Shown here in pieces: positions 1 to 64,000 of a DNA stretch of 64,000 nt. Location: positions 543 through 64,542 of the forward strand of contig VBKF01000101.1 in assembly GCA_005888095.1 (NCBI GenBank), given 5' to 3'. A model generated the notes under the pieces. It was not told where the DNA came from. It did no database searches and saw only the letters and a program-made list of their open reading frames with translations. The stretch is from Deltaproteobacteria bacterium (GTDB lineage Bacteria; Desulfobacterota; Binatia; DP-6). How positions within the stretch are numbered: position 1 is the stretch's first letter; every line of letters starts with the position of its first letter. Position numbers and translations under genes: made by a program.

Positions 1-1
1 C

Positions 2-382
2 TCACGCTGGGTCTTCCCGAACGCGACGAACACCGGGCCCGACAACGGCGACACCTTCGTGCGGACCGTGTTCCGCCCCGCGCTCCTCCGTGCCGGCATC
101 GACTGCGAGACCATCACGACGGAGACCCGGCGCGTGCGGGCGGGGAAGGGCTACCGGGAGATCACAAAGCGGACCCCCCACGTCGAGCACACGTTCCGCT
201 GGAAAGACCTGCGGCACACGTTCGCGTCCTGGCTGCGGCAGAAAGGCGTCGGCCTCGACAGCATAGGTGCTCTCCTCGGCCACCGTCCTAACAGCCGGAT
301 GACGGGGCGGTACGCCCATCTGACGGCCGACATGAAGCGGACAGACGTCGAGCGGCTGTCGGGTATGGTCACCATCCACTGA
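2..382 (+). CDS. Tyrosine recombinase (phage-type integrase), C-terminal part
   Basis: This is the 3' end of a gene that begins left of the window; the frame is open from base 2 and ends at TGA 380-382. It would catalyse site-specific integration or excision of a mobile element. The visible 126 residues hold the C-terminal catalytic boxes: WKDLRHTFASWL (box with the second catalytic Arg), ALLGH (third His box) and the tyrosine in RYAHL. The first residue of the usual HxxR box is Lys here (KDLR), a deviation known to be tolerated in some phage integrases. The first catalytic Arg and the arm-binding domain are off the window. The gene points at the 3' end of a tRNA-Glu gene 107 bases away, the usual arrangement at the end of an element integrated in a tRNA. 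Confidence 0.85.
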   Translation, partial: SRWVFPNATNTGPDNGDTFVRTVFRPALLRAGIDCETITTETRRVRAGKGYREITKRTPHVEHTFRWKDLRHTFASWLRQKGVGLDSIGALLGHRPNSRMTGRYAHLTADMKRTDVERLSGMVTIH

Positions 383-394
383 TGACGCCGACAA

Positions 395-425
395 AAGTGC
401 CAGGAGAAGTGCCAGTCTGGCACTT
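395..425. repeat. Direct and inverted AAGTGCCAG repeats between integrase and tRNA-Glu
   Basis: AAGTGCCAG occurs at 395-403 and again at 407-415. The second copy forms a perfect 8+3+8 inverted repeat with TGGCACTT at 418-425. Such short repeats next to an integrase gene can be arm-type integrase or excisionase binding sites, or the hairpin may end integrase transcription. No T-run follows, so a classical intrinsic terminator is less likely. The function is inferred from position. Confidence 0.5.
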
Positions 426-488
426 CCGCTCATGAGGCAGGGAGCACGAGGGTGAGCGAAGCCCGCGGAAGAGCGCGAGAATCGCGAG

Positions 489-563
489 CGTCCCCGGCGG
501 GATTCGAACCCACGTTACCGGCGTGAAAGGCCGGTGTCCTAGGCCAGACTAGACGACGGGGAC
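489..563 (-). tRNA. tRNA-Glu (anticodon TTC)
   Basis: On the minus strand the gene folds into a standard cloverleaf. It starts GTCCCCG, carries a CTTTCAC anticodon loop with TTC (reads GAA), a GTTCGAAT T-loop, and ends GGGGAC plus discriminator G. CCA is not encoded. Its 3' end faces the integrase fragment, making it the probable attachment site of an element lying to the left. It is followed on the + strand by a roughly 110-base gap (564-674) in which no other gene is visible. Confidence 0.95.
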
Positions 564-674
564 GCAAGGGCCGCGGGGCGCGGAGTTGCCCGCCCCAGCT
601 AGTACAGCGCCCTGGGGCAGTCAAACGCGCTGGCGGCTTGACGTCCAGGCTCCCCGCGTCGAGAACGACCCGGA

Positions 675-1775
675 ATGCGGGTCCTGTTCGTCAACGCGAA
701 CCGCAGCGCCGCCTACGGTGGCGTCGAGCGCTGGATGATCGAGGCCGCATGCGGCCTCGCCGGACGCGGCCACGTCTGCACGCTGCTCGGGCGGCCCGGG
801 ACGGCGTGGCTCCGCGCGGCCCGGAGCCGCGGCGTGCCCGCTCGTGAAGGCATCCGCGGCGCCTGGATCCAGCGCGTGTTCCGGGTCCGCGCCGCGATGC
901 GCGACTTCCGGCCCGACGTCGTCGTCGCCAAGGCGAAGAAGGCGGCGCGCATGGCGGCCTTCGGGCGCTCGACGGGCGGCGGCGGGCGCGCCGTGCTGTT
1001 CTTCGGCGCGACGCACGAGCTCGAGCCGAGCCGCGCCGTCGACCGTCTCACGTGGCGCGCGCTCGACGCGGCCATCGTGGTCGCTGCCGGCGTCGCCGAG
1101 TGGTACGTCGAGCGCGGGTTCGGCCCGCCGAGCAAGCTCCACGTCCTCTGGAACGGCGTCGAGCTGTCGGCGTTCGAGCGCGCGACGACACGGGCGGCGG
1201 CGACGCGTGCGGCGCTCGGCCTCGCGCCGGACGAGCTCGCGATCGGGACGGTCGGGCGGCTCGCCTGGCAGAAGGGTCTCGGCGACCTCCTCGCGGCCGC
1301 CGAGCTCGTGCGGACGCGCGTGCCGCGCGCACGCTTCTTCGTGATCGGCGGCGGTCGCGACGCGGCACAGGTGGCGGCCGCGGCCGCGGCGCCCGGCCTG
1401 GACGGGGCGGTCACCCTCCTCGGTCAGCGTGACGACGTCCCGGACCTGCTCGCCGCCATGGACATCGTCGTGCAGAGCTCGCGGCGCGAGGGGATGGCGC
1501 AGGCGACGCTGGAGGCGATGGCCGCGGGGCGGGCGGTCGTCTCGACCGCCACCGTCGGAGCCGGGGAAGCGATCGAGGACGGTGTCAGCGGGCTCATCGT
1601 CCCCGTGCGGGACTCGAACGCCCTCGCCGACCGGCTCGTCGCCCTCGCCGTCGATCCGGCGCGCCGGCGCGCGCTCGGGGAGGCGGCGCGGCGGCGCATC
1701 GCCGAGCGCTTCACGACGGCGCACATGCTCGACCGCTGCGAGGCCATCCTCGGGGCGATCGTCGCCGCCGGGTAG
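675..1775 (+). CDS. Glycosyltransferase family 4 (group 1) protein
   Basis: A 366-residue GT-B fold glycosyltransferase, likely transferring a sugar from a nucleotide-sugar donor to a lipid or polysaccharide acceptor at the cytoplasmic face of the membrane. The N-terminal half starts with a Rossmann strand and a glycine turn (MRVLFVNANRSAAYGGVE) that binds acceptor. The C-terminal donor domain has GTVGRLAWQKG and the retaining-GT E-x7-E motif (EGMAQATLE, about residues 272-280) followed by GVSGLIVP. Length is normal for the family. The ATG has only a weak GGA upstream. The MFS gene starts 22 bases downstream in the same direction. The true substrate cannot be told from sequence; an LPS or exopolysaccharide role is plausible because there is no dedicated cluster around it. 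Confidence 0.85.
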   Translation: MRVLFVNANRSAAYGGVERWMIEAACGLAGRGHVCTLLGRPGTAWLRAARSRGVPAREGIRGAWIQRVFRVRAAMRDFRPDVVVAKAKKAARMAAFGRSTGGGGRAVLFFGATHELEPSRAVDRLTWRALDAAIVVAAGVAEWYVERGFGPPSKLHVLWNGVELSAFERATTRAAATRAALGLAPDELAIGTVGRLAWQKGLGDLLAAAELVRTRVPRARFFVIGGGRDAAQVAAAAAAPGLDGAVTLLGQRDDVPDLLAAMDIVVQSSRREGMAQATLEAMAAGRAVVSTATVGAGEAIEDGVSGLIVPVRDSNALADRLVALAVDPARRRALGEAARRRIAERFTTAHMLDRCEAILGAIVAAG

Positions 1776-1797
1776 AGGCGTGCTACAAGGGAGCGGC

Positions 1798-3081
1798 ATG
1801 CTCCCCGAAGCGACAGGCGAGGCGATGCCGCGCGCCGGGGCGCGCCGCTGGCTGATCAACGGCTTTCCGGCGCTCCGGCATCGGAACTTTCGCCTGTTCG
1901 TCGCCGGCCAGGGCGTGTCGCTGATCGGGACGTGGATGCAGAGCGTGGCGCAGAGCTGGCTCGTGTACCGGCTCTCGGGCTCCCGCTTCGCCCTCGGCCT
2001 GGTTGCGTTCGCCGGCTACCTTCCGATCCTCTGCCTCGCGCCCGCCGCGGGCGTGGTGGCCGACCGCGTCGACCGCCAGCGGCTGATCATCCTCACCCAG
2101 GCGCTGGCGATGCTGCTCGCACTGGCCCTCGGCGTGCTCGTCGCGGCGAGGGCCGTGAGCGTGCCCGCCGTCGTGCTCGTCGCGGGCTGCCTCGGGGCGG
2201 TCAGCGCCTTCGACATCCCGGTGCGTCAGTCCTTCATCGTCGAGATGGTCGGAGCCGAGGACCTGCCCAACGCCATCGCGCTCAACTCGTCGATCTTCAA
2301 CGCCGCACGCGTGGTCGGACCGGCGCTCGCCGGGAGCCTGGTGGCGGCGGTCGGCGAGGCGGCCTGCTTCTTCCTGAACGCCGCCAGCTATCTGGCCGTG
2401 CTCGCGGCCCTCCTCTCCATGCGTCTCGAGCGCATCCGCCGATCCGGCGAGGCGCCCGCGCACGTGCTCGCGGGCTTCCTCTCCGGCCTCGACTACGTGC
2501 GCCGCGAGCCGGCGCTTCGCAACCTGCTCGTGCTGCTCGGGGTGGTGAGCGGGCTCGGGCTTCAGTATGCGATCTTGATCCCGGTTTTCGCCAAGGAGAT
2601 CTTCCATGCGGGGGCCACCGGATACGGTCTCCTGGTCACCGCTGCGGGGATCGGCTCGGTGGTCTCCGCGCTCCATCTGGCGGCGCGCCGCTATTCGCGC
2701 GCGCAGCACCGGCGGAACCTGCTGGTGGGACTCGCCATGTTCTCGATCGGCGTTCTCGGGCTGACCGCCAGCCGGCGGCTCGGGCTGGCGCTCTGGTTCC
2801 AGGCGCTCGCCGGCTACGGCGCGATCCGCTACCTCGCGACCACGAACACGCTGCTCCAGCTCCTCGTCGACGAGCGTTACCGGGGTCGGGTCATGGGCCT
2901 GCACACGGTGATGTTCCTCGGCACGGCGTCGGCGGGCAGCCTGGTGGTCGGCGCGCTCGCGCAGAAGTTCGGGGCCTCGCCCGCGGCCGCGTTCGCGGGG
3001 AGCGTGTCGCTGGCCTGCGTGTGCTGGCTCGGGACGCGGCTCAGGCGCCTCGCCGTGCGGGAGCGCCGAGCGGCTGCTTGA
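1798..3081 (+). CDS. MFS transporter (EntS/MFS_3-like exporter)
   Basis: A 427-residue inner-membrane carrier with about 12 hydrophobic segments. The N-terminal FRLFVAGQGVSLIGTWMQSV is typical of the MFS_3/enterobactin-exporter-like group, and the cytoplasmic loop between helices 2 and 3 reads GVVADRVDRQR, the MFS signature loop. It probably exports a small molecule by proton antiport. The frame is open well upstream, inside the glycosyltransferase gene, but the start chosen is ATG 1798, preceded by AAGGGA and followed by the first conserved helix. It follows the glycosyltransferase by 22 bases and may be cotranscribed. The substrate is unknown. Confidence 0.85.
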   Translation: MLPEATGEAMPRAGARRWLINGFPALRHRNFRLFVAGQGVSLIGTWMQSVAQSWLVYRLSGSRFALGLVAFAGYLPILCLAPAAGVVADRVDRQRLIILTQALAMLLALALGVLVAARAVSVPAVVLVAGCLGAVSAFDIPVRQSFIVEMVGAEDLPNAIALNSSIFNAARVVGPALAGSLVAAVGEAACFFLNAASYLAVLAALLSMRLERIRRSGEAPAHVLAGFLSGLDYVRREPALRNLLVLLGVVSGLGLQYAILIPVFAKEIFHAGATGYGLLVTAAGIGSVVSALHLAARRYSRAQHRRNLLVGLAMFSIGVLGLTASRRLGLALWFQALAGYGAIRYLATTNTLLQLLVDERYRGRVMGLHTVMFLGTASAGSLVVGALAQKFGASPAAAFAGSVSLACVCWLGTRLRRLAVRERRAAA

Positions 3082-3162
3082 GCGCGAAGATGCTCTGTTG
3101 CCGGACGTAACCGCGGCGCATAACGCTTGTTCACTGGGCGCGCCGCTGGGAAGGAGATCGCC

Positions 3163-5307
3163 GTGCAGGGAAGTAGAGGACGTCCGTGTCTCGTATCGCT
3201 GTTGGCGATCGGACTGCTCGTCTGCACTTCGGGGCCGACCCGGGCGGCCGAGGACGTAGAGCCGCCCGCCCCGCCCGAAGCGACGGCCCCGCCCGAGGCC
3301 CCGGCGGCGGAGGAGGCACCAGCCGCCCCCGAAGCGCCAGCGCCGCCCGAGGCACCAGCGACCAGGACGACTCCGCCGCGCCTGAGCTTCTTCAACGGCG
3401 AAGTGTCGTTCTGGCGCCCGGGAGCGGAGGACTGGGCGCCGGCGCATGTGAATACGCCGCTCGCTGCGGGTGACTCGCTCTACGCCGGGCAGGGCGCGAA
3501 CCTCGAGCTGCAGGCCGGGCCGCGTGCCTACGTGCGCGCGGGGGGCGAGACCGATCTCGGGCTGGAGGACGTCGAGCCGGACTTCCAGCAGCTCAAGGTC
3601 ACCGCGGGTCACGTGGCGCTCGATCTCCGGAGCCTCGAGCGCGGGCATACGGTCGAGCTCGACACACCGCACCTCGCGGTCACCATCGAGCAGGCAGGCT
3701 ACTACCGCGCCGACGTCGACGACGAGGCCACCACCTTCAGCAGCCGCCGCGGCGGCCGCGCGAGCGTCGTCCCGGCTGGCGGCGAAGCGCTCGACGTGGG
3801 GCCGAACGAGGAGGCGATCGTGAAGGGCACGGAGAGCCCGCAGGTCGAGCGCTACGCGGCTCCCAAGCTGGACGCATGGGACCGCTGGAACTACGAGCGC
3901 AGCGATCAACTCCTGAACCCGAAGAGCGCGCGCTATCTCCCCGAGGGCGTGTCCGGGGGCGACGACCTCGATCACTACGGCCGCTGGCACACCGAACCCG
4001 ACTACGGCGCGGTCTGGGTTCCGAGCGCCGTGCCGGCCGGCTGGGTTCCGTACAGCACCGGGCGCTGGATCTGGGACCCGTTTTACGGCTGGACCTGGGT
4101 CGACGACGCGCCGTGGGGCTGGGCACCGTTCCACTACGGCCGCTGGGTGTTCGCGGGCGGCGTGTGGGGATGGGCGCCAGGGCCGATCGTCGTCGCCCCG
4201 GTCTACGCGCCCGCGCTCGTCGCGTTCTTCGGTGGCAGCGGGGTCTCGGTGTCGGTCGGTCTCGGCGTGCCCGTCGTCAGTTGGGTGGCGCTCGGCTGGG
4301 GCGAGCCGTGCATCCCGTGGTGGGGACCGCCGGCGTTCATCGGCGTGCCCTGGTGGGGAGGGTGGGGCGGCCCGCGCGTGGTCAACAACGTGATCATCCA
4401 GCGGACGACGATCATCCATGCGAACCAGGTGAACATCTTCCGCAACGCACGGCTCCACAACGCCATCGTCGGCGTCAGGCGGGACGACTTCGGACGCGGC
4501 GTCGGCAAGCACTTCCGCCTCGGACCGTCGGCGCTCCGGCACTTGAATCCGGTGCGCGGCGTACCGCCGGTGCGGCCGACGCCGGCGAGCCTCGTGCCGG
4601 GGAGGAACCACGCCCGGCGGCCGCCCGAGCACCTGCACGCGCGGCAAGTGGTGGCGACCCGCGCGCCTCGCGATCACGCCGCGCCGCTCAGGGCCGTCGG
4701 CCTGAACCCAGGGGCGGCGGCGCCGCCGCCGCGGCTGGTCGCCCCGCCTCGGGCACGTGCTCGCGCCGAGCAGGGGCCGGCGGCCGGCGGGGTGCATCCC
4801 GGCGCACGCCCGCATCCGGGCGGCGCGCCACGCGTCGGAGGGGCGGAGCGTCCCGCGCCGCCGGCGCACGGTCGGGCGACGCGGCCCGGTAGCGGCGAGG
4901 GCTCCCCACCTGCGGAACGTGAGGCGCGGCCGCCTGCCGCACGGCCACGGCGCCAGCCCGGCGAGGGCCACCGGCCGCAGCGCGAAGCCCTGCCGCCCCC
5001 AGCGCCAGGCGAGCGCACGGAGAGACGTGCCGCGCCGCCACCGGTGCCCCGCGCGGAGCGGTCGTTCCCGCGTTCAGCTCCGGCCCCCGGCGTGCGGCGG
5101 GAGCCCGTGCCGCATCCCGGGCCGGGCGGCGGCATGAGACGGGAGCCCGCGCCGCATCCGCCGGCGGTCGGCCAGCCGCCGACGGGCGCACGGCCTCGGG
5201 CCCCTCGTCGGCCGGCCGCTCCGCCCCCGGGGGCGAGCGGGCCTCGGGGGCCCGCCAATCCCCACGGGGCGCGCCGGCGTCCGCCGCGCTACGCCGGGGC
5301 CGGCTGA
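3163..5307 (+). CDS. Secreted FecR-domain / DUF6600-type protein with Pro/Arg-rich tail
   Basis: A protein of about 714 residues. GTG 3163 is chosen because AAGGAG lies six bases upstream and a signal peptide (CLVSLLAIGLLVCTSG...AA) follows directly; GTG 3127 is an in-frame alternative without a ribosome site. After an Ala/Pro/Glu linker comes a FecR-like beta domain (roughly residues 65-210, LSFFNGEVSFWRPG...). Next is a Trp-rich block (about 250-350) with repeated W-V-P/W-G-W-A-P motifs typical of DUF6600 proteins of Gram-negatives. The last 230 or so residues are low-complexity Pro/Arg/Ala. It is probably periplasmic or surface attached and envelope related. No FecI/FecA partner is nearby, so iron signalling is not supported. 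The exact function is unknown. Confidence 0.75.
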   Translation: MQGSRGRPCLVSLLAIGLLVCTSGPTRAAEDVEPPAPPEATAPPEAPAAEEAPAAPEAPAPPEAPATRTTPPRLSFFNGEVSFWRPGAEDWAPAHVNTPLAAGDSLYAGQGANLELQAGPRAYVRAGGETDLGLEDVEPDFQQLKVTAGHVALDLRSLERGHTVELDTPHLAVTIEQAGYYRADVDDEATTFSSRRGGRASVVPAGGEALDVGPNEEAIVKGTESPQVERYAAPKLDAWDRWNYERSDQLLNPKSARYLPEGVSGGDDLDHYGRWHTEPDYGAVWVPSAVPAGWVPYSTGRWIWDPFYGWTWVDDAPWGWAPFHYGRWVFAGGVWGWAPGPIVVAPVYAPALVAFFGGSGVSVSVGLGVPVVSWVALGWGEPCIPWWGPPAFIGVPWWGGWGGPRVVNNVIIQRTTIIHANQVNIFRNARLHNAIVGVRRDDFGRGVGKHFRLGPSALRHLNPVRGVPPVRPTPASLVPGRNHARRPPEHLHARQVVATRAPRDHAAPLRAVGLNPGAAAPPPRLVAPPRARARAEQGPAAGGVHPGARPHPGGAPRVGGAERPAPPAHGRATRPGSGEGSPPAEREARPPAARPRRQPGEGHRPQREALPPPAPGERTERRAAPPPVPRAERSFPRSAPAPGVRREPVPHPGPGGGMRREPAPHPPAVGQPPTGARPRAPRRPAAPPPGASGPRGPANPHGARRRPPRYAGAG

Positions 5308-5434
5308 GCCTTCCGTCCAAGGAACCGTGCACGGCCGCGGCACCCGGGCGCGCATGCCGGCCGGGCCGCGGCCCCGTGCCCTGCATCGATGGCCAGCCAG
5401 GAGGCACGGGCCCTGCTGAAGGTCGAGGCAAGCC

Positions 5435-5824
5435 ATGGCGGACGACTCGGTGCTCGATCCTGGCGAGGAGGAGGCGTTCGCCGAGTTCCCCGTCGACCTC
5501 GCCGCGACGTCGGCCGTCGGCTTCATCGTCGGCGGGCTCACCGCCGCTGCCGTGTACGCGTGTTATCCGCCGGTTCACGGGCGTGCGCCGATCATCGCCA
5601 CGGGCGTCGGCTCGGTCGTGCTGATCGGGGCGCTCTACCTGGTCGTGGCCCGACTCGCGCGGCTCCGGGCCGCGGACTGGCTGGTCGTCGGGTACGCGGT
5701 CGCGCTGGTCGGGGTGGCCGCCTTCCTGATCGCCGTCGAAGGTGTCCAGGTACTGCGCGACCACGTCCCCTCGCACCTGGGCGTCCCGGTGGCAGGTGTC
5801 GCGTCGCGCCGGCCCGCGGCCTGA
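5435..5824 (+). CDS. Small integral membrane protein, unknown function
   Basis: A 129-residue protein that I do not recognise. An acidic N-terminus (DPGEEEAFAEF) precedes three hydrophobic segments at roughly residues 22-42, 50-70 and 82-105, with an Arg-rich loop between the second and third. It ends in a short basic tail. It lies 126 bases after the FecR-type gene and 56 bases before the tetR start, separated from the latter by the operator palindrome. It could belong to the preceding transcription unit. No catalytic motif is visible. Confidence 0.6.
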   Translation: MADDSVLDPGEEEAFAEFPVDLAATSAVGFIVGGLTAAAVYACYPPVHGRAPIIATGVGSVVLIGALYLVVARLARLRAADWLVVGYAVALVGVAAFLIAVEGVQVLRDHVPSHLGVPVAGVASRRPAA

Positions 5825-5855
5825 CCCCTTTCTCCGCCGCCCGCGATCTGCTAGC

Positions 5856-5877
5856 GAGAACTGACCCGTCAGTTCTC
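5856..5877. promoter_or_regulatory. Operator palindrome of the TetR-RND efflux operon
   Basis: A perfect inverted repeat, GAGAACTGAC then CC then GTCAGTTCTC (10+2+10), ends three bases before the GTG start of the tetR gene. The ACTGAC..GTCAGT core is like operators of AcrR/TetR-type efflux regulators. It is a strong candidate for autoregulation by the adjacent repressor. There is no Shine-Dalgarno sequence between it and the start codon. Confidence 0.75.
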
Positions 5878-5880
5878 TCC

Positions 5881-6477
5881 GTGAACCACACCAGCCGACA
5901 GCAGGTGAAACGCGACCGGATACTCGCCGCGGCCACTGCCGTGTTCGCGGAGCGGGACTTTCACCAGGTGCACGTGAGCGAGGTGGCCTCGCGCGCGGGC
6001 GTCGGCAAGGGCACGGTCTATCTCTATTTTCCGACCAAGGACGACCTCCATCGCGGTGCGCTCGAGGCGAGTCTCGAGCGGCTTGCGGGCGAGGTCGAGC
6101 GGGCGGCCACGGCCGACGCGCCGCCCGACGCCGTGCTCGAGGAGATGGTGCTCCGCATCCTCCGCTTCTTCTGGCGGCGGCCGCACCTCCTGACGCTCGT
6201 GCAGCGCTACGAGCAACGCTACGAGCGCGCGGCGCGCGAGCGCCGGCAGCGCGTGCGGCAGGCGATCGAGCGCGTGCTCGTGCGCCACCGCCTGGCACGC
6301 GGGGCGTTGCGGGGCCTCGCCGCGGCCTTCCTGCTCGGTCTCGCGCGCGCCGCCATCCTGGAGCACCGGGCCGAGGACCGCCCCGAGCTCTACGCCAGCT
6401 GGGTGGTCCGGGTGTATTTCCGTGGCCTCGAGCGCGCGCAGGAGCCCGCGGCGCGGCGGCGGAGGGCCGCGGGATGA
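5881..6477 (+). CDS. TetR-family transcriptional repressor of the efflux operon
   Basis: A 198-residue regulator. The N-terminal helix-turn-helix (about residues 10-57) contains ILAAATAVFAERDF and VASRAGVGKGTVYLYFPTKDDL, a textbook TetR DNA-binding region; the C-terminal half is the variable ligand/dimer domain. The frame stays open far upstream, but GTG 5881 is where family homology starts and is immediately preceded by the palindrome at 5856-5877. It overlaps the next gene by ATGA (6474-6477), so it is translationally coupled to the membrane-fusion protein. By analogy with AcrR it should repress its own operon until a pump substrate binds. The ligand is unknown. Confidence 0.9.
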   Translation: MNHTSRQQVKRDRILAAATAVFAERDFHQVHVSEVASRAGVGKGTVYLYFPTKDDLHRGALEASLERLAGEVERAATADAPPDAVLEEMVLRILRFFWRRPHLLTLVQRYEQRYERAARERRQRVRQAIERVLVRHRLARGALRGLAAAFLLGLARAAILEHRAEDRPELYASWVVRVYFRGLERAQEPAARRRRAAG

Positions 6478-7532
6478 CGCGACGGGCCGCCGCGCTGGTC
6501 GTTGCGCTCGGCCTCGCGGCCGCCGCCTGCGGCGAGCGCTCGCGGGCCGAGCCGTCGACCGCGACCAAGCCGGAGCCGGTGACGGTCACGGTCGCGAACA
6601 CGGCCGTGCGGCCCATCGAGCGCACGGTGTCGGTGGTCGGCACGCTGGCACCGACCGCGCAGGCCGAGGTGGCGAGCGACATCGAGGGACGGCTGGTCGC
6701 CATCGAGGCCGACCTCGGCGATCGCGTGCACCCCGAGCAGGTGCTGGCGCGTGTGCGCGAGGACGAGATCCGGGCGAAGCTGCGGGAGGCCGAGGCGAGC
6801 CTCGAGAAGGCCGTCGCCGACGAGGGCAGGGGCCGTCCGCTGCACGGCAACGGCGTCATCTCGGCCCAGGAGTACGAGCAGGTGCGGACGGCGCTCGAGG
6901 TGGCGCGGGCGCGGCGCGACCAGCTCCGCATCCAGCTCGAGCGCGCCGCCATCCGCTCGCCGCTCGAAGGCTCCGTCGCCGCCCGCCTCCTCGACGCGGG
7001 CTGCTACGTGAAGCCGGGGACGGTGGTCTTCCGGCTGGTGCAGGACGACCCGCTCAAGTTCCGCGGCGACGTCCCGGAGCGCGATGTCCCGGCGCTCGCC
7101 GCCGGTCAGGACGTGCGCATCACCGTCGACGCCTTCCCGGGCGAGACCTTCGTCGGCCACGTGAGCCGCGTCGGCGCGGCCTCCGATCCGGCCGTCCGCT
7201 CGCTCGCCTTCGAGGCGCTGGTGTCCAACGAGGACCACCGCCTCCGCCCGGGCTTCTTCGGCCACGGCGAGGTGGTGGTGCGGCGCGACGAGCGGGCGCT
7301 GGCCGTGCCGCGGAGCGCGCTCAGCACGTTCGCGGGCGTCACCAAGCTCTTCGTCATCGAGGACGGCGTCGCGCGCGAGCGACAGGTCGTCGTCGGCGTC
7401 GACCTCGGCGACGGCTGGGTGGAGGTGACCGAGGGGGTCGCGCGCGGCACCCAGGTGGCGACCAGCGGCCTCTCCAAGCTCGCCGACGGCACGCCGGTCG
7501 TCGTGCGGGCCGACGCCCCGCCCGGGGCCTGA
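6474..7532 (+). CDS. RND efflux periplasmic adaptor (membrane fusion lipoprotein, HlyD/AcrA type)
   Basis: A 352-residue adaptor that would link the inner-membrane RND pump to an outer-membrane channel. The signal sequence ends at AAAAC with Cys19, suggesting lipidation. A barrel/lipoyl half-motif (VVGTLAPTAQAEVASDIEGRLVAIEADLGDRV region) is followed by a short alpha-hairpin (about residues 98-155), the second lipoyl half (IRSPLEGSVAARLLDAGCYV) and beta-barrel and membrane-proximal domains. The hairpin is shorter than in AcrA. The start overlaps the tetR stop (ATGA), and the pump gene follows after 10 bases. Confidence 0.9.
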   Translation: MTRRAAALVVALGLAAAACGERSRAEPSTATKPEPVTVTVANTAVRPIERTVSVVGTLAPTAQAEVASDIEGRLVAIEADLGDRVHPEQVLARVREDEIRAKLREAEASLEKAVADEGRGRPLHGNGVISAQEYEQVRTALEVARARRDQLRIQLERAAIRSPLEGSVAARLLDAGCYVKPGTVVFRLVQDDPLKFRGDVPERDVPALAAGQDVRITVDAFPGETFVGHVSRVGAASDPAVRSLAFEALVSNEDHRLRPGFFGHGEVVVRRDERALAVPRSALSTFAGVTKLFVIEDGVARERQVVVGVDLGDGWVEVTEGVARGTQVATSGLSKLADGTPVVVRADAPPGA

Positions 7533-7542
7533 CGGGTCGCGC

Positions 7543-10500
7543 ATGCGCTTCGCCGACGTCTTCATCCGCCGCCCGGTCTTCGCGACCATGCTGATCGCGT
7601 CGCTCGTGGTGCTCGGGCTCTTCTCCTACCGGAGCCTCGGCCTCGACCTCTTTCCGAACATCGACTTCCCGATCGTCACCGTCACCACGACGCTCAAGGG
7701 CGCGAGCGTCGAGGAGATGGAGACCGGGGTCACCAAGGTGATCGAGGAGGCGGTCAACACGATCGACGGCATCGACGAGCTCCGCAGCATCACCAAGGAG
7801 GGCCTGTCGGCGATCGTCATCCAGTTCGTGCTCGAGAAGTCGCGCGACACCGCGGCCCAGGACGTGCGGGACAAGGTGGCCACCGTCCTCGCCCAGCTGC
7901 CCGTCGGGACCGACCCGCCGGTCATCGACAAGTTCGACGTGGACGCCATCCCCGTCATGGGCATCGCGCTCTCCGGGCGGCGGAACCTGCGCGAGGTGAC
8001 CGAGCTCGCCCGCCGGCAGGTGAAGGAGGACATCGAGACGCTCGCCGGGGTCGGGCAGGTGCTCATGCTCGGCGGCCAGGAACGCGCCATCAACATCTCC
8101 GTCGACCCGGACCGGTTGACGGCGCAGGGCCTGTCGATCGGCGAGGTGCGCGACGCGATCCAGCGGCAGAACCTCGAGCTGCCCGGCGGCCGGCTCGACC
8201 AGACGCGCCGCGAGCTGGTGGTGCGCACCATGGGCCGCGTCGAGCGGGCCGCCGATTTCGGCGACCTCATCGTGGCGCGCGGCGGCGAGCGGCCGCTGCG
8301 GGTGCGGGACATCGGCACGGCCGAGGACGGCATCGTCGAGCCGCGCACGCTCTCCCGGCTGAACGGCGAGAAGGCCGTGCAGCTCGTCGTCCGCAAGCAG
8401 TCCGGCACCAACACCGTCGAGGTGATCGACCGGGTGCACGCCGAGCTCGACCGGCTGCGTGCGGTGCTGCCGGCGGACATCGAGATGCGCGTCATCCGCG
8501 ACCAGTCGCGCTTCATCAAGGCCTCGATCGAGACGGTGCGCGTGCACATGTGGCTCGGCGCGGCGCTCGTCGCGTTCACCGTGCTGCTCTTCATGCGCGA
8601 CTGGCGGAGCACGGTGGTGGCGGGCATCGCCATCCCGACCTCCGTGGTCTCCACCTTCACCTTCATGCGCTACATGGGCTTCACGCTGAACAACGTTACG
8701 ATGCTCGCCCTGGTGCTCGCCGTCGGCATCGTGATCGACGACGCGGTGGTCGTGCTCGAGAACATCTTCCGCCACGTGGAGGAGGAGGGGACGCCGCCGC
8801 GGCGCGCGGCCTCCGAGGCGACCGCGGAGATCGCCCTCGCGGTCATGGCGACGACGCTCTCGCTGGTCATCATTTTCCTGCCGGTGGCGTTCATGGCGGG
8901 GCGCGTGGGGCGCTTCTTCCACAGCTTCGGGCTGACGGTGGCGGTGGCGATCATGGTGTCGCTCCTCGTCTCCTTCACGCTCACCCCGTCGCTCAGCGCG
9001 CGGGTGCTCCGGCGCCGCGGCGGCCACGCCGCCGAGGGCGGCCGCCTCTATCGCCTGGCGGAGCGCGCCTACGGCCGCGTGCTCGCCTGGTCGCTCGGCC
9101 ACCGCTGGGTGATCGTGCTGGTCGCCGTCGCCACCGTGCTGTCCACCGGGCCGCTCTTCCGGACGGTCGGGAAGACGTTTCTTCCGCAGGACGACCAGAG
9201 CGAGCTCGAGATATCGATCCGGACGCCAGGCGGCTTCACGCTGGCCGAGACGTCGCGCCTCTTTGCGGAAATCGAGCAGCGCGTGCGAGCGCTCCGGGGC
9301 GTCACCGACGTGCTGGCGACGATCGGCGACCAGTCCGGGCGGGTCAAGCCGGGCGAGGGCGACGTGACCACCGGCTCGATCTACGTCCGGCTCGTCGACC
9401 TCCGCGCGCGGCGCTTCTCGCAGTTCGACGTCATGGCCGACGCCCGCCGGCTGCTCGCGGAGTACCCCGACCTCCGCACCAGCGTCCAGGGCGTGAACCC
9501 GTTCTCCACGGGTGGGCAGCGGCTCTCCGACGTCGAGTTCAACCTGCGCGGTCCCGACCTCGACCGCCTGCAGGCCTACGCCGACCGGGTGATGCCGGCC
9601 ATGCGCGAGCTGCCCGGTCTGGTCGACGTCGATACGACCCTCGCGGTGCGGACCCCCGAGCTCAGGCTCCTGATCGACCGCGAGAAGGCGTCGGACCAGG
9701 GCGTCAACGTGCAGGACATCGCCGCCACCGTGCAGACCTATGTCGCCGGCCAGCCGATCTCGAAGTACAAGGAGAGCGACGAGCAGTACGACATCTGGCT
9801 CAGGGCCGAGGCGGGCCGGCGGCGCACGCCGGACGACGTCGGGGACCTCACCGTGCGGGCCCACGGCGGCGCGCTCGTCCGGCTCCGCAATCTCGTGCGC
9901 CTGCGCGAGGACCTGGGGCCCGCCGAGATCGACCGCGTCGACCGCCAGCGCTCGGTCACGATCGTCGCCAACCTGCTGCCCGAGCTGCCGCTCGCCACGG
10001 CCATCGCGCACGTCAACCGCATCGCGGCCGAGCTCGACATGCCGCCCCTCTACAACGTCCAGTGGACGGGCCGCGCCAAGACGCTCGCCGAGAGCAACCT
10101 GAACTTCGTGCTCGCCTTCGGCCTGAGCATCGTGTTCATGTACATGGTGCTCGCGGCGCAGTTCGAGAGCTTCGTCCACCCGGTCACCATCATGCTGGCG
10201 CTGCCGCTGACGGTGCCGTTCGCGCTCTTCTCGCTCGTGTGCCTCGGCGAGGCCCTCAACGTCTACAGCATGCTCGGGCTCTTCATGCTGTTCGGCATCG
10301 TGAAGAAGAACGGCATCCTGCAGATCGACTACACCAACACGCTCCGCGCGCGCGGCGTGCCGCGCGACCAGGCGATCCGTGAGGCGAACCGCGTGCGCCT
10401 GAGGCCCATCCTCATGACCACGGTCATGCTCATCTTCGGCATGCTGCCGATCGCCCTCGGTCAGGGACCGGGCTCGGGATCGCGCGGCTCGATCGCGCGC

Positions 10501-10731
10501 GTGATCGTCGGCGGGCAGGCGCTCTCCTTGCTGATCACGTTGCTCATCACACCGGTCGCCTACTCGCTGTTCGACGACCTGCGCGCCTGGCGTCCCTCCT
10601 GGGCGCCGGCGCTGGCGGCGCGCCTGAGGCAACTCCGCGCGCGCGCCCCTGGACCCGAGGCTACGGTTCACGGGAGCGGGGACGCCGGCTCGCCTCCGCG
10701 TCCTCGCCCCACGCGCGCCGCCGAGCTGTAG
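7543..10731 (+). CDS. RND multidrug efflux permease (HAE1/AcrB family)
   Basis: A 1062-residue inner-membrane proton antiporter forming the pump of the tripartite system. The N-terminus (FADVFIRRPVFATMLIASLVVLGL) is the family signature. Twelve helices and two large periplasmic loops are evident. The helix-4 proton-relay pair is present as Asp399-Asp400 in GIVIDDAVVVLENI. The second half repeats the pattern (SMLGLFMLFGIVKKNGILQIDY). Length is normal. It ends the tetR-adaptor-pump operon. No outer-membrane factor gene is adjacent, so a TolC-like partner must be encoded elsewhere. The next gene is convergent. Confidence 0.95.
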   Translation: MRFADVFIRRPVFATMLIASLVVLGLFSYRSLGLDLFPNIDFPIVTVTTTLKGASVEEMETGVTKVIEEAVNTIDGIDELRSITKEGLSAIVIQFVLEKSRDTAAQDVRDKVATVLAQLPVGTDPPVIDKFDVDAIPVMGIALSGRRNLREVTELARRQVKEDIETLAGVGQVLMLGGQERAINISVDPDRLTAQGLSIGEVRDAIQRQNLELPGGRLDQTRRELVVRTMGRVERAADFGDLIVARGGERPLRVRDIGTAEDGIVEPRTLSRLNGEKAVQLVVRKQSGTNTVEVIDRVHAELDRLRAVLPADIEMRVIRDQSRFIKASIETVRVHMWLGAALVAFTVLLFMRDWRSTVVAGIAIPTSVVSTFTFMRYMGFTLNNVTMLALVLAVGIVIDDAVVVLENIFRHVEEEGTPPRRAASEATAEIALAVMATTLSLVIIFLPVAFMAGRVGRFFHSFGLTVAVAIMVSLLVSFTLTPSLSARVLRRRGGHAAEGGRLYRLAERAYGRVLAWSLGHRWVIVLVAVATVLSTGPLFRTVGKTFLPQDDQSELEISIRTPGGFTLAETSRLFAEIEQRVRALRGVTDVLATIGDQSGRVKPGEGDVTTGSIYVRLVDLRARRFSQFDVMADARRLLAEYPDLRTSVQGVNPFSTGGQRLSDVEFNLRGPDLDRLQAYADRVMPAMRELPGLVDVDTTLAVRTPELRLLIDREKASDQGVNVQDIAATVQTYVAGQPISKYKESDEQYDIWLRAEAGRRRTPDDVGDLTVRAHGGALVRLRNLVRLREDLGPAEIDRVDRQRSVTIVANLLPELPLATAIAHVNRIAAELDMPPLYNVQWTGRAKTLAESNLNFVLAFGLSIVFMYMVLAAQFESFVHPVTIMLALPLTVPFALFSLVCLGEALNVYSMLGLFMLFGIVKKNGILQIDYTNTLRARGVPRDQAIREANRVRLRPILMTTVMLIFGMLPIALGQGPGSGSRGSIARVIVGGQALSLLITLLITPVAYSLFDDLRAWRPSWAPALAARLRQLRARAPGPEATVHGSGDAGSPPRPRPTRAAEL

Positions 10732-10796
10732 CGTCCCCCCGCAGGTGCAGTCGCGCGCGGGAGCCGGGGCGGCGCCCCGTCCCGCCTTCCGGACGC

Positions 10797-11363
10797 CTAC
10801 TGCACGCCGGGTCCGAGCGTCAGCGCCATCGGATCGACCCCGAGGCTGCGGATGGCGCTCTCCCACATGTCCTCGGGCGGCGTCTCGAAGACGAGCCCGG
10901 CGTCGGGCGGCGCCGAGAGCCAGGCCGAGGCGGCGAGCTCGCGGTCGAGCTGGCCGGCGCTCCAGCCCGCGTAGCCGAGGAGCAGCCGACAGCGCCTTCG
11001 TGCGAGCTCGTCGGGCGTGGCCTCGAGCAGGCGGCGCAGCACCTCGACCGAGGCGGTCAGGTGGAATCCGTCCGCGATCCTCTCCGAGTTCTCGACGCCC
11101 GGGTCATCACCGAGGAGCAGGAAGCCGCGCTGCGGCTCGACCGGGCCGCCGCTCCAGAGCATGAGCCCGCTGTCGCTCTGCACCGGCGGATCGAGCGCAA
11201 CGGCTTGCGCGGCCCGCAGGTCCGTCGGACGGTTCACGACGAAGCCGATCGCTCCGTTGCCGCTGTGCTCGCACAGGAGGATCACGCTGCGGGCGAAGTT
11301 CTTGTCCTGGAGCTGCGGCATCGCGATGAGCAGCGTCGGCGCGAACGAGTCGCCTGGGTCCAT
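10797..11363 (-). CDS. yqgE: YqgE/AlgH family protein (UPF0301)
   Basis: A protein of about 188 residues. The conserved core is clear: LLIAMPQLQDKNFARSVILLCEHSGNGAIGFVVNRP near the N-terminus, then WSGGPVEPQRGFLL and the C-terminal RCRLLLGYAGWSAGQLDREL. The biochemical role of the family is not settled; AlgH was named for alginate regulation in Pseudomonas. ATG 11363 is chosen because E. coli YqgE also begins about ten residues before the LIAMP motif; ATG 11390 is in frame and possible. Neither has a good ribosome site. It converges on the RND operon and is followed upstream by other minus-strand genes. Confidence 0.9.
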   Translation of the reverse strand: MDPGDSFAPTLLIAMPQLQDKNFARSVILLCEHSGNGAIGFVVNRPTDLRAAQAVALDPPVQSDSGLMLWSGGPVEPQRGFLLLGDDPGVENSERIADGFHLTASVEVLRRLLEATPDELARRRCRLLLGYAGWSAGQLDRELAASAWLSAPPDAGLVFETPPEDMWESAIRSLGVDPMALTLGPGVQ

Positions 11364-11429
11364 GCGCGGATGGTCGCCACCGCGTCGCATCTTGTCAAGC
11401 CGCGGCGCGGCCGGTCGTGCACCCCTCGC

Positions 11430-11750
11430 TTACAGACGGTGGCGATCGGGCGAGCCGCCCGTGCCGCGGCCGCCCGGACGTCGCGCGCGGGCACCGGGCG
11501 TGGACTGATCGTTGGCTTCGTCCACGCGCAGGCGTCGACCCTTCAGCTCCGTGCCGTCGAGCTGCTTGCGGGCACGCTCGGCATCATCGGCGCTCGCCAT
11601 CATGACGAACGCGAAGCCGCGTGACTGTCCGGTGTCGCGGTCCATCACCACCGACGCCGACTCGCAAGTGCCGGCCTGAGAGAAGAGCTGCTGCAGGTCG
11701 TCGTCGGTCACGCCGTAGGCGAGATTGCCGACGAACAATTTCCGCCCCAT
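11430..11750 (-). CDS. RRM-type RNA-binding protein
   Basis: A 106-residue single-domain RNA-recognition-motif protein. RNP2 is KLFVGNLAYG at the N-terminus and RNP1 is RGFAFVMM near residue 45, followed by the usual ALDGTELKGRRLRVDEA-like end (KQLDGTELKGRRLRVDEA) and a short Arg/Gly-rich tail. This is the compact bacterial RRM type (cyanobacterial Rbp-like) thought to bind single-stranded RNA, often in cold or stress responses. The start at ATG 11750 is set by the motif position; an upstream in-frame ATG at 11789 would add 13 residues without homology. Confidence 0.9.
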   Translation of the reverse strand: MGRKLFVGNLAYGVTDDDLQQLFSQAGTCESASVVMDRDTGQSRGFAFVMMASADDAERARKQLDGTELKGRRLRVDEANDQSTPGARARRPGGRGTGGSPDRHRL

Positions 11751-11813
11751 GCCGGGTCGGTGCTTAGCAGCGCCCTCGCGGTGGTGCAATACGGCGCCGC
11801 CGCAGACGAGCCG

Positions 11814-12605
11814 TCACCTCCCGTCGGGAGTCACCAGATGGTTCAGTGGGCGGCGCCCGCGACCGAGCGCCGGCGCGGACTCGAGCGCGCGGCGCACGTA
11901 GCGGCGCGCGCGCGCAACCGCATCGGCCACGGAGAGACCTGCGGCGAGACCGGCGGTGATCGCGGCCGACAGCGTACATCCGGTGCCGTGCGCCGGCGTC
12001 TCGCCGATCCGTGGCCCGTCGAGCTCGTGGAACGCGGCGCCGTCGAAGAGCACGTCGACCGGCGGACCGGCGAGGTGCCCGCCGGTGACGAGCGCTGCCC
12101 GGGCGCCGAGGTCGACGAGCGCGCGCGCCGCGTCGTGCATGTCCGCGACGTTGCGCACGGACCGGCCGGTGAGCGCTGCGGCCTCGAGGAGGTTCGGCGT
12201 CACCAGCGTCGCGAGCGGCAGCAGCATCCGCCGGAGCACCTCGAGGGCCGCTCGCTCCGTGAGCGGCTGGCCGCCGCCGGCGATCAGCACGGGGTCGACG
12301 ACGAGACGGGGGACGGGATGCGCTGCGAGGCGGGCGCTCACCACCTCGACGACCGCAGCGCGGCCGAGCATCCCGGTCTTCGCCGCCGCGACGGGCAGGT
12401 CGCCGAGCACGGCATCGAGCTGCGCGCCGACGAAGCTCGGCTCGACGTCCACGATCGCGTGCACGGCCATGGTGTCCTGCGCGGTGAGCGCCGTCACCAC
12501 GCTCGCGCCGTAGACCGCGAAGGCATGGAACGTCTTCAGGTCGGCCTGGATGCCGGCCGCGCCGCCCGGGTCCGAGCCCGCGATGGTGAGCGCCACCGGC
12601 GGCAT
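11814..12605 (-). CDS. thiD: Hydroxymethylpyrimidine / phosphomethylpyrimidine kinase
   Basis: A 263-residue ribokinase-fold enzyme that phosphorylates HMP and HMP-P in thiamine diphosphate synthesis in the cytosol. The N-terminus has the pyrimidine-binding signature TIAGSDPGGAAGIQAD. The C-terminal GTGCTLSAAI is the anion-hole/catalytic loop, with the conserved Cys of ThiD. Length matches E. coli ThiD (266). No other thi gene is next to it and no TPP riboswitch-like element is visible upstream, so it stands alone here. Divergent pgl starts 75 bases away. Confidence 0.92.
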   Translation of the reverse strand: MPPVALTIAGSDPGGAAGIQADLKTFHAFAVYGASVVTALTAQDTMAVHAIVDVEPSFVGAQLDAVLGDLPVAAAKTGMLGRAAVVEVVSARLAAHPVPRLVVDPVLIAGGGQPLTERAALEVLRRMLLPLATLVTPNLLEAAALTGRSVRNVADMHDAARALVDLGARAALVTGGHLAGPPVDVLFDGAAFHELDGPRIGETPAHGTGCTLSAAITAGLAAGLSVADAVARARRYVRRALESAPALGRGRRPLNHLVTPDGR

Positions 12606-12680
12606 GGCTCCGCGCTATACCCGCGCCGACCCACCGTCAACGCCGTCGCCGCGTCGACCCCGATCCGCTATGAGGAGCGC

Positions 12681-13424
12681 ATGGACGTCGACGTCTATCC
12701 GACGGACGCCGAGGCGTTCGCCGCCGCGGCGGCGCTCGTCGCCGAGGCGCTTCGCGCGGCGGCCGCCGCGCGCGGCCGGGCCACGCTCGCGCTCGCGGGC
12801 GGCCGCGGCGGCCGCGGCGTCATGGTGGCGCTCGCCGAGCGCAGCGACCTGCCCTGGGATCGGATCGAGTGGTTCTGGGGCGACGAGCGCTGCGTCCCGG
12901 TCGACGATCCGCGGAGCAACGTCCGCCTGGCCCGCGAGTCGCTCCTCGGGCCGCGCGGCATCGCCGCGGTGCGCATCCATCCGCCGCCCGTCGAGCTCGC
13001 CCGGCCCGAGGCGATTGCCGACGCGTACGGCCGAGCGCTCGCGGCGCTGCTCGAGGCCGAACCCGTGTTCGACGCGGTCCTGCTCGGCGTCGGCGGGGAC
13101 GGGCACGTGGCGTCGCTCATGCCCGGCTGCCGAGCGCTCAGCGCAACGGTGCCGGTGGCGGCGGTGGCCCTCGAGGAGGTCACGGCGGAGCCGCACGTGG
13201 CCCGCATCACGGTGACGCCGCCCGTGCTCGACGCCGCGCGCCGCGTGGTGGTCGTCGCGACCGGCGCCGAGAAGGCCCGTCCGGTGGCTGCCGCCCTCCG
13301 CGGCCCCGAGGATCCGGCGCGCGTGCCCGCGCAGCTCGTGCGGCCGTCGGCCCGCGTTCGATGGGTGATCGACCGCGCCGCCGCGGGCGACCTCCTGCGC
13401 GATGCGCGACCGGCGCCTCAGTAG
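12681..13424 (+). CDS. pgl: 6-phosphogluconolactonase
   Basis: A 247-residue enzyme hydrolysing 6-phosphogluconolactone in the oxidative pentose phosphate pathway. Family motifs are WFWGDERCVPVDDPRSN and LLGVGGDGHVASLMPG, the latter forming the phosphate site. The reading frame extends back into the thiD region, but ATG 12681 has GAGG directly upstream and begins at the family start (MDVDVYPTDAEAFAAAAALV). No zwf or gnd neighbour is seen. Its stop codon overlaps the convergent tamB stop by seven bases. Confidence 0.92.
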   Translation: MDVDVYPTDAEAFAAAAALVAEALRAAAAARGRATLALAGGRGGRGVMVALAERSDLPWDRIEWFWGDERCVPVDDPRSNVRLARESLLGPRGIAAVRIHPPPVELARPEAIADAYGRALAALLEAEPVFDAVLLGVGGDGHVASLMPGCRALSATVPVAAVALEEVTAEPHVARITVTPPVLDAARRVVVVATGAEKARPVAAALRGPEDPARVPAQLVRPSARVRWVIDRAAAGDLLRDARPAPQ

Positions 13425-16400
13425 CGCCGGTGCCAGTAGACGTCGATCGCGCTGTCGCCGCGCGTCGACGTCGAGCCCTTGACCGAGATCTCGGGCGTGA
13501 GGCCGTACTCGACCCCCACCGCCTGGCCCGCGCGCGCGCCGAACTCCTGCGCGAGCGACACGAAGACGTCGCCGGCCACGTAGCGGCCGACGCTCACCCG
13601 CCCGCGGCGCTCGGTGCCGCCGCCCTGCGGCATCTCGACGTCGAGGGTGTCGAGCCCCAGGGTGTCCATGACCGACGCCCGCAGCTCCGGCATGACGTAG
13701 CCCGAGGCGAGCTGGAGGGCCTGCTCCTGGAGCGCGGCGCTCTCGCCCTTGCCGAGGTCGCGCGCGGGCTTGCCGAAGACGATGACCGAGAGGATGTCCG
13801 CCTGCTCGAGCGGCGGGTCGGAGGCGAGCGTGAGCTCGGGCTTCTCGCTCGTGCCGCCGAGGTGCACGGTGACGCGATAGTTCGGGTTCTTGAAGACGGC
13901 GGTGACGTCGAAGGCCGGATTGGGTGGCGTGGCGCCCTTGAACGTGATCGTGCCCTCCTCCTCGAGCGTGAACCGCCGGCCCTGGAAGACGTACCACCCG
14001 CGGAGGAGACGGATGGCGCCCGCGATGTGGACGGCCTCTCCGGGCGCCTGGGTGACCTTCAGCTCGCCACCGAGCTCGATGTCCGCATCCGCCCGGCGCA
14101 CCCAGGCGTTGCGCTGGATGCGCGCGGCCACCGCCAGCCGGAGCGCCCGCACGAACGAGGGCGTCTCCGGCGGCGTCTCGTGCGGCGCGGGACCGCCGAC
14201 CACCACGATCGAAGGATCGGCCTTCAAGGCACTGTCCTGCGCGGGGAGGACAGCGGGGCGGACGACTGCGCGCTCGACCTGCAGGTCCGCCTGCACGTCG
14301 GGCGCGCCGACGCTGCCGCCGACGCCGATCGTTCCGCTGACTGCCGCCTCGAGCTCGGGGCGGCGTACGGCCATGAAGTCATGCAGGTGCGCGCGCAGGT
14401 CGAGCGCCGCGGAATCGCCGCCGGCGAGGCCGATGCGGCCGGTGGCGTCGAGCGTGCCGTCGCCCCCGCGCGCATGGAGCGCGCCGAGCTCGATCGCGTC
14501 CCCGGCGGCCGCGAGCTGCACGCGAACCTCCTCGTACGTCGCGCCGGTCGCCGCCAGCACCAGACGGCCGGCCGCGAGCGTCGCGCTGCCTTCGGCACGC
14601 GGGGCGGCGCGCGTCCCGCTGAGCCGCGCGTCCAGCGCGAGCCGGCCGTCGGCCTCGCGGACCTGACCGGGCGCGAGCGCGCGGGCGAAGCGGAGATCCA
14701 GGCTGTCCGCATGCACGCGGATCGCGAGCGGCTCGCCCGACGTGTTCCGTCGCGCTCCGGCCCACGCGAGGTCGATGGGTACCGTGCCGTCGGCGCGAAG
14801 CTCGCCCGCCTCGGGGTGGCGGAGGAGGCCGTGCAGGGTCGCCTGCCGCTCCGCGTAGCGGGTGTCGAGCGTCAGGCTGCCGAGCGCCACGTCGTCCACG
14901 CGGAGCGAGTCCGCGCGCACGGTTGCCCCGAGGCGTGGCGCCACCGCCGTGCCTGCGAGGCGCGCCTGGAGTGACAGCGTCCCGCCGCAGCTCCGGCCGC
15001 CGGCGAGCGTGCAGAACGGCGTCAGCTCGAGGCCTGCGATCTCGAGCGACGCGTCGCTCTCGCCGGTGCGGCCGAGCTTGCCGGCGAGCGTCACGCGCTG
15101 CGCGGCGGCCGCGAGCGCGATGGCCTCGCTCTTCACCGCGTCGTCCGAGACCGTCACGCTGGCCGGGCGGACGAGACGCCACGGCGGACCTCCGGACGGC
15201 GTCCCGACGAGCTCCTGGATGGCGATCGTCGCCGTCGAGCCGGCGCGCGTGAGCGTGGCGGCGAGCCGGTCTGCCGCGCCCTCGTCCCCGGCCGCCGTCA
15301 CCGTGAGGCTCGTGCGGTCGGCCCCGGCGGCCCGTTGCCAGTCGACTGCGGCCGCGACCGTGCGCCGCCGGTACGCGTGGACCTGTGCGTCGGTCAGCTC
15401 GAGACGCAGCTGGCCGCGTGGCCCCGCGCTCCCCACGCCGCCGAGCTCGAGTGCGGCCCTCGCGCGGCCGGCGCCGAACGCGCCGTAGGCCGGGTTCTCG
15501 AGCTCGGTCCTCGCGGTGACGGCGAGCCCGGTGAGCGGCCCGCGCGCGGCGCCGGTCGCGCTCGCCGAGCCCGCGAGCGGGAGCCCGAGACGCTCGCCGA
15601 GGGCTCGGAGGTCCGCCGCGGCATCGAGCGTCACGTCGAGCGCCGGGCGCCCGAGGTCGAGGATGCCGGTCGCGCTCGCGCTGCCCTCCGGTCCCTGGAG
15701 GCTCGCGGTCTCGAGGCGCAGCTGCTCGCCGTCGAGCCGTGCATGCAGCACACCTCCGCGCAGCACGACGCCGTGGAGCGACGCGCCGAGGAGCGTCGCG
15801 TGCGCCTCGGCGCGGCGAGTCAGGGCGTCGAACCCTCGCCCGGCGACGCGCGCCTCGGCCGCGACCCACCCGGGCGCGCGCGGGACGATCTCCTCCAGAT
15901 GCTCGAGGCGCAGGCGGGCGGCGAGGCGGTACGCCGGAATCGAACCGGTGACGACGCGGGCGCGGAGCCGGCCCTCGCCCGCGGGCGCGACGACCCGCGC
16001 GCGGGCGTGATGCACGCCGTGCGCTCCCCGACCGCCGAGCACGGCACGGGCGAGCGAGCGGCCGCCAACCGCCGATCGGCCGAGCGCCAGCCGGTAGGCG
16101 AGGGGCGCCTCGAGTCCGATTCCCCGACCCCGCGCCCGCGCGCGCCCGTTGGCCTGGGCGCGCACCAGACCGGCCACCGCCGCGCCGGGATCGAGCCCCG
16201 CGAACTCGGCGCTCGCCGCGTAGACGACCGGCTGCGTGCCGAGGTCCGCCCGAACGTGGCCGCGCACGGTCCCGGCTGTCCCGAGGTCGGCTTGCAGGCT
16301 CAGCTCCACGGCGCGCCACGGGCCCGAGGTGTCGCCCGTGGCGACGACGTCCGTCAGGAGCGGGCTTGCGGGCACGAGCGCGCGGAGCTCTCCGGCATCG

Positions 16401-17137
16401 AGCACGAGGGCGAGCCGCCCGCGCACCTCGCGGGCCGGCAGCAGCTGGCCGTCGGCGTCGAGTCGGGTGCGCGCGGTGGCGAGCCGGAGATCCCGCACCT
16501 GCACCGCGCCCCCGGTCTCCGCGGCGAGGCGTCCGGAGGCGTGGACCGCCGTCACCGCGGCGCCGCGCGGCGTGAAGCGGAGGTCCCGGATCGCGAGGTC
16601 CGAGCCGCGCGGACCGATGGCCGCCGCGGCCGTGAGCTCGACCGCCGCCGCGGCGAGGCGGCGGGGCGTCGGGGCGTCGAGCTGCGCGACCGCCACCCGC
16701 CCGTCGCGCACCTCGAGAGTCCGCACCTCGAGCGCCATCCGGGAAGAGCCGCCGCCTCCGGCGAGCTGCGGCAGGCGCCAGGCGCCGTGCTCCCGCACGA
16801 GCCGCACCCGCGGCGCAACCAGCGTGAAGCGGCGGACGAGGAGGCGGCCGCGAAGCAGCGCGAGTGGCGCGTAGACGATCTCGACTCGCGGCACGCGCGC
16901 GACGCTGTGGCCCGCGACCGCCACCCGCAGGTCGCGGAGCACGAGTGAGCGGCCGAGGGTTCCGCCCACACCGCCGAGGTCCACCTGGGCCTCGACGCTC
17001 GCGCGCAGCAGCGCGAGCACTCGAGTGCGGACCATCTCCTGGACGACGCCGAAGCGGCTCGCTCCCCAGAGCGCGAGGACGAGGACCACGATCAGCGTCG
17101 CGACGACGACGAGCCCGCGGCGCAGCAGTCGCGCCAT
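13418..17137 (-). CDS. tamB: TamB-type translocation/assembly protein (DUF490)
   Basis: A protein of about 1239 residues, inner-membrane anchored and spanning the periplasm; with TamA it supports outer-membrane protein assembly or lipid transport (AsmA-like superfamily). One N-terminal helix (GLVVVATLIVVLVLALWGASRF) is followed by a long repetitive beta-rich region. The C-terminal DUF490/TamB domain contains FTLEEEGTITFKG, PNPAFDVTAVF, LTLASDPPLEQADILSVIVFGKP and ends ISVKGSTSTRGDSAIDVYWHRRY. ATG 17137 overlaps the tamA stop (TGATG), so the pair is translationally coupled. An in-frame extension runs up to 19705 but it is only an open frame antisense to or within other genes. Confidence 0.92.
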   Translation of the reverse strand: MARLLRRGLVVVATLIVVLVLALWGASRFGVVQEMVRTRVLALLRASVEAQVDLGGVGGTLGRSLVLRDLRVAVAGHSVARVPRVEIVYAPLALLRGRLLVRRFTLVAPRVRLVREHGAWRLPQLAGGGGSSRMALEVRTLEVRDGRVAVAQLDAPTPRRLAAAAVELTAAAAIGPRGSDLAIRDLRFTPRGAAVTAVHASGRLAAETGGAVQVRDLRLATARTRLDADGQLLPAREVRGRLALVLDAGELRALVPASPLLTDVVATGDTSGPWRAVELSLQADLGTAGTVRGHVRADLGTQPVVYAASAEFAGLDPGAAVAGLVRAQANGRARARGRGIGLEAPLAYRLALGRSAVGGRSLARAVLGGRGAHGVHHARARVVAPAGEGRLRARVVTGSIPAYRLAARLRLEHLEEIVPRAPGWVAAEARVAGRGFDALTRRAEAHATLLGASLHGVVLRGGVLHARLDGEQLRLETASLQGPEGSASATGILDLGRPALDVTLDAAADLRALGERLGLPLAGSASATGAARGPLTGLAVTARTELENPAYGAFGAGRARAALELGGVGSAGPRGQLRLELTDAQVHAYRRRTVAAAVDWQRAAGADRTSLTVTAAGDEGAADRLAATLTRAGSTATIAIQELVGTPSGGPPWRLVRPASVTVSDDAVKSEAIALAAAAQRVTLAGKLGRTGESDASLEIAGLELTPFCTLAGGRSCGGTLSLQARLAGTAVAPRLGATVRADSLRVDDVALGSLTLDTRYAERQATLHGLLRHPEAGELRADGTVPIDLAWAGARRNTSGEPLAIRVHADSLDLRFARALAPGQVREADGRLALDARLSGTRAAPRAEGSATLAAGRLVLAATGATYEEVRVQLAAAGDAIELGALHARGGDGTLDATGRIGLAGGDSAALDLRAHLHDFMAVRRPELEAAVSGTIGVGGSVGAPDVQADLQVERAVVRPAVLPAQDSALKADPSIVVVGGPAPHETPPETPSFVRALRLAVAARIQRNAWVRRADADIELGGELKVTQAPGEAVHIAGAIRLLRGWYVFQGRRFTLEEEGTITFKGATPPNPAFDVTAVFKNPNYRVTVHLGGTSEKPELTLASDPPLEQADILSVIVFGKPARDLGKGESAALQEQALQLASGYVMPELRASVMDTLGLDTLDVEMPQGGGTERRGRVSVGRYVAGDVFVSLAQEFGARAGQAVGVEYGLTPEISVKGSTSTRGDSAIDVYWHRRY

Positions 17138-18960
17138 CAGAACTTCGAGCCGAGGCTCACGTGGACCTGCCAGCGCTGGTCGCCGTCGGGCGGCTGGAAG
17201 GGGAAGCCGAGGTCGACGCGCACGGGGCCGACCGGCGATCGGTAGCGCACCCCGAAGCCCGCGCCGTAGCGCAGGCTGCCGAACGGGAAGTCGAAGCTCG
17301 GGCGGTTGACCTGGCCGCCGTCGAGGAACACGGCCGCCCCGAGCTTCTCCGTGATCGGATGGCGGAGCTCGACCGAGGCCTCGGCGAGTGTGCGGCCGCC
17401 GATCGGTTTGTCGTCGACGAGCGGGCCGATGCGCCACCGGCCGTAGCCGCGCACCGAGTCGATGCCGCCGGCATAGAAGCGCTCGAAGAGCGGCACCTCG
17501 TCGTGCCGGGTATACGGCTCGGCCGTCCCGAGCCGGAAACGGGCGGCGCCGAGAAGTCCCCCGACCAGCGGCAGGTAGAACCGGCCGTCGGCCAGCAACC
17601 GCACGAAGTTGAAGTCGCCGCCGAGCAGCCCCCCGACCGGCTCGACCGTCGCGCCGAGCACCCAGCCCCGGGTCGGGTCCACCAGGTCGTCGGTGGTGTT
17701 CCAGTCGGCACCGAAACCCAGACCAGAGAGCACGCCGGTGCCGGGCGCGCCGCCGGGGAGGGCGCCCTTGACCTGCGCCTCCACGCCCGAGAGCAGGTCG
17801 TACTCGATCCGGTAGAAGGCCCAGCCGGTGATCTGGTCCGTCGCCTCCCACTCGAGGCGGGGCGAGAGCCGCGAGCGGTCGAGCGTGAACGCGTCCTCGT
17901 CTTCCTCCTGCTCGGCGAGCAGGAGCCGGGTGCGGTTCCGGTTCCCCGGGAAATGCGGCTGCAGGAAGTCGGCCGCGACCGTGCGCCTGATGAACGAGGC
18001 GCGACCCGTGAAGCCGAGCTGCCGGGCTCCTCCGAGGAAGTCGTAGTGGCGCCAGCTGGCGAGCCCGCGGATCTGCTCCTCGGTGTCGTAGCCGATCCCG
18101 AGCCGGACCTCGCGGGGCGGCGCCTCGGTCAGGTGGATGCGCACGGCGACCTCGGGATCGGCACGCTTGTCCTCCTCGATGCGCACGGCGCGGAACAGGT
18201 TCAGTGCGACGAGGTTCCGGCGCGTGCGATCGAGGAGGCTCTGCTTGAAGGGCTCGCCCGGCGCGTAGGCGAGCTCGCGGCGCGGCACCGCCGCATCGAC
18301 GGCCTTGGTGCCGGTGATGCGCGTCTCGCCGAAGACGCACGGCGGGCCGCTCTCGAGGCGATAGGCGACCCTCGCCTCGTCGCGCGCGAGATCGACCGTC
18401 GCCTGCTTCGTGACCTCCACACGGGCGAAACCGTGCTCGCGGTAGTACGCGCGGAGATACGTGGCGGCCCGGCCGTACGCCTCCTCGGTGAAGACGCGGC
18501 CGCGCGCGATGGGGAGGTGCTCGAGCAGGAGCCGGCGCTCGCTGGCCGGCAGCTCGGCGCCGGCGAGCGTCACGTCGAGGGCGGCCACGGTGACGGGCTC
18601 GCCCTCGTTGACGAAGATGACGGCCACCAGGGCGTCGCCCGCCGCGGGCAGCTCCAGGTCGTACGTGACGCGGACGTGGTAATGGCCGCGGCTGCGGTAC
18701 AGCTGCCGGAGGCGATCGAGGTCGGTGCGGAAGGCCGCGGGGTCGAACAGCGGTCGGGCGCGCCAGACGGTGAACCATCGCCGCGGCTTGGTCGTCATCA
18801 CCTTGCGGAGGTCGCCCTGCCGCAGCAGAGACGGACCCCGAAAGCGGAGCGCGCGCAGCCGCCAGGGGCGGGCCAGATCGAGCGCCTCGAGCTGCACGGC
18901 GGAGGCGCGGAACGGTGCGAGCGCCGCGAGGAGGGCGACGAGCGCGGTGAGGCGGCGCAT
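17137..18960 (-). CDS. tamA: TamA/BamA-like outer-membrane protein (Omp85 family)
   Basis: A 607-residue protein with a signal peptide (RRLTALVALLAALAPFRASA), about three POTRA repeats (residues 30-270, for example LRALRFRGPSLLRQGDLRKVM) and a C-terminal 16-strand barrel of the Omp85 type. Barrel landmarks include the FYAGGIDSVRGYG motif (lid-lock VRGY/F) and a terminal Phe (SLGSKF), as expected for barrel insertion. It forms an operon with tamB, overlapping by one base. The pairing and size favour TamA over BamA, which is larger and normally next to skp/lpxD. Confidence 0.9.
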   Translation of the reverse strand: MRRLTALVALLAALAPFRASAVQLEALDLARPWRLRALRFRGPSLLRQGDLRKVMTTKPRRWFTVWRARPLFDPAAFRTDLDRLRQLYRSRGHYHVRVTYDLELPAAGDALVAVIFVNEGEPVTVAALDVTLAGAELPASERRLLLEHLPIARGRVFTEEAYGRAATYLRAYYREHGFARVEVTKQATVDLARDEARVAYRLESGPPCVFGETRITGTKAVDAAVPRRELAYAPGEPFKQSLLDRTRRNLVALNLFRAVRIEEDKRADPEVAVRIHLTEAPPREVRLGIGYDTEEQIRGLASWRHYDFLGGARQLGFTGRASFIRRTVAADFLQPHFPGNRNRTRLLLAEQEEDEDAFTLDRSRLSPRLEWEATDQITGWAFYRIEYDLLSGVEAQVKGALPGGAPGTGVLSGLGFGADWNTTDDLVDPTRGWVLGATVEPVGGLLGGDFNFVRLLADGRFYLPLVGGLLGAARFRLGTAEPYTRHDEVPLFERFYAGGIDSVRGYGRWRIGPLVDDKPIGGRTLAEASVELRHPITEKLGAAVFLDGGQVNRPSFDFPFGSLRYGAGFGVRYRSPVGPVRVDLGFPFQPPDGDQRWQVHVSLGSKF

Positions 18961-19041
18961 GGCGCCTCACACGTAACAGGGTGCAGGGTGGGTCGGAAGT
19001 GCAATCGTCCCCGCCCTCGCGCCCCCCGAGGAGGGGGGGCG

Positions 19042-19071
19042 TTGACCGTGTCGCTATAACGGCGCTATAGA
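19042..19071 (+). promoter_or_regulatory. Candidate promoter and operator of tetR (19085)
   Basis: TTGACC (19042-19047) and TATAGA (19066-19071) are separated by 18 bases. An inverted repeat, CTATA (19054-19058) with TATAG (19066-19070), covers the spacer and -10 box, as would suit autorepression. Predicted initiation falls only a few bases before the start codon. Confidence 0.5.
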
Positions 19072-19084
19072 AGTGCCCGTGCCT

Positions 19085-19795
19085 ATGACGGCCGCGCTCC
19101 GCGAGCGCAACGGTGGAGCCGCCGCGACCCGTCGCGCGATCCTGGCCGCGGCCGAGGCGCTGCTCGCGCGCGGCGGCGAGGCCGGACTCTCGATCCGCGA
19201 GCTGTGCGCGCGCGCCGGAGTGACGCCGCCCACCGTCTACCACCACTTCGGCGACAAGGGCGCACTCGTCGACCGGCTGGTCGATGCCTGCTTCGCGGAG
19301 TTCGACCGCACCTTCATGCGCCGCCGGCCGCCGGCCGACCCGGTCGAGGCCCTGCGCTGGGGCTTCGACCGCTACGTCGAGTACGGCCTCGCGCACCCTG
19401 CGCACTACCGGCTCATGTTCCAGCGCTCGATGCCGCGGCGACCGACGTCGGCCGCGCGCGCGTCTTACGACCGGCTGCGGCGGCGGGTGGCCGCGATCGC
19501 CGCGGCCGGGCGCCTGGTGCCGCCCGTCGAGGACGCCACCGCCGCGTTCTGGTCGGCCGTGCACGGCGTCACCTCGCTCCTGATCGCCGGCTTCTGGAAG
19601 CCCGGTGCGCCGGCGGCGACGCTGGTGCGCGATGCGATGCTCGATCAATTGACCGCGCAGCTCACCCGAAAGGAGGCCGCCCCATGCCGACCGACTCGAC
19701 TCCAAACCCCTTCCTGCAGGGAAACTTCGCGCCCTGGCCCACGGAAGGCGAGGCCCGGGACCTCGCCGTCATCGGGGAGATTCCCCGCGAGCTGA
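19085..19795 (+). CDS. TetR-family regulator beside the carotenoid oxygenase
   Basis: A regulator of about 236 residues with an N-terminal HTH: AILAAAEALLARGG and LCARAGVTPPTVYHHFGDKGALV. The ligand domain resembles the WHG/TetR_C group (HPAHYRLMFQRSMP). ATG 19085 is preferred; GTGs at 19073 and 19079 are in frame. The frame runs 112 bases into the next gene, so the last 36 or so residues (Pro/Arg/Ser rich, starting CRPTRLQ) are encoded by the oxygenase gene's alternative frame and are probably not conserved. It likely controls itself and the oxygenase gene. Confidence 0.85.
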   Translation: MTAALRERNGGAAATRRAILAAAEALLARGGEAGLSIRELCARAGVTPPTVYHHFGDKGALVDRLVDACFAEFDRTFMRRRPPADPVEALRWGFDRYVEYGLAHPAHYRLMFQRSMPRRPTSAARASYDRLRRRVAAIAAAGRLVPPVEDATAAFWSAVHGVTSLLIAGFWKPGAPAATLVRDAMLDQLTAQLTRKEAAPCRPTRLQTPSCRETSRPGPRKARPGTSPSSGRFPAS

Positions 19796-21075
19796 ACGGC
19801 ACCTACTACCGCAGCGGTCCGAACCCCGCCTTCCCGCCGCTCGGCCGCTACCACTGGTTCGACGGCGACGGGATGATCCACGCGATCACGCTCGACGAGG
19901 GCCGCGCCGCCTACCGCAACCGCTACGTGATGAGCCGCGGGCTCCGGGAGGAACAGGCGGCGGGCCGCGCCCTCTTCCGGGGGCTCCTCGAGTTCGAGGC
20001 CACCGAGCTCCCGGTCATCAAGAACACCGGCAACACGAACATCGTCTGGCACGCGGGAAAGCTCCTCGCCCTCATGGAGGCCGCATTCCCGACGCGCATG
20101 AGCCCCGACACCCTCGACACCATCGGCGAGTATGACTTCGACGGCCGGCTGATCGGCCCCATGACGGCGCACCCGAAGATCGATCCCGAGACGGGCGAGA
20201 TGCTCTTCTTCGGCTACTCGCCGTTCCCGCCCTACCTCACGTTCCACGAGGCGAGCGCGGACGGCACGCTCGTGCGCAGCGAGGTCATCGACGTCGGCTG
20301 GCCGTCGATGATGCACGACTTCGCCGTCACCCGCGACCACGTCATCTTCGTCCTGTGTCCGCTGGTCTTCAGCTTCGAGCGGCTCGCCGAGCGGGGCGGG
20401 GTGTTCTCGTGGGAGCCCGAGCGCGGCACGCGCCTCGGCGTCATGCCGCGCCGCGGGGGCAACGCCGACGTGCGCTGGTTCGAGACCGATCCCTGCTACG
20501 TGTTCCACCCGATGAACGCCTACGAGGACGGGGACGCGATCGTGCTCGACGTCGCCCGCTACGGGCGGCTCGACTTCATGAGCCCGGGGGTGGTCGAGGA
20601 CCCGGCCTACCGCGACGAGAACGCCGCCCGCCTCCACCGCTGGCGCATCGACCTCGGGCGCGGCGGCGTCGCGTCCACGCCGCTCGACGACATCGTCGCG
20701 GAGTTCCCGCGCGTCGACGAGCGACGGCTCGGCCGCCCGCATCGCTTCGGGTACATGGCCGCGCGCGAGCCGGCGCTCAACGACGGCGCTCAGCCCCTGT
20801 GGACCGCGGTTCGCAAGTACGACCTCGCACGCGGCGGCGTGACGGAGCGGCGCTTCGGCGCCGGCAACGGGGTGGGCGAGCCGCTCTTCGTGCCGCGATC
20901 GGCACGGGGCGCGGAGGACGACGGCTGGGTGCTCGTCCTCGCCTACGACGCGGCACGCGACACGACCGATCTCTGGATCCTCGGGGCGCAGGACCTGGGC
21001 GGCGAGCCGGTGGCGCGCGTCGGGCTGCCGCACCGCGTGCCGTACGGCTTTCACGGCAACTGGGTGCCCGCCTGA
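19684..21075 (+). CDS. Carotenoid oxygenase (RPE65/lignostilbene dioxygenase family)
   Basis: A 463-residue non-haem iron dioxygenase expected to cleave a conjugated C=C bond in a carotenoid, apocarotenoid or stilbene. The four iron-ligand histidines of the seven-bladed propeller are present at about His123 (IVWHAGK), His163 (TAHPK), His211 (MMHDFAV) and His457 (YGFHGNWVP). The N-terminus NGTYYRSGPNPAFPP and HWFDGDGMIHA are family signatures. The start is fixed by AAAGGAGG seven bases upstream. The gene begins inside the tetR reading frame, suggesting coupled expression. No carotenoid biosynthesis gene is in the window, so an aromatic (lignostilbene-type) substrate is equally possible. Confidence 0.92.
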   Translation: MPTDSTPNPFLQGNFAPWPTEGEARDLAVIGEIPRELNGTYYRSGPNPAFPPLGRYHWFDGDGMIHAITLDEGRAAYRNRYVMSRGLREEQAAGRALFRGLLEFEATELPVIKNTGNTNIVWHAGKLLALMEAAFPTRMSPDTLDTIGEYDFDGRLIGPMTAHPKIDPETGEMLFFGYSPFPPYLTFHEASADGTLVRSEVIDVGWPSMMHDFAVTRDHVIFVLCPLVFSFERLAERGGVFSWEPERGTRLGVMPRRGGNADVRWFETDPCYVFHPMNAYEDGDAIVLDVARYGRLDFMSPGVVEDPAYRDENAARLHRWRIDLGRGGVASTPLDDIVAEFPRVDERRLGRPHRFGYMAAREPALNDGAQPLWTAVRKYDLARGGVTERRFGAGNGVGEPLFVPRSARGAEDDGWVLVLAYDAARDTTDLWILGAQDLGGEPVARVGLPHRVPYGFHGNWVPA

Positions 21076-21122
21076 AGGGTCTCCCGTCAGCTGGCCCTGA
21101 ACGCCGCGGCCGCGCGCAGTTC

Positions 21123-21141
21123 CTCAAGGTAAATACCTGAG
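21123..21141. promoter_or_regulatory. Imperfect palindrome downstream of the oxygenase gene
   Basis: AGGTA-AA-TACCT (21127-21138) is a perfect core inside the wider CTCAAGGTA / TACCTGAG pairing with one bulged base. It sits in the 208-base gap between the oxygenase and the Cys-rich secreted protein. It may be an operator or a weak transcription terminator; no U-run follows. A second small palindrome, CACCGTATGGTG, lies at 21181-21192. Confidence 0.35.
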
Positions 21142-21283
21142 CACGCGTTCGGTGATTTTCCCTTCCTTGATTCCATGACTCACCGTATGGTGCGGCCATT
21201 CGAGTTGCCCCATCGTCCATCTGAACGTGGTCTGGAACCCGAATCGGGGATCGGCCCACCAATCAAAAGGCGAGGGGAAAACC

Positions 21284-22438
21284 ATGACCGGACTTCGCTG
21301 CGGGAAAGTCGCCCTGAGCGGCGGCATCATGTTGATCGCTCTCAGTCTCACGGCGGGAACCAGTCTCGGGCAAACCTGCAGCTGCTGCACGGCGAGTCCG
21401 CAGCTCTCCTTTACGACCGGCACGCCGCAGATCGGCGGCGGAGGCTGCGGGACGACGAAGGACAGCGGGGGCGCCATCCTGCGCCGGCTCGACTGCGGCG
21501 GGCTCTACTTCGGCGGTGCCGGGGTTGGCGTGCCGCTGCCCGCGGTGGTGCCCGACCTGGGCCAGTCCATCCTCAACATCACGGCGTGCAGCGCCAGCAC
21601 GGGTGCGCTCACGCTCGGGGCCACCACGCCCGCCGACAGCGGCAGCAACCGCAACTGCAGCGCGGGTGGCGTCAGCAACCCCGAGTACCCCGGCAAGAAC
21701 GGCTGTCTCTTCGGGCCGCCGCTCCCGATCCCGAACGCGAGCTCGCCGGCCACCAGCTCATGCGTCGTCAATCGCGTCGCTCAGAACGCCACCGGCTCGG
21801 GCAACTGCACCAACGGCAGCTCCAGCGTCAACCTTCCGCTTCTCTCGGACATCTACCTGACGGGGGATCTGGTCTCCAACGTCCCCGGCATCCAGCCCTG
21901 CCCCGTCTGCCTCAACGGCACGTGCAACGGCGGACCGCGGAGCGGCCTGCCCTGCACGCCCGCCGACTCGGCCTCGCTCGGAGCGGCCTACCCGACCAGC
22001 CACGACTGCCCGCCGCCCCCGACCCTGTTCATCGGGAGCCTCAGCATCCCGTTCAGCCTCTCGACCGGCCCGCAGACCAAGACCTCGGTCGACCTGCCTG
22101 CACAGCAATTTGTCTTCTGCGGCTACTGTGCCACCCAGGTCACCGGGACGTTCCAGAACCCTCCGAGGCCCTGCACGTCTGACGCCAACTGTTCGGCGGC
22201 CTCGGGCTTCCCGACGTGCCGCCAGCGGACCGGGGGCGCGTTCGGTCAGGCGGCGCGAACCATCACCGAGACCGGCTCGCCGGCCGGCGTCTGCCTCGGC
22301 GACGGGGCGGCACACAACGCGACCGAGGTGAGTGTCTTCTGCATCCCGCCGAGCTTCAACGCGACCGCCGACGCCGCCGGAGACCTCCCCGGGCCGGGTG
22401 CTGTGGCGCTGCCGGGTCAGACCAGGTTCCTCCCGTGA
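21284..22438 (+). CDS. Secreted cysteine-rich protein of unknown function
   Basis: A 384-residue protein that I do not recognise. ATG 21284 has GAGGGG upstream and opens a clear signal peptide (VALSGGIMLIALSLTAGTSLGQ). The mature part is rich in Cys, Gly, Ser, Asn and Thr, with Cys pairs such as CSCCTASP, CPVCLNGTC and CTSDANCSAASGFPTC. The NGGPRSGLPCTP and CTSDANC phrases resemble short Cys motifs common in secreted proteins of soil deltaproteobacteria-like genomes. No membrane anchor or sorting signal is seen at the C-terminus. It is likely disulfide-stabilised and extracellular or periplasmic. Confidence 0.65.
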   Translation: MTGLRCGKVALSGGIMLIALSLTAGTSLGQTCSCCTASPQLSFTTGTPQIGGGGCGTTKDSGGAILRRLDCGGLYFGGAGVGVPLPAVVPDLGQSILNITACSASTGALTLGATTPADSGSNRNCSAGGVSNPEYPGKNGCLFGPPLPIPNASSPATSSCVVNRVAQNATGSGNCTNGSSSVNLPLLSDIYLTGDLVSNVPGIQPCPVCLNGTCNGGPRSGLPCTPADSASLGAAYPTSHDCPPPPTLFIGSLSIPFSLSTGPQTKTSVDLPAQQFVFCGYCATQVTGTFQNPPRPCTSDANCSAASGFPTCRQRTGGAFGQAARTITETGSPAGVCLGDGAAHNATEVSVFCIPPSFNATADAAGDLPGPGAVALPGQTRFLP

Positions 22439-22707
22439 CGAGCCGCGCATAGACCATCGGCTCAACGACGCCGCCCAGGCGGGCGCGGGCAGAAGGCGCG
22501 GCACGCGCGGCCGGCGCGTGCCGAACGCACGGACGCGAGACGGGAGCGTGCGCTGCGGGTCCGGGCGGTTGACAGCGTGCCGCCGGTCGCGCTCTCTGTG
22601 CGGGCGAGAGGAGGAGGAGCACGCGGCCGACCTCGCGAGACTTCTCGAGCGGCTCGAGCCGGGCGCCGGGGCGTGAGGCGCTGGCTGCGGGCGAGCGGCC
22701 GATCCGC

Positions 22708-23091
22708 GTGGAAGAGCTCGACCACGTCGTGCTCCGCTGCCGGGACCAGGCGCGGGCCCTCGACTTCTACACGCGCGTCCTCGGGCTCATCGAGGAGCGC
22801 CGGATCGAGGCGATCGGCCTCGTCCAGCTGCGTGCCGGACGCAGCATCATCGACCTCCTGCCGTCGCCCGATCCTCGCCCCGAGGGCGGGGCCAACGTCG
22901 ACCACATCTGCCTCGGCATCGCGGCGACGGACATGAGCGCCGTCGTCCGCTACCTCGAGGCGGAGGGCGTCGAGGTGATCGGCGAACCCGCCGTGCGCTA
23001 CGGCGCCCGTGGCATGGGGCTGTCGGTGTATGCCCGCGACCCCGAGGGCAACGTCGTCGAGCTGAAGCTCGCCGCAGACGCTTCGAGCTAG
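22708..23091 (+). CDS. VOC-family (glyoxalase/bleomycin-resistance fold) protein
   Basis: A 127-residue single-domain vicinal-oxygen-chelate protein, probably a metal-dependent lyase, isomerase or dioxygenase-like enzyme. Fold signatures are LDHVVLRCRDQARALDFYTRVLG at the N-terminus, NVDHICLGI in the middle and YARDPEGNVVELK at the end, providing typical His/His/Glu metal ligands. The start is GTG 22708. It follows a 269-base gap (22439-22707) in which I can support no gene, and precedes the HtrA gene by 13 bases. The substrate cannot be inferred. Confidence 0.85.
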   Translation: MEELDHVVLRCRDQARALDFYTRVLGLIEERRIEAIGLVQLRAGRSIIDLLPSPDPRPEGGANVDHICLGIAATDMSAVVRYLEAEGVEVIGEPAVRYGARGMGLSVYARDPEGNVVELKLAADASS

Positions 23092-23104
23092 CAAGTTGGC
23101 CCCG

Positions 23105-24478
23105 ATGACGATCTCGACCGCCGCCGCTGGCCGGGGCGTTGTCGCCCTGCTCGCCGCCGCCTCCCTCTTCGGCGCGCCCGCGGCGGCGGCCGACCGCCTG
23201 CCGTCGTTCGCCGACGTCCTCGCCCGCGTGGAGCCCGCCGTGGTCAACATCGCGACCGTCGCCCGGGCCTCGGAGGAGGGCGAGCCCGAGACGATGCAGG
23301 ACTTTCTCCACCGCTTCTTCGGCGAGCCGCCGGCCGTCAACCGCAGCCTCGGCTCCGGCTTCATCATCTCGCCCGATGGCGACATCGTGACCAACAACCA
23401 CGTCGTCAAGGGCGCCGAGAAGATCCGGGTCCGCATGGCGACCGAGGAGGAGTTGGATGCCAAGGTCGTCGGCAGCGACGACAAGACCGATATCGCCGTC
23501 CTCCACGTCAAGGCGCCGCGCCCGCTGCCCACGCTGCCGTTCGGCGACTCCGAAGCCCTCAAGGTAGGCGACTGGGTGGTGGCGATCGGGAACCCGTTTG
23601 GGCTCACGCAGACGGCCACCGCGGGCATCGTGAGCGCCAAGGGGAGGTTCCTCGGGGCCGGACCGTACGACGACTTCATCCAGACCGACGCGTCGATCAA
23701 TCCGGGCAACTCCGGCGGGCCGCTCGTCGACCAGGACGGCCGCGTGGTGGGGATCAACGCGGCCATCGTGAGCCCCGCGGGGGGAAACGTCGGCATCGGG
23801 TTCGCCGTACCGATCGCGCTCGCACGCTGGGTGGTCGACCAGATACGCGAGCACGGCGCCGTGGTCCGCGGCTGGGTCGGGGTGGCGATCCAGGCGGTCA
23901 CGCCCGACCTTGCCCGCTCGTTCGGCCTGCACGGCGCCGAGGGCGCGCTGGTTGCGGACGTGACGTCCGGCGGTCCCGCCGCCAAGGCCGGGATCGCCCG
24001 CGGCGACGTGATCGTGCGCTGGGGCGACCGCCGCGTGCAGCACTCGCGCGAGCTGCCCCTGATGGTCGCTCTCACGGCGCCCGGGACGCGTGTGCCGGTA
24101 ATCATCATGCGCGAGGGCCAGGAGCGGACCGTCGACGTGACGGTCGAGCGGATGCCCGCCGAGGGCCGGCGCGAGAGCCGGGCGGCGCCGCCCGCGGGGA
24201 GCCTGGAGGCATGGGGCCTTGCGGTCGCGCCGCTCGGGCCCGACGAGGCTCGGCGCCTCGGGCTCAAGCCGGGCACCGGCGTGGTCGTCAGCGATGTCGC
24301 CGACGGCAGTCCGGCCGACGAGGCGGGTCTCGAGCCGGGGGACGTGATCGTCGAAGCCAACCGGCGCGCCGTGCGCTCCGCCGCCGACCTCGCGCGCGCC
24401 CTCGCGGCCGGCCGGCAGCGGACCCTGCTGCTCGTGCGCCGCAACAGCGCCTCGCTCTTCATCGAGATGGAGCGGTAG
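23105..24478 (+). CDS. Periplasmic serine protease, Do/HtrA (DegP/DegQ) family
   Basis: A 457-residue trypsin-like quality-control protease. A signal peptide (GVVALLAAASLFGAPAAAA) is followed by the protease domain with catalytic triad His99 (TNNHVV), Asp129 (DDKTDIAV) and Ser203 (GNSGGPL), then two PDZ domains (about 255-345 and 365-455, for example GVVVSDVADGSPADEAGLEPGDVI). ATG 23105 is preferred over the in-frame TTG at 23096. It should degrade or chaperone misfolded envelope proteins. It lies between the VOC gene and a small conserved-looking gene, all in the same direction. Confidence 0.93.
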   Translation: MTISTAAAGRGVVALLAAASLFGAPAAAADRLPSFADVLARVEPAVVNIATVARASEEGEPETMQDFLHRFFGEPPAVNRSLGSGFIISPDGDIVTNNHVVKGAEKIRVRMATEEELDAKVVGSDDKTDIAVLHVKAPRPLPTLPFGDSEALKVGDWVVAIGNPFGLTQTATAGIVSAKGRFLGAGPYDDFIQTDASINPGNSGGPLVDQDGRVVGINAAIVSPAGGNVGIGFAVPIALARWVVDQIREHGAVVRGWVGVAIQAVTPDLARSFGLHGAEGALVADVTSGGPAAKAGIARGDVIVRWGDRRVQHSRELPLMVALTAPGTRVPVIIMREGQERTVDVTVERMPAEGRRESRAAPPAGSLEAWGLAVAPLGPDEARRLGLKPGTGVVVSDVADGSPADEAGLEPGDVIVEANRRAVRSAADLARALAAGRQRTLLLVRRNSASLFIEMER

Positions 24479-24547
24479 AAGCCGGCGGCTGAGGCCGCGT
24501 TGCCCCCGTGGCGTGCCCCGCTATCATGGGGGCGAGGAGGCGCTCCG

Positions 24548-24724
24548 ATGGCGCGCATCGATCTCAAGCCCGAGGAAGCTCGCATGCTGCGCGAGGTCCT
24601 CGAGAGCTACCTCTCGGACCTGCGCATGGAGATCGCCGGGACCGAGAGCGTCAGCTTTCGCGAGAACCTGAAGAAGACGGAGGCGTTCTTGAAGGAGCTG
24701 ATCCCCCGGCTGCGCGAGTCGTGA
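24548..24724 (+). CDS. Small helical protein, unknown function
   Basis: A 58-residue protein starting at ATG 24548 with GAGGAGG about 10 bases upstream. The sequence (KPEEARMLREVLESYLSDLRMEI...FRENLKKTEAFLKELI) is strongly amphipathic and charged, predicting two helices, perhaps a small dimer. It has no Cys or hydrophobic segment. The good ribosome site and compact charged composition argue that it is real. It lies 69 bases after the HtrA gene and may be cotranscribed. Confidence 0.65.
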   Translation: MARIDLKPEEARMLREVLESYLSDLRMEIAGTESVSFRENLKKTEAFLKELIPRLRES

Positions 24725-24780
24725 GTCCGCACGCCGCGGCGACGGCGGCGCGGTGCCGTCATGGTCGCGCTGGCGATTTC

Positions 24781-24805
24781 TATCGTAACACGATATAGTT
24801 GTCAA
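24781..24805. promoter_or_regulatory. marR operator and -10 element
   Basis: TATCGT-AAC-ACGATA (24781-24795) is a perfect 6+3+6 inverted repeat. TATAGT (24794-24799) is a good -10 hexamer overlapping its right arm. GTTGTCAAC just after it (24798-24806) is a second small palindrome. Predicted initiation is about 24806, at the GTG start codon, so the transcript would be leaderless and the MarR protein could repress itself by covering the -10 box. Confidence 0.55.
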
Positions 24806-24806
24806 C

Positions 24807-25253
24807 GTGACCACCGATAGGCTGACGGTGGCGGATTACCGCGCGCTGGCGGAGTTCCGCTGCCAGCTGCGGCGCTTCCTTCGTTTCAGCGAGCAAGCCG
24901 CGCGGGCCGCGGGCCTGGAGTCGCAGCAGCATCAGCTGCTCCTCGCCCTGAAGGGCATGCCGGAGGGAATGCCCGCCACGATCGGCGCCCTGGCCGAGCG
25001 TCTGCAGGTCCGGCACCACACCACGGTCGAGCTGGTCGATCGGATGGAGGTGCGGGGACTCGTGCGACGATCCCACGCCGGCACCGACCGCCGGCAAGTC
25101 TTCGTGCGACTCGCGCCGAGCGGCGAGCGGATGCTGCCGCGTCTCTCGCTCGCCCACCGCGCCGAACTGCGGTCGGTGGCCCCGTCCCTGCTCCGAGCGC
25201 TCGAGGAGCTCGTCGCCGAGAGGGCGCGCCGGCCGGCGCGTCGCCGGCGGTGA
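24807..25253 (+). CDS. MarR-family transcriptional regulator
   Basis: A 148-residue winged-helix dimer. The HTH and wing are recognisable: TIGALAERLQVRHHTTVELVDRMEVRGLVRR followed by the wing hairpin AGTDRRQVFVRLAPSGER. GTG 24807 is used because it follows the -10 box and palindromes directly and no upstream start is in frame with homology. Its stop overlaps the start of the channel gene (GTGA, 25250-25253), so the two are coupled. It probably regulates the ClC channel and itself, plausibly in response to pH, halide or an aromatic ligand. Confidence 0.9.
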   Translation: MTTDRLTVADYRALAEFRCQLRRFLRFSEQAARAAGLESQQHQLLLALKGMPEGMPATIGALAERLQVRHHTTVELVDRMEVRGLVRRSHAGTDRRQVFVRLAPSGERMLPRLSLAHRAELRSVAPSLLRALEELVAERARRPARRRR

Positions 25254-27112
25254 GCGCGGGTCTCCGCGGGCCGATCGCCGGGGCGCCTGGGCGGCTCGCT
25301 TCCGCGCCGGCGGCCGAGCTCGGCGACTTCACCGCCACCTGGCGTGTGGTCCCCATCTCGCTCGCGGCGGTCGCGATCGGGCTGCTGAGCGCGTGCGTCG
25401 CCCTGGCGCTCCTGCGGCTCATCGGGCTGTTCACGAACCTCTTCTTCTTCCAGCGCTGGGATTTCGCCCTCGTCTCGCCGGCGGGGAACCGGCTCGGCGC
25501 GGTCGAGATCCTCGTGCCTGTCGCAGGCGCGCTCATCGTCGGCTTCATGGCCCGCTACGGGTCCGATCGCATCCGGGGCCATGGGATCCCCGAAGCGCTC
25601 GAGTCGATCCTGATCCGCGGCAGCCGCGTCGAACCGCGCGTCGCCCTGCTCAAGCCGCTGTCGGCCGCCATCTCGATCGGCAGCGGCGGGCCGTTCGGTG
25701 CCGAGGGGCCGATCATCATGACCGGCGGCGCCTTCGGCTCGATGGTCGCGCAGTTCCTGAAGCTCACCAGCGCCGAGCGGAAGACGCTCCTCGTGGCGGG
25801 CGCCGCGGGCGGCATGTCGGCGACCTTCGCCGCGCCGGTGGCGGCGGTGGCGCTCGCGGTCGAGCTGCTCCTCTTCGAGTGGAAGCCTCGGAGCCTCGTC
25901 CCGGTGGCGCTCGCGAGCGCCACCGCGGCGGCCGCCCGCCGCTACCTCATCGGGCTCGGGCCGCTCTTTCCCACCCCGCCGCATCCGCTCTTCATCGGTC
26001 CGGCGGGCCTGCTCGGCTGTGCGCTCGCCGGACTGGTTGCCGGCGCGCTGTCCGCGATCCTGACGGGCGCGGTCTACGCGGCGGAGGATGCCTTCACCCG
26101 GCTCCCGATCCACTGGATGTGGTGGCCGGCGCTCGGCGGCCTGGTGGTCGGGCTCGGCGGCCTCGTGTTTCCCGAGGCGCTCGGCGTCGGCTACGACACG
26201 ATCGGCGCGCTTCTCCAGGGCCAGGTCCCGGGGCGGGTGATCGTCGGCATCCTCCTCGTCAAGTCGCTCATCTGGAGCGTGTCTCTCGGCTCCGGCACCT
26301 CGGGCGGGGTTCTCGCCCCGCTTCTCCTGATGGGCGGGGCGCTCGGCGGCGTGGAAGCTCTCATCCTGCCGGACGAGGGGCTCGGCTTCTGGCCGCTGGT
26401 CAGCATGGGCGCCATCCTGGGCGGCACCATGCGCTCGCCCTTCACGGGCGTGATCTTCGCCCTCGAGCTCACACACGACGTCAACGTCCTGCTCCCGCTC
26501 CTGGTCTCCGTGACGCTCGCGCACGGCTTCACGGTGCTGGCGTTGCGGCGCTCGATCCTGACCGAGAAGGTGAGCCGGCGCGGCTATCACCTGAGCCGGG
26601 AGTACGCGGTCGACCCCCTCGAGATCCTGTTCGTGCGCGAGGTCATGCGGCCGAACGTCGTCGCGCTGCCGGCGACCATGTCGCTCGACGCCCTGCGGGA
26701 GGCACGTGCCCGCCGGCAGCTCCTCTGCCCGGTGGTCGACGCCGACCGGCGTCTGGTGGGCGTCGTGACGCGCGGCGATCTCGAGCACCTGCTCGGGGTC
26801 CAGGGCGCCGACGGCGCCGAGCGCCGACTGGGCGTGCTGGTCCGGACCGACCCGGTTGTCGCCTACCCCGACGAGCCGCTGCGTGCGGTGGTCTACCGCA
26901 TGGCCGAGACGGGACTCACGCGGTTCCCCGTCGTCGAGCGGGGCGAGGCGCGACGGCTGATCGGCATGGTCGCGCTCTCGGATCTGCTCCAGGCACGGGT
27001 CCGCAGCCTCGAGGCGGAGCGCCGGCGCGAGCGGGTTCTGCCGCTACGCCTCCTTCTGCCCCGTGGGCTCAGGCCGCGCAGACGTGCGGCTCAGACGACC
27101 GGCTTCGGCTGA
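25250..27112 (+). CDS. ClC-family chloride channel/transporter with CBS pair
   Basis: A 620-residue integral membrane protein. Ion-pathway motifs include GSGGPFGAEGP (about residues 144-154), whose Glu152 matches the gating glutamate of the GREGP motif, and GSGTSGGVLAPLLLMGG. The C-terminal 160 residues form two CBS repeats (VREVMRPNVVALPATMSLD... and VLVRTDPVVAYPDEPL...), a regulatory nucleotide-binding module. It may be a Cl-/H+ exchanger or a fluoride/chloride channel; sequence alone does not decide. GTG 25250 overlaps the marR stop. Its 3' end overlaps a convergent gene by 22 bases. Confidence 0.92.
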   Translation: MSAGLRGPIAGAPGRLASAPAAELGDFTATWRVVPISLAAVAIGLLSACVALALLRLIGLFTNLFFFQRWDFALVSPAGNRLGAVEILVPVAGALIVGFMARYGSDRIRGHGIPEALESILIRGSRVEPRVALLKPLSAAISIGSGGPFGAEGPIIMTGGAFGSMVAQFLKLTSAERKTLLVAGAAGGMSATFAAPVAAVALAVELLLFEWKPRSLVPVALASATAAAARRYLIGLGPLFPTPPHPLFIGPAGLLGCALAGLVAGALSAILTGAVYAAEDAFTRLPIHWMWWPALGGLVVGLGGLVFPEALGVGYDTIGALLQGQVPGRVIVGILLVKSLIWSVSLGSGTSGGVLAPLLLMGGALGGVEALILPDEGLGFWPLVSMGAILGGTMRSPFTGVIFALELTHDVNVLLPLLVSVTLAHGFTVLALRRSILTEKVSRRGYHLSREYAVDPLEILFVREVMRPNVVALPATMSLDALREARARRQLLCPVVDADRRLVGVVTRGDLEHLLGVQGADGAERRLGVLVRTDPVVAYPDEPLRAVVYRMAETGLTRFPVVERGEARRLIGMVALSDLLQARVRSLEAERRRERVLPLRLLLPRGLRPRRRAAQTTGFG

Positions 27113-27426
27113 TAGAGGTAGCGCGCGATCCACGAGCTGCGCTCGCGCTCGGCCAGCACGCGGAGCTGGGAGGGCGTGATCCACATGCCGTGCCCCGCCG
27201 CGCACTCCGTGATCGTTACGCCCGAGTGTGCGGCGCGGACCAGCTGTTCGCCGCAGTCGGGACACCGCATGCGGACGAGCTCCTGGATATGGCGGCGGTC
27301 GGCTGCGTCCTTGATCTCGCGGAGCTTCTCGATGAGCTCCCGATCGCGCCGGGCGAAGTAGACGTCCTCCTCGCCCTGCTCCTTGTGCCGCCACTTCTCC
27401 AGGAACGGATCTCGCACGTAGTCCAT
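27091..27426 (-). CDS. Zinc-ribbon protein (TFIIB-type zinc-finger domain)
   Basis: A 111-residue protein with a charged helical N-terminal half (EKLREIKDAADRRHIQELV) and a zinc ribbon: MRCPDCGEQL, then ECAAGHGMWI, which is the zf-TFIIB pattern (CPxC...C..HG.W). The function of these small proteins is not established; they may bind nucleic acid or another protein. The start is ATG 27426. It is convergent with the ClC gene, sharing 22 bases at the 3' ends, and lies just downstream of the large repeat protein on the same strand. Confidence 0.75.
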   Translation of the reverse strand: MDYVRDPFLEKWRHKEQGEEDVYFARRDRELIEKLREIKDAADRRHIQELVRMRCPDCGEQLVRAAHSGVTITECAAGHGMWITPSQLRVLAERERSSWIARYLYQPKPVV

Positions 27427-27483
27427 GGCTCCCCCCTAGCCCCGAGCGCTGTCGTGAGCAAGCGTACCGACTGCGCGCGGCGG

Positions 27484-30135
27484 TCAGCGCGCGAACGACC
27501 GCCGGGTGGCGAGGATCCGGCGCAGGTCGGTGCGCAGCCTGAGCGTGGCTCGGAGCAGAGCGCGTGCCTCTGTCTGCCGGGCACGTGCGAAGGCGGGCGC
27601 GATCAGACGCCGGCCGCGCGCCTGGGCGGCGGTCGCGACGAACGCTCGCATCTTGCCTGGTGTGCCCGCGAACAGGCCGAGTGCGAGCCGGGCGCGCAGC
27701 TGCGCATCGGCAACCGAGGCGCCGGGAAGCCGTCCGCCGAGCCCGAGGACAGCCGCCTGCAAGTCGGCGCGCGCGCCGTCCACCAGGGCGAGGAGACGCG
27801 GCGCCGGGCTGCTCGTGCCCGAGACCAGCGCGCAGGAGGTCGAGAGGGCGAGCGTCGGACAGGCACTGGCCGCCGCGGCCGCGACGATGTCGCGCAGTCC
27901 GTCGTCAAGGGCCAGGAGCGAGAGCATGCTCTGGAAGGGTCCGGCGAGCGCCTGACAGTCCCCACCGCCGGCGGAGGCGTGCTGACAGCTCCCGCCGCGG
28001 CACGTGTCGGCGGTGCACGGGTCGCCGTCCTCCGTGCAGAAGACCTCGTCGTCGACGGGCCGCAGGATGCAGCCGCTCGCGCCTGCGCCAGGGTCGCTCG
28101 GCGTGCAGACCGGCACGGCACAGTCCTGGCGGGGCCCGCAACGCTCGTCCACGGGAACATGCACGCAAGCACGCGCGACGCAGCGATCGTCCGTGCACGT
28201 GATCGCGTCGTCGCAGGCGGCGTCGTCCAGGCAGCAGCCCGGAAGCGCCGTGCCGATGCAAACGCTCGCGTGGCAGCCGTCCGCGATCGTGCAGGGGTTC
28301 CCGTCGTCGCAAACGGCTCCCTCGAACTTCACGGGGTTCGAGCAGGTGCCGGTCGCGGGGTTGCACGTCCCCGTGTCGTGGCACTGGTCCTGGGCAGTGC
28401 AGACGACCGCGTTCGTGCCGGTGCACACTCCCGCCTGACAGACGTCGGTCTGCGTGCATGCGTTTCCGTCGTGGCACGTGGTGCCATCGGGCCTTCCGGG
28501 GTTCGAGCAGGCGCCGGTGGCCGGGTTGCACGTCCCGGCGTCGTGACACTGGTCGGGCGCGGGGCAGACGACGGGATTTCCGCCCGTGCACGCGCCACTC
28601 TGGCAGGCGTCGGTCCGCGTGCAGGCGTTCCCATCGGTGCAGGCGCTGCCGTCGGGCTTGGCGGGGTTCGAGCAAGTGCCGTTGCCCGGGTTGCACGTCC
28701 CCGCGTCGTGGCACTGGTCCTGGGCAGTGCAGACGACCGCGTTCGTGCCGGCGCAAACTCCCCTCTGACAGGTGTCGGTCTGCGTGCACGCGTTCCCGTC
28801 ATTGCAGGTCGTGCCATCCGGCTTTCCGGGGTTCGAGCAGGCCCCGGTGGCCGGGTTGCACGTCCCGGCGTCGTGACACTGGTCGGGCACGGGGCAGACG
28901 ACGAGGTTGCTGCCCGTGCACACGCCCCGCTCGCAGGTGTCGGTCTGCGTGCACGCGTTGCCATCGCTGCAGGCGCTGCCGTCGGGCTTGGCGGGGTTCG
29001 AGCACGCGCCGGTACCCGGGTTGCACGTCCCCGCGTCGTGACACTGGTCGGGCGCGGGGCAGACGACCGCGTTCGTGCCCGTGCACGCACCCATCTGACA
29101 CGTGTCGGTCCGCGTGCAGGCGTTGCCGTCGGTGCAGGCGCTGCCGTCGGGCTTGGCGGGGTTCGAGCACGCGCCGGTCGCCGGGTTGCACGTCCCCGCG
29201 TCGTGACACTGGTCGGGTGCGGGGCAGACGACGGGGTTCCCGCCCGTGCACACGCCGCTCTGGCAGGTGTCGGATCGCGTGCAGGCGTTGTCGTCGTTGC
29301 ACGCGCTTCCGTTGGGCTTGACGGGGTTCGAGCACGTGCCCGTGGCCGGGTCGCAGGTGCCCGCGTCGTGACACTGGTCGGGTGCGGGGCACACGACGGA
29401 GTTCCCGCCCGTGCACGCGCCGCTCCGGCAGGTGTCGGATCGCGTGCAGGCGTTGTCGTCGTTGCACGCGCTCCCGTCGGGCTTGACCGGAGTCGAGCAC
29501 GTGCCGGTGGCCGGGTTGCACGTCCCGGCGTCGTGACACTGGTCGGGCACGGGGCAGACGACGAGGTTGCTGCCCGTGCACACGCCCCGCTCGCAGGTGT
29601 CGGTCTGCGTGCACGCGTTGCCGTCGTTGCAGGCGCTGCCGTCGGGCTTGGCGGGGTTCGAGCACGTCCCGGTACCCGGGTTGCACGTCCCCGCGTCGTG
29701 ACACTGGTCGGGTGCCGGGCAGACGACGGCGTTCGTGCCCGTGCACACGCCCATCTGACACGTGTCGGTCTGCGTGCACGCGTTGCCGTCGTTGCACGGG
29801 CTCCCGTTGGGCTTGGCGGGGTTCGAGCAGGCGCCGGACGTCGGGTTGCACGTCCCCGCGTCGTGACACTGGTCGGGCGCGGGGCAGACGACGGGATTCG
29901 CGCCCGCGCACACGCCACTCTGGCAGGTGTCGGTGTGCGTGCACGCGTTGCCGTCGTTGCACGAGCTCCCGTTGGGCTTGGCGGGGTTCGAGCATGTGCC
30001 GGTGGACGGATTGCAGGTGCCCGCGTCGTGGCACTGATCCTGAGGGGTGCAGACATGACATACCTTCGCGTTCACGCCGCGGGACCACGTCGCCAGCGCG
30101 AGGAGCAGCACCAAGAGATGGAAGACGCGGCGCAC
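27484..30135 (-). CDS. Secreted Cys-rich tandem-repeat protein
   Basis: A protein of about 883 residues. GTG 30135 is preferred because it begins a signal peptide (RRVFHLLVLLLALATWSRGVNA); the frame is open to a TTG at 30228. Eleven 55-residue repeats follow, each with DQCHDAGTCNP, TGTCSNPAKP, NGSxCNDGNACT, DTC and a GVCxGxNPVVCP end, giving eight Cys per unit. A diverged Cys-rich segment (CCLDDAACDDAITCTDDRC...) and a Cys-poor helical C-terminal domain of about 150 residues, ending RSFAR, complete it. It is probably an extracellular, disulfide-bonded fibre or surface protein. The function is unknown; the repeats resemble EGF-like or laminin-like Cys modules but I cannot assign a named family. 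The next gene is divergent. Confidence 0.75.
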   Translation of the reverse strand: MRRVFHLLVLLLALATWSRGVNAKVCHVCTPQDQCHDAGTCNPSTGTCSNPAKPNGSSCNDGNACTHTDTCQSGVCAGANPVVCPAPDQCHDAGTCNPTSGACSNPAKPNGSPCNDGNACTQTDTCQMGVCTGTNAVVCPAPDQCHDAGTCNPGTGTCSNPAKPDGSACNDGNACTQTDTCERGVCTGSNLVVCPVPDQCHDAGTCNPATGTCSTPVKPDGSACNDDNACTRSDTCRSGACTGGNSVVCPAPDQCHDAGTCDPATGTCSNPVKPNGSACNDDNACTRSDTCQSGVCTGGNPVVCPAPDQCHDAGTCNPATGACSNPAKPDGSACTDGNACTRTDTCQMGACTGTNAVVCPAPDQCHDAGTCNPGTGACSNPAKPDGSACSDGNACTQTDTCERGVCTGSNLVVCPVPDQCHDAGTCNPATGACSNPGKPDGTTCNDGNACTQTDTCQRGVCAGTNAVVCTAQDQCHDAGTCNPGNGTCSNPAKPDGSACTDGNACTRTDACQSGACTGGNPVVCPAPDQCHDAGTCNPATGACSNPGRPDGTTCHDGNACTQTDVCQAGVCTGTNAVVCTAQDQCHDTGTCNPATGTCSNPVKFEGAVCDDGNPCTIADGCHASVCIGTALPGCCLDDAACDDAITCTDDRCVARACVHVPVDERCGPRQDCAVPVCTPSDPGAGASGCILRPVDDEVFCTEDGDPCTADTCRGGSCQHASAGGGDCQALAGPFQSMLSLLALDDGLRDIVAAAAASACPTLALSTSCALVSGTSSPAPRLLALVDGARADLQAAVLGLGGRLPGASVADAQLRARLALGLFAGTPGKMRAFVATAAQARGRRLIAPAFARARQTEARALLRATLRLRTDLRRILATRRSFAR
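28219..30033 (-). repeat. Eleven in-register 165-bp tandem coding repeats
   Basis: Cys codons opening the CHDAG motif recur from 30033 down to 28383, 1650 bases, exactly ten periods of 165 with no net insertion or deletion; the last unit is diverged. Blocks four units apart (starting near 28861 and 29521) are identical for over 100 bases, so the array has been partly homogenised or segmentally duplicated. Because of the GC-rich repeat, other frames stay open across it on both strands. Confidence 0.85.
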
Positions 30136-30251
30136 GGCGGCGAACCATACCTCGGCTGCGACGGACCTTGGAAGTAAAAGGCCGTGCCGGCCGTCCGCTG
30201 CTTTGCGGCTTGCGTTGCGGGGTGCCAAGCGCGCGGCTACCCTCGGCCGCC

Positions 30252-31847
30252 GTGAAGCCCGCCTGGGGACCCCGTGGCGTTCTGGTCACGTTCCTCATCC
30301 TCGGCGGGGCGGGCGCAGCCCTGTGGGTCTGGACCCGGCCGCCGCGGCTCGGTCCGCTCCGCGCGACCCCGACCGACCGCCGCATCTCAGTCGAGGTGGG
30401 TGAGGCGGTCCATTTCTCTGCGGGCGCGCCGGGGGCGGTCGCTTTCACCTGGTCGATCTGGGGAAGTGCGGTTTCGCATCTGCCTACCTGGACGTACGTG
30501 GCCTTGCCCGAGGACGCCGGCTGGCAGCAGGTGACGCTGGTCGTTCGAGGGGCGACCGGCAGCACGCTCGCGCGCGCCTGGGACCTGGGGGTGGTGCCCC
30601 TGGTGCCGCCGGCGGTCGACGTCTCGCCGCCTCCCGGCCACGTCGTGGTGCCGGCCGGCACCCGCGCGAGCTTCCACTGCGGAGCGCGCGTGGCTGCGGC
30701 GCGGCCATCGGACCACCTCTGGTTCGAGTGGACGGTGGATGGTCGAACGATGTCACGTCACGAGGAGCCGGCGACCGAGGCCGTTTCCGAGTTCCTGCTG
30801 CCGGTGCCCGAGGCGGGGTCCCACCGGGTCGTGGTGCGCGTGACCGAGAACGAGCGGTCATCCTCGGTCGCCGAGTGGGTTCTCGAGAGCGCTCCGCTGC
30901 CGGAACGGCCGGCGCGGCCGGCCGAGCCGGGCCCCGCGCCACCGGCGCAACTTGTCGAGGCACCGCCTGCGCCGCCGCCCGCGCAGGCCGCGGAGGCGCG
31001 GCCGGCGCCGGTGCCCGAGCCGCCCGCGCACCTTGCCGAGGCGCGGCGCGAGCCGGAAGTGCCCGCGATCACGGTCCTGCCGCGGCACCCTCGCGCGCCC
31101 GCTGCATCTCATGTCGCGGGTGCAGTTGGAGAACGATTGCGCTTCGCGACCGGCATCGCCTCGGATGCGCCGGACGCCTCCTATGACTGGTCGGTCGATG
31201 GGCGCCACGTCCAGGGCGGGGCGACTCCGACGTTCGACTACACGCCCGAGACGCCGGGCACACATCGCGTCGCCGTGGCCTTGCGCGCCCAGGGGACCGC
31301 GGTCGGCGCCGACTCCTGGCAAGTGACGGCACGCGAGCGCCGACCCGTTCGGGAAGAGGCATCGGCCAGCACGGCCAGGGAACGGGCGCCCGTCACCGGG
31401 CCGGGGCGCGTCGCTTCCGTGCCCACCCCGACGGTGCCGCGCATCCCGGAAGCCACCATGCCTCGCATCGAACAGGGCGCCGCGACGCCCGCGGAAGTTG
31501 CGCGGGCGCCGCGCCCGGGCGCCGCGCTCACCGAGGAGGAGGTGCATCGCTGGATCGACGAGTACGCGCACGCCTGGTCGCGACACGACGTGGACACACT
31601 CCAGCGCATGGGACAGGTCCGCTCGCAGGCCGACGCGGAGCGGTTGACCCGTTACTTCGGCACGGTCGAGAACCTGCGCGTCGACGTCCACGTGCGCGCG
31701 GTGCGCGTCGACGGCGAGCGTGCCGCGGTGGAGTTCGAGCGGGTGGACACGATGACGGACCCGGGCGGCCGGCGCCAGGAGCTCCGGCTTCCGCTCCAGC
31801 ACAAGGAGATCGAACGCACGCCGGAGGGCCTGCGGTTCGTGAACTAG
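30252..31847 (+). CDS. Membrane-anchored Ig/PKD-like protein with C-terminal SnoaL/Cif-like domain
   Basis: A protein of about 531 residues from GTG 30252. One N-terminal helix (GVLVTFLILGGAGAALWVW) anchors it. Two or three beta-sandwich segments follow with PKD-like phrases such as FEWTVDGRTM and YDWSVDGRHV...FDYTPETPGTHRVAVAL, separated by Pro/Ala/Glu-rich linkers. The last 100 or so residues (LTEEEVHRWIDEYAHAWSRHDVDTLQRMGQV...) look like a SnoaL/DUF4440 cone fold, here probably non-catalytic. It is divergent from the Cys-rich repeat protein, with 116 bases between starts, so the two may share a regulatory region. The role is unknown, likely envelope. Confidence 0.65.
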   Translation: MKPAWGPRGVLVTFLILGGAGAALWVWTRPPRLGPLRATPTDRRISVEVGEAVHFSAGAPGAVAFTWSIWGSAVSHLPTWTYVALPEDAGWQQVTLVVRGATGSTLARAWDLGVVPLVPPAVDVSPPPGHVVVPAGTRASFHCGARVAAARPSDHLWFEWTVDGRTMSRHEEPATEAVSEFLLPVPEAGSHRVVVRVTENERSSSVAEWVLESAPLPERPARPAEPGPAPPAQLVEAPPAPPPAQAAEARPAPVPEPPAHLAEARREPEVPAITVLPRHPRAPAASHVAGAVGERLRFATGIASDAPDASYDWSVDGRHVQGGATPTFDYTPETPGTHRVAVALRAQGTAVGADSWQVTARERRPVREEASASTARERAPVTGPGRVASVPTPTVPRIPEATMPRIEQGAATPAEVARAPRPGAALTEEEVHRWIDEYAHAWSRHDVDTLQRMGQVRSQADAERLTRYFGTVENLRVDVHVRAVRVDGERAAVEFERVDTMTDPGGRRQELRLPLQHKEIERTPEGLRFVN

Positions 31848-31871
31848 AGGCACCGTGATGCGCGGTGCAGC

Positions 31872-31900
31872 TTGTCACGCTGGGAACGCGTTGTTATGGG
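31872..31900 (+). promoter_or_regulatory. Candidate promoter for tRNA-Leu and tig
   Basis: TTGTCA (31872-31877) and TATGGG (31895-31900) are 17 bases apart, and the predicted start is about 17 bases before tRNA-Leu. The -10 match is only moderate. Confidence 0.4.
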
Positions 31901-31924
31901 TGGACGCCGGCTGACTTCGGGGAC

Positions 31925-32004
31925 GCGAGAGTGGCGGAATTGGCAGACGCACGAGATTTAGGATCTCGCGGGCAACCGTGGGGGTTCGAGTCCCCCCTCT
32001 CGCA
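31925..32004 (+). tRNA. tRNA-Leu (anticodon TAG)
   Basis: Cloverleaf with acceptor GCGAGAG/CTCTCGC, D-arm GGCGGAATTGGCAGACGC, a CGAGA stem with TTTAGGA loop (anticodon TAG, reads CTA), a short class II variable arm and the GTTCGAG T-loop. Discriminator A at 32004; CCA is not encoded. It directly precedes trigger factor by 32 bases. Confidence 0.95.
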
Positions 32005-32036
32005 TCCCGATTCGCGGTGGCTCGTCGCGTGATCCG

Positions 32037-33353
32037 ATGGAGCCCGCGCGCGTCACGCTCGAGGATCTGAGCCCCGTCCGCAAGCGCATCCAGGTGGAGA
32101 TCTCCGCGACCGACGTGCAGGCGGAGCTCGAGCGCGCCTTCACGCTCGTCGGCCGCCAGGCCCGGCTGCCCGGCTTCCGCCCCGGTCGAGTGCCGCGACC
32201 GGTGCTCGAACGGAACTTCGGCGAGCAGGTGCGGCGCGAGGTGCTCGGCCGGCTGGTCGAGGAGTCCTTCCGCCAGGCGATCGAGACGCACCGCCTCGAG
32301 CCGGTCGGGACGCCGGACATCGACGCGGACCCACTGACGCCGGGGCAGTCGCTGCGCTACTCGGCCACCGTAGACGTCCGGCCCGTGATCGAGGTCGGGA
32401 ATCTCCAGGGGCTGGAGCTGCGTCGGCCGTCCACGACCGTGACGGATGAAGCCGTGGAGGGCGCGCTCGGCAGGCTACGGGAATCCGCGGCCCAGCTGCG
32501 ACCGATCGCCGACCGGGCGGTGGTGGAGACGCACGACATCGTCCGGGTCGATCTCACGAGCCGCCTGGAGGGCGCCGAATCGGTCCATCGTGAAGGCGTG
32601 CTGGTCGAGGCCGGCGCCGGTGCCTTCCCGCTGGCGCTCGAGCGACAGCTGGTGGGCCAGCACATAGGCGCGCAGCTCGCGCTGCGCGTTCCCTATCCGC
32701 GCGACTATCCGAACGCAGGTCTCGCCGGCAAGACGGCCGAGTTCGACGTCGTGATCCGCGAGCTCCGCGCCAAGGAGCTGCCACCGCTCGACGACGACTT
32801 CGCGCGCGATCACGGCCGGTGCCAGTCACTCGCCGAGCTCCGGACGCGCCTTCGGGCCGACCTCGAGCGCGAGGCGGAGATGCGGGCGACCGACGCGGTG
32901 CGCGATTCGCTCCTCGACCAGCTGATCGCCCGTCACCCCTTCGACGTGCCGCCCACGCTCGTCGAACGTCGCGTGGAGACGCTGCTCGCGACACTCGACG
33001 TCCGCCTGCCGGAGGGGACCGATCGCCAGCACGCCCTCGCCGAGGTGCGGGCGGAGCTGCAGCCGCGCGCCGAACGTCAGGTTCGGGTCGAGCTGCTCCT
33101 CGACGCCGTGGCCGTGCGATTGGCGATCACGGTCGACGAGCGCGAAGTCGAGGCGGAGATCGACGCGATGGCGGCGCGGGAAAACCACGCCCCCGAGCGG
33201 CTGCGGGCGCTGTACCACCGTCCCGAGGCGCATGCAGCACTCCATGCGAAGCTCGTCCGCGAGCGCACGCTCGCTCGCCTGATCGCCGAGGCGTCGGGCG
33301 GCGCAAGAACCGTGCCGGCGTCTGTGGCCCCGGACATTGCCCGTGAAAAGTAA
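32037..33353 (+). CDS. tig: Trigger factor, ribosome-associated chaperone
   Basis: A 438-residue chaperone that binds at the ribosome exit tunnel near L23. The N-terminal ribosome-binding signature GFRPGRVPRPVLERNFG is at about residues 42-58. The central FKBP-like PPIase domain (about 155-245, DIVRVDLTSRLEGAE... FDVVIRELRAKELPPLDDDFA) is degenerate in its FKBP active-site residues as far as can be seen, and the C-terminal helical arms follow. Length is normal. The order tig-clpP-clpX-lon-hup that begins here is a widely conserved protein-quality-control block. Confidence 0.95.
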   Translation: MEPARVTLEDLSPVRKRIQVEISATDVQAELERAFTLVGRQARLPGFRPGRVPRPVLERNFGEQVRREVLGRLVEESFRQAIETHRLEPVGTPDIDADPLTPGQSLRYSATVDVRPVIEVGNLQGLELRRPSTTVTDEAVEGALGRLRESAAQLRPIADRAVVETHDIVRVDLTSRLEGAESVHREGVLVEAGAGAFPLALERQLVGQHIGAQLALRVPYPRDYPNAGLAGKTAEFDVVIRELRAKELPPLDDDFARDHGRCQSLAELRTRLRADLEREAEMRATDAVRDSLLDQLIARHPFDVPPTLVERRVETLLATLDVRLPEGTDRQHALAEVRAELQPRAERQVRVELLLDAVAVRLAITVDEREVEAEIDAMAARENHAPERLRALYHRPEAHAALHAKLVRERTLARLIAEASGGARTVPASVAPDIAREK

Positions 33354-33365
33354 AGCCGGTAGAAT
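33337..33365 (+). promoter_or_regulatory. Candidate clpP promoter
   Basis: TTGCCC (33337-33342) and TAGAAT (33360-33365) are 17 bases apart and straddle the tig stop codon. Initiation would be near 33372, giving a leader of roughly 19 bases to clpP. Confidence 0.5.
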
Positions 33366-33390
33366 CCTCGACGGGCATTGACCAGCCGCC

Positions 33391-33999
33391 ATGCACGCCA
33401 ACCTCGTTCCCATCGTCATCGAGCAGACCGGTCGCGGTGAGCGCGCCTACGACATCTACTCCCGCCTGCTGCGAGACCGGATCATCATCCTCGGCACGGG
33501 GATCGGCGACGATCTAGCCAACCTGATCGTGGCGCAGCTGCTCTTCCTCGAATCCGAGGACCCGGAGAAGGACATCTACGTCTACATCAACTCTCCGGGT
33601 GGTTCCGTGACCGCCGGTCTCGCGATCTACGACACCATGCAGTACATCAAGCCCGAGGTGTCGACGCTGTGCGTGGGGCAGGCGGCCAGCATGGCAGCCT
33701 GGTTGCTCGCGGCGGGGACCAAGGGGAAGCGCTTCGCGCTGCCGCATGCGCGCATCATGATTCACCAGCCGGCGGGCGGCGTGCAGGGACAGGCGAGCGA
33801 CATCGACATCCAGGCCCGCGAGATGCTCCGTCTGCGCGAGCAGATGAACAACATCCTGGTCAAGCACACCGGGCAGAGCCTCAAGCGGATCGAGAAGGAC
33901 ACGGATCGCGATCTCTTCATGACCGGCAAGCAGGCGGTCGAGTACGGCCTCGTCGACGAGGTCATCGTCTCCCGGCCGGGCAAGGTGAAGGGAACCTGA
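33391..33999 (+). CDS. clpP: ATP-dependent Clp protease proteolytic subunit
   Basis: A 202-residue serine peptidase forming the double-heptamer chamber that works with ClpX. The catalytic triad is present: Ser100 in GQAASMAAW, His125 in [10 protein letters not shown] and Asp170 in EKDTDRDLF. The [11 protein letters not shown] oxyanion strand is intact. There is no long propeptide before [10 protein letters not shown], which matches the processed form of other ClpPs. It lies 17 bases before clpX, with its own candidate promoter at the end of tig. Confidence 0.97.
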
Positions 34000-34016
34000 C
34001 CGAAGGGGGCTGCTAA

Positions 34017-35270
<1,254 letters not shown>

Positions 35271-35287
35271 GCGGAGAAGGGAGACCG

Positions 35288-37756
35288 ATGCTCTTCCGGA
35301 ACGACAAGCGAGACCCGAAAGATCCGCCGCCCGCGGGCGGCGAGCTCCGGGTGCCGCTGCTCCCGCTGCGGGACATCATTGTCTTCCCGCACATGGTAGT
35401 CCCTCTGTTCGTCGGGCGTCAGAAGTCGATCCGCGCGCTCGAGGAAGCGATGAACAAGCAGAAGTTCATCCTCCTGGCCGCGCAGAAGGACGCCAAGACG
35501 AACGACCCCGCCGAGGACGACATCTACCGCGTCGGCACGCTCGGGACCGTGGTCCAGCTGCTGCGTCTCCCCGACGGCACCGTCAAGGTGCTGGTCGAGG
35601 GCAAGAAGCGCGCGCGCGTCGGACGCTACCTCGAGAACGCGGATTACTTCCTGGTCGAAGCCGAGCCCATCGAGGAGGTCTGCGACGCTACGACCGAGGT
35701 CGAGGCGCTGATCCGCAGCGTCAACTCGACGTTCGAGAACTACGTCAAACTGAACAAGAAGATCCCGCCCGAGATGATCATGTCGGTCGCCTCGATCGAG
35801 GACCCGGCGCGTCTCGCGGACACGATCGTCGCCCACCTCGGCATCAAGCTCGAGGACAAGCAGACGCTGCTCGAGATCACGAACCCGTCCGAGCGGCTCG
35901 AGAAGGTCCTCGGGTTCATGCGGTCCGAGATCGAGATCCTCGAGGTGGAGAAGCGCATCCGTACTCGGGTCAAGAAGCAGATGGAGAAGACCCAGAAGGA
36001 GTACTACCTCAACGAGCAGATGCGCGCGATCCAGAAGGAGCTCGGCGAGAAGGACGAGTTCAAGAACGAGATCCAGGAATTGGAAGAGAAGATCAAGCAG
36101 AAGAAGATGTCGGCGGAGGCCCGCGAGAAGGCCGAGAAGGAGCTGAAGAAGCTCAAGATGATGTCGCCGATGTCCGCCGAGGCGACGGTCGTCCGCAACT
36201 ACATCGACTGGATCATCTCGCTTCCGTGGCACGAGTACACGGAGGACAAGCTCGACATCAAGGGCGCGGAGAAGATCCTCGAGGAGGACCACTACGGGCT
36301 CGATAAGGTGAAGGGGCGGATCCTCGAGTACCTCGCCGTGCAGAGCCTCGTCGGCCACATGAAGGGCCCCATCCTCTGTCTGGTCGGGCCCCCCGGTGTC
36401 GGCAAGACGTCGCTCGGCAAGTCGATCGCCCGCGCGACGGGGCGGAAGTTCGTGCGCGTGTCGCTCGGCGGCGTGCGCGACGAGGCGGAGATCCGTGGTC
36501 ACCGGCGCACCTACATCGGCGCGCTCCCCGGCAAGGTCATCCAGTCGATGAAGAAGGCCGGCTCCGGGAACCCGGTCTTCCTGCTCGACGAGGTCGACAA
36601 GATGTCGACCGATTTCCGCGGCGACCCTTCCTCGGCGCTGCTCGAGGTGCTCGACCCGGAGCAGAACAGCACCTTCAACGATCACTACCTCGACGTCGAC
36701 TACGACCTCTCGAAGGTCATGTTCATCACCACGGCGAACAACCTCGAGCGCATCCCGCGCCCGCTCCAGGACCGGATGGAGATCATCCGCATTGCCGGCT
36801 ACACGGAGCTCGAGAAGCTGAACATCGCCAAGCGGTACCTGATCCCGAAGCAGCGCGAGGCCAACGGGCTCCAGGAGCAGAACATCGCCTTCTCGGATTC
36901 GGCGGTCGTCGGGATCATCCGCCACTACACGAAGGAGTCGGGGGTCCGGAACCTCGAGCGCGAGATCGCTTCGGTCTGCCGCAAGGTCGCCGTCGAGGTG
37001 GTGAAGAAGGATCGCAACGCGCGGATCCGCATCACCGGCAAGAACCTGACCACCTACCTCGGCCCGCCGCGCTACCGCTACGGCAAGGCCGACGTCGAGC
37101 ATCGGATCGGCGTCTCCACCGGGCTCGCGTGGACCGACATGGGCGGCGAGCTCCTCGCCACCGAGGTGCAGGTCATGCCCGGCAAGGGCAAGCTCATGAT
37201 CACGGGGCGGCTCGGCGAGGTGATGCAGGAGTCGGCGCAGGCGGCCATGAGCTACGTGCGCTCGCGTGCTGCGGAGCTGGGTCTCGAGCGCGATTTCTAC
37301 CAGAAGATCGACCTCCACATTCACATCCCCGAGGGCGCGATCCCCAAGGACGGTCCGTCCGCCGGCATCACCATGGCGACGGCACTCGTCTCGGCTCTCA
37401 CCCGCATCCCGGTGCGCCACGACCTGGCGATGACGGGCGAGGTCACGCTGCGCGGCTACGTCCTGCCGATCGGCGGCCTCAAGGAGAAGGTACTCGCCGC
37501 GCACCGGGGCGGGATCAAGAAGGTGCTGATCCCGATCGAGAACGAGAAGGACATCCGGGACATCCCGGCGGTGATCCTCAAATCGATTCAGATCGAGCTC
37601 GTCGAGCACATGGACGAGGTGCTCCGCAAAGCGCTCGTCCTGCGCGACCCCGACGCCTATCTGCGGAAGCCGGCCGAGCCGCCGGCGGCCGAGGGGGTCG
37701 CTCCCCCGTTCCCGGCGACCGTCCCGCCCGACGCGCCAGACGTCGTCACGCATTGA
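35288..37756 (+). CDS. lon: ATP-dependent Lon protease
   Basis: An 822-residue cytosolic AAA+ serine protease. The N-terminal substrate-binding domain starts at [22 protein letters not shown]; a coiled-coil region (about 190-300) precedes Walker A GPPGVGKT at 367-374. The protease domain carries the Ser-Lys dyad Ser691 ([10 protein letters not shown]) and Lys734 ([14 protein letters not shown]), spaced as in E. coli Lon. The last 35 or so residues are Pro/Ala rich and less conserved. It continues the clpP-clpX-lon order; the stop codon overlaps the -35 box of the next gene. Confidence 0.97.
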
Positions 37757-37781
37757 CAGCCTCCAGGTCGGTTGCTAAAGG
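37753..37781 (+). promoter_or_regulatory. hup promoter
   Basis: TTGACA (37753-37758) contains the lon stop codon; TAAAGG (37776-37781) follows after 17 bases. Initiation near 37788 would leave a leader of about 30 bases with a GGAGGGG ribosome site, and could read through into tRNA-Val. Confidence 0.5.
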
Positions 37782-37818
37782 CGGCCGACGCGCCAGCGGG
37801 CGGGAAATCGGAGGGGCC

Positions 37819-38091
37819 ATGACGAAGGCCGACCTGATCGAGTCCGTCTCCACCAAGCTCGACCTGCCCCGGGGGCAGGCTGAGCGGGCCGTCAACACGA
37901 TCTTCGACGACATCGTCGCCGCACTCCGCAACGGGGACAAGGTGAACATCTCCGGCTTCGGCACGTTCGCGGTCTCGGCTCGCAAGGCGCGCAGCGGCCG
38001 CAATCCGAAGACGGGCGAGACCATCCAGATCGCCGCCTCGAAGTCCGCGAAGTTCAAAGCGGGCAAGACCCTCAAGGACACGCTCAACTGA
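37819..38091 (+). CDS. HU-family DNA-binding protein
   Basis: A 90-residue nucleoid protein that bends DNA as a dimer. The start [14 protein letters not shown] and the core [28 protein letters not shown] (with the intercalating proline in RNPKTG) are diagnostic of HU/IHF. The position right after lon matches hupB in many bacteria, although HU-alpha, HU-beta and IHF cannot be cleanly separated here. The GGAGGGG ribosome site lies three bases before ATG 37819. tRNA-Val begins 13 bases after the stop. Confidence 0.95.
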
Positions 38092-38104
38092 ACGCGCGTA
38101 CCGC

Positions 38105-38176
38105 GGGCGGTTAGCTCAGCGGGAGAGCATCGGCCTTACAAGCCGGGGGTCGCCGGTTCGATCCCGGCACCGCCCA
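38105..38176 (+). tRNA. tRNA-Val (anticodon TAC)
   Basis: A 72-base cloverleaf with acceptor GGGCGGT/ACCGCCC, anticodon loop CTTACAA (TAC, reads GTA) and T-loop TTCGATC. Discriminator A; no CCA encoded. A 257-base gap to tRNA-Asp follows; it holds no supported gene, only the tRNA-Asp promoter near its end. Confidence 0.95.
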
Positions 38177-38383
38177 CTCTGCTGCGAGTGCAGGCGGTGG
38201 GAAGCGAGACATCGGGCGACGACATGTCGGGCCGTGTGCGCGTCGACTGCTCCTCGCGCGCGCAACGTGACTACGCGCGTGTTCCACGGAGTGCCGTCAT
38301 GACGCACGAGTGTCCCGACGAAAACAATGCGCGGCCGCGAAACCTCCGCGCTCGCGGCGACGAACGGGGAAGCTGCCCGTCGG

Positions 38384-38412
38384 TTGCAAGATGCGCCGCG
38401 CTCGGCTACTAG
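38384..38412 (+). promoter_or_regulatory. Candidate tRNA-Asp promoter
   Basis: TTGCAA (38384-38389) and TACTAG (38407-38412) are 17 bases apart, placing initiation about 15 bases before tRNA-Asp. Confidence 0.45.
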
Positions 38413-38433
38413 CTATCGCTTCCGAGGACGCAC

Positions 38434-38510
38434 GGGGTCGTAGTTCAGTTGGTTAGAACGCCTGCCTGTCACGCAGGAGGTCGCGAGTTCGAGTCTCGTC
38501 GGCCCCGCCA
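38434..38510 (+). tRNA. tRNA-Asp (anticodon GTC), CCA encoded
   Basis: Acceptor GGGGTCG pairs with CGGCCCC; the anticodon loop CTGTCAC gives GTC. Discriminator G at 38507 is followed by a genomically encoded CCA (38508-38510), unlike the other tRNAs in the window. It lies upstream of rplM. Confidence 0.95.
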
Positions 38511-38581
38511 TTTGCGGAGGGACGTGTGTGGCGGGCGTCCCTTCGGGATTCATCCCTGAGCACGGCATGTCGACGACGCGG

Positions 38582-39019
38582 ATGACCAGGAGTCTGAGTG
38601 CGGAGGATGCACGGGCGGCACGCTGCTGGTACGTGGCCGATGCCGAGGGCAAGGTGCTCGGCAGGCTGGCGTCGCGCATCGCCTCGGTGCTGCGCGGCAA
38701 GACGAACCCGGCCTTCGCGCCGCACGTCGACGCCGGCAGCTTCGTCGTGGTGGTGAACGCCGCCAAGGTGCGGCTGACCGGGCGCAAGCTGGCCACCAAG
38801 GAGTACCTGCGGCACACCGAGTATCCCGGGGGCATCCGGCGGGCGACCGCCGCGGAGGTCCTCGCCAAGCACCCCACGCGCCTGCTCCGCGATGCGGTGG
38901 AAGGCATGCTGCCGAAGAACCGCCTCGGACGGCGCCTGGCGACCAAGCTCAAGGTGTATGCGGGACCGAACCATCCGCACCGGGCGCAGAAGCCGGCGCC
39001 TCTGCCCGACGTGAGGTAA
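38582..39019 (+). CDS. rplM: 50S ribosomal protein L13
   Basis: An L13 of about 145 residues. Family motifs: WYVADAEGKVLGRLASRIA, HVDAGSFVVVVNAAKVRLTGRKL, YPGGIRRATAAEVL and GMLPKNRLGRRLATKLKVYAG. ATG 38582 is chosen because E. coli L13 has 14 residues before the conserved Trp; ATG 38567 and GTG 38528 are in frame and would add 5 or 18 residues. None has a strong ribosome site. It pairs with rpsI, six bases downstream, in the universally conserved rplM-rpsI operon. Confidence 0.93.
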   Translation: MTRSLSAEDARAARCWYVADAEGKVLGRLASRIASVLRGKTNPAFAPHVDAGSFVVVVNAAKVRLTGRKLATKEYLRHTEYPGGIRRATAAEVLAKHPTRLLRDAVEGMLPKNRLGRRLATKLKVYAGPNHPHRAQKPAPLPDVR

Positions 39020-39025
39020 TTCGCC

Positions 39026-39424
39026 ATGGCCGATCGCGTTCCTCTCCTCTGGGGCACCGGGAAGCGAAAGTCGTCCGTCGCCCGCGTGCGGCTCGCGCTG
39101 GGCGACGGCACCATCGTCGTCAACGAGCGTCCGCTCGACACCTACTTCGGGCGCGAGACCTCGCGCATGATCGTCCAGCAGCCCTTCGAGGTGACCTCCA
39201 CGCAGGGCACCTACCGGACCGACGTGAACGTCTGCGGCGGAGGCGTATCGGCCCAGGCGGTCGCCATCCGGCACGGCATCACGCGCGCGCTCCTCGAGGC
39301 CAACCCCGACTTTCGCTCGGCGCTCAAGAAGGCAGGCTTCATCACGCGCGACTCGCGCGAGGTCGAGCGCAAGAAGTATGGCCGCCACAAGGCGCGCAAG
39401 CGTCCGCAGTACTCGAAGCGCTGA
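39026..39424 (+). CDS. rpsI: 30S ribosomal protein S9
   Basis: A 132-residue S9. It begins with the conserved [14 protein letters not shown] block and ends with the basic C-terminal tail [19 protein letters not shown], whose final SKR reaches the P-site tRNA. It overlaps nothing and follows rplM by six bases; argC starts 49 bases later. Confidence 0.97.
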
Positions 39425-39473
39425 TCGCGGCCGCGGCGTTGCGTGCCCCGCACGCCGTGCATAGGCTAGGTGA

Positions 39474-40520
39474 ATGGAGGCGGTCCGGCCAGCGACGCGC
39501 ACGCCCGTTTCGGTGCTCGGCGCCACGGGCTACACGGGCGTGGAGCTGCTGAGGTTGCTCGCCCAGCACCCGGCGGTCGAGCTCGCCTACCTCTCCTCGG
39601 AGCAGTATCGGGGCCGGCGCGCGTCGGAGGTGTATCCCTTCCTCGCCGGCATTGTCGACGAGGCGCTCGGGGCGCCCGAGCCGGCGGCGGCGGCGGCCGG
39701 GGACGTCGTCTTCACCGCCCTGCCGCACGGGGCTGCCGCGCCGCTCGCGCGCGAGCTGCTCCGGCGGGGGCGGCGTGTGATCGATCTGTCGCCCGACTTC
39801 CGCCTGCGCGATGCCGCCGTCTATGCCCGCTGGTACGGCGAGCACCCGGCGCCGGAGCTGCTGCCCCAGGCGGTCTACGGGTTGCCCGAGCTCTACCGCG
39901 ACCAGCTGCGGCCAGCGCGCCTCGTCGCGAATCCCGGCTGCTATCCGACGGCGGCGCTGCTCGGGCTCGCCCCGCTCGCGCGGGCCGGGCTGCTGTCCGC
40001 GCCGGCGGTCATCGACGCCAAGTCCGGCACGACGGGCGCAGGGCGGGCTGCCAAGGTCGAGCAGCTCTTCGCCGAGGTGAACGAGAACTTTCGCCCGTAC
40101 GCGATCGCTGCCCATCGCCACGGTCCCGAGATCGAGCAGGAGCTGCGCGCGGCGGGCGCGGCCGCTCCGCCGCTGTTCGTGCCGCACCTCCTGCCCGTCA
40201 GCCGCGGCATTCTGGCGACGATGTACGTGCGGGTCCCGGGCGGGAAGCCGCAGCTCGATTCCCTCTTCGAGACGGCCTATGCGCGCGAGCCGTTCGTCGT
40301 GCTTCGTGGCGATGGCCCACCTCCGGAGCTGCGCGAGGTGCGGGGCACGAACCGCTGCGTGCTCGGCTGGCGCTGGGACGAGGCGACCGGGCATGCCGTG
40401 GTCGTGAGCGCCATCGACAACCTCGGCAAGGGCGCCGCAGGACAGGCGGTGCAGTGTCTAAACCTGCTGCTCGGCCTGCCTGAGACGACGGGTCTCGAGG
40501 CGCCGGCGCTGGTGCCTTAA
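39474..40520 (+). CDS. argC: N-acetyl-gamma-glutamyl-phosphate reductase
   Basis: A 348-residue NADPH-dependent enzyme of arginine synthesis that reduces N-acetylglutamyl phosphate to the semialdehyde. The Rossmann start VLGATGYTGVELLRLL and catalytic Cys156 in NPGCYPTAALL are clear, as are FVPHLLPVSRGI and the C-terminal NLGKGAAGQAVQCLN. Length matches the family. It follows rpsI rather than other arg genes, a location seen in several lineages. The 3' end faces the paired hairpin repeats at 40526-40696. Confidence 0.95.
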   Translation: MEAVRPATRTPVSVLGATGYTGVELLRLLAQHPAVELAYLSSEQYRGRRASEVYPFLAGIVDEALGAPEPAAAAAGDVVFTALPHGAAAPLARELLRRGRRVIDLSPDFRLRDAAVYARWYGEHPAPELLPQAVYGLPELYRDQLRPARLVANPGCYPTAALLGLAPLARAGLLSAPAVIDAKSGTTGAGRAAKVEQLFAEVNENFRPYAIAAHRHGPEIEQELRAAGAAAPPLFVPHLLPVSRGILATMYVRVPGGKPQLDSLFETAYAREPFVVLRGDGPPPELREVRGTNRCVLGWRWDEATGHAVVVSAIDNLGKGAAGQAVQCLNLLLGLPETTGLEAPALVP

Positions 40521-40525
40521 CGATA

Positions 40526-40696
40526 CCGGGGGCCCGTGCGGTGCTCGGGCGCGGCTGCGCCGCGCCCTGCGCTCCTCCGATGCCCCCGGACCCCGTCGCT
40601 CGCGCGCGGCAAAGCCGCGCGCGGCTCCTGACCCAACCGGGGGCCCGTGCGGTGCTCGCGCGGCTAGCGCGCGCTGCGGTCCTCCGATGCCCCCGG
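40526..40696. repeat. Paired GC-rich hairpin repeat (two copies) between convergent genes
   Basis: Two copies (40526-40589 and 40637-40696) each start CCGGGGGCCCGTGCGGTGCTC and end GATGCCCCCGG, so each unit is bounded by complementary ends. Between them lies a perfect stem CGCGCGCGGC-AAA-GCCGCGCGCG (40601-40623). The second copy ends at the lptG stop codon. The same family recurs at 44207-44400. The layout is like a REP/BIME doublet and would form strong hairpins between argC and lptG, possibly a two-way terminator. Confidence 0.8.
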
Positions 40697-41800
40697 CTAC
40701 TGCTCGCCCAGGATGAGGTAGCTGCCGATCAGCCCGAAGAGGCCGTTGGCGGACCACGCCGCTAGGGCAGGGGGCAGGGCGTGGCTCTGGCCGAGGGCGC
40801 GGGTGAAGGCGAGCACCACGAAGTAGGCGAAGCCGAGGGCGAAGCCGAGGCCGATACCGCTGGCGAGGCTGGTCACCCGTGTGCCCTTGAAGGCGAGCGG
40901 CACGGCGAGCAGCATCATCATGATGCTCGCCGCGGGCAGGGCGAGCTTCAGGTCGAGGTCGACCCAGCTTTCAGAGACGTCGACACCCTTGCGCCGGAGA
41001 TCGCTGATCTGCCGGTGGAGCATGGCGTAGCTGAACTCCTCGGGTTCCACGGAGACCACCTGAAAGTCGGCAAGGGTCTCGGGGAGTATGAAGTCCTCCG
41101 GCTCGCGAGGTGTCTCGTGCACCCCGTCCGGCCCGAACTCGCGCGTCCGGGCACCGACGAGCTGCCAGCGCTCGTGGCCCCAGAGAACCTCGGTGGCCTC
41201 GATCAGCCGCCGGAGGCGAAAGTCGGGGCCGAGCTGGTAGACCGTGAGGCCGTAGAGGGCGCCGCGCTGGGGCGCCACCCGGTTGATGTTATAGAAGCCG
41301 GCGCGCCCGTGGTACCAGACATCCCGCCCGGTAAAGACGCTCGCCACGCCGCGCTTCTTGATCTCCAGGTCCTCGATCGCGTGCCAGCGGCGTGCGCTCT
41401 CGGGCACAAGCCTCTCGTTCCAGACGAAGACGCCGACGCTGATCGCGGCGGCGAGGCCGAGCAGCGGCGTCGCCACCTGCCACACGCTCACGCCGCACGC
41501 CCGCAGCGCGACGAACTCGTTGTGCCTGGCGAGGAGGCCGAGGCCCACGAGCGCCCCGGCCAGCACGGCAAACGGTGCCACCTGGGTCACTACGAGGGGC
41601 AGCTTGAAGATGAAGTACCGCACCATGGCGTCCGGCGGGGCCTCGTGGCGGAGGAAGCTGTCGAACCGATCGAAGAAGTCGACGATGACATAGATCGCCA
41701 CGAAGGCGAGCAGGGCGAGCGCGAAGACGCGCAGGAACTCCCCCGTCACGTGGCGGGCGACGACGGGCGCGAGGAGCCGCCGGCCGGGGCTCACGGTCAT
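40697..41800 (-). CDS. lptG: LPS export ABC transporter permease LptG
   Basis: A 367-residue YjgP/YjgQ-family permease that with LptF and LptB2 extracts LPS from the inner membrane. N-terminal helices (VFALALLAFVAIYVIVDFFDRFDSFL) and APFAVLAGALVGLGLLARHNEFVALRACGVS are characteristic; a periplasmic jellyroll (about 145-260) and three C-terminal helices follow. ATG 41800 overlaps the lptF stop by four bases, so translation is coupled. The long frame upstream is open but belongs to lptF in another frame. It converges on argC across the hairpin repeats. Confidence 0.93.
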   Translation of the reverse strand: MTVSPGRRLLAPVVARHVTGEFLRVFALALLAFVAIYVIVDFFDRFDSFLRHEAPPDAMVRYFIFKLPLVVTQVAPFAVLAGALVGLGLLARHNEFVALRACGVSVWQVATPLLGLAAAISVGVFVWNERLVPESARRWHAIEDLEIKKRGVASVFTGRDVWYHGRAGFYNINRVAPQRGALYGLTVYQLGPDFRLRRLIEATEVLWGHERWQLVGARTREFGPDGVHETPREPEDFILPETLADFQVVSVEPEEFSYAMLHRQISDLRRKGVDVSESWVDLDLKLALPAASIMMMLLAVPLAFKGTRVTSLASGIGLGFALGFAYFVVLAFTRALGQSHALPPALAAWSANGLFGLIGSYLILGEQ

Positions 41801-42864
41801 GCCTCGGCCCCGAGACGGGCGACGACCTTCTGCCGAAGGGCGGCGAGTCCGACCTGCACGCGCTCGAGCCGCATCGCCGTCCGCTCGCGGGCCGCCTGTG
41901 CGAAGAGGTAGCTGCCGAGGGCCGCGAGCACGAGATTCGGCAGCCAGAGCCCGAACGCCGCCGACATGACGCCGCGCTCCGCCAGCGTCTGTCCGGCCGA
42001 GAGGAAGATATAGTAGGCGAAGATCACGACCAGGCTCACGACGAAGCCGCGCGCGCGAACGGCCCGTGCCGGCTGGACACCGAGCGGGACCGCGACGAGC
42101 CCGAAGACGATACAGGCGAAGGGGATCGAGAACTTGCGGTGGTACTCGACCAGCTCCGGACCGTACGGCCGGCCTGCCGCTTGCTTGGCGGCGATCGACC
42201 GGGCGAGCTGCCCGAGCGTCAGCTCTTTCGGGTCGCGCTCTCGCTGCCTGAGCCCGGCAAAGGCCTGTCGCAGATCGAGGTTGACATCGTAGGACTGGAA
42301 GTCGGTCTGGTACTCCGCGCCGCCCCGGGGGTCGGTGGTGTGAATGGAGCCCTCGAGGAGGCGCAGGGTCACCGTCTGCGCCCGGCGGTCCGAGATCATG
42401 AAGCCCGCCCGGGCGAAGATCGTGTTGTGCTGCTGCGGGTCCCGTTCGTCGGCGATCAGCACGTGCGCCAGGCGATCCATGGTCGGATCGATGCCTTCGG
42501 CGTAGATCACGAGGCCCGGGAAGTCGTCGTTGAAGACCGCGGGCTTCAAGCCCGCGCTCGCGCGGGTCCGGGCCATGTCGTAGAGCGCCGTCTTCAGCGA
42601 GCGGTTGCCCCAGGGCCGCGCGTACAGGGCAATGCCGGCGGTGGCCGACGTCGCCAGCGCGACGAAGATGACCACGGGGGGCATGAGCTGGTAGAGGCTC
42701 AGCCCCGAGCTGCGAAGCGCCACCATTTCGGAGTCCGCCGAGAGCCGCCCGAAGGCGATCAGGATCGCGAGCAGCATCGCCATCGGAACGGTCACCTCGA
42801 GGAACGCCGGCATGATGTAGGCGAAGAGCCGCATGATGCTCGCGAGCGGCAGGCCGCGGCTCAC
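41797..42864 (-). CDS. lptF: LPS export ABC transporter permease LptF (start uncertain)
   Basis: At least 355 residues of the LptF permease, with helices, RPWGNRSLKTALYDMARTRASAGLKPAVF, a beta-jellyroll and the C-terminal helix block FACIVFGLVAVPLGV. The first in-frame canonical start is GTG 42864, but the frame continues upstream with family-like sequence (KILHRYVFREILLPFAFGL... through about 42978), which encodes the first transmembrane helix. No ATG, GTG or TTG exists between that segment and the in-frame stop near 43035. Either initiation uses ATC/CTG, or the start has been altered by an error or mutation. It is divergent from rlmB with almost no intergenic space. Confidence 0.85.
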   Translation of the reverse strand: MSRGLPLASIMRLFAYIMPAFLEVTVPMAMLLAILIAFGRLSADSEMVALRSSGLSLYQLMPPVVIFVALATSATAGIALYARPWGNRSLKTALYDMARTRASAGLKPAVFNDDFPGLVIYAEGIDPTMDRLAHVLIADERDPQQHNTIFARAGFMISDRRAQTVTLRLLEGSIHTTDPRGGAEYQTDFQSYDVNLDLRQAFAGLRQRERDPKELTLGQLARSIAAKQAAGRPYGPELVEYHRKFSIPFACIVFGLVAVPLGVQPARAVRARGFVVSLVVIFAYYIFLSAGQTLAERGVMSAAFGLWLPNLVLAALGSYLFAQAARERTAMRLERVQVGLAALRQKVVARLGAEA

Positions 42865-43001
42865 GACCAGCTCGATGAGCTTGAGGAGCCGGGCGACGAG
42901 CAGGACGAAGGTGAAGACGCCGAGGCCGAAGGCGAAGGGGAGGAGGATCTCCCGGAAGACGTACCTGTGGAGGATCTTGACGATCGAGCGAGGGTAGCAG
43001 G

Positions 43002-43763
43002 ATGAGGCGGAATCGAACAGTGGATCGGCCGCTCATCGTCCACGGCGCGAACCCGGTGCTCGAGCTCCTGCGGAGCAGCCACCCCGTGACGCGCGTGCAC
43101 CTCGGCCCGGGGCCTCGCACGCGAGAGCTGGCGGTCGCCGCGCGCGAGCGCGGCGCCCCCGTCGTGCAGGAAGCCGACCGCGGTGCGCTGGCGCGCCTGG
43201 CCGGATCGCCCCATCATCAAGGGGCGGTGGCGATCGCACCGCCGTTCCGGTACGCCGCCCTCGAGTGCCTGCTCGCTCCGGAGCGCCGGAGCGCGCTCCT
43301 GCTCGATGGCCTTCAGGATCCCCGGAACCTGGGGGCGATCATCCGCACGGCCCGGGCGGTGGGGCTTGGCGGTGTCGTCCTGCCGCAGGATCGCAGCGTC
43401 GGCGTGACCGGCGTCGTGGCGGCGACCTCGGCCGGTCTCGTCTTCGGGCTGCCGGTCGTGCGGGTCCCGAACCTCGTCCGGGCCATGGGGGGGCTCAAAG
43501 ACGCCGGCTACTGGCTCGTCGGGCTGGCCCCCGAGGCGCCCGACCGCCTCGGGGACCGCGAGCCGCCGCGGCGGATCGCCGTCGCCCTAGGTGGGGAGGG
43601 CGAGGGGCTGCGCCCCCTCGTCCGTCGGGCCTGCGACTTCCTGACCTCGATCCCGATGGCCCCCGGGGTCGATTCTCTGAACGTGGCCGTAGCCGCCGGG
43701 ATCGCGCTCTACGCCCTCGTCAAGCCCCCGCCCCGGGCCTCCCGAGTCCCGGCAATTCCTTGA
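43002..43763 (+). CDS. rlmB: 23S rRNA (guanosine-2'-O)-methyltransferase, RlmB/SpoU family
   Basis: A 253-residue SPOUT-fold methyltransferase that would methylate the 2'-OH of G2251-type 23S rRNA using SAM. An N-terminal substrate-binding domain (IVHGANPVLELL) precedes the knotted domain with DGLQDPRNLGAIIRTA, VALGGEGEGLR and SLNVAVAAGIALYAL, the three conserved motifs. RlmB is preferred to other TrmH members because of the N-terminal HGANPV motif. Its stop TGA lies within the -35 box of the following tRNA cluster. Confidence 0.92.
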   Translation: MRRNRTVDRPLIVHGANPVLELLRSSHPVTRVHLGPGPRTRELAVAARERGAPVVQEADRGALARLAGSPHHQGAVAIAPPFRYAALECLLAPERRSALLLDGLQDPRNLGAIIRTARAVGLGGVVLPQDRSVGVTGVVAATSAGLVFGLPVVRVPNLVRAMGGLKDAGYWLVGLAPEAPDRLGDREPPRRIAVALGGEGEGLRPLVRRACDFLTSIPMAPGVDSLNVAVAAGIALYALVKPPPRASRVPAIP

Positions 43764-43788
43764 CAGCGTCCGGAGCCGATGTTAGGAA
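43760..43788 (+). promoter_or_regulatory. Promoter of the tRNA-rpmG-secE-nusG-ribosomal cluster
   Basis: TTGACA (43760-43765) and TAGGAA (43783-43788, then T) with a 17-base spacer. It follows rlmB directly and precedes tRNA-Thr by about 135 bases of leader that holds no gene. The hexamers resemble the rpsL promoter (TTGACA-N17-TAGGAT). Confidence 0.55.
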
Positions 43789-43928
43789 TGCAAATTTCAT
43801 TCGACACCAAAGGGGATTTCTCCCCACCACCACGGGTTCGGCTTCGCTACTGAACGGCCCGCAAGCGGCCGAGGAGGGTTCCGCGGGAAGGCTGGGAGCG
43901 TGGGGCGCCGGCAGGGAGCGTCCGGCCC

Positions 43929-44000
43929 GCCGATGTAGCTCAGGGGTAGAGCAGCTGACTTGTAATCAGCAGGTCGTCGGTTCGACTCCGACCATCGGCT
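43929..44000 (+). tRNA. tRNA-Thr (anticodon TGT)
   Basis: A 72-base cloverleaf: acceptor GCCGATG/CATCGGC, anticodon loop CTTGTAA (TGT, reads ACA), T-loop TTCGACT, discriminator T. First member of the classic Thr-Tyr-Gly-Thr cluster upstream of secE/nusG. Confidence 0.95.
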
Positions 44001-44030
44001 CGCGCGTCAACGGTTCTCGAGGCCAGGTGC

Positions 44031-44113
<83 letters not shown>

Positions 44114-44122
44114 TTTCGAGAC

Positions 44123-44195
44123 GCGGGAGTAGCTCAGGTGGTAGAGCGCGAGCCTTCCAAGCTCGGGGTCGCGGGTTCGATTCCCGTCTCCCGCT
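44123..44195 (+). tRNA. tRNA-Gly (anticodon TCC)
   Basis: A 73-base cloverleaf: acceptor GCGGGAG/CTCCCGC, anticodon loop CTTCCAA (TCC, reads GGA), T-loop TTCGATT, discriminator T. The paired hairpin repeats start 11 bases after it. Confidence 0.95.
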
Positions 44196-44206
44196 TCTAT
44201 TGGCCT

Positions 44207-44400
44207 CCGGGGGCCCGTGCGCTCCTCGCGCGCTGCGCGCGCTGCGGTGCTCCGATACCCCCGGACCCCGCGCCGCACGCGGCGAAGCCGCGCGCGGCTT
44301 CTTCCCGGGGGCCCGTGCGGTGCTCGCGCCCTGCGGGCGCTGCGCTCTTCCGATGCCCCCGGACCCCGCGCCGCACGCGGCGAAGCCGCGCGCGGCTTCT
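44207..44400. repeat. Paired GC-rich hairpin repeat (two copies) inside the tRNA cluster
   Basis: Two further copies of the repeat seen at 40526-40696, at 44207-44264 and 44305-44362, 98 bases apart. Each begins CCGGGGGCCCGTGCG and ends GATACCCCCGG or GATGCCCCCGG. Each is followed by a stem GCCGCACGCGGC-GAA-GCCGCGCGCGGC with one mismatch (44272-44298 and 44370-44396). They fill most of the 248-base gap between tRNA-Gly and the second tRNA-Thr, which otherwise holds no gene. Confidence 0.8.
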
Positions 44401-44443
44401 GGGGGCGCGGCGGAGGTCGCGGAGGTCGATGTCTGCTCGCTGT

Positions 44444-44516
44444 GCCCACGTAGCTCAGGCGGCAGAGCACTTCCTTGGTAAGGAAGAGGTCACCGGTTCG
44501 AATCCGGTCGTGGGCT
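44444..44516 (+). tRNA. tRNA-Thr (anticodon GGT)
   Basis: A 73-base cloverleaf: acceptor GCCCACG/CGTGGGC, anticodon loop TTGGTAA (GGT, reads ACC), T-loop TTCGAAT, discriminator T. It is followed directly by rpmG; the tufB gene found here in many bacteria is absent. Confidence 0.95.
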
Positions 44517-44532
44517 CCGCGGAGGGAGCCGC

Positions 44533-44685
44533 ATGCGCGATCTGATCACGCTCGTCTGCGACGGATGCAAGCGGAAGAACTACACCACGACGAAGAACAA
44601 GAAGCGTACGACGGACAAGCTCGCGCTCAAGAAGTTCTGCCCGGCGTGCCGCAGCCACACGGTCCACAAGGAGGGCAAGGTCTAG
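44533..44685 (+). CDS. rpmG: 50S ribosomal protein L33
   Basis: A 50-residue L33. It starts [24 protein letters not shown] and ends [19 protein letters not shown], with both CxxC pairs (zinc-binding type). GGAGGGAG lies five bases before ATG 44533. It sits between tRNA-Thr and tRNA-Trp, its standard position in the secE-nusG neighbourhood. Confidence 0.95.
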
Positions 44686-44711
44686 CGGACCGGGGTGCGC
44701 CCCGGCGTGCG

Positions 44712-44785
44712 GGGTCAGTAGCTCGAACGGCTAGAGCACCGGACTCCAAATCCGGGGGTTGCAGGTTCGAATCCTGCCTGACCCG
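44712..44785 (+). tRNA. tRNA-Trp (anticodon CCA)
   Basis: A 74-base cloverleaf: acceptor GGGTCAG/CTGACCC, anticodon loop CTCCAAA (CCA), T-loop TTCGAAT, discriminator G. Ten bases before secE. Confidence 0.95.
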
Positions 44786-44794
44786 TGAGATGCC

Positions 44795-45007
44795 ATGAAC
44801 GCCATCGAGTCGCTGAAGCAGCCCATCGCGCGGTCGCGGGAGTTCCTCGAGGAATGCTGGGCGGAGCTCAAGAAGGTGCACTGGCCGGCACGCAAGGAAA
44901 CCCAGGCGGCGACGATCGTGGTCATTATCGGCGTGGTCATCGTGGGACTGTACTTGGGGCTCGTCGACTTCCTGCTGTCCGTGATCATCCGACGGGCGCT
45001 GAGTTGA
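44795..45007 (+). CDS. secE: Preprotein translocase subunit SecE
   Basis: A 70-residue single-helix type SecE that clamps SecY in the Sec translocon. The cytosolic amphipathic helix ends in AELKKVHWPARKET, the diagnostic motif, followed by one transmembrane helix (TIVVIIGVVIVGLYLGLVDFLL). Its stop overlaps the nusG start (TGATG), so the two are coupled. Confidence 0.95.
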   Translation: MNAIESLKQPIARSREFLEECWAELKKVHWPARKETQAATIVVIIGVVIVGLYLGLVDFLLSVIIRRALS

Positions 45008-45558
45008 TGGCCGAGGAAGGGGGACGAAACTGGTACGTGGTGCACACGTACTCCGGCTACGAGCACAAGGTGAAGGCGGCGCTCGAGGAGCGCATCCGCT
45101 CGCTCGGGAAGCCCGATCTCTTCGGACCGATCCTGGTCCCCTCCGAGAAGGTCGTGGAGCTCGTGAAGGGGAAGAAGAAGACGTCGTCCCGCAAGTTCTT
45201 CCCCGGCTACATCCTGGTCAACATGAAGCTCAACAACGAGACCTGGCACATCGTCAAGTCGACGCCCAAGGTCACGGGCTTCCTCGGTGGGGGAATGGAC
45301 CCCAGCTCCATCCCGCCCATCTCGGAGGGGGAGGTGCGCGAGATCACGCACCAGATGGAGGAGGGGGCGGTCAAGCCGAAGCCGAAGGTGCTGTTCGAGC
45401 AGGGGGAGCAGGTGAAGGTGGTCGACGGTCCCTTCCAGGACTTCAACGGCGTCGTCGAGGAAGTGAAGCCGGACAAGGGAAAGCTCCGGGTGCTGATCAG
45501 CATTTTCGGACGTGCCACCCCCGTCGAGCTCGACTTCGTCCAGGTGGAGAAGGCGTGA
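45007..45558 (+). CDS. nusG: Transcription termination/antitermination factor NusG
   Basis: A 183-residue elongation factor that binds RNA polymerase and links it to Rho or the leading ribosome. The NGN domain begins NWYVVHTYSGYEHKVKAAL and contains FFPGYILVNM; the KOW domain has EQVKVVDGPFQDFNGVVEEV. ATG 45007 is fixed by the overlap with secE. Length is typical. Confidence 0.96.
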   Translation: MAEEGGRNWYVVHTYSGYEHKVKAALEERIRSLGKPDLFGPILVPSEKVVELVKGKKKTSSRKFFPGYILVNMKLNNETWHIVKSTPKVTGFLGGGMDPSSIPPISEGEVREITHQMEEGAVKPKPKVLFEQGEQVKVVDGPFQDFNGVVEEVKPDKGKLRVLISIFGRATPVELDFVQVEKA

Positions 45559-45573
45559 GGGAAGGCTGAACGG

Positions 45574-45996
45574 ATGGCGAAGAAGGTCATCGCGGAGATC
45601 AAGCTCCAGATTCCCGCCGGTCAGGCCAATCCCAGCCCGCCGGTCGGTCCGGCTCTCGGCCAGCGCGGCGTCAACATCATGGAGTTCTGCAAGGCCTTCA
45701 ACGCGCAGACCCAGGCGCAGGCCGGGCTCATCATCCCGGTCATCATTACCGTCTATGCCGACCGGTCGTTCACGTTCGTCACCAAGACCCCGCCGGCAGC
45801 CGTGCTGCTCAAGCGCGCGGCAGGCATCGAGAAGGGATCGGGCGAGACGGGTAAGAAGAAGGTGGGCCAGGTGACCCGGCAACAGCTGGAGGAGATCGCG
45901 CGGCTCAAGATGCCGGACCTCACTGCGGCCGACCTCGCGGCGGCCGTCCGGACCGTGGAAGGCACGGCCCGGAGCCTCGGGCTCGAGGTCGTGTAG
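45574..45996 (+). CDS. rplK: 50S ribosomal protein L11
   Basis: A 140-residue L11 of the GTPase-associated centre. It has the Pro-rich N-terminal [21 protein letters not shown] and the rRNA-binding C-terminal domain ([37 protein letters not shown]). Standard length; AAGG ribosome site upstream. First of rplK-rplA-rplJ-rplL. Confidence 0.97.
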
Positions 45997-46019
45997 CGGA
46001 TTCGCAGGAGCGACGAGAC

Positions 46020-46730
46020 ATGGCAAAGAGAAGCAAGCGCTATCGGGCAGCGGCCGCCAAGATCGAGCGGACGCGCCGCTACTCCCTCGAAGAGGCGGTG
46101 CGGACCATCGCGGCGGGCGACGGTAAGGCCAAGTTCGACGAGACGGTGGAGCTCGCGGTCAAGCTCGGAGTGGATCCCCGCCAGGCAGACCAGAACGTGC
46201 GCGGCACCGTCGTTCTGCCGCACGGCACCGGCAAGACCGTCCGCGTGCTGGTCCTCGCCAAGGGCGAGAAGGCCAAGGAGGCCACCGAGGCCGGCGCCGA
46301 CCACGTCGGGGCCGACGACATCGTCAAGCGCATTCAGGACGAGCAGTGGCTCGAGTTCGACACCGCGATCGCCACGCCGGACATGATGGGCGCCGTCGGA
46401 AAGCTCGGCAAGATCCTCGGCCCACGCGGCCTCATGCCGAATCCGAAGGTGGGGACCGTGACCTTCGACGTCGGCAAGGCGGTGCGTGAGGCGAAAGCGG
46501 GCAAGGTCGAGTTCCGGGTCGAGAAGGCGGGCATCGTGCACGTGCCGATCGGCAAGCGAAGCTTCGGCGCCGAGCGGCTCCTCGAGAACGCCCACACCCT
46601 GCTGGCCAGCCTGATCCGCGCCAAGCCGGCCGCGGCCAAGGGCAACTACATGCAGAGCGTCGCGCTCTCGACCACCATGGGGCCCGCGGTACGCATCGAC
46701 CCGGTGGCGGCACGTGCGGCGGCGGCCTGA
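46020..46730 (+). CDS. rplA: 50S ribosomal protein L1
   Basis: A 236-residue L1 of the ribosomal stalk. Motifs include [23 protein letters not shown]-like start, [32 protein letters not shown] and the RNA-contact [20 protein letters not shown] ribosome site. rplJ follows after only nine bases, so the usual long L10 leader is absent. Confidence 0.97.
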
Positions 46731-46739
46731 GAGGACGCG

Positions 46740-47291
46740 ATGAAGCGGGCAGAGAAGGTGGAGGCGGTGCACGAGCTGGAGGGCGATCTTCGCCGCGCCA
46801 CCGTGGCGGTGCTCGCCGACTACCGCGGGCTGACGGCCGGGCAGATGAACCGTCTCCGCAAGGCGGTCCGCGAGGCCGACGGGCGATGCCGCGTCGCCAA
46901 GAACACCTTTGCCCGGCGCGCGGTCGACGCGTCGCGGCGGCCGTCGCTCGAGCCGTTGCTGCGCGGCCCGCTCGCCATGATCCTCGGCTTCCGCGACCCG
47001 GTGGCCATCGCCAAGCTGGCGGTCAAGTTCGCCGAGGAGCTGCCGAAGCTCGAGATCAAGGCCGCGATGCTCGGCGACCGGATCCTGCCGGCCGCCGAGG
47101 TGAAGGCGCTCGCGACGCTGCCGTCGCGGGAGGTCCTGCTCGCCCGGCTCCTCGGCTTGCTGCAGGCGCCCGCCACGCAGCTCGTGCGGACGCTCAACGA
47201 GCCGGCAGCCCGCCTCGCCCGCCTGGTGGACGCGCTCGCCAAGCGAGCCGGTCACGAGGCGCCGGCCCCTGCCGGCGAGCCAGAAGAGTGA
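46740..47291 (+). CDS. rplJ: 50S ribosomal protein L10
   Basis: A 183-residue L10, the base of the L7/L12 stalk. It carries VAVLADYRGLTAGQMNRLRKAVREA, RVAKNTFARRAV and the C-terminal L12-binding helix. Length is slightly longer than E. coli because of a Pro/Ala/Glu tail (KRAGHEAPAPAGEPEE). GAGAGGA lies five bases before the start, in the nine-base gap after rplA. Confidence 0.96.
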   Translation: MKRAEKVEAVHELEGDLRRATVAVLADYRGLTAGQMNRLRKAVREADGRCRVAKNTFARRAVDASRRPSLEPLLRGPLAMILGFRDPVAIAKLAVKFAEELPKLEIKAAMLGDRILPAAEVKALATLPSREVLLARLLGLLQAPATQLVRTLNEPAARLARLVDALAKRAGHEAPAPAGEPEE

Positions 47292-47324
47292 AGGGTTTTC
47301 CAACCCGGAAGGAGTGGTGATTCG

Positions 47325-47711
47325 ATGGAAGTGACGCGCGAGCAGGTGAAGGATTTCCTGAAGAACATGAGCCTCCTCGACGCCTCAGCGCTCGTGAAGG
47401 AGCTGGAGGCCGAGCTCGGGGTCTCGGCCGCGGCGCCGATCGCCGTTGCGGCGGCAGGTCCGGCGGCCGGCGGCGGCGCCGCGGCGGCGGCGCCCGAGAA
47501 GGAGGACTTCACGGTCGTCCTCGCGGGCGGCGGTGAGAAGAAGATTCAGGTGATCAAGGTGGTGCGCGAGCTCACGGGGCTCGGCCTCAAGGAGGCGAAG
47601 GACCTGGTCGACGGCGCGCCCAAGCCGCTCAAGGAGGGCGTGCCGAAAGCCGAGGCCGAGGCGATCAAGAAGAAGATCGAGGAGGCCGGCGGCACCGTCG
47701 AGCTCAAGTAG
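47325..47711 (+). CDS. rplL: 50S ribosomal protein L7/L12
   Basis: A 128-residue stalk protein. The N-terminal dimer domain ([22 protein letters not shown]) is joined by an Ala/Gly hinge to the factor-binding domain ([43 protein letters not shown]). GGAAGGAG is a strong ribosome site, fitting its need for multiple copies per ribosome. Confidence 0.97.
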
Positions 47712-47747
47712 AGTGACACCCGTGGGGAGTTCAGTGGAGACGTATCG

Positions 47748-51887
<4,140 letters not shown>

Positions 51888-51891
51888 TCCG

Positions 51892-56055
<4,164 letters not shown>

Positions 56056-56067
56056 TGCGGCAAAACG

Positions 56068-56096
56068 TTGACAGTCGGGGGTTCGGCCCATAGGAT
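56068..56096 (+). promoter_or_regulatory. str operon (rpsL) promoter
   Basis: TTGACA (56068-56073), 17-base spacer, TAGGAT (56091-56096). Initiation is expected near 56103, only about nine bases before the rpsL ATG at 56112, where no ribosome-binding site is visible, so the message would be nearly leaderless. Confidence 0.7.
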
Positions 56097-56111
56097 CGCA
56101 CATTTCGCCCG

Positions 56112-56483
56112 ATGCCGACCATCAACCAGCTCGTGAAGCGAGGGCGCGCCATGAAGCGCGCCAAGCAAGCGGCGCCCGCCCTGCAAGGGTCGCCGCAGAA
56201 GCGGGGCGTGTGCACGCGCGTCTACACGCAGACCCCGAAGAAGCCGAACTCCGCCCTGCGCAAGGTGGCGCGCGTCCGCCTGACCAACGGTATCGAGGTG
56301 ACCTCCTACATCCCCGGCGTCGGTCACAACCTGCAGGAGCACTCGGTGGTCCTCATCCGCGGGGGGCGGGTGAAGGACCTGCCCGGGGTTCGCTATCACA
56401 TCATCCGCGGGACCCTCGACTCGATCGGCGTCCAGGATCGACGTCAGGGCCGCTCGAAGTACGGAGCGAAAAGACCGAAGTGA
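56112..56483 (+). CDS. rpsL: 30S ribosomal protein S12
   Basis: A 123-residue S12 of the decoding centre. It begins [22 protein letters not shown] and carries [19 protein letters not shown], with the Lys positions where streptomycin-resistance changes occur in other bacteria, and [20 protein letters not shown]. The sequence looks streptomycin-sensitive type. First gene of rpsL-rpsG-fusA-tuf. Confidence 0.97.
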
Positions 56484-56548
56484 GGACGGCGGTCCTCGGG
56501 CCGGCGCCGCAGGGTTGCGGCTCCGGTCCCTGGCCGCGTGTGCACTGA

Positions 56549-57025
<477 letters not shown>

Positions 57026-57040
57026 TCGGTGCCACCGGCC

Positions 57041-59146
<2,106 letters not shown>

Positions 59147-59170
59147 GAGCGCGACGGAGGGAACACCGCC

Positions 59171-60361
<1,191 letters not shown>

Positions 60362-60368
60362 ACGCGAC

Positions 60369-60677
60369 GTGAACGAGAAGATCCGCATCCGCTTGAAGGC
60401 GTACGATCACCGGTTGCTCGACCAGTCGGTGCGCGAGATCGTGGAGACCGTGCGCCGGACGGGCGGACGGGTTGCAGGGCCGATCCCGTTGCCGACGCAC
60501 ATCGAGCGCTTCACGGTGAACCGCTCGCCGCACGTCGACAAGAAGTCACGCGAGCAATTCGAGATCCGCACCCACAAGCGGCTGCTCGACATCCTCGAGC
60601 CCACGCAGCAGACCATCGACGCACTCGGCAAGCTCGACCTGGCTGCCGGGGTCGACGTGGAGATCAAGCTGCAGTAG
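60369..60677 (+). CDS. rpsJ: 30S ribosomal protein S10
   Basis: A 102-residue S10 (NusE). It begins [30 protein letters not shown] and contains [32 protein letters not shown] 60369 lies seven bases after tuf, joining the str and S10 clusters into one run. Confidence 0.97.
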
Positions 60678-60679
60678 CC

Positions 60680-61327
60680 ATGGCGCTCCCAGGTCTCATC
60701 GGACGGAAGCTCGGCATGACGCAGGTGTATACCGCCCAGGGCATCCTCGTGCCGGTCACCGTCCTCCAGGCGGGCCCGTGTACGGTGGTCGCCACCCGCC
60801 AGCCCGAGCGCGACGGCTACGCCGCCGCCCAGCTCGGCTTCGGCTCTGCCAAGACGGGGCGGCTGTCGAAGCCCGTGCAAGGCCAGTTCAAGAAGGCGGG
60901 GACCGGCGCCTTCGCCGTGCTGCGCGAGTTCCGGCTCGCGGGCGAAGAGGCGCCCGCGGTCGGCGCCGAGGTTCGGGTCGGCGACGTCTTCAAGCCGGGC
61001 GAGGTGGTGCATGTCGCCGGCGTCACCAAGGGCCGCGGCACCGCCGGCGTCATGAAGCGACACAACTTCGCGGGCTTCCCGGGCTCGCACGGGACGCACG
61101 AGTACTTCCGGCACGGGGGCTCGATCGGCAACCGCTCCTTCCCGGGTCGCATCTTCAAGGGCAAGCGCATGGCCGGCCGCTACGGCGCGGAGCGGGTGAC
61201 GACCCGGAACCTCGAGGTCGTCGCCGTGCGGCCGGACGAGAACCTCCTGCTCGTCCGTGGTGCCGTGCCGGGCGCCCGCCACGGCACCGTCGTGATCCAC
61301 AAGCCCGCGTCGGAGGCGCGCCGATGA
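60680..61327 (+). CDS. rplC: 50S ribosomal protein L3
   Basis: A 215-residue L3. It has [13 protein letters not shown], the loop reaching the peptidyl-transferase centre (RGGSIGN-like [27 protein letters not shown]) and VTTRNLEVV. It overlaps rplD by ATGA (61324-61327). Confidence 0.97.
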
Positions 61328-61986
61328 GCCCGGAGACCGTGAGCCTGCCGGTGCTGTCGCAGGCGCGCGAGCGCGTCGGTGAGGTGAGCGTCCCCGCAAC
61401 GGTCATCGCCGGTCCGGTGCGCGAGGCCCTTCTCCACGAGGCGGTGCGCAGCCAGCTGGCTGGCCGGCGCGCCGGTACGGCCGCGACCAAGACCCGCGGG
61501 CTGGTCAGCGGCGGCGGCAAGAAGCCGTGGCGCCAGAAGGGCACCGGACGGGCCCGCGCCGGCAGCATCCGCTCACCGCTCTGGGCGGGCGGCGGCACGA
61601 TCTTCGGCCCGCAGCCGCGTGACTACACCTACCGGCTGCCCAAGTCCGCACGCCAGGCGGCGCTCCGTGCGGCGCTGGCAGCGCGCCACGCGGCGGGCAA
61701 GCTGCTCGTGGTCGACGGGCTCAGCCTGCCGGCCGCGAAGACGAAGCACATGGTCGAGTGCCTGGCCGGGCTCGGGCTCGCCGAGGCACCGAGCGTGCTC
61801 GTCGTGCTCGGTGCGGCGGACGAGACCATCATGCGTGCCGCGCGCAACCTGCCCCGGGTGAAGGTGCTCCGCGCCGGCGGACTCAACGTCTACGACGTCC
61901 TCGGCCACGTCGAGATCGTCTTCACCCGCCCGGCGCTCGAGCAGGTGGCGAGCCGGCTCGCCGCGCCGGAGGTCACGGCGTCATGA
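61324..61986 (+). CDS. rplD: 50S ribosomal protein L4
   Basis: A 220-residue L4. The exit-tunnel loop [35 protein letters not shown] is intact. ATG 61324 is fixed by the overlap with rplC; the long frame to the left is not part of it. It overlaps rplW by four bases. Confidence 0.96.
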
Positions 61987-62270
61987 ACCCCGCCGAGGTC
62001 GTGCAGGGTCCGGTGATCACCGAGAAGGGCACGCTGGTGAACGAGATCGGCAACCAGGTCGTGTTCCGCGTCCACCCCCGCGCCAACAAGGTGGAGATCC
62101 GACACGCCGTCGAGACGCTCTTCAAGGTCAAGGTGGAGAAGGTGCGGACGTCCCGCCTGCTCGGCAAGGCGCGGCGCGTGGGCCGCCATCTCGGCCGGCG
62201 CCCGAACTGGAAGAAGGCCTACGTGACGCTCGCCGAGGGCAGCCGCATCGACTTCTTCGAGGGAGCCTGA
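61983..62270 (+). CDS. rplW: 50S ribosomal protein L23
   Basis: A 95-residue L23, the trigger-factor and SRP docking protein at the exit tunnel. Motifs: [47 protein letters not shown] and the basic tail [16 protein letters not shown]. Overlaps the rplD stop (ATGA). Confidence 0.96.
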
Positions 62271-62273
62271 GGG

Positions 62274-63098
62274 ATGCCCACCGTTCAGTTCAGGCCGACG
62301 TCGCCCGGTCGCCGCTTCCAGACGGGTCCCGACTTCAACGAGATCACCAAGGAGGCGCCGGAGCCCTCGCTCACCGCGCCGCTGCGCAAGTCGGGCGGCC
62401 GCAACAACCTCGGCCGCATGACGATCCGGCATCGGGGCGGGGGGCACAAACGCCTCTACCGGCTCGTGGACTTCAAGCGCGACAAGGAGAGCGTGCCGGC
62501 CAGGGTGGCGGCCATCGAGTACGACCCCAATCGCTCGGCGCGGATCGCGCTCCTGCACTACGCGGACGGCGAGAAGCGCTACATTCTGGCGCCGGTCGGG
62601 CTCGGCGTCGGCGACAAGGTCGAGGCGGGCCCGAAGGCGGACATCAAGCCGGGCAACAGCCTGCCGCTGGCGAACATCCCGCTCGGCACGACGGTGCACA
62701 ACGTCGAGTTCCGCGAGGGCCGCGGGGGACAGCTCGGGCGCAGCGCCGGGTCCGGCATCCAGCTGATGGCAAAGGAAGGCGACTACGCGCTGCTCAAGCT
62801 CCCCTCGGGGGAGCTGAGACGCGTGCGACTCGCCTGCCGGGCGACGATCGGGCAGGTCGGCAACCTCGAGCACGAGAACATCTCGTTCGGGAAGGCCGGC
62901 CGGATCCGCTGGCTCGGGCGGCGGTCCAGTGTGCGCGGGATCGCCATGAACCCGGTCGACCATCCGCACGGCGGCGGCGAGGGACGCTCCAAGGGCAATC
63001 ACCCCCAGACGCCGTGGGGCAAGCCGACCAAGGGCTACAAGACACGCCACAACAAGCGCACGGACCGCTGGATCCTCCAGCGGCGGAAGACAAAGTAG
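62274..63098 (+). CDS. rplB: 50S ribosomal protein L2
   Basis: A 274-residue L2. Core motifs [50 protein letters not shown] and the conserved C-terminal [25 protein letters not shown] (with the peptidyl-transferase-proximal His) are complete. Confidence 0.98.
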
Positions 63099-63109
63099 CG
63101 GAGGGAGGC

Positions 63110-63445
63110 GTGGCACGGTCGGTCAAGAAGGGCCCGTTCGTCGACGCACACCTCATGAAGAAGGTGCGCGCGATGCTCGAGTCGGGCGAGAAGCGGGTGG
63201 TGAAGACGTGGTCGCGCCGTTCGACGATCACGCCGGACATGCTGGGCTTCACCTTCGCCGTGCACAACGGACGGAAATTCATCCCCGTGTTCATCACCGA
63301 GAACGCGGTCGGGCACAAGCTCGGCGAGTTCGCGCCGACGCGCACGTTCCACGGACATTCGGGCGATCGAAAGGGCAAGGTCGAGGGCGCCGCCGCGGCC
63401 CCCGCGGCGCCGGCCGCGCCCCGCAAAGCGCCGGGGGCTGCGTGA
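63110..63445 (+). CDS. rpsS: 30S ribosomal protein S19
   Basis: A 111-residue S19. It begins [22 protein letters not shown] and contains [33 protein letters not shown]. After the usual end it carries an extra Ala/Pro-rich tail of about 18 residues not found in E. coli S19. GTG 63110 has GGAGG just upstream. The stop overlaps rplV (TGATG). Confidence 0.95.
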
Positions 63446-63795
63446 TGGAGGCGCGCGCGCAGAGCCGCTTCATGCGGATCACCGCGCAGAAGGCGCGGCT
63501 CGTCGTCGACCTGATCCGAGGCAAGCCGGTCGAGCGGGCACTCAGCCTCCTCGAGTATACGCCCAAGCGGGGGGCACGGCTCGTCGCCAAGACGCTCCGC
63601 TCCGCGGTCGCGAACGCGGAGAGCACCCAGCGCGTCGACATCGACCAGCTCTACGTGAAGCGCGCCTTCGTCGACGAAGGACCGACGGCGAAGCGCTTCC
63701 TCCCGCGCGCGCACGGCCGCGCCACCAAGGTCTTCAAGCGGACGAGCCACATCACCGTGGTCGTCGACGAACGTCCGAAGGGCGGGGAGGCATAG
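63445..63795 (+). CDS. rplV: 50S ribosomal protein L22
   Basis: A 116-residue L22 lining the exit tunnel. Motifs: [26 protein letters not shown] and the tunnel hairpin [29 protein letters not shown] (hairpin tip near residues 85-95). ATG 63445 overlaps the rpsS stop. Confidence 0.96.
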
Positions 63796-63796
63796 C

Positions 63797-64000
63797 GTGG
63801 GTCAGAAAGTCCATCCCAAGGGCTTCCGTCTCGGCGTCATCGAGAACTGGGACTCGCGCTGGTTCGCGCGCCGCGACTACGCGGACCTCCTGCACGAGGA
63901 CATCAAGGTCCGGAACTTCTTGAAGAAGCGCCTCTATCATGCGGGGGTCTCGAAGATCGAGATCGAGCGCGCGGCGAACAAGGCGAAGATGAACATCCAC
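63797..64000 (+). CDS. rpsC: 30S ribosomal protein S3 (5' part)
   Basis: The first 68 codons of S3; the rest lies beyond the window. [46 protein letters not shown] is the standard S3 start. GTG 63797 lies one base after the rplV stop, preceded by GGGGAGG. Confidence 0.95.

Follow-up and report, generated by a model that had tools for sequence, protein, structure and literature searches.

A two-hairpin, REP-like repeat family found between the convergent argC and lptG genes of a Binatia bacterium

We uncovered a family of repeats in the genome of a deltaproteobacterium of the Binatia (assembly GCA_005888095.1) that is multicopy and mostly intergenic, often lying at the 3′ ends of genes. Copies occur in either orientation, and a site that is occupied in one genome can be empty in a congener. 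The units form head-to-tail arrays, and their fold is maintained by compensatory change, including fixed non-Watson–Crick positions. We consider it likely that the repeat is a non-autonomous REP-like mobile palindrome, which would spread as a folded single strand through an enzyme encoded elsewhere.

Anatomy of the unit and its copies in the window

The family is typified by two units lodged between the convergent genes argC (N-acetyl-gamma-glutamyl-phosphate reductase; 39474–40520, forward strand) and lptG (LptF/LptG permease; 40697–41800, reverse strand) in the window, i.e., the whole 64,000-nt stretch that was analyzed. An earlier note on this DNA had named both genes and their layout, with which the Pfam domains (semialdehyde dehydrogenase domains upstream, LptF_LptG downstream) and the gene ends agree: argC terminates at 40520 and the lptG stop codon begins at 40697 on the reverse strand. 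The 176-nt gap from stop to stop is filled by two copies of a hairpin, HP1, with a second GC hairpin, HP2, between them. On the forward strand, unit 1 comprises: an AT-rich leader, GCCTTAACGATA (40514–40525), that holds the argC stop codon TAA (40518–40520); HP1 (40526–40589), with the outer stem CCGGGGGC/GCCCCCGG, a middle stem with a T.T mismatch and an inner GC stem; a linker, ACCCCGTC (40590–40597), whose ACCCC is nearly invariant across the family; and HP2 (40598–40628), in which a perfect 10-bp GC stem (40601–40610 with 40614–40623) bearing an AAA loop (40611–40613) is followed by GC and the tail TCC. Unit 2, on the same strand, consists of an HP1 (40637–40696) with the same complementary ends and no HP2 after it, and adjoins the lptG stop codon. 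The near-identical units, the perfect stem with its AAA loop and the reach of the second unit to the lptG stop are all as the note had described them.

The further copies that the note placed 3.5 kb away are units 3 and 4, likewise on the forward strand, which occupy the tRNA-Gly/tRNA-Thr gap 3.57 kb from the argC–lptG pair. Unit 3 has a leader (44196–44206) immediately 3′ of tRNA-Gly, an HP1 (44207–44264) recognized both in the sequence and as a covariance-model match, and a linker with HP2 (44265–44302) read from the sequence; in unit 4, blastn and covariance-model matches mark HP1 (44305–44362), followed by a linker and HP2 (44363–44400), again by sequence reading. The surrounding region (43929–45996) carries tRNAs for Thr, Tyr, Gly, Thr and Trp among and before rpmG-, secE-, nusG- and ribosomal-protein-like genes (named by eye).

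The full unit, about 110 nt long, runs in the order AT-rich leader (12 nt), HP1 (a hairpin of 58–64 nt), ACCCC(GTC or GC) and HP2. HP1 itself is layered: after the outer stem come a CG/CG step of 2 bp, then a middle stem in which one mismatch, T.T or T.G, is fixed, and innermost a GC stem that varies in length. Of the paired hairpin repeat seen by the note, the pairing stands, but the two units are arranged head-to-tail (as direct repeats) and not inverted; likewise, the AAA hairpin between them is real, but it is no spacer, being HP2, a regular part of the unit.

The four units are not chance resemblances, because several measures single them out. Exact matches to the 15-mer CCGGGGGCCCGTGCG occur in the window in units 1–4 and nowhere else; with up to three mismatches the same pattern is no better than in shuffled windows (29 found, 25.2 expected). 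The covariance model recovers units 1 and 3 in the window with E of 1.8e-19 and 9.6e-20, the next match being at 0.037; it misses units 2 and 4 in that search, whereas the genome search gives them E of 1.3e-8 and 4.7e-16. Moreover, the fold of a 113-nt stretch surpasses those of its dinucleotide shuffles by about 5 s.d. (z from −4.95 to −5.39 over both strands, as RNA and as DNA).

Copies, carriers, placement and turnover

The home genome (G000; 5,455,905 bases in 271 contigs) yields 52 blastn matches at E ≤ 1, far above the four copies known to the note, together with 46 covariance-model matches at E ≤ 1 (42 at E ≤ 0.01). Since these are mostly intergenic and often at gene 3′ ends, the note's view of a REP-type dispersed element is upheld. 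Dropping three weak blastn matches (C89:124221, C90:106453 and C106:38347) leaves 49, which make up 37 sites. Several sites are arrays of two or three units with a period of 90–140 nt. All 12 neighboring pairs less than 400 nt apart are head-to-tail and not alternating, so that the BIME-type arrangement also proposed by the note finds no support. At one locus (L134, G000:C89:60000–74000, 6858–8409), inverted arrays of three and two units surround a segment of about 1.1 kb with a small gene that, judged by eye, resembles one for a lipoprotein. Contigs C227 and C178 have copies at their ends, and the repeat thereby marks spots at which an assembly can break.

Within the taxonomic family, five of seven genomes have model matches (G000, G001, G002, G004 and G006), and two others that are 99–100% complete, G003 and G005, have none. 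Among 58 genomes of relatives, 11, the home genome included, show a match at E ≤ 0.01, five of them with one to four weak matches each; G004 has 33 matches and G050 has 12. In the class, seven of 148 genomes have a match at E ≤ 1e-4 among the best 25 candidates scored per genome. In a phylum sample of 395 genomes, 14 matched the pattern and nine were scored with the model, which supports three, among them G116 and G150, members of a different family. The other pattern-matching genomes of this sample are left as unproven, outer-stem pairing being at most 6/9 outside G000 and G150 among the places listed; G116 too has 6/9, yet is supported by the model. Six copies in the family of G116 and G150 are AT-richer (54–61% GC), four of which keep CCGTGCGG..CCTCCGATG and all six ACCCC or GCCCC. 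In the family of a Myxococcales MAG record (L069), all three genomes have 2–9 matches at E ≤ 0.01. Exact pattern matches in named records come mainly (36 of 40 stretches) from three MAGs that bear the names Deltaproteobacteria DP_3, DP_23 and DP_26. Their contig coordinates agree with those of G002, G006 and G001, respectively, with which they are probably identical; they may be grassland-soil Binatota.

Several apparent occurrences were set aside. Records from Gammaproteobacteria, Actinobacteria and Verrucomicrobia (L048, L064 and L065) were dropped as the second half of HP1 is absent, although L048 still receives a model E of 0.0099. A phage or plasmid origin was likewise rejected: 77 viral contigs match CCCGTGCGGN{5,35}CTCCGATG, which we take as chance because their outer stems pair poorly (7/9 in L201, 6/9 in five, lower in the other 71), and one query each of plasmid and phage records returned no match to the repeat. 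One chance pattern match (L279, in G114) falls inside an apparent CRISPR array, the repeat of which ends in GTGGATTGAAAC.

Gene positions for the placement analysis came from a custom gene caller plus tRNAs, applied to sequence fetched around the elements. Though 91% of this sequence is coding, 33 of the 37 home-genome sites lie between predicted genes. When all 52 blastn matches are counted, the three weak ones included, and background gaps are drawn from the same loci chosen around elements, 11/49 convergent, 18/290 codirectional and 2/44 divergent gaps are occupied. Convergent gaps are thus over-represented (11/49 versus 20/334 others; Fisher p 0.0006), and, per intergenic nucleotide, the three classes are not evenly occupied (chi-square p 6e-5); the depletion of divergent gaps is not significant per gap (2/44 versus 29/339, p 0.56). 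Both the intergenic bias and the preference for convergent gaps that the note had raised are accordingly seen. At 20 of 37 sites (tRNA-Gly counted), no more than 30 nt separate the start of HP1 from the end of a same-direction gene; at four, a gene of opposite direction is that close. Since element-free gaps are short, with medians of 21 nt (convergent) and 12.5 nt (codirectional), such nearness to stop codons needs no targeting. An orientation bias along genes, strong at first sight, was discarded: codirectional gaps give nine elements with and eight against the genes, four additional ones overlapping predicted genes.

The leaders (n = 93) reach AT fractions of 0.82, 0.89 and 0.94 at −8, −7 and −6, compared with a mean of 0.26 in the 12 nt after the stop codons of 166 element-free genes; TTAAC as a fixed target was rejected, the leaders being AT-rich yet variable. 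At argC and some other sites the leader contains the stop codon of the preceding gene, and GTAG REP ends are described as often supplying stop codons (Di Nocera and others, PMC3733652). At another locus (L151, G000:C96:35200–45200, ~4519–5073), a dUTPase-like frame (named by eye) reads through a unit and thereby gains a tail past its usual C-terminal motif. Elsewhere (L137, G000:C103:102700–112700, 4976–5490), a unit follows the RNase P RNA gene rnpB directly on the same strand, at a distance of about 7 nt. Units also sit in gaps that look operonic: between atpD/atpC-like, uppS/cdsA-like and sdhB/sucC-like genes in the home genome, as HP1-only copies in the rpoB/rpoC and rplP/rpmC gaps of G004 (L412, G004:C127:76000–91389, 1115–1200 and 14398–14480), and between ftsA and ftsZ in G050. 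In five of these six gaps, which were picked by eye and for which operon status is inferred from codirectional neighbors, the element runs against the genes, such that their transcript would carry its opposite strand; the exception is uppS/cdsA.

To follow sites across genomes, the terminal 150 nt of each of 19 upstream genes were queried against the taxonomic family and the downstream stretches scored by eye; orthology here means DNA similarity of the gene end, and the gene at C73 has several paralogues. In the congener G001, 16 sites could be compared: four have the element (C125, C137, C173 and C94, the last without the inner hairpin), argC and C152 have remnants, C160 has a reversed element, and nine are without it, C132 among these keeping CCGG. 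In the second congener, G002, one of 16 sites has it (C94) and 14 do not, of which C137 may hold a scrap; at C185 a reversed copy lies about 150 nt downstream. The other genera are represented by few sites. G006 carries a different subtype at C185 and C73 and lacks the element at argC, C106, C132 and C137; in G004 it occurs at C186 and is absent from C106 and C152, with half of an HP1 left as a remnant at argC; there is none in G003 (argC and C152 read) or G005 (argC read). For 53 of the 96 copies the closest relative is from the same genome, where shuffled labels give 24.3 on average (maximum 41 in 2000 shuffles), the copies from other genomes being part of those these genomes contain. Thus, with nearest relatives in the same genome and orthologous gaps mostly empty, copies increase in number inside genomes, and individual sites gain and lose them. 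Neither a target-site duplication nor a clean excision could be demonstrated at the sites compared. Some “empty” sites may in fact be remnants, because scraps persist at the near-empty C132 site of G001, which retains TAGATTCCGG, and at the C137 site of G002, which has CCGGGCATCGGA. In G006 (G006:C141:8131–9095; L185, L186) the match to lptG is split into two pieces (query 1–270 and 310–365), which may reflect a frameshift or an assembly error.

Fold, candidate enzymes and competing explanations

In an alignment of 29 home-genome copies (A1), 96.4% of the cells in stem positions pair, compared with 39–53% when the structure is slid; both sides have changed in 13 of 29 pairs, and no shuffle out of 500 attains the observed value on any of five measures, it being understood that the structure was derived from A1 itself, which favors it. 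Among 34 matches from other genomes (A2), 92.5% of the cells pair and 23/29 pairs change on both sides; among 96 distinct copies (A3: 37 own, 25 from G006, 15 from G004, 12 from G001 and seven from G002), the values are 96.0% and 19/29, both alignments having been fitted to the model and hence leaning toward it. A compensatory difference at C173 between the home genome and G001 was left out as proof of selection in place because it may stem from an independent insertion.

At inner-stem positions 37–38/72–73 of HP1, the 94 rows with letters there comprise GC/GC (69), CC/GG (12), TC/TC (10) and three single other paired types. All ten rows in which both pairs are broken are exactly TC/TC, with no other unpaired type, and the departures from pairing in HP1 are therefore not random decay. 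Read on the opposite strand, TC/TC is GA/GA; the inner loop of HP1, TNC in 73 of 96 rows, is GNA; and an internal loop of TGC (53 rows) or TCC (35) against TC is GNA against GA. Tandem GA/GA pairs and GNA triloops are unusually stable, the latter above all in DNA. HP2, whose stem mostly opens with CG or TG pairs, has GC/GC in 48 rows, TC/TC in 22, TC/GC in five and GT/GC in five; at 130–131/160–161 a pair is broken in 17 rows, four of them TC/TC. The GA/GA, GNA-loop and GNA/GA motifs point to the opposite of the written strand as the one that folds. The T.G form of the middle mismatch (25 rows, against 69 with T.T) and the loops of HP2, which on the written strand are GNA in 28/96 or AAA in 22/96 (the commonest being GAA, 23, and AAA, 22), favor the written strand. 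The G-A motifs by themselves cannot tell DNA from RNA.

The note had proposed a test for a RAYT-type transposase, and this revealed no link to the repeat. The Y1_Tnp domain (PF01797) has seven weak matches in the home genome and 24, from seven genomes, among ten further ones; around the resulting 31 loci in eight genomes no unit lies in the flanks (up to 1.5 kb on each side, some ended by the contig), and the best model E is 0.29. Matches to a lenient pattern (0–1 mismatch) at five of these loci (L031, L301, L310, L316 and L319) were taken as chance because of such unconvincing model scores. No Y1_Tnp match at E ≤ 0.001 occurs in G004, G005 or G050, of which G004 and G050 are carriers. No transposase was recognized between paired copies (C89:67115–68199 and pairs in G004, G006 and G150), where the proteins were judged by eye from their first residues and some were given to Pfam. 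The E. coli TnpA-REP is described as requiring the stem mismatches of its REP, and such proteins as reading one strand (PMC8266576). By analogy, the fixed mismatches of our repeat suggest a strand-specific reader of single-stranded DNA.

We propose that the element moves as one DNA strand in folded form and that this is most probably the strand opposite to that written, which would present a GNA triloop in HP1, GA/GA tandems in place of GC/GC, and GA/GNA internal loops. A putative nuclease or transposase, whose gene would lie elsewhere in the genome, might recognize these G-A motifs, just as TnpA-REP reads the mismatches of the E. coli REP. Copies would persist mainly where they do least harm, namely past stop codons, between convergent genes and in the gaps of operons, and any effects on mRNA 3′ ends would be secondary. 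A more sweeping version, in which single folded strands with sheared G-A motifs constitute an ancient class of mobile DNA, shared by several distinct bacterial groups and moved by an as yet unrecognized enzyme other than a RAYT/Y1 transposase, strikes us as rather unlikely.

The main competing explanation is the two-way terminator of the note, or more generally a 3′-end element whose hairpins stop or protect the transcripts of the preceding and convergent genes. It would account for the very stable hairpins, the 20 HP1s close behind same-direction genes (against four by opposite-direction ones), the 11 filled convergent gaps and the units right after rnpB and a tRNA gene. However, a T-tract is absent, and a terminator scan of 38000–46000 shows no site at the element and no excess (two found, 3.2 expected). 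Together with the copies between genes of likely operons, from atpD/atpC to ftsA/ftsZ, this makes a strong terminator unlikely, one which in operon gaps would be costly. Further, the even split of codirectional gaps and the orthologous gaps that manage without the element speak against it, and the short element-free gaps make closeness to a stop codon near-automatic. We thus regard this explanation as decidedly improbable as the basis of the family, weak termination or mRNA protection being conceivable.

A structured RNA read from the opposite strand, whether a cis element or a small RNA, that duplication has spread and protein binding preserves would fit the conserved fold (which has, on that strand, a GNA loop and internal loops of GA/GA and GA/GNA), the core CCGTGCGG..CCTCCGATG retained in some distant AT-richer copies, and the five of six operon-like gaps with that strand in the transcript. 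Yet the strand bias vanishes over all codirectional gaps of the home genome, sites turn over fast, and Rfam gives no match at its curated cut-off and no convincing weak one, which leaves this alternative very doubtful. Finally, the repeat might be a REP of the classical kind, tagged with GTAG or CGTC and mobilized by a RAYT of its own genome: the genomic habits are those reported for such REPs (PMC3733652), CGTC precedes HP2 in over half of the copies, and the home genome has its weak Y1_Tnp matches. Against this, GTAG adjoins HP1 in none of 93 leaders, none of the 31 Y1 loci lies near a unit, the carriers with 33 and 12 matches have no Y1_Tnp match at E ≤ 0.001, and the arrays are uniformly head-to-tail; this explanation is hardly credible. 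The non-autonomous REP-like palindrome is accordingly the reading that we compare with known systems below.

Relation to known repeats

No Rfam family matches the unit, a literature search for four of its sequence words finds no paper, and no such family appears in the titles or abstract openings of papers listed for REP/RAYT, for repeats of Binatota and for stem-loop repeats. One paper, PMC3110155, concerns a repeated element in Bordetella. The main text of PMC12306157 (RepRanger) has no Deltaproteobacteria, Myxococc-, Desulfobacter- or Binat- names, and the part of PMC2267715 compared makes no mention of Geobacter, Myxococcus, Bdellovibrio or Desulfovibrio. For Rfam and these portions of the literature, the note's statement that the repeat matches no known family holds. 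CGTC REPs have no known dedicated transposase, and REPs lacking one are posed as an open question on their account (PMC3733652). The present family is suited to that question: carriers and non-carriers (G003 and G005) occur within one taxonomic family, congeners vary in the sites they have occupied, the fold is under tight constraint, and the strand-specific G-A features may serve as bait for the enzyme.

The family is REP-like in the broad sense, being a multicopy, intergenic, imperfect palindrome with presence and absence at orthologous sites. With the GTAG REPs and BIMEs associated with RAYTs, prototyped by the E. coli REP, it shares small imperfect palindromes in tens of copies, between genes and near 3′ ends, and conserved stem mismatches (PMC8266576 and PMC3733652). 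It differs from them in that GTAG occurs at −4 to −1 in 0/93 leaders (and anywhere in the leader in three), in its unit of about 110 nt with two unlike hairpins as opposed to 20–40 nt, in its head-to-tail arrays where BIMEs are head-to-head, and in having no RAYT beside its copies. Like CGTC REPs, it occupies convergent and unidirectional gaps; unlike them, HP2 opens with GC and most commonly has GAA or AAA loops, whereas CGTC REPs have stems of 8–9 bp opening with AT and loops of 4–5, and HP1 has no counterpart there. As to the tag, CGTC stands before HP2 in 52/96 copies, is not seen in 44/96 (some of which are without HP2) and occurs in none of 93 HP1 leaders (TGTC and CCTC also count as CGTC REP tags).

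A likeness can further be inferred to the ends of IS200/IS605 elements and their non-autonomous derivatives, with subterminal mismatched hairpins read as single-stranded DNA and an AT-rich stretch beside the left hairpin; here there is no tnpA and no defined cleavage or target site is seen, and the leader is AT-rich and not a fixed tetra- or pentamer. Intrinsic terminators share the GC hairpin after stop codons, but differ from our element by their T-tract and from its placement between likely-operon genes. The absence of a GTAG tag, the head-to-tail arrays and the conserved G-A loops on one strand are what is new in this family. Thus, as best we can read it, the repeat is REP-like, new in sequence and anatomy, and best classed with neither the GTAG nor the CGTC REPs.
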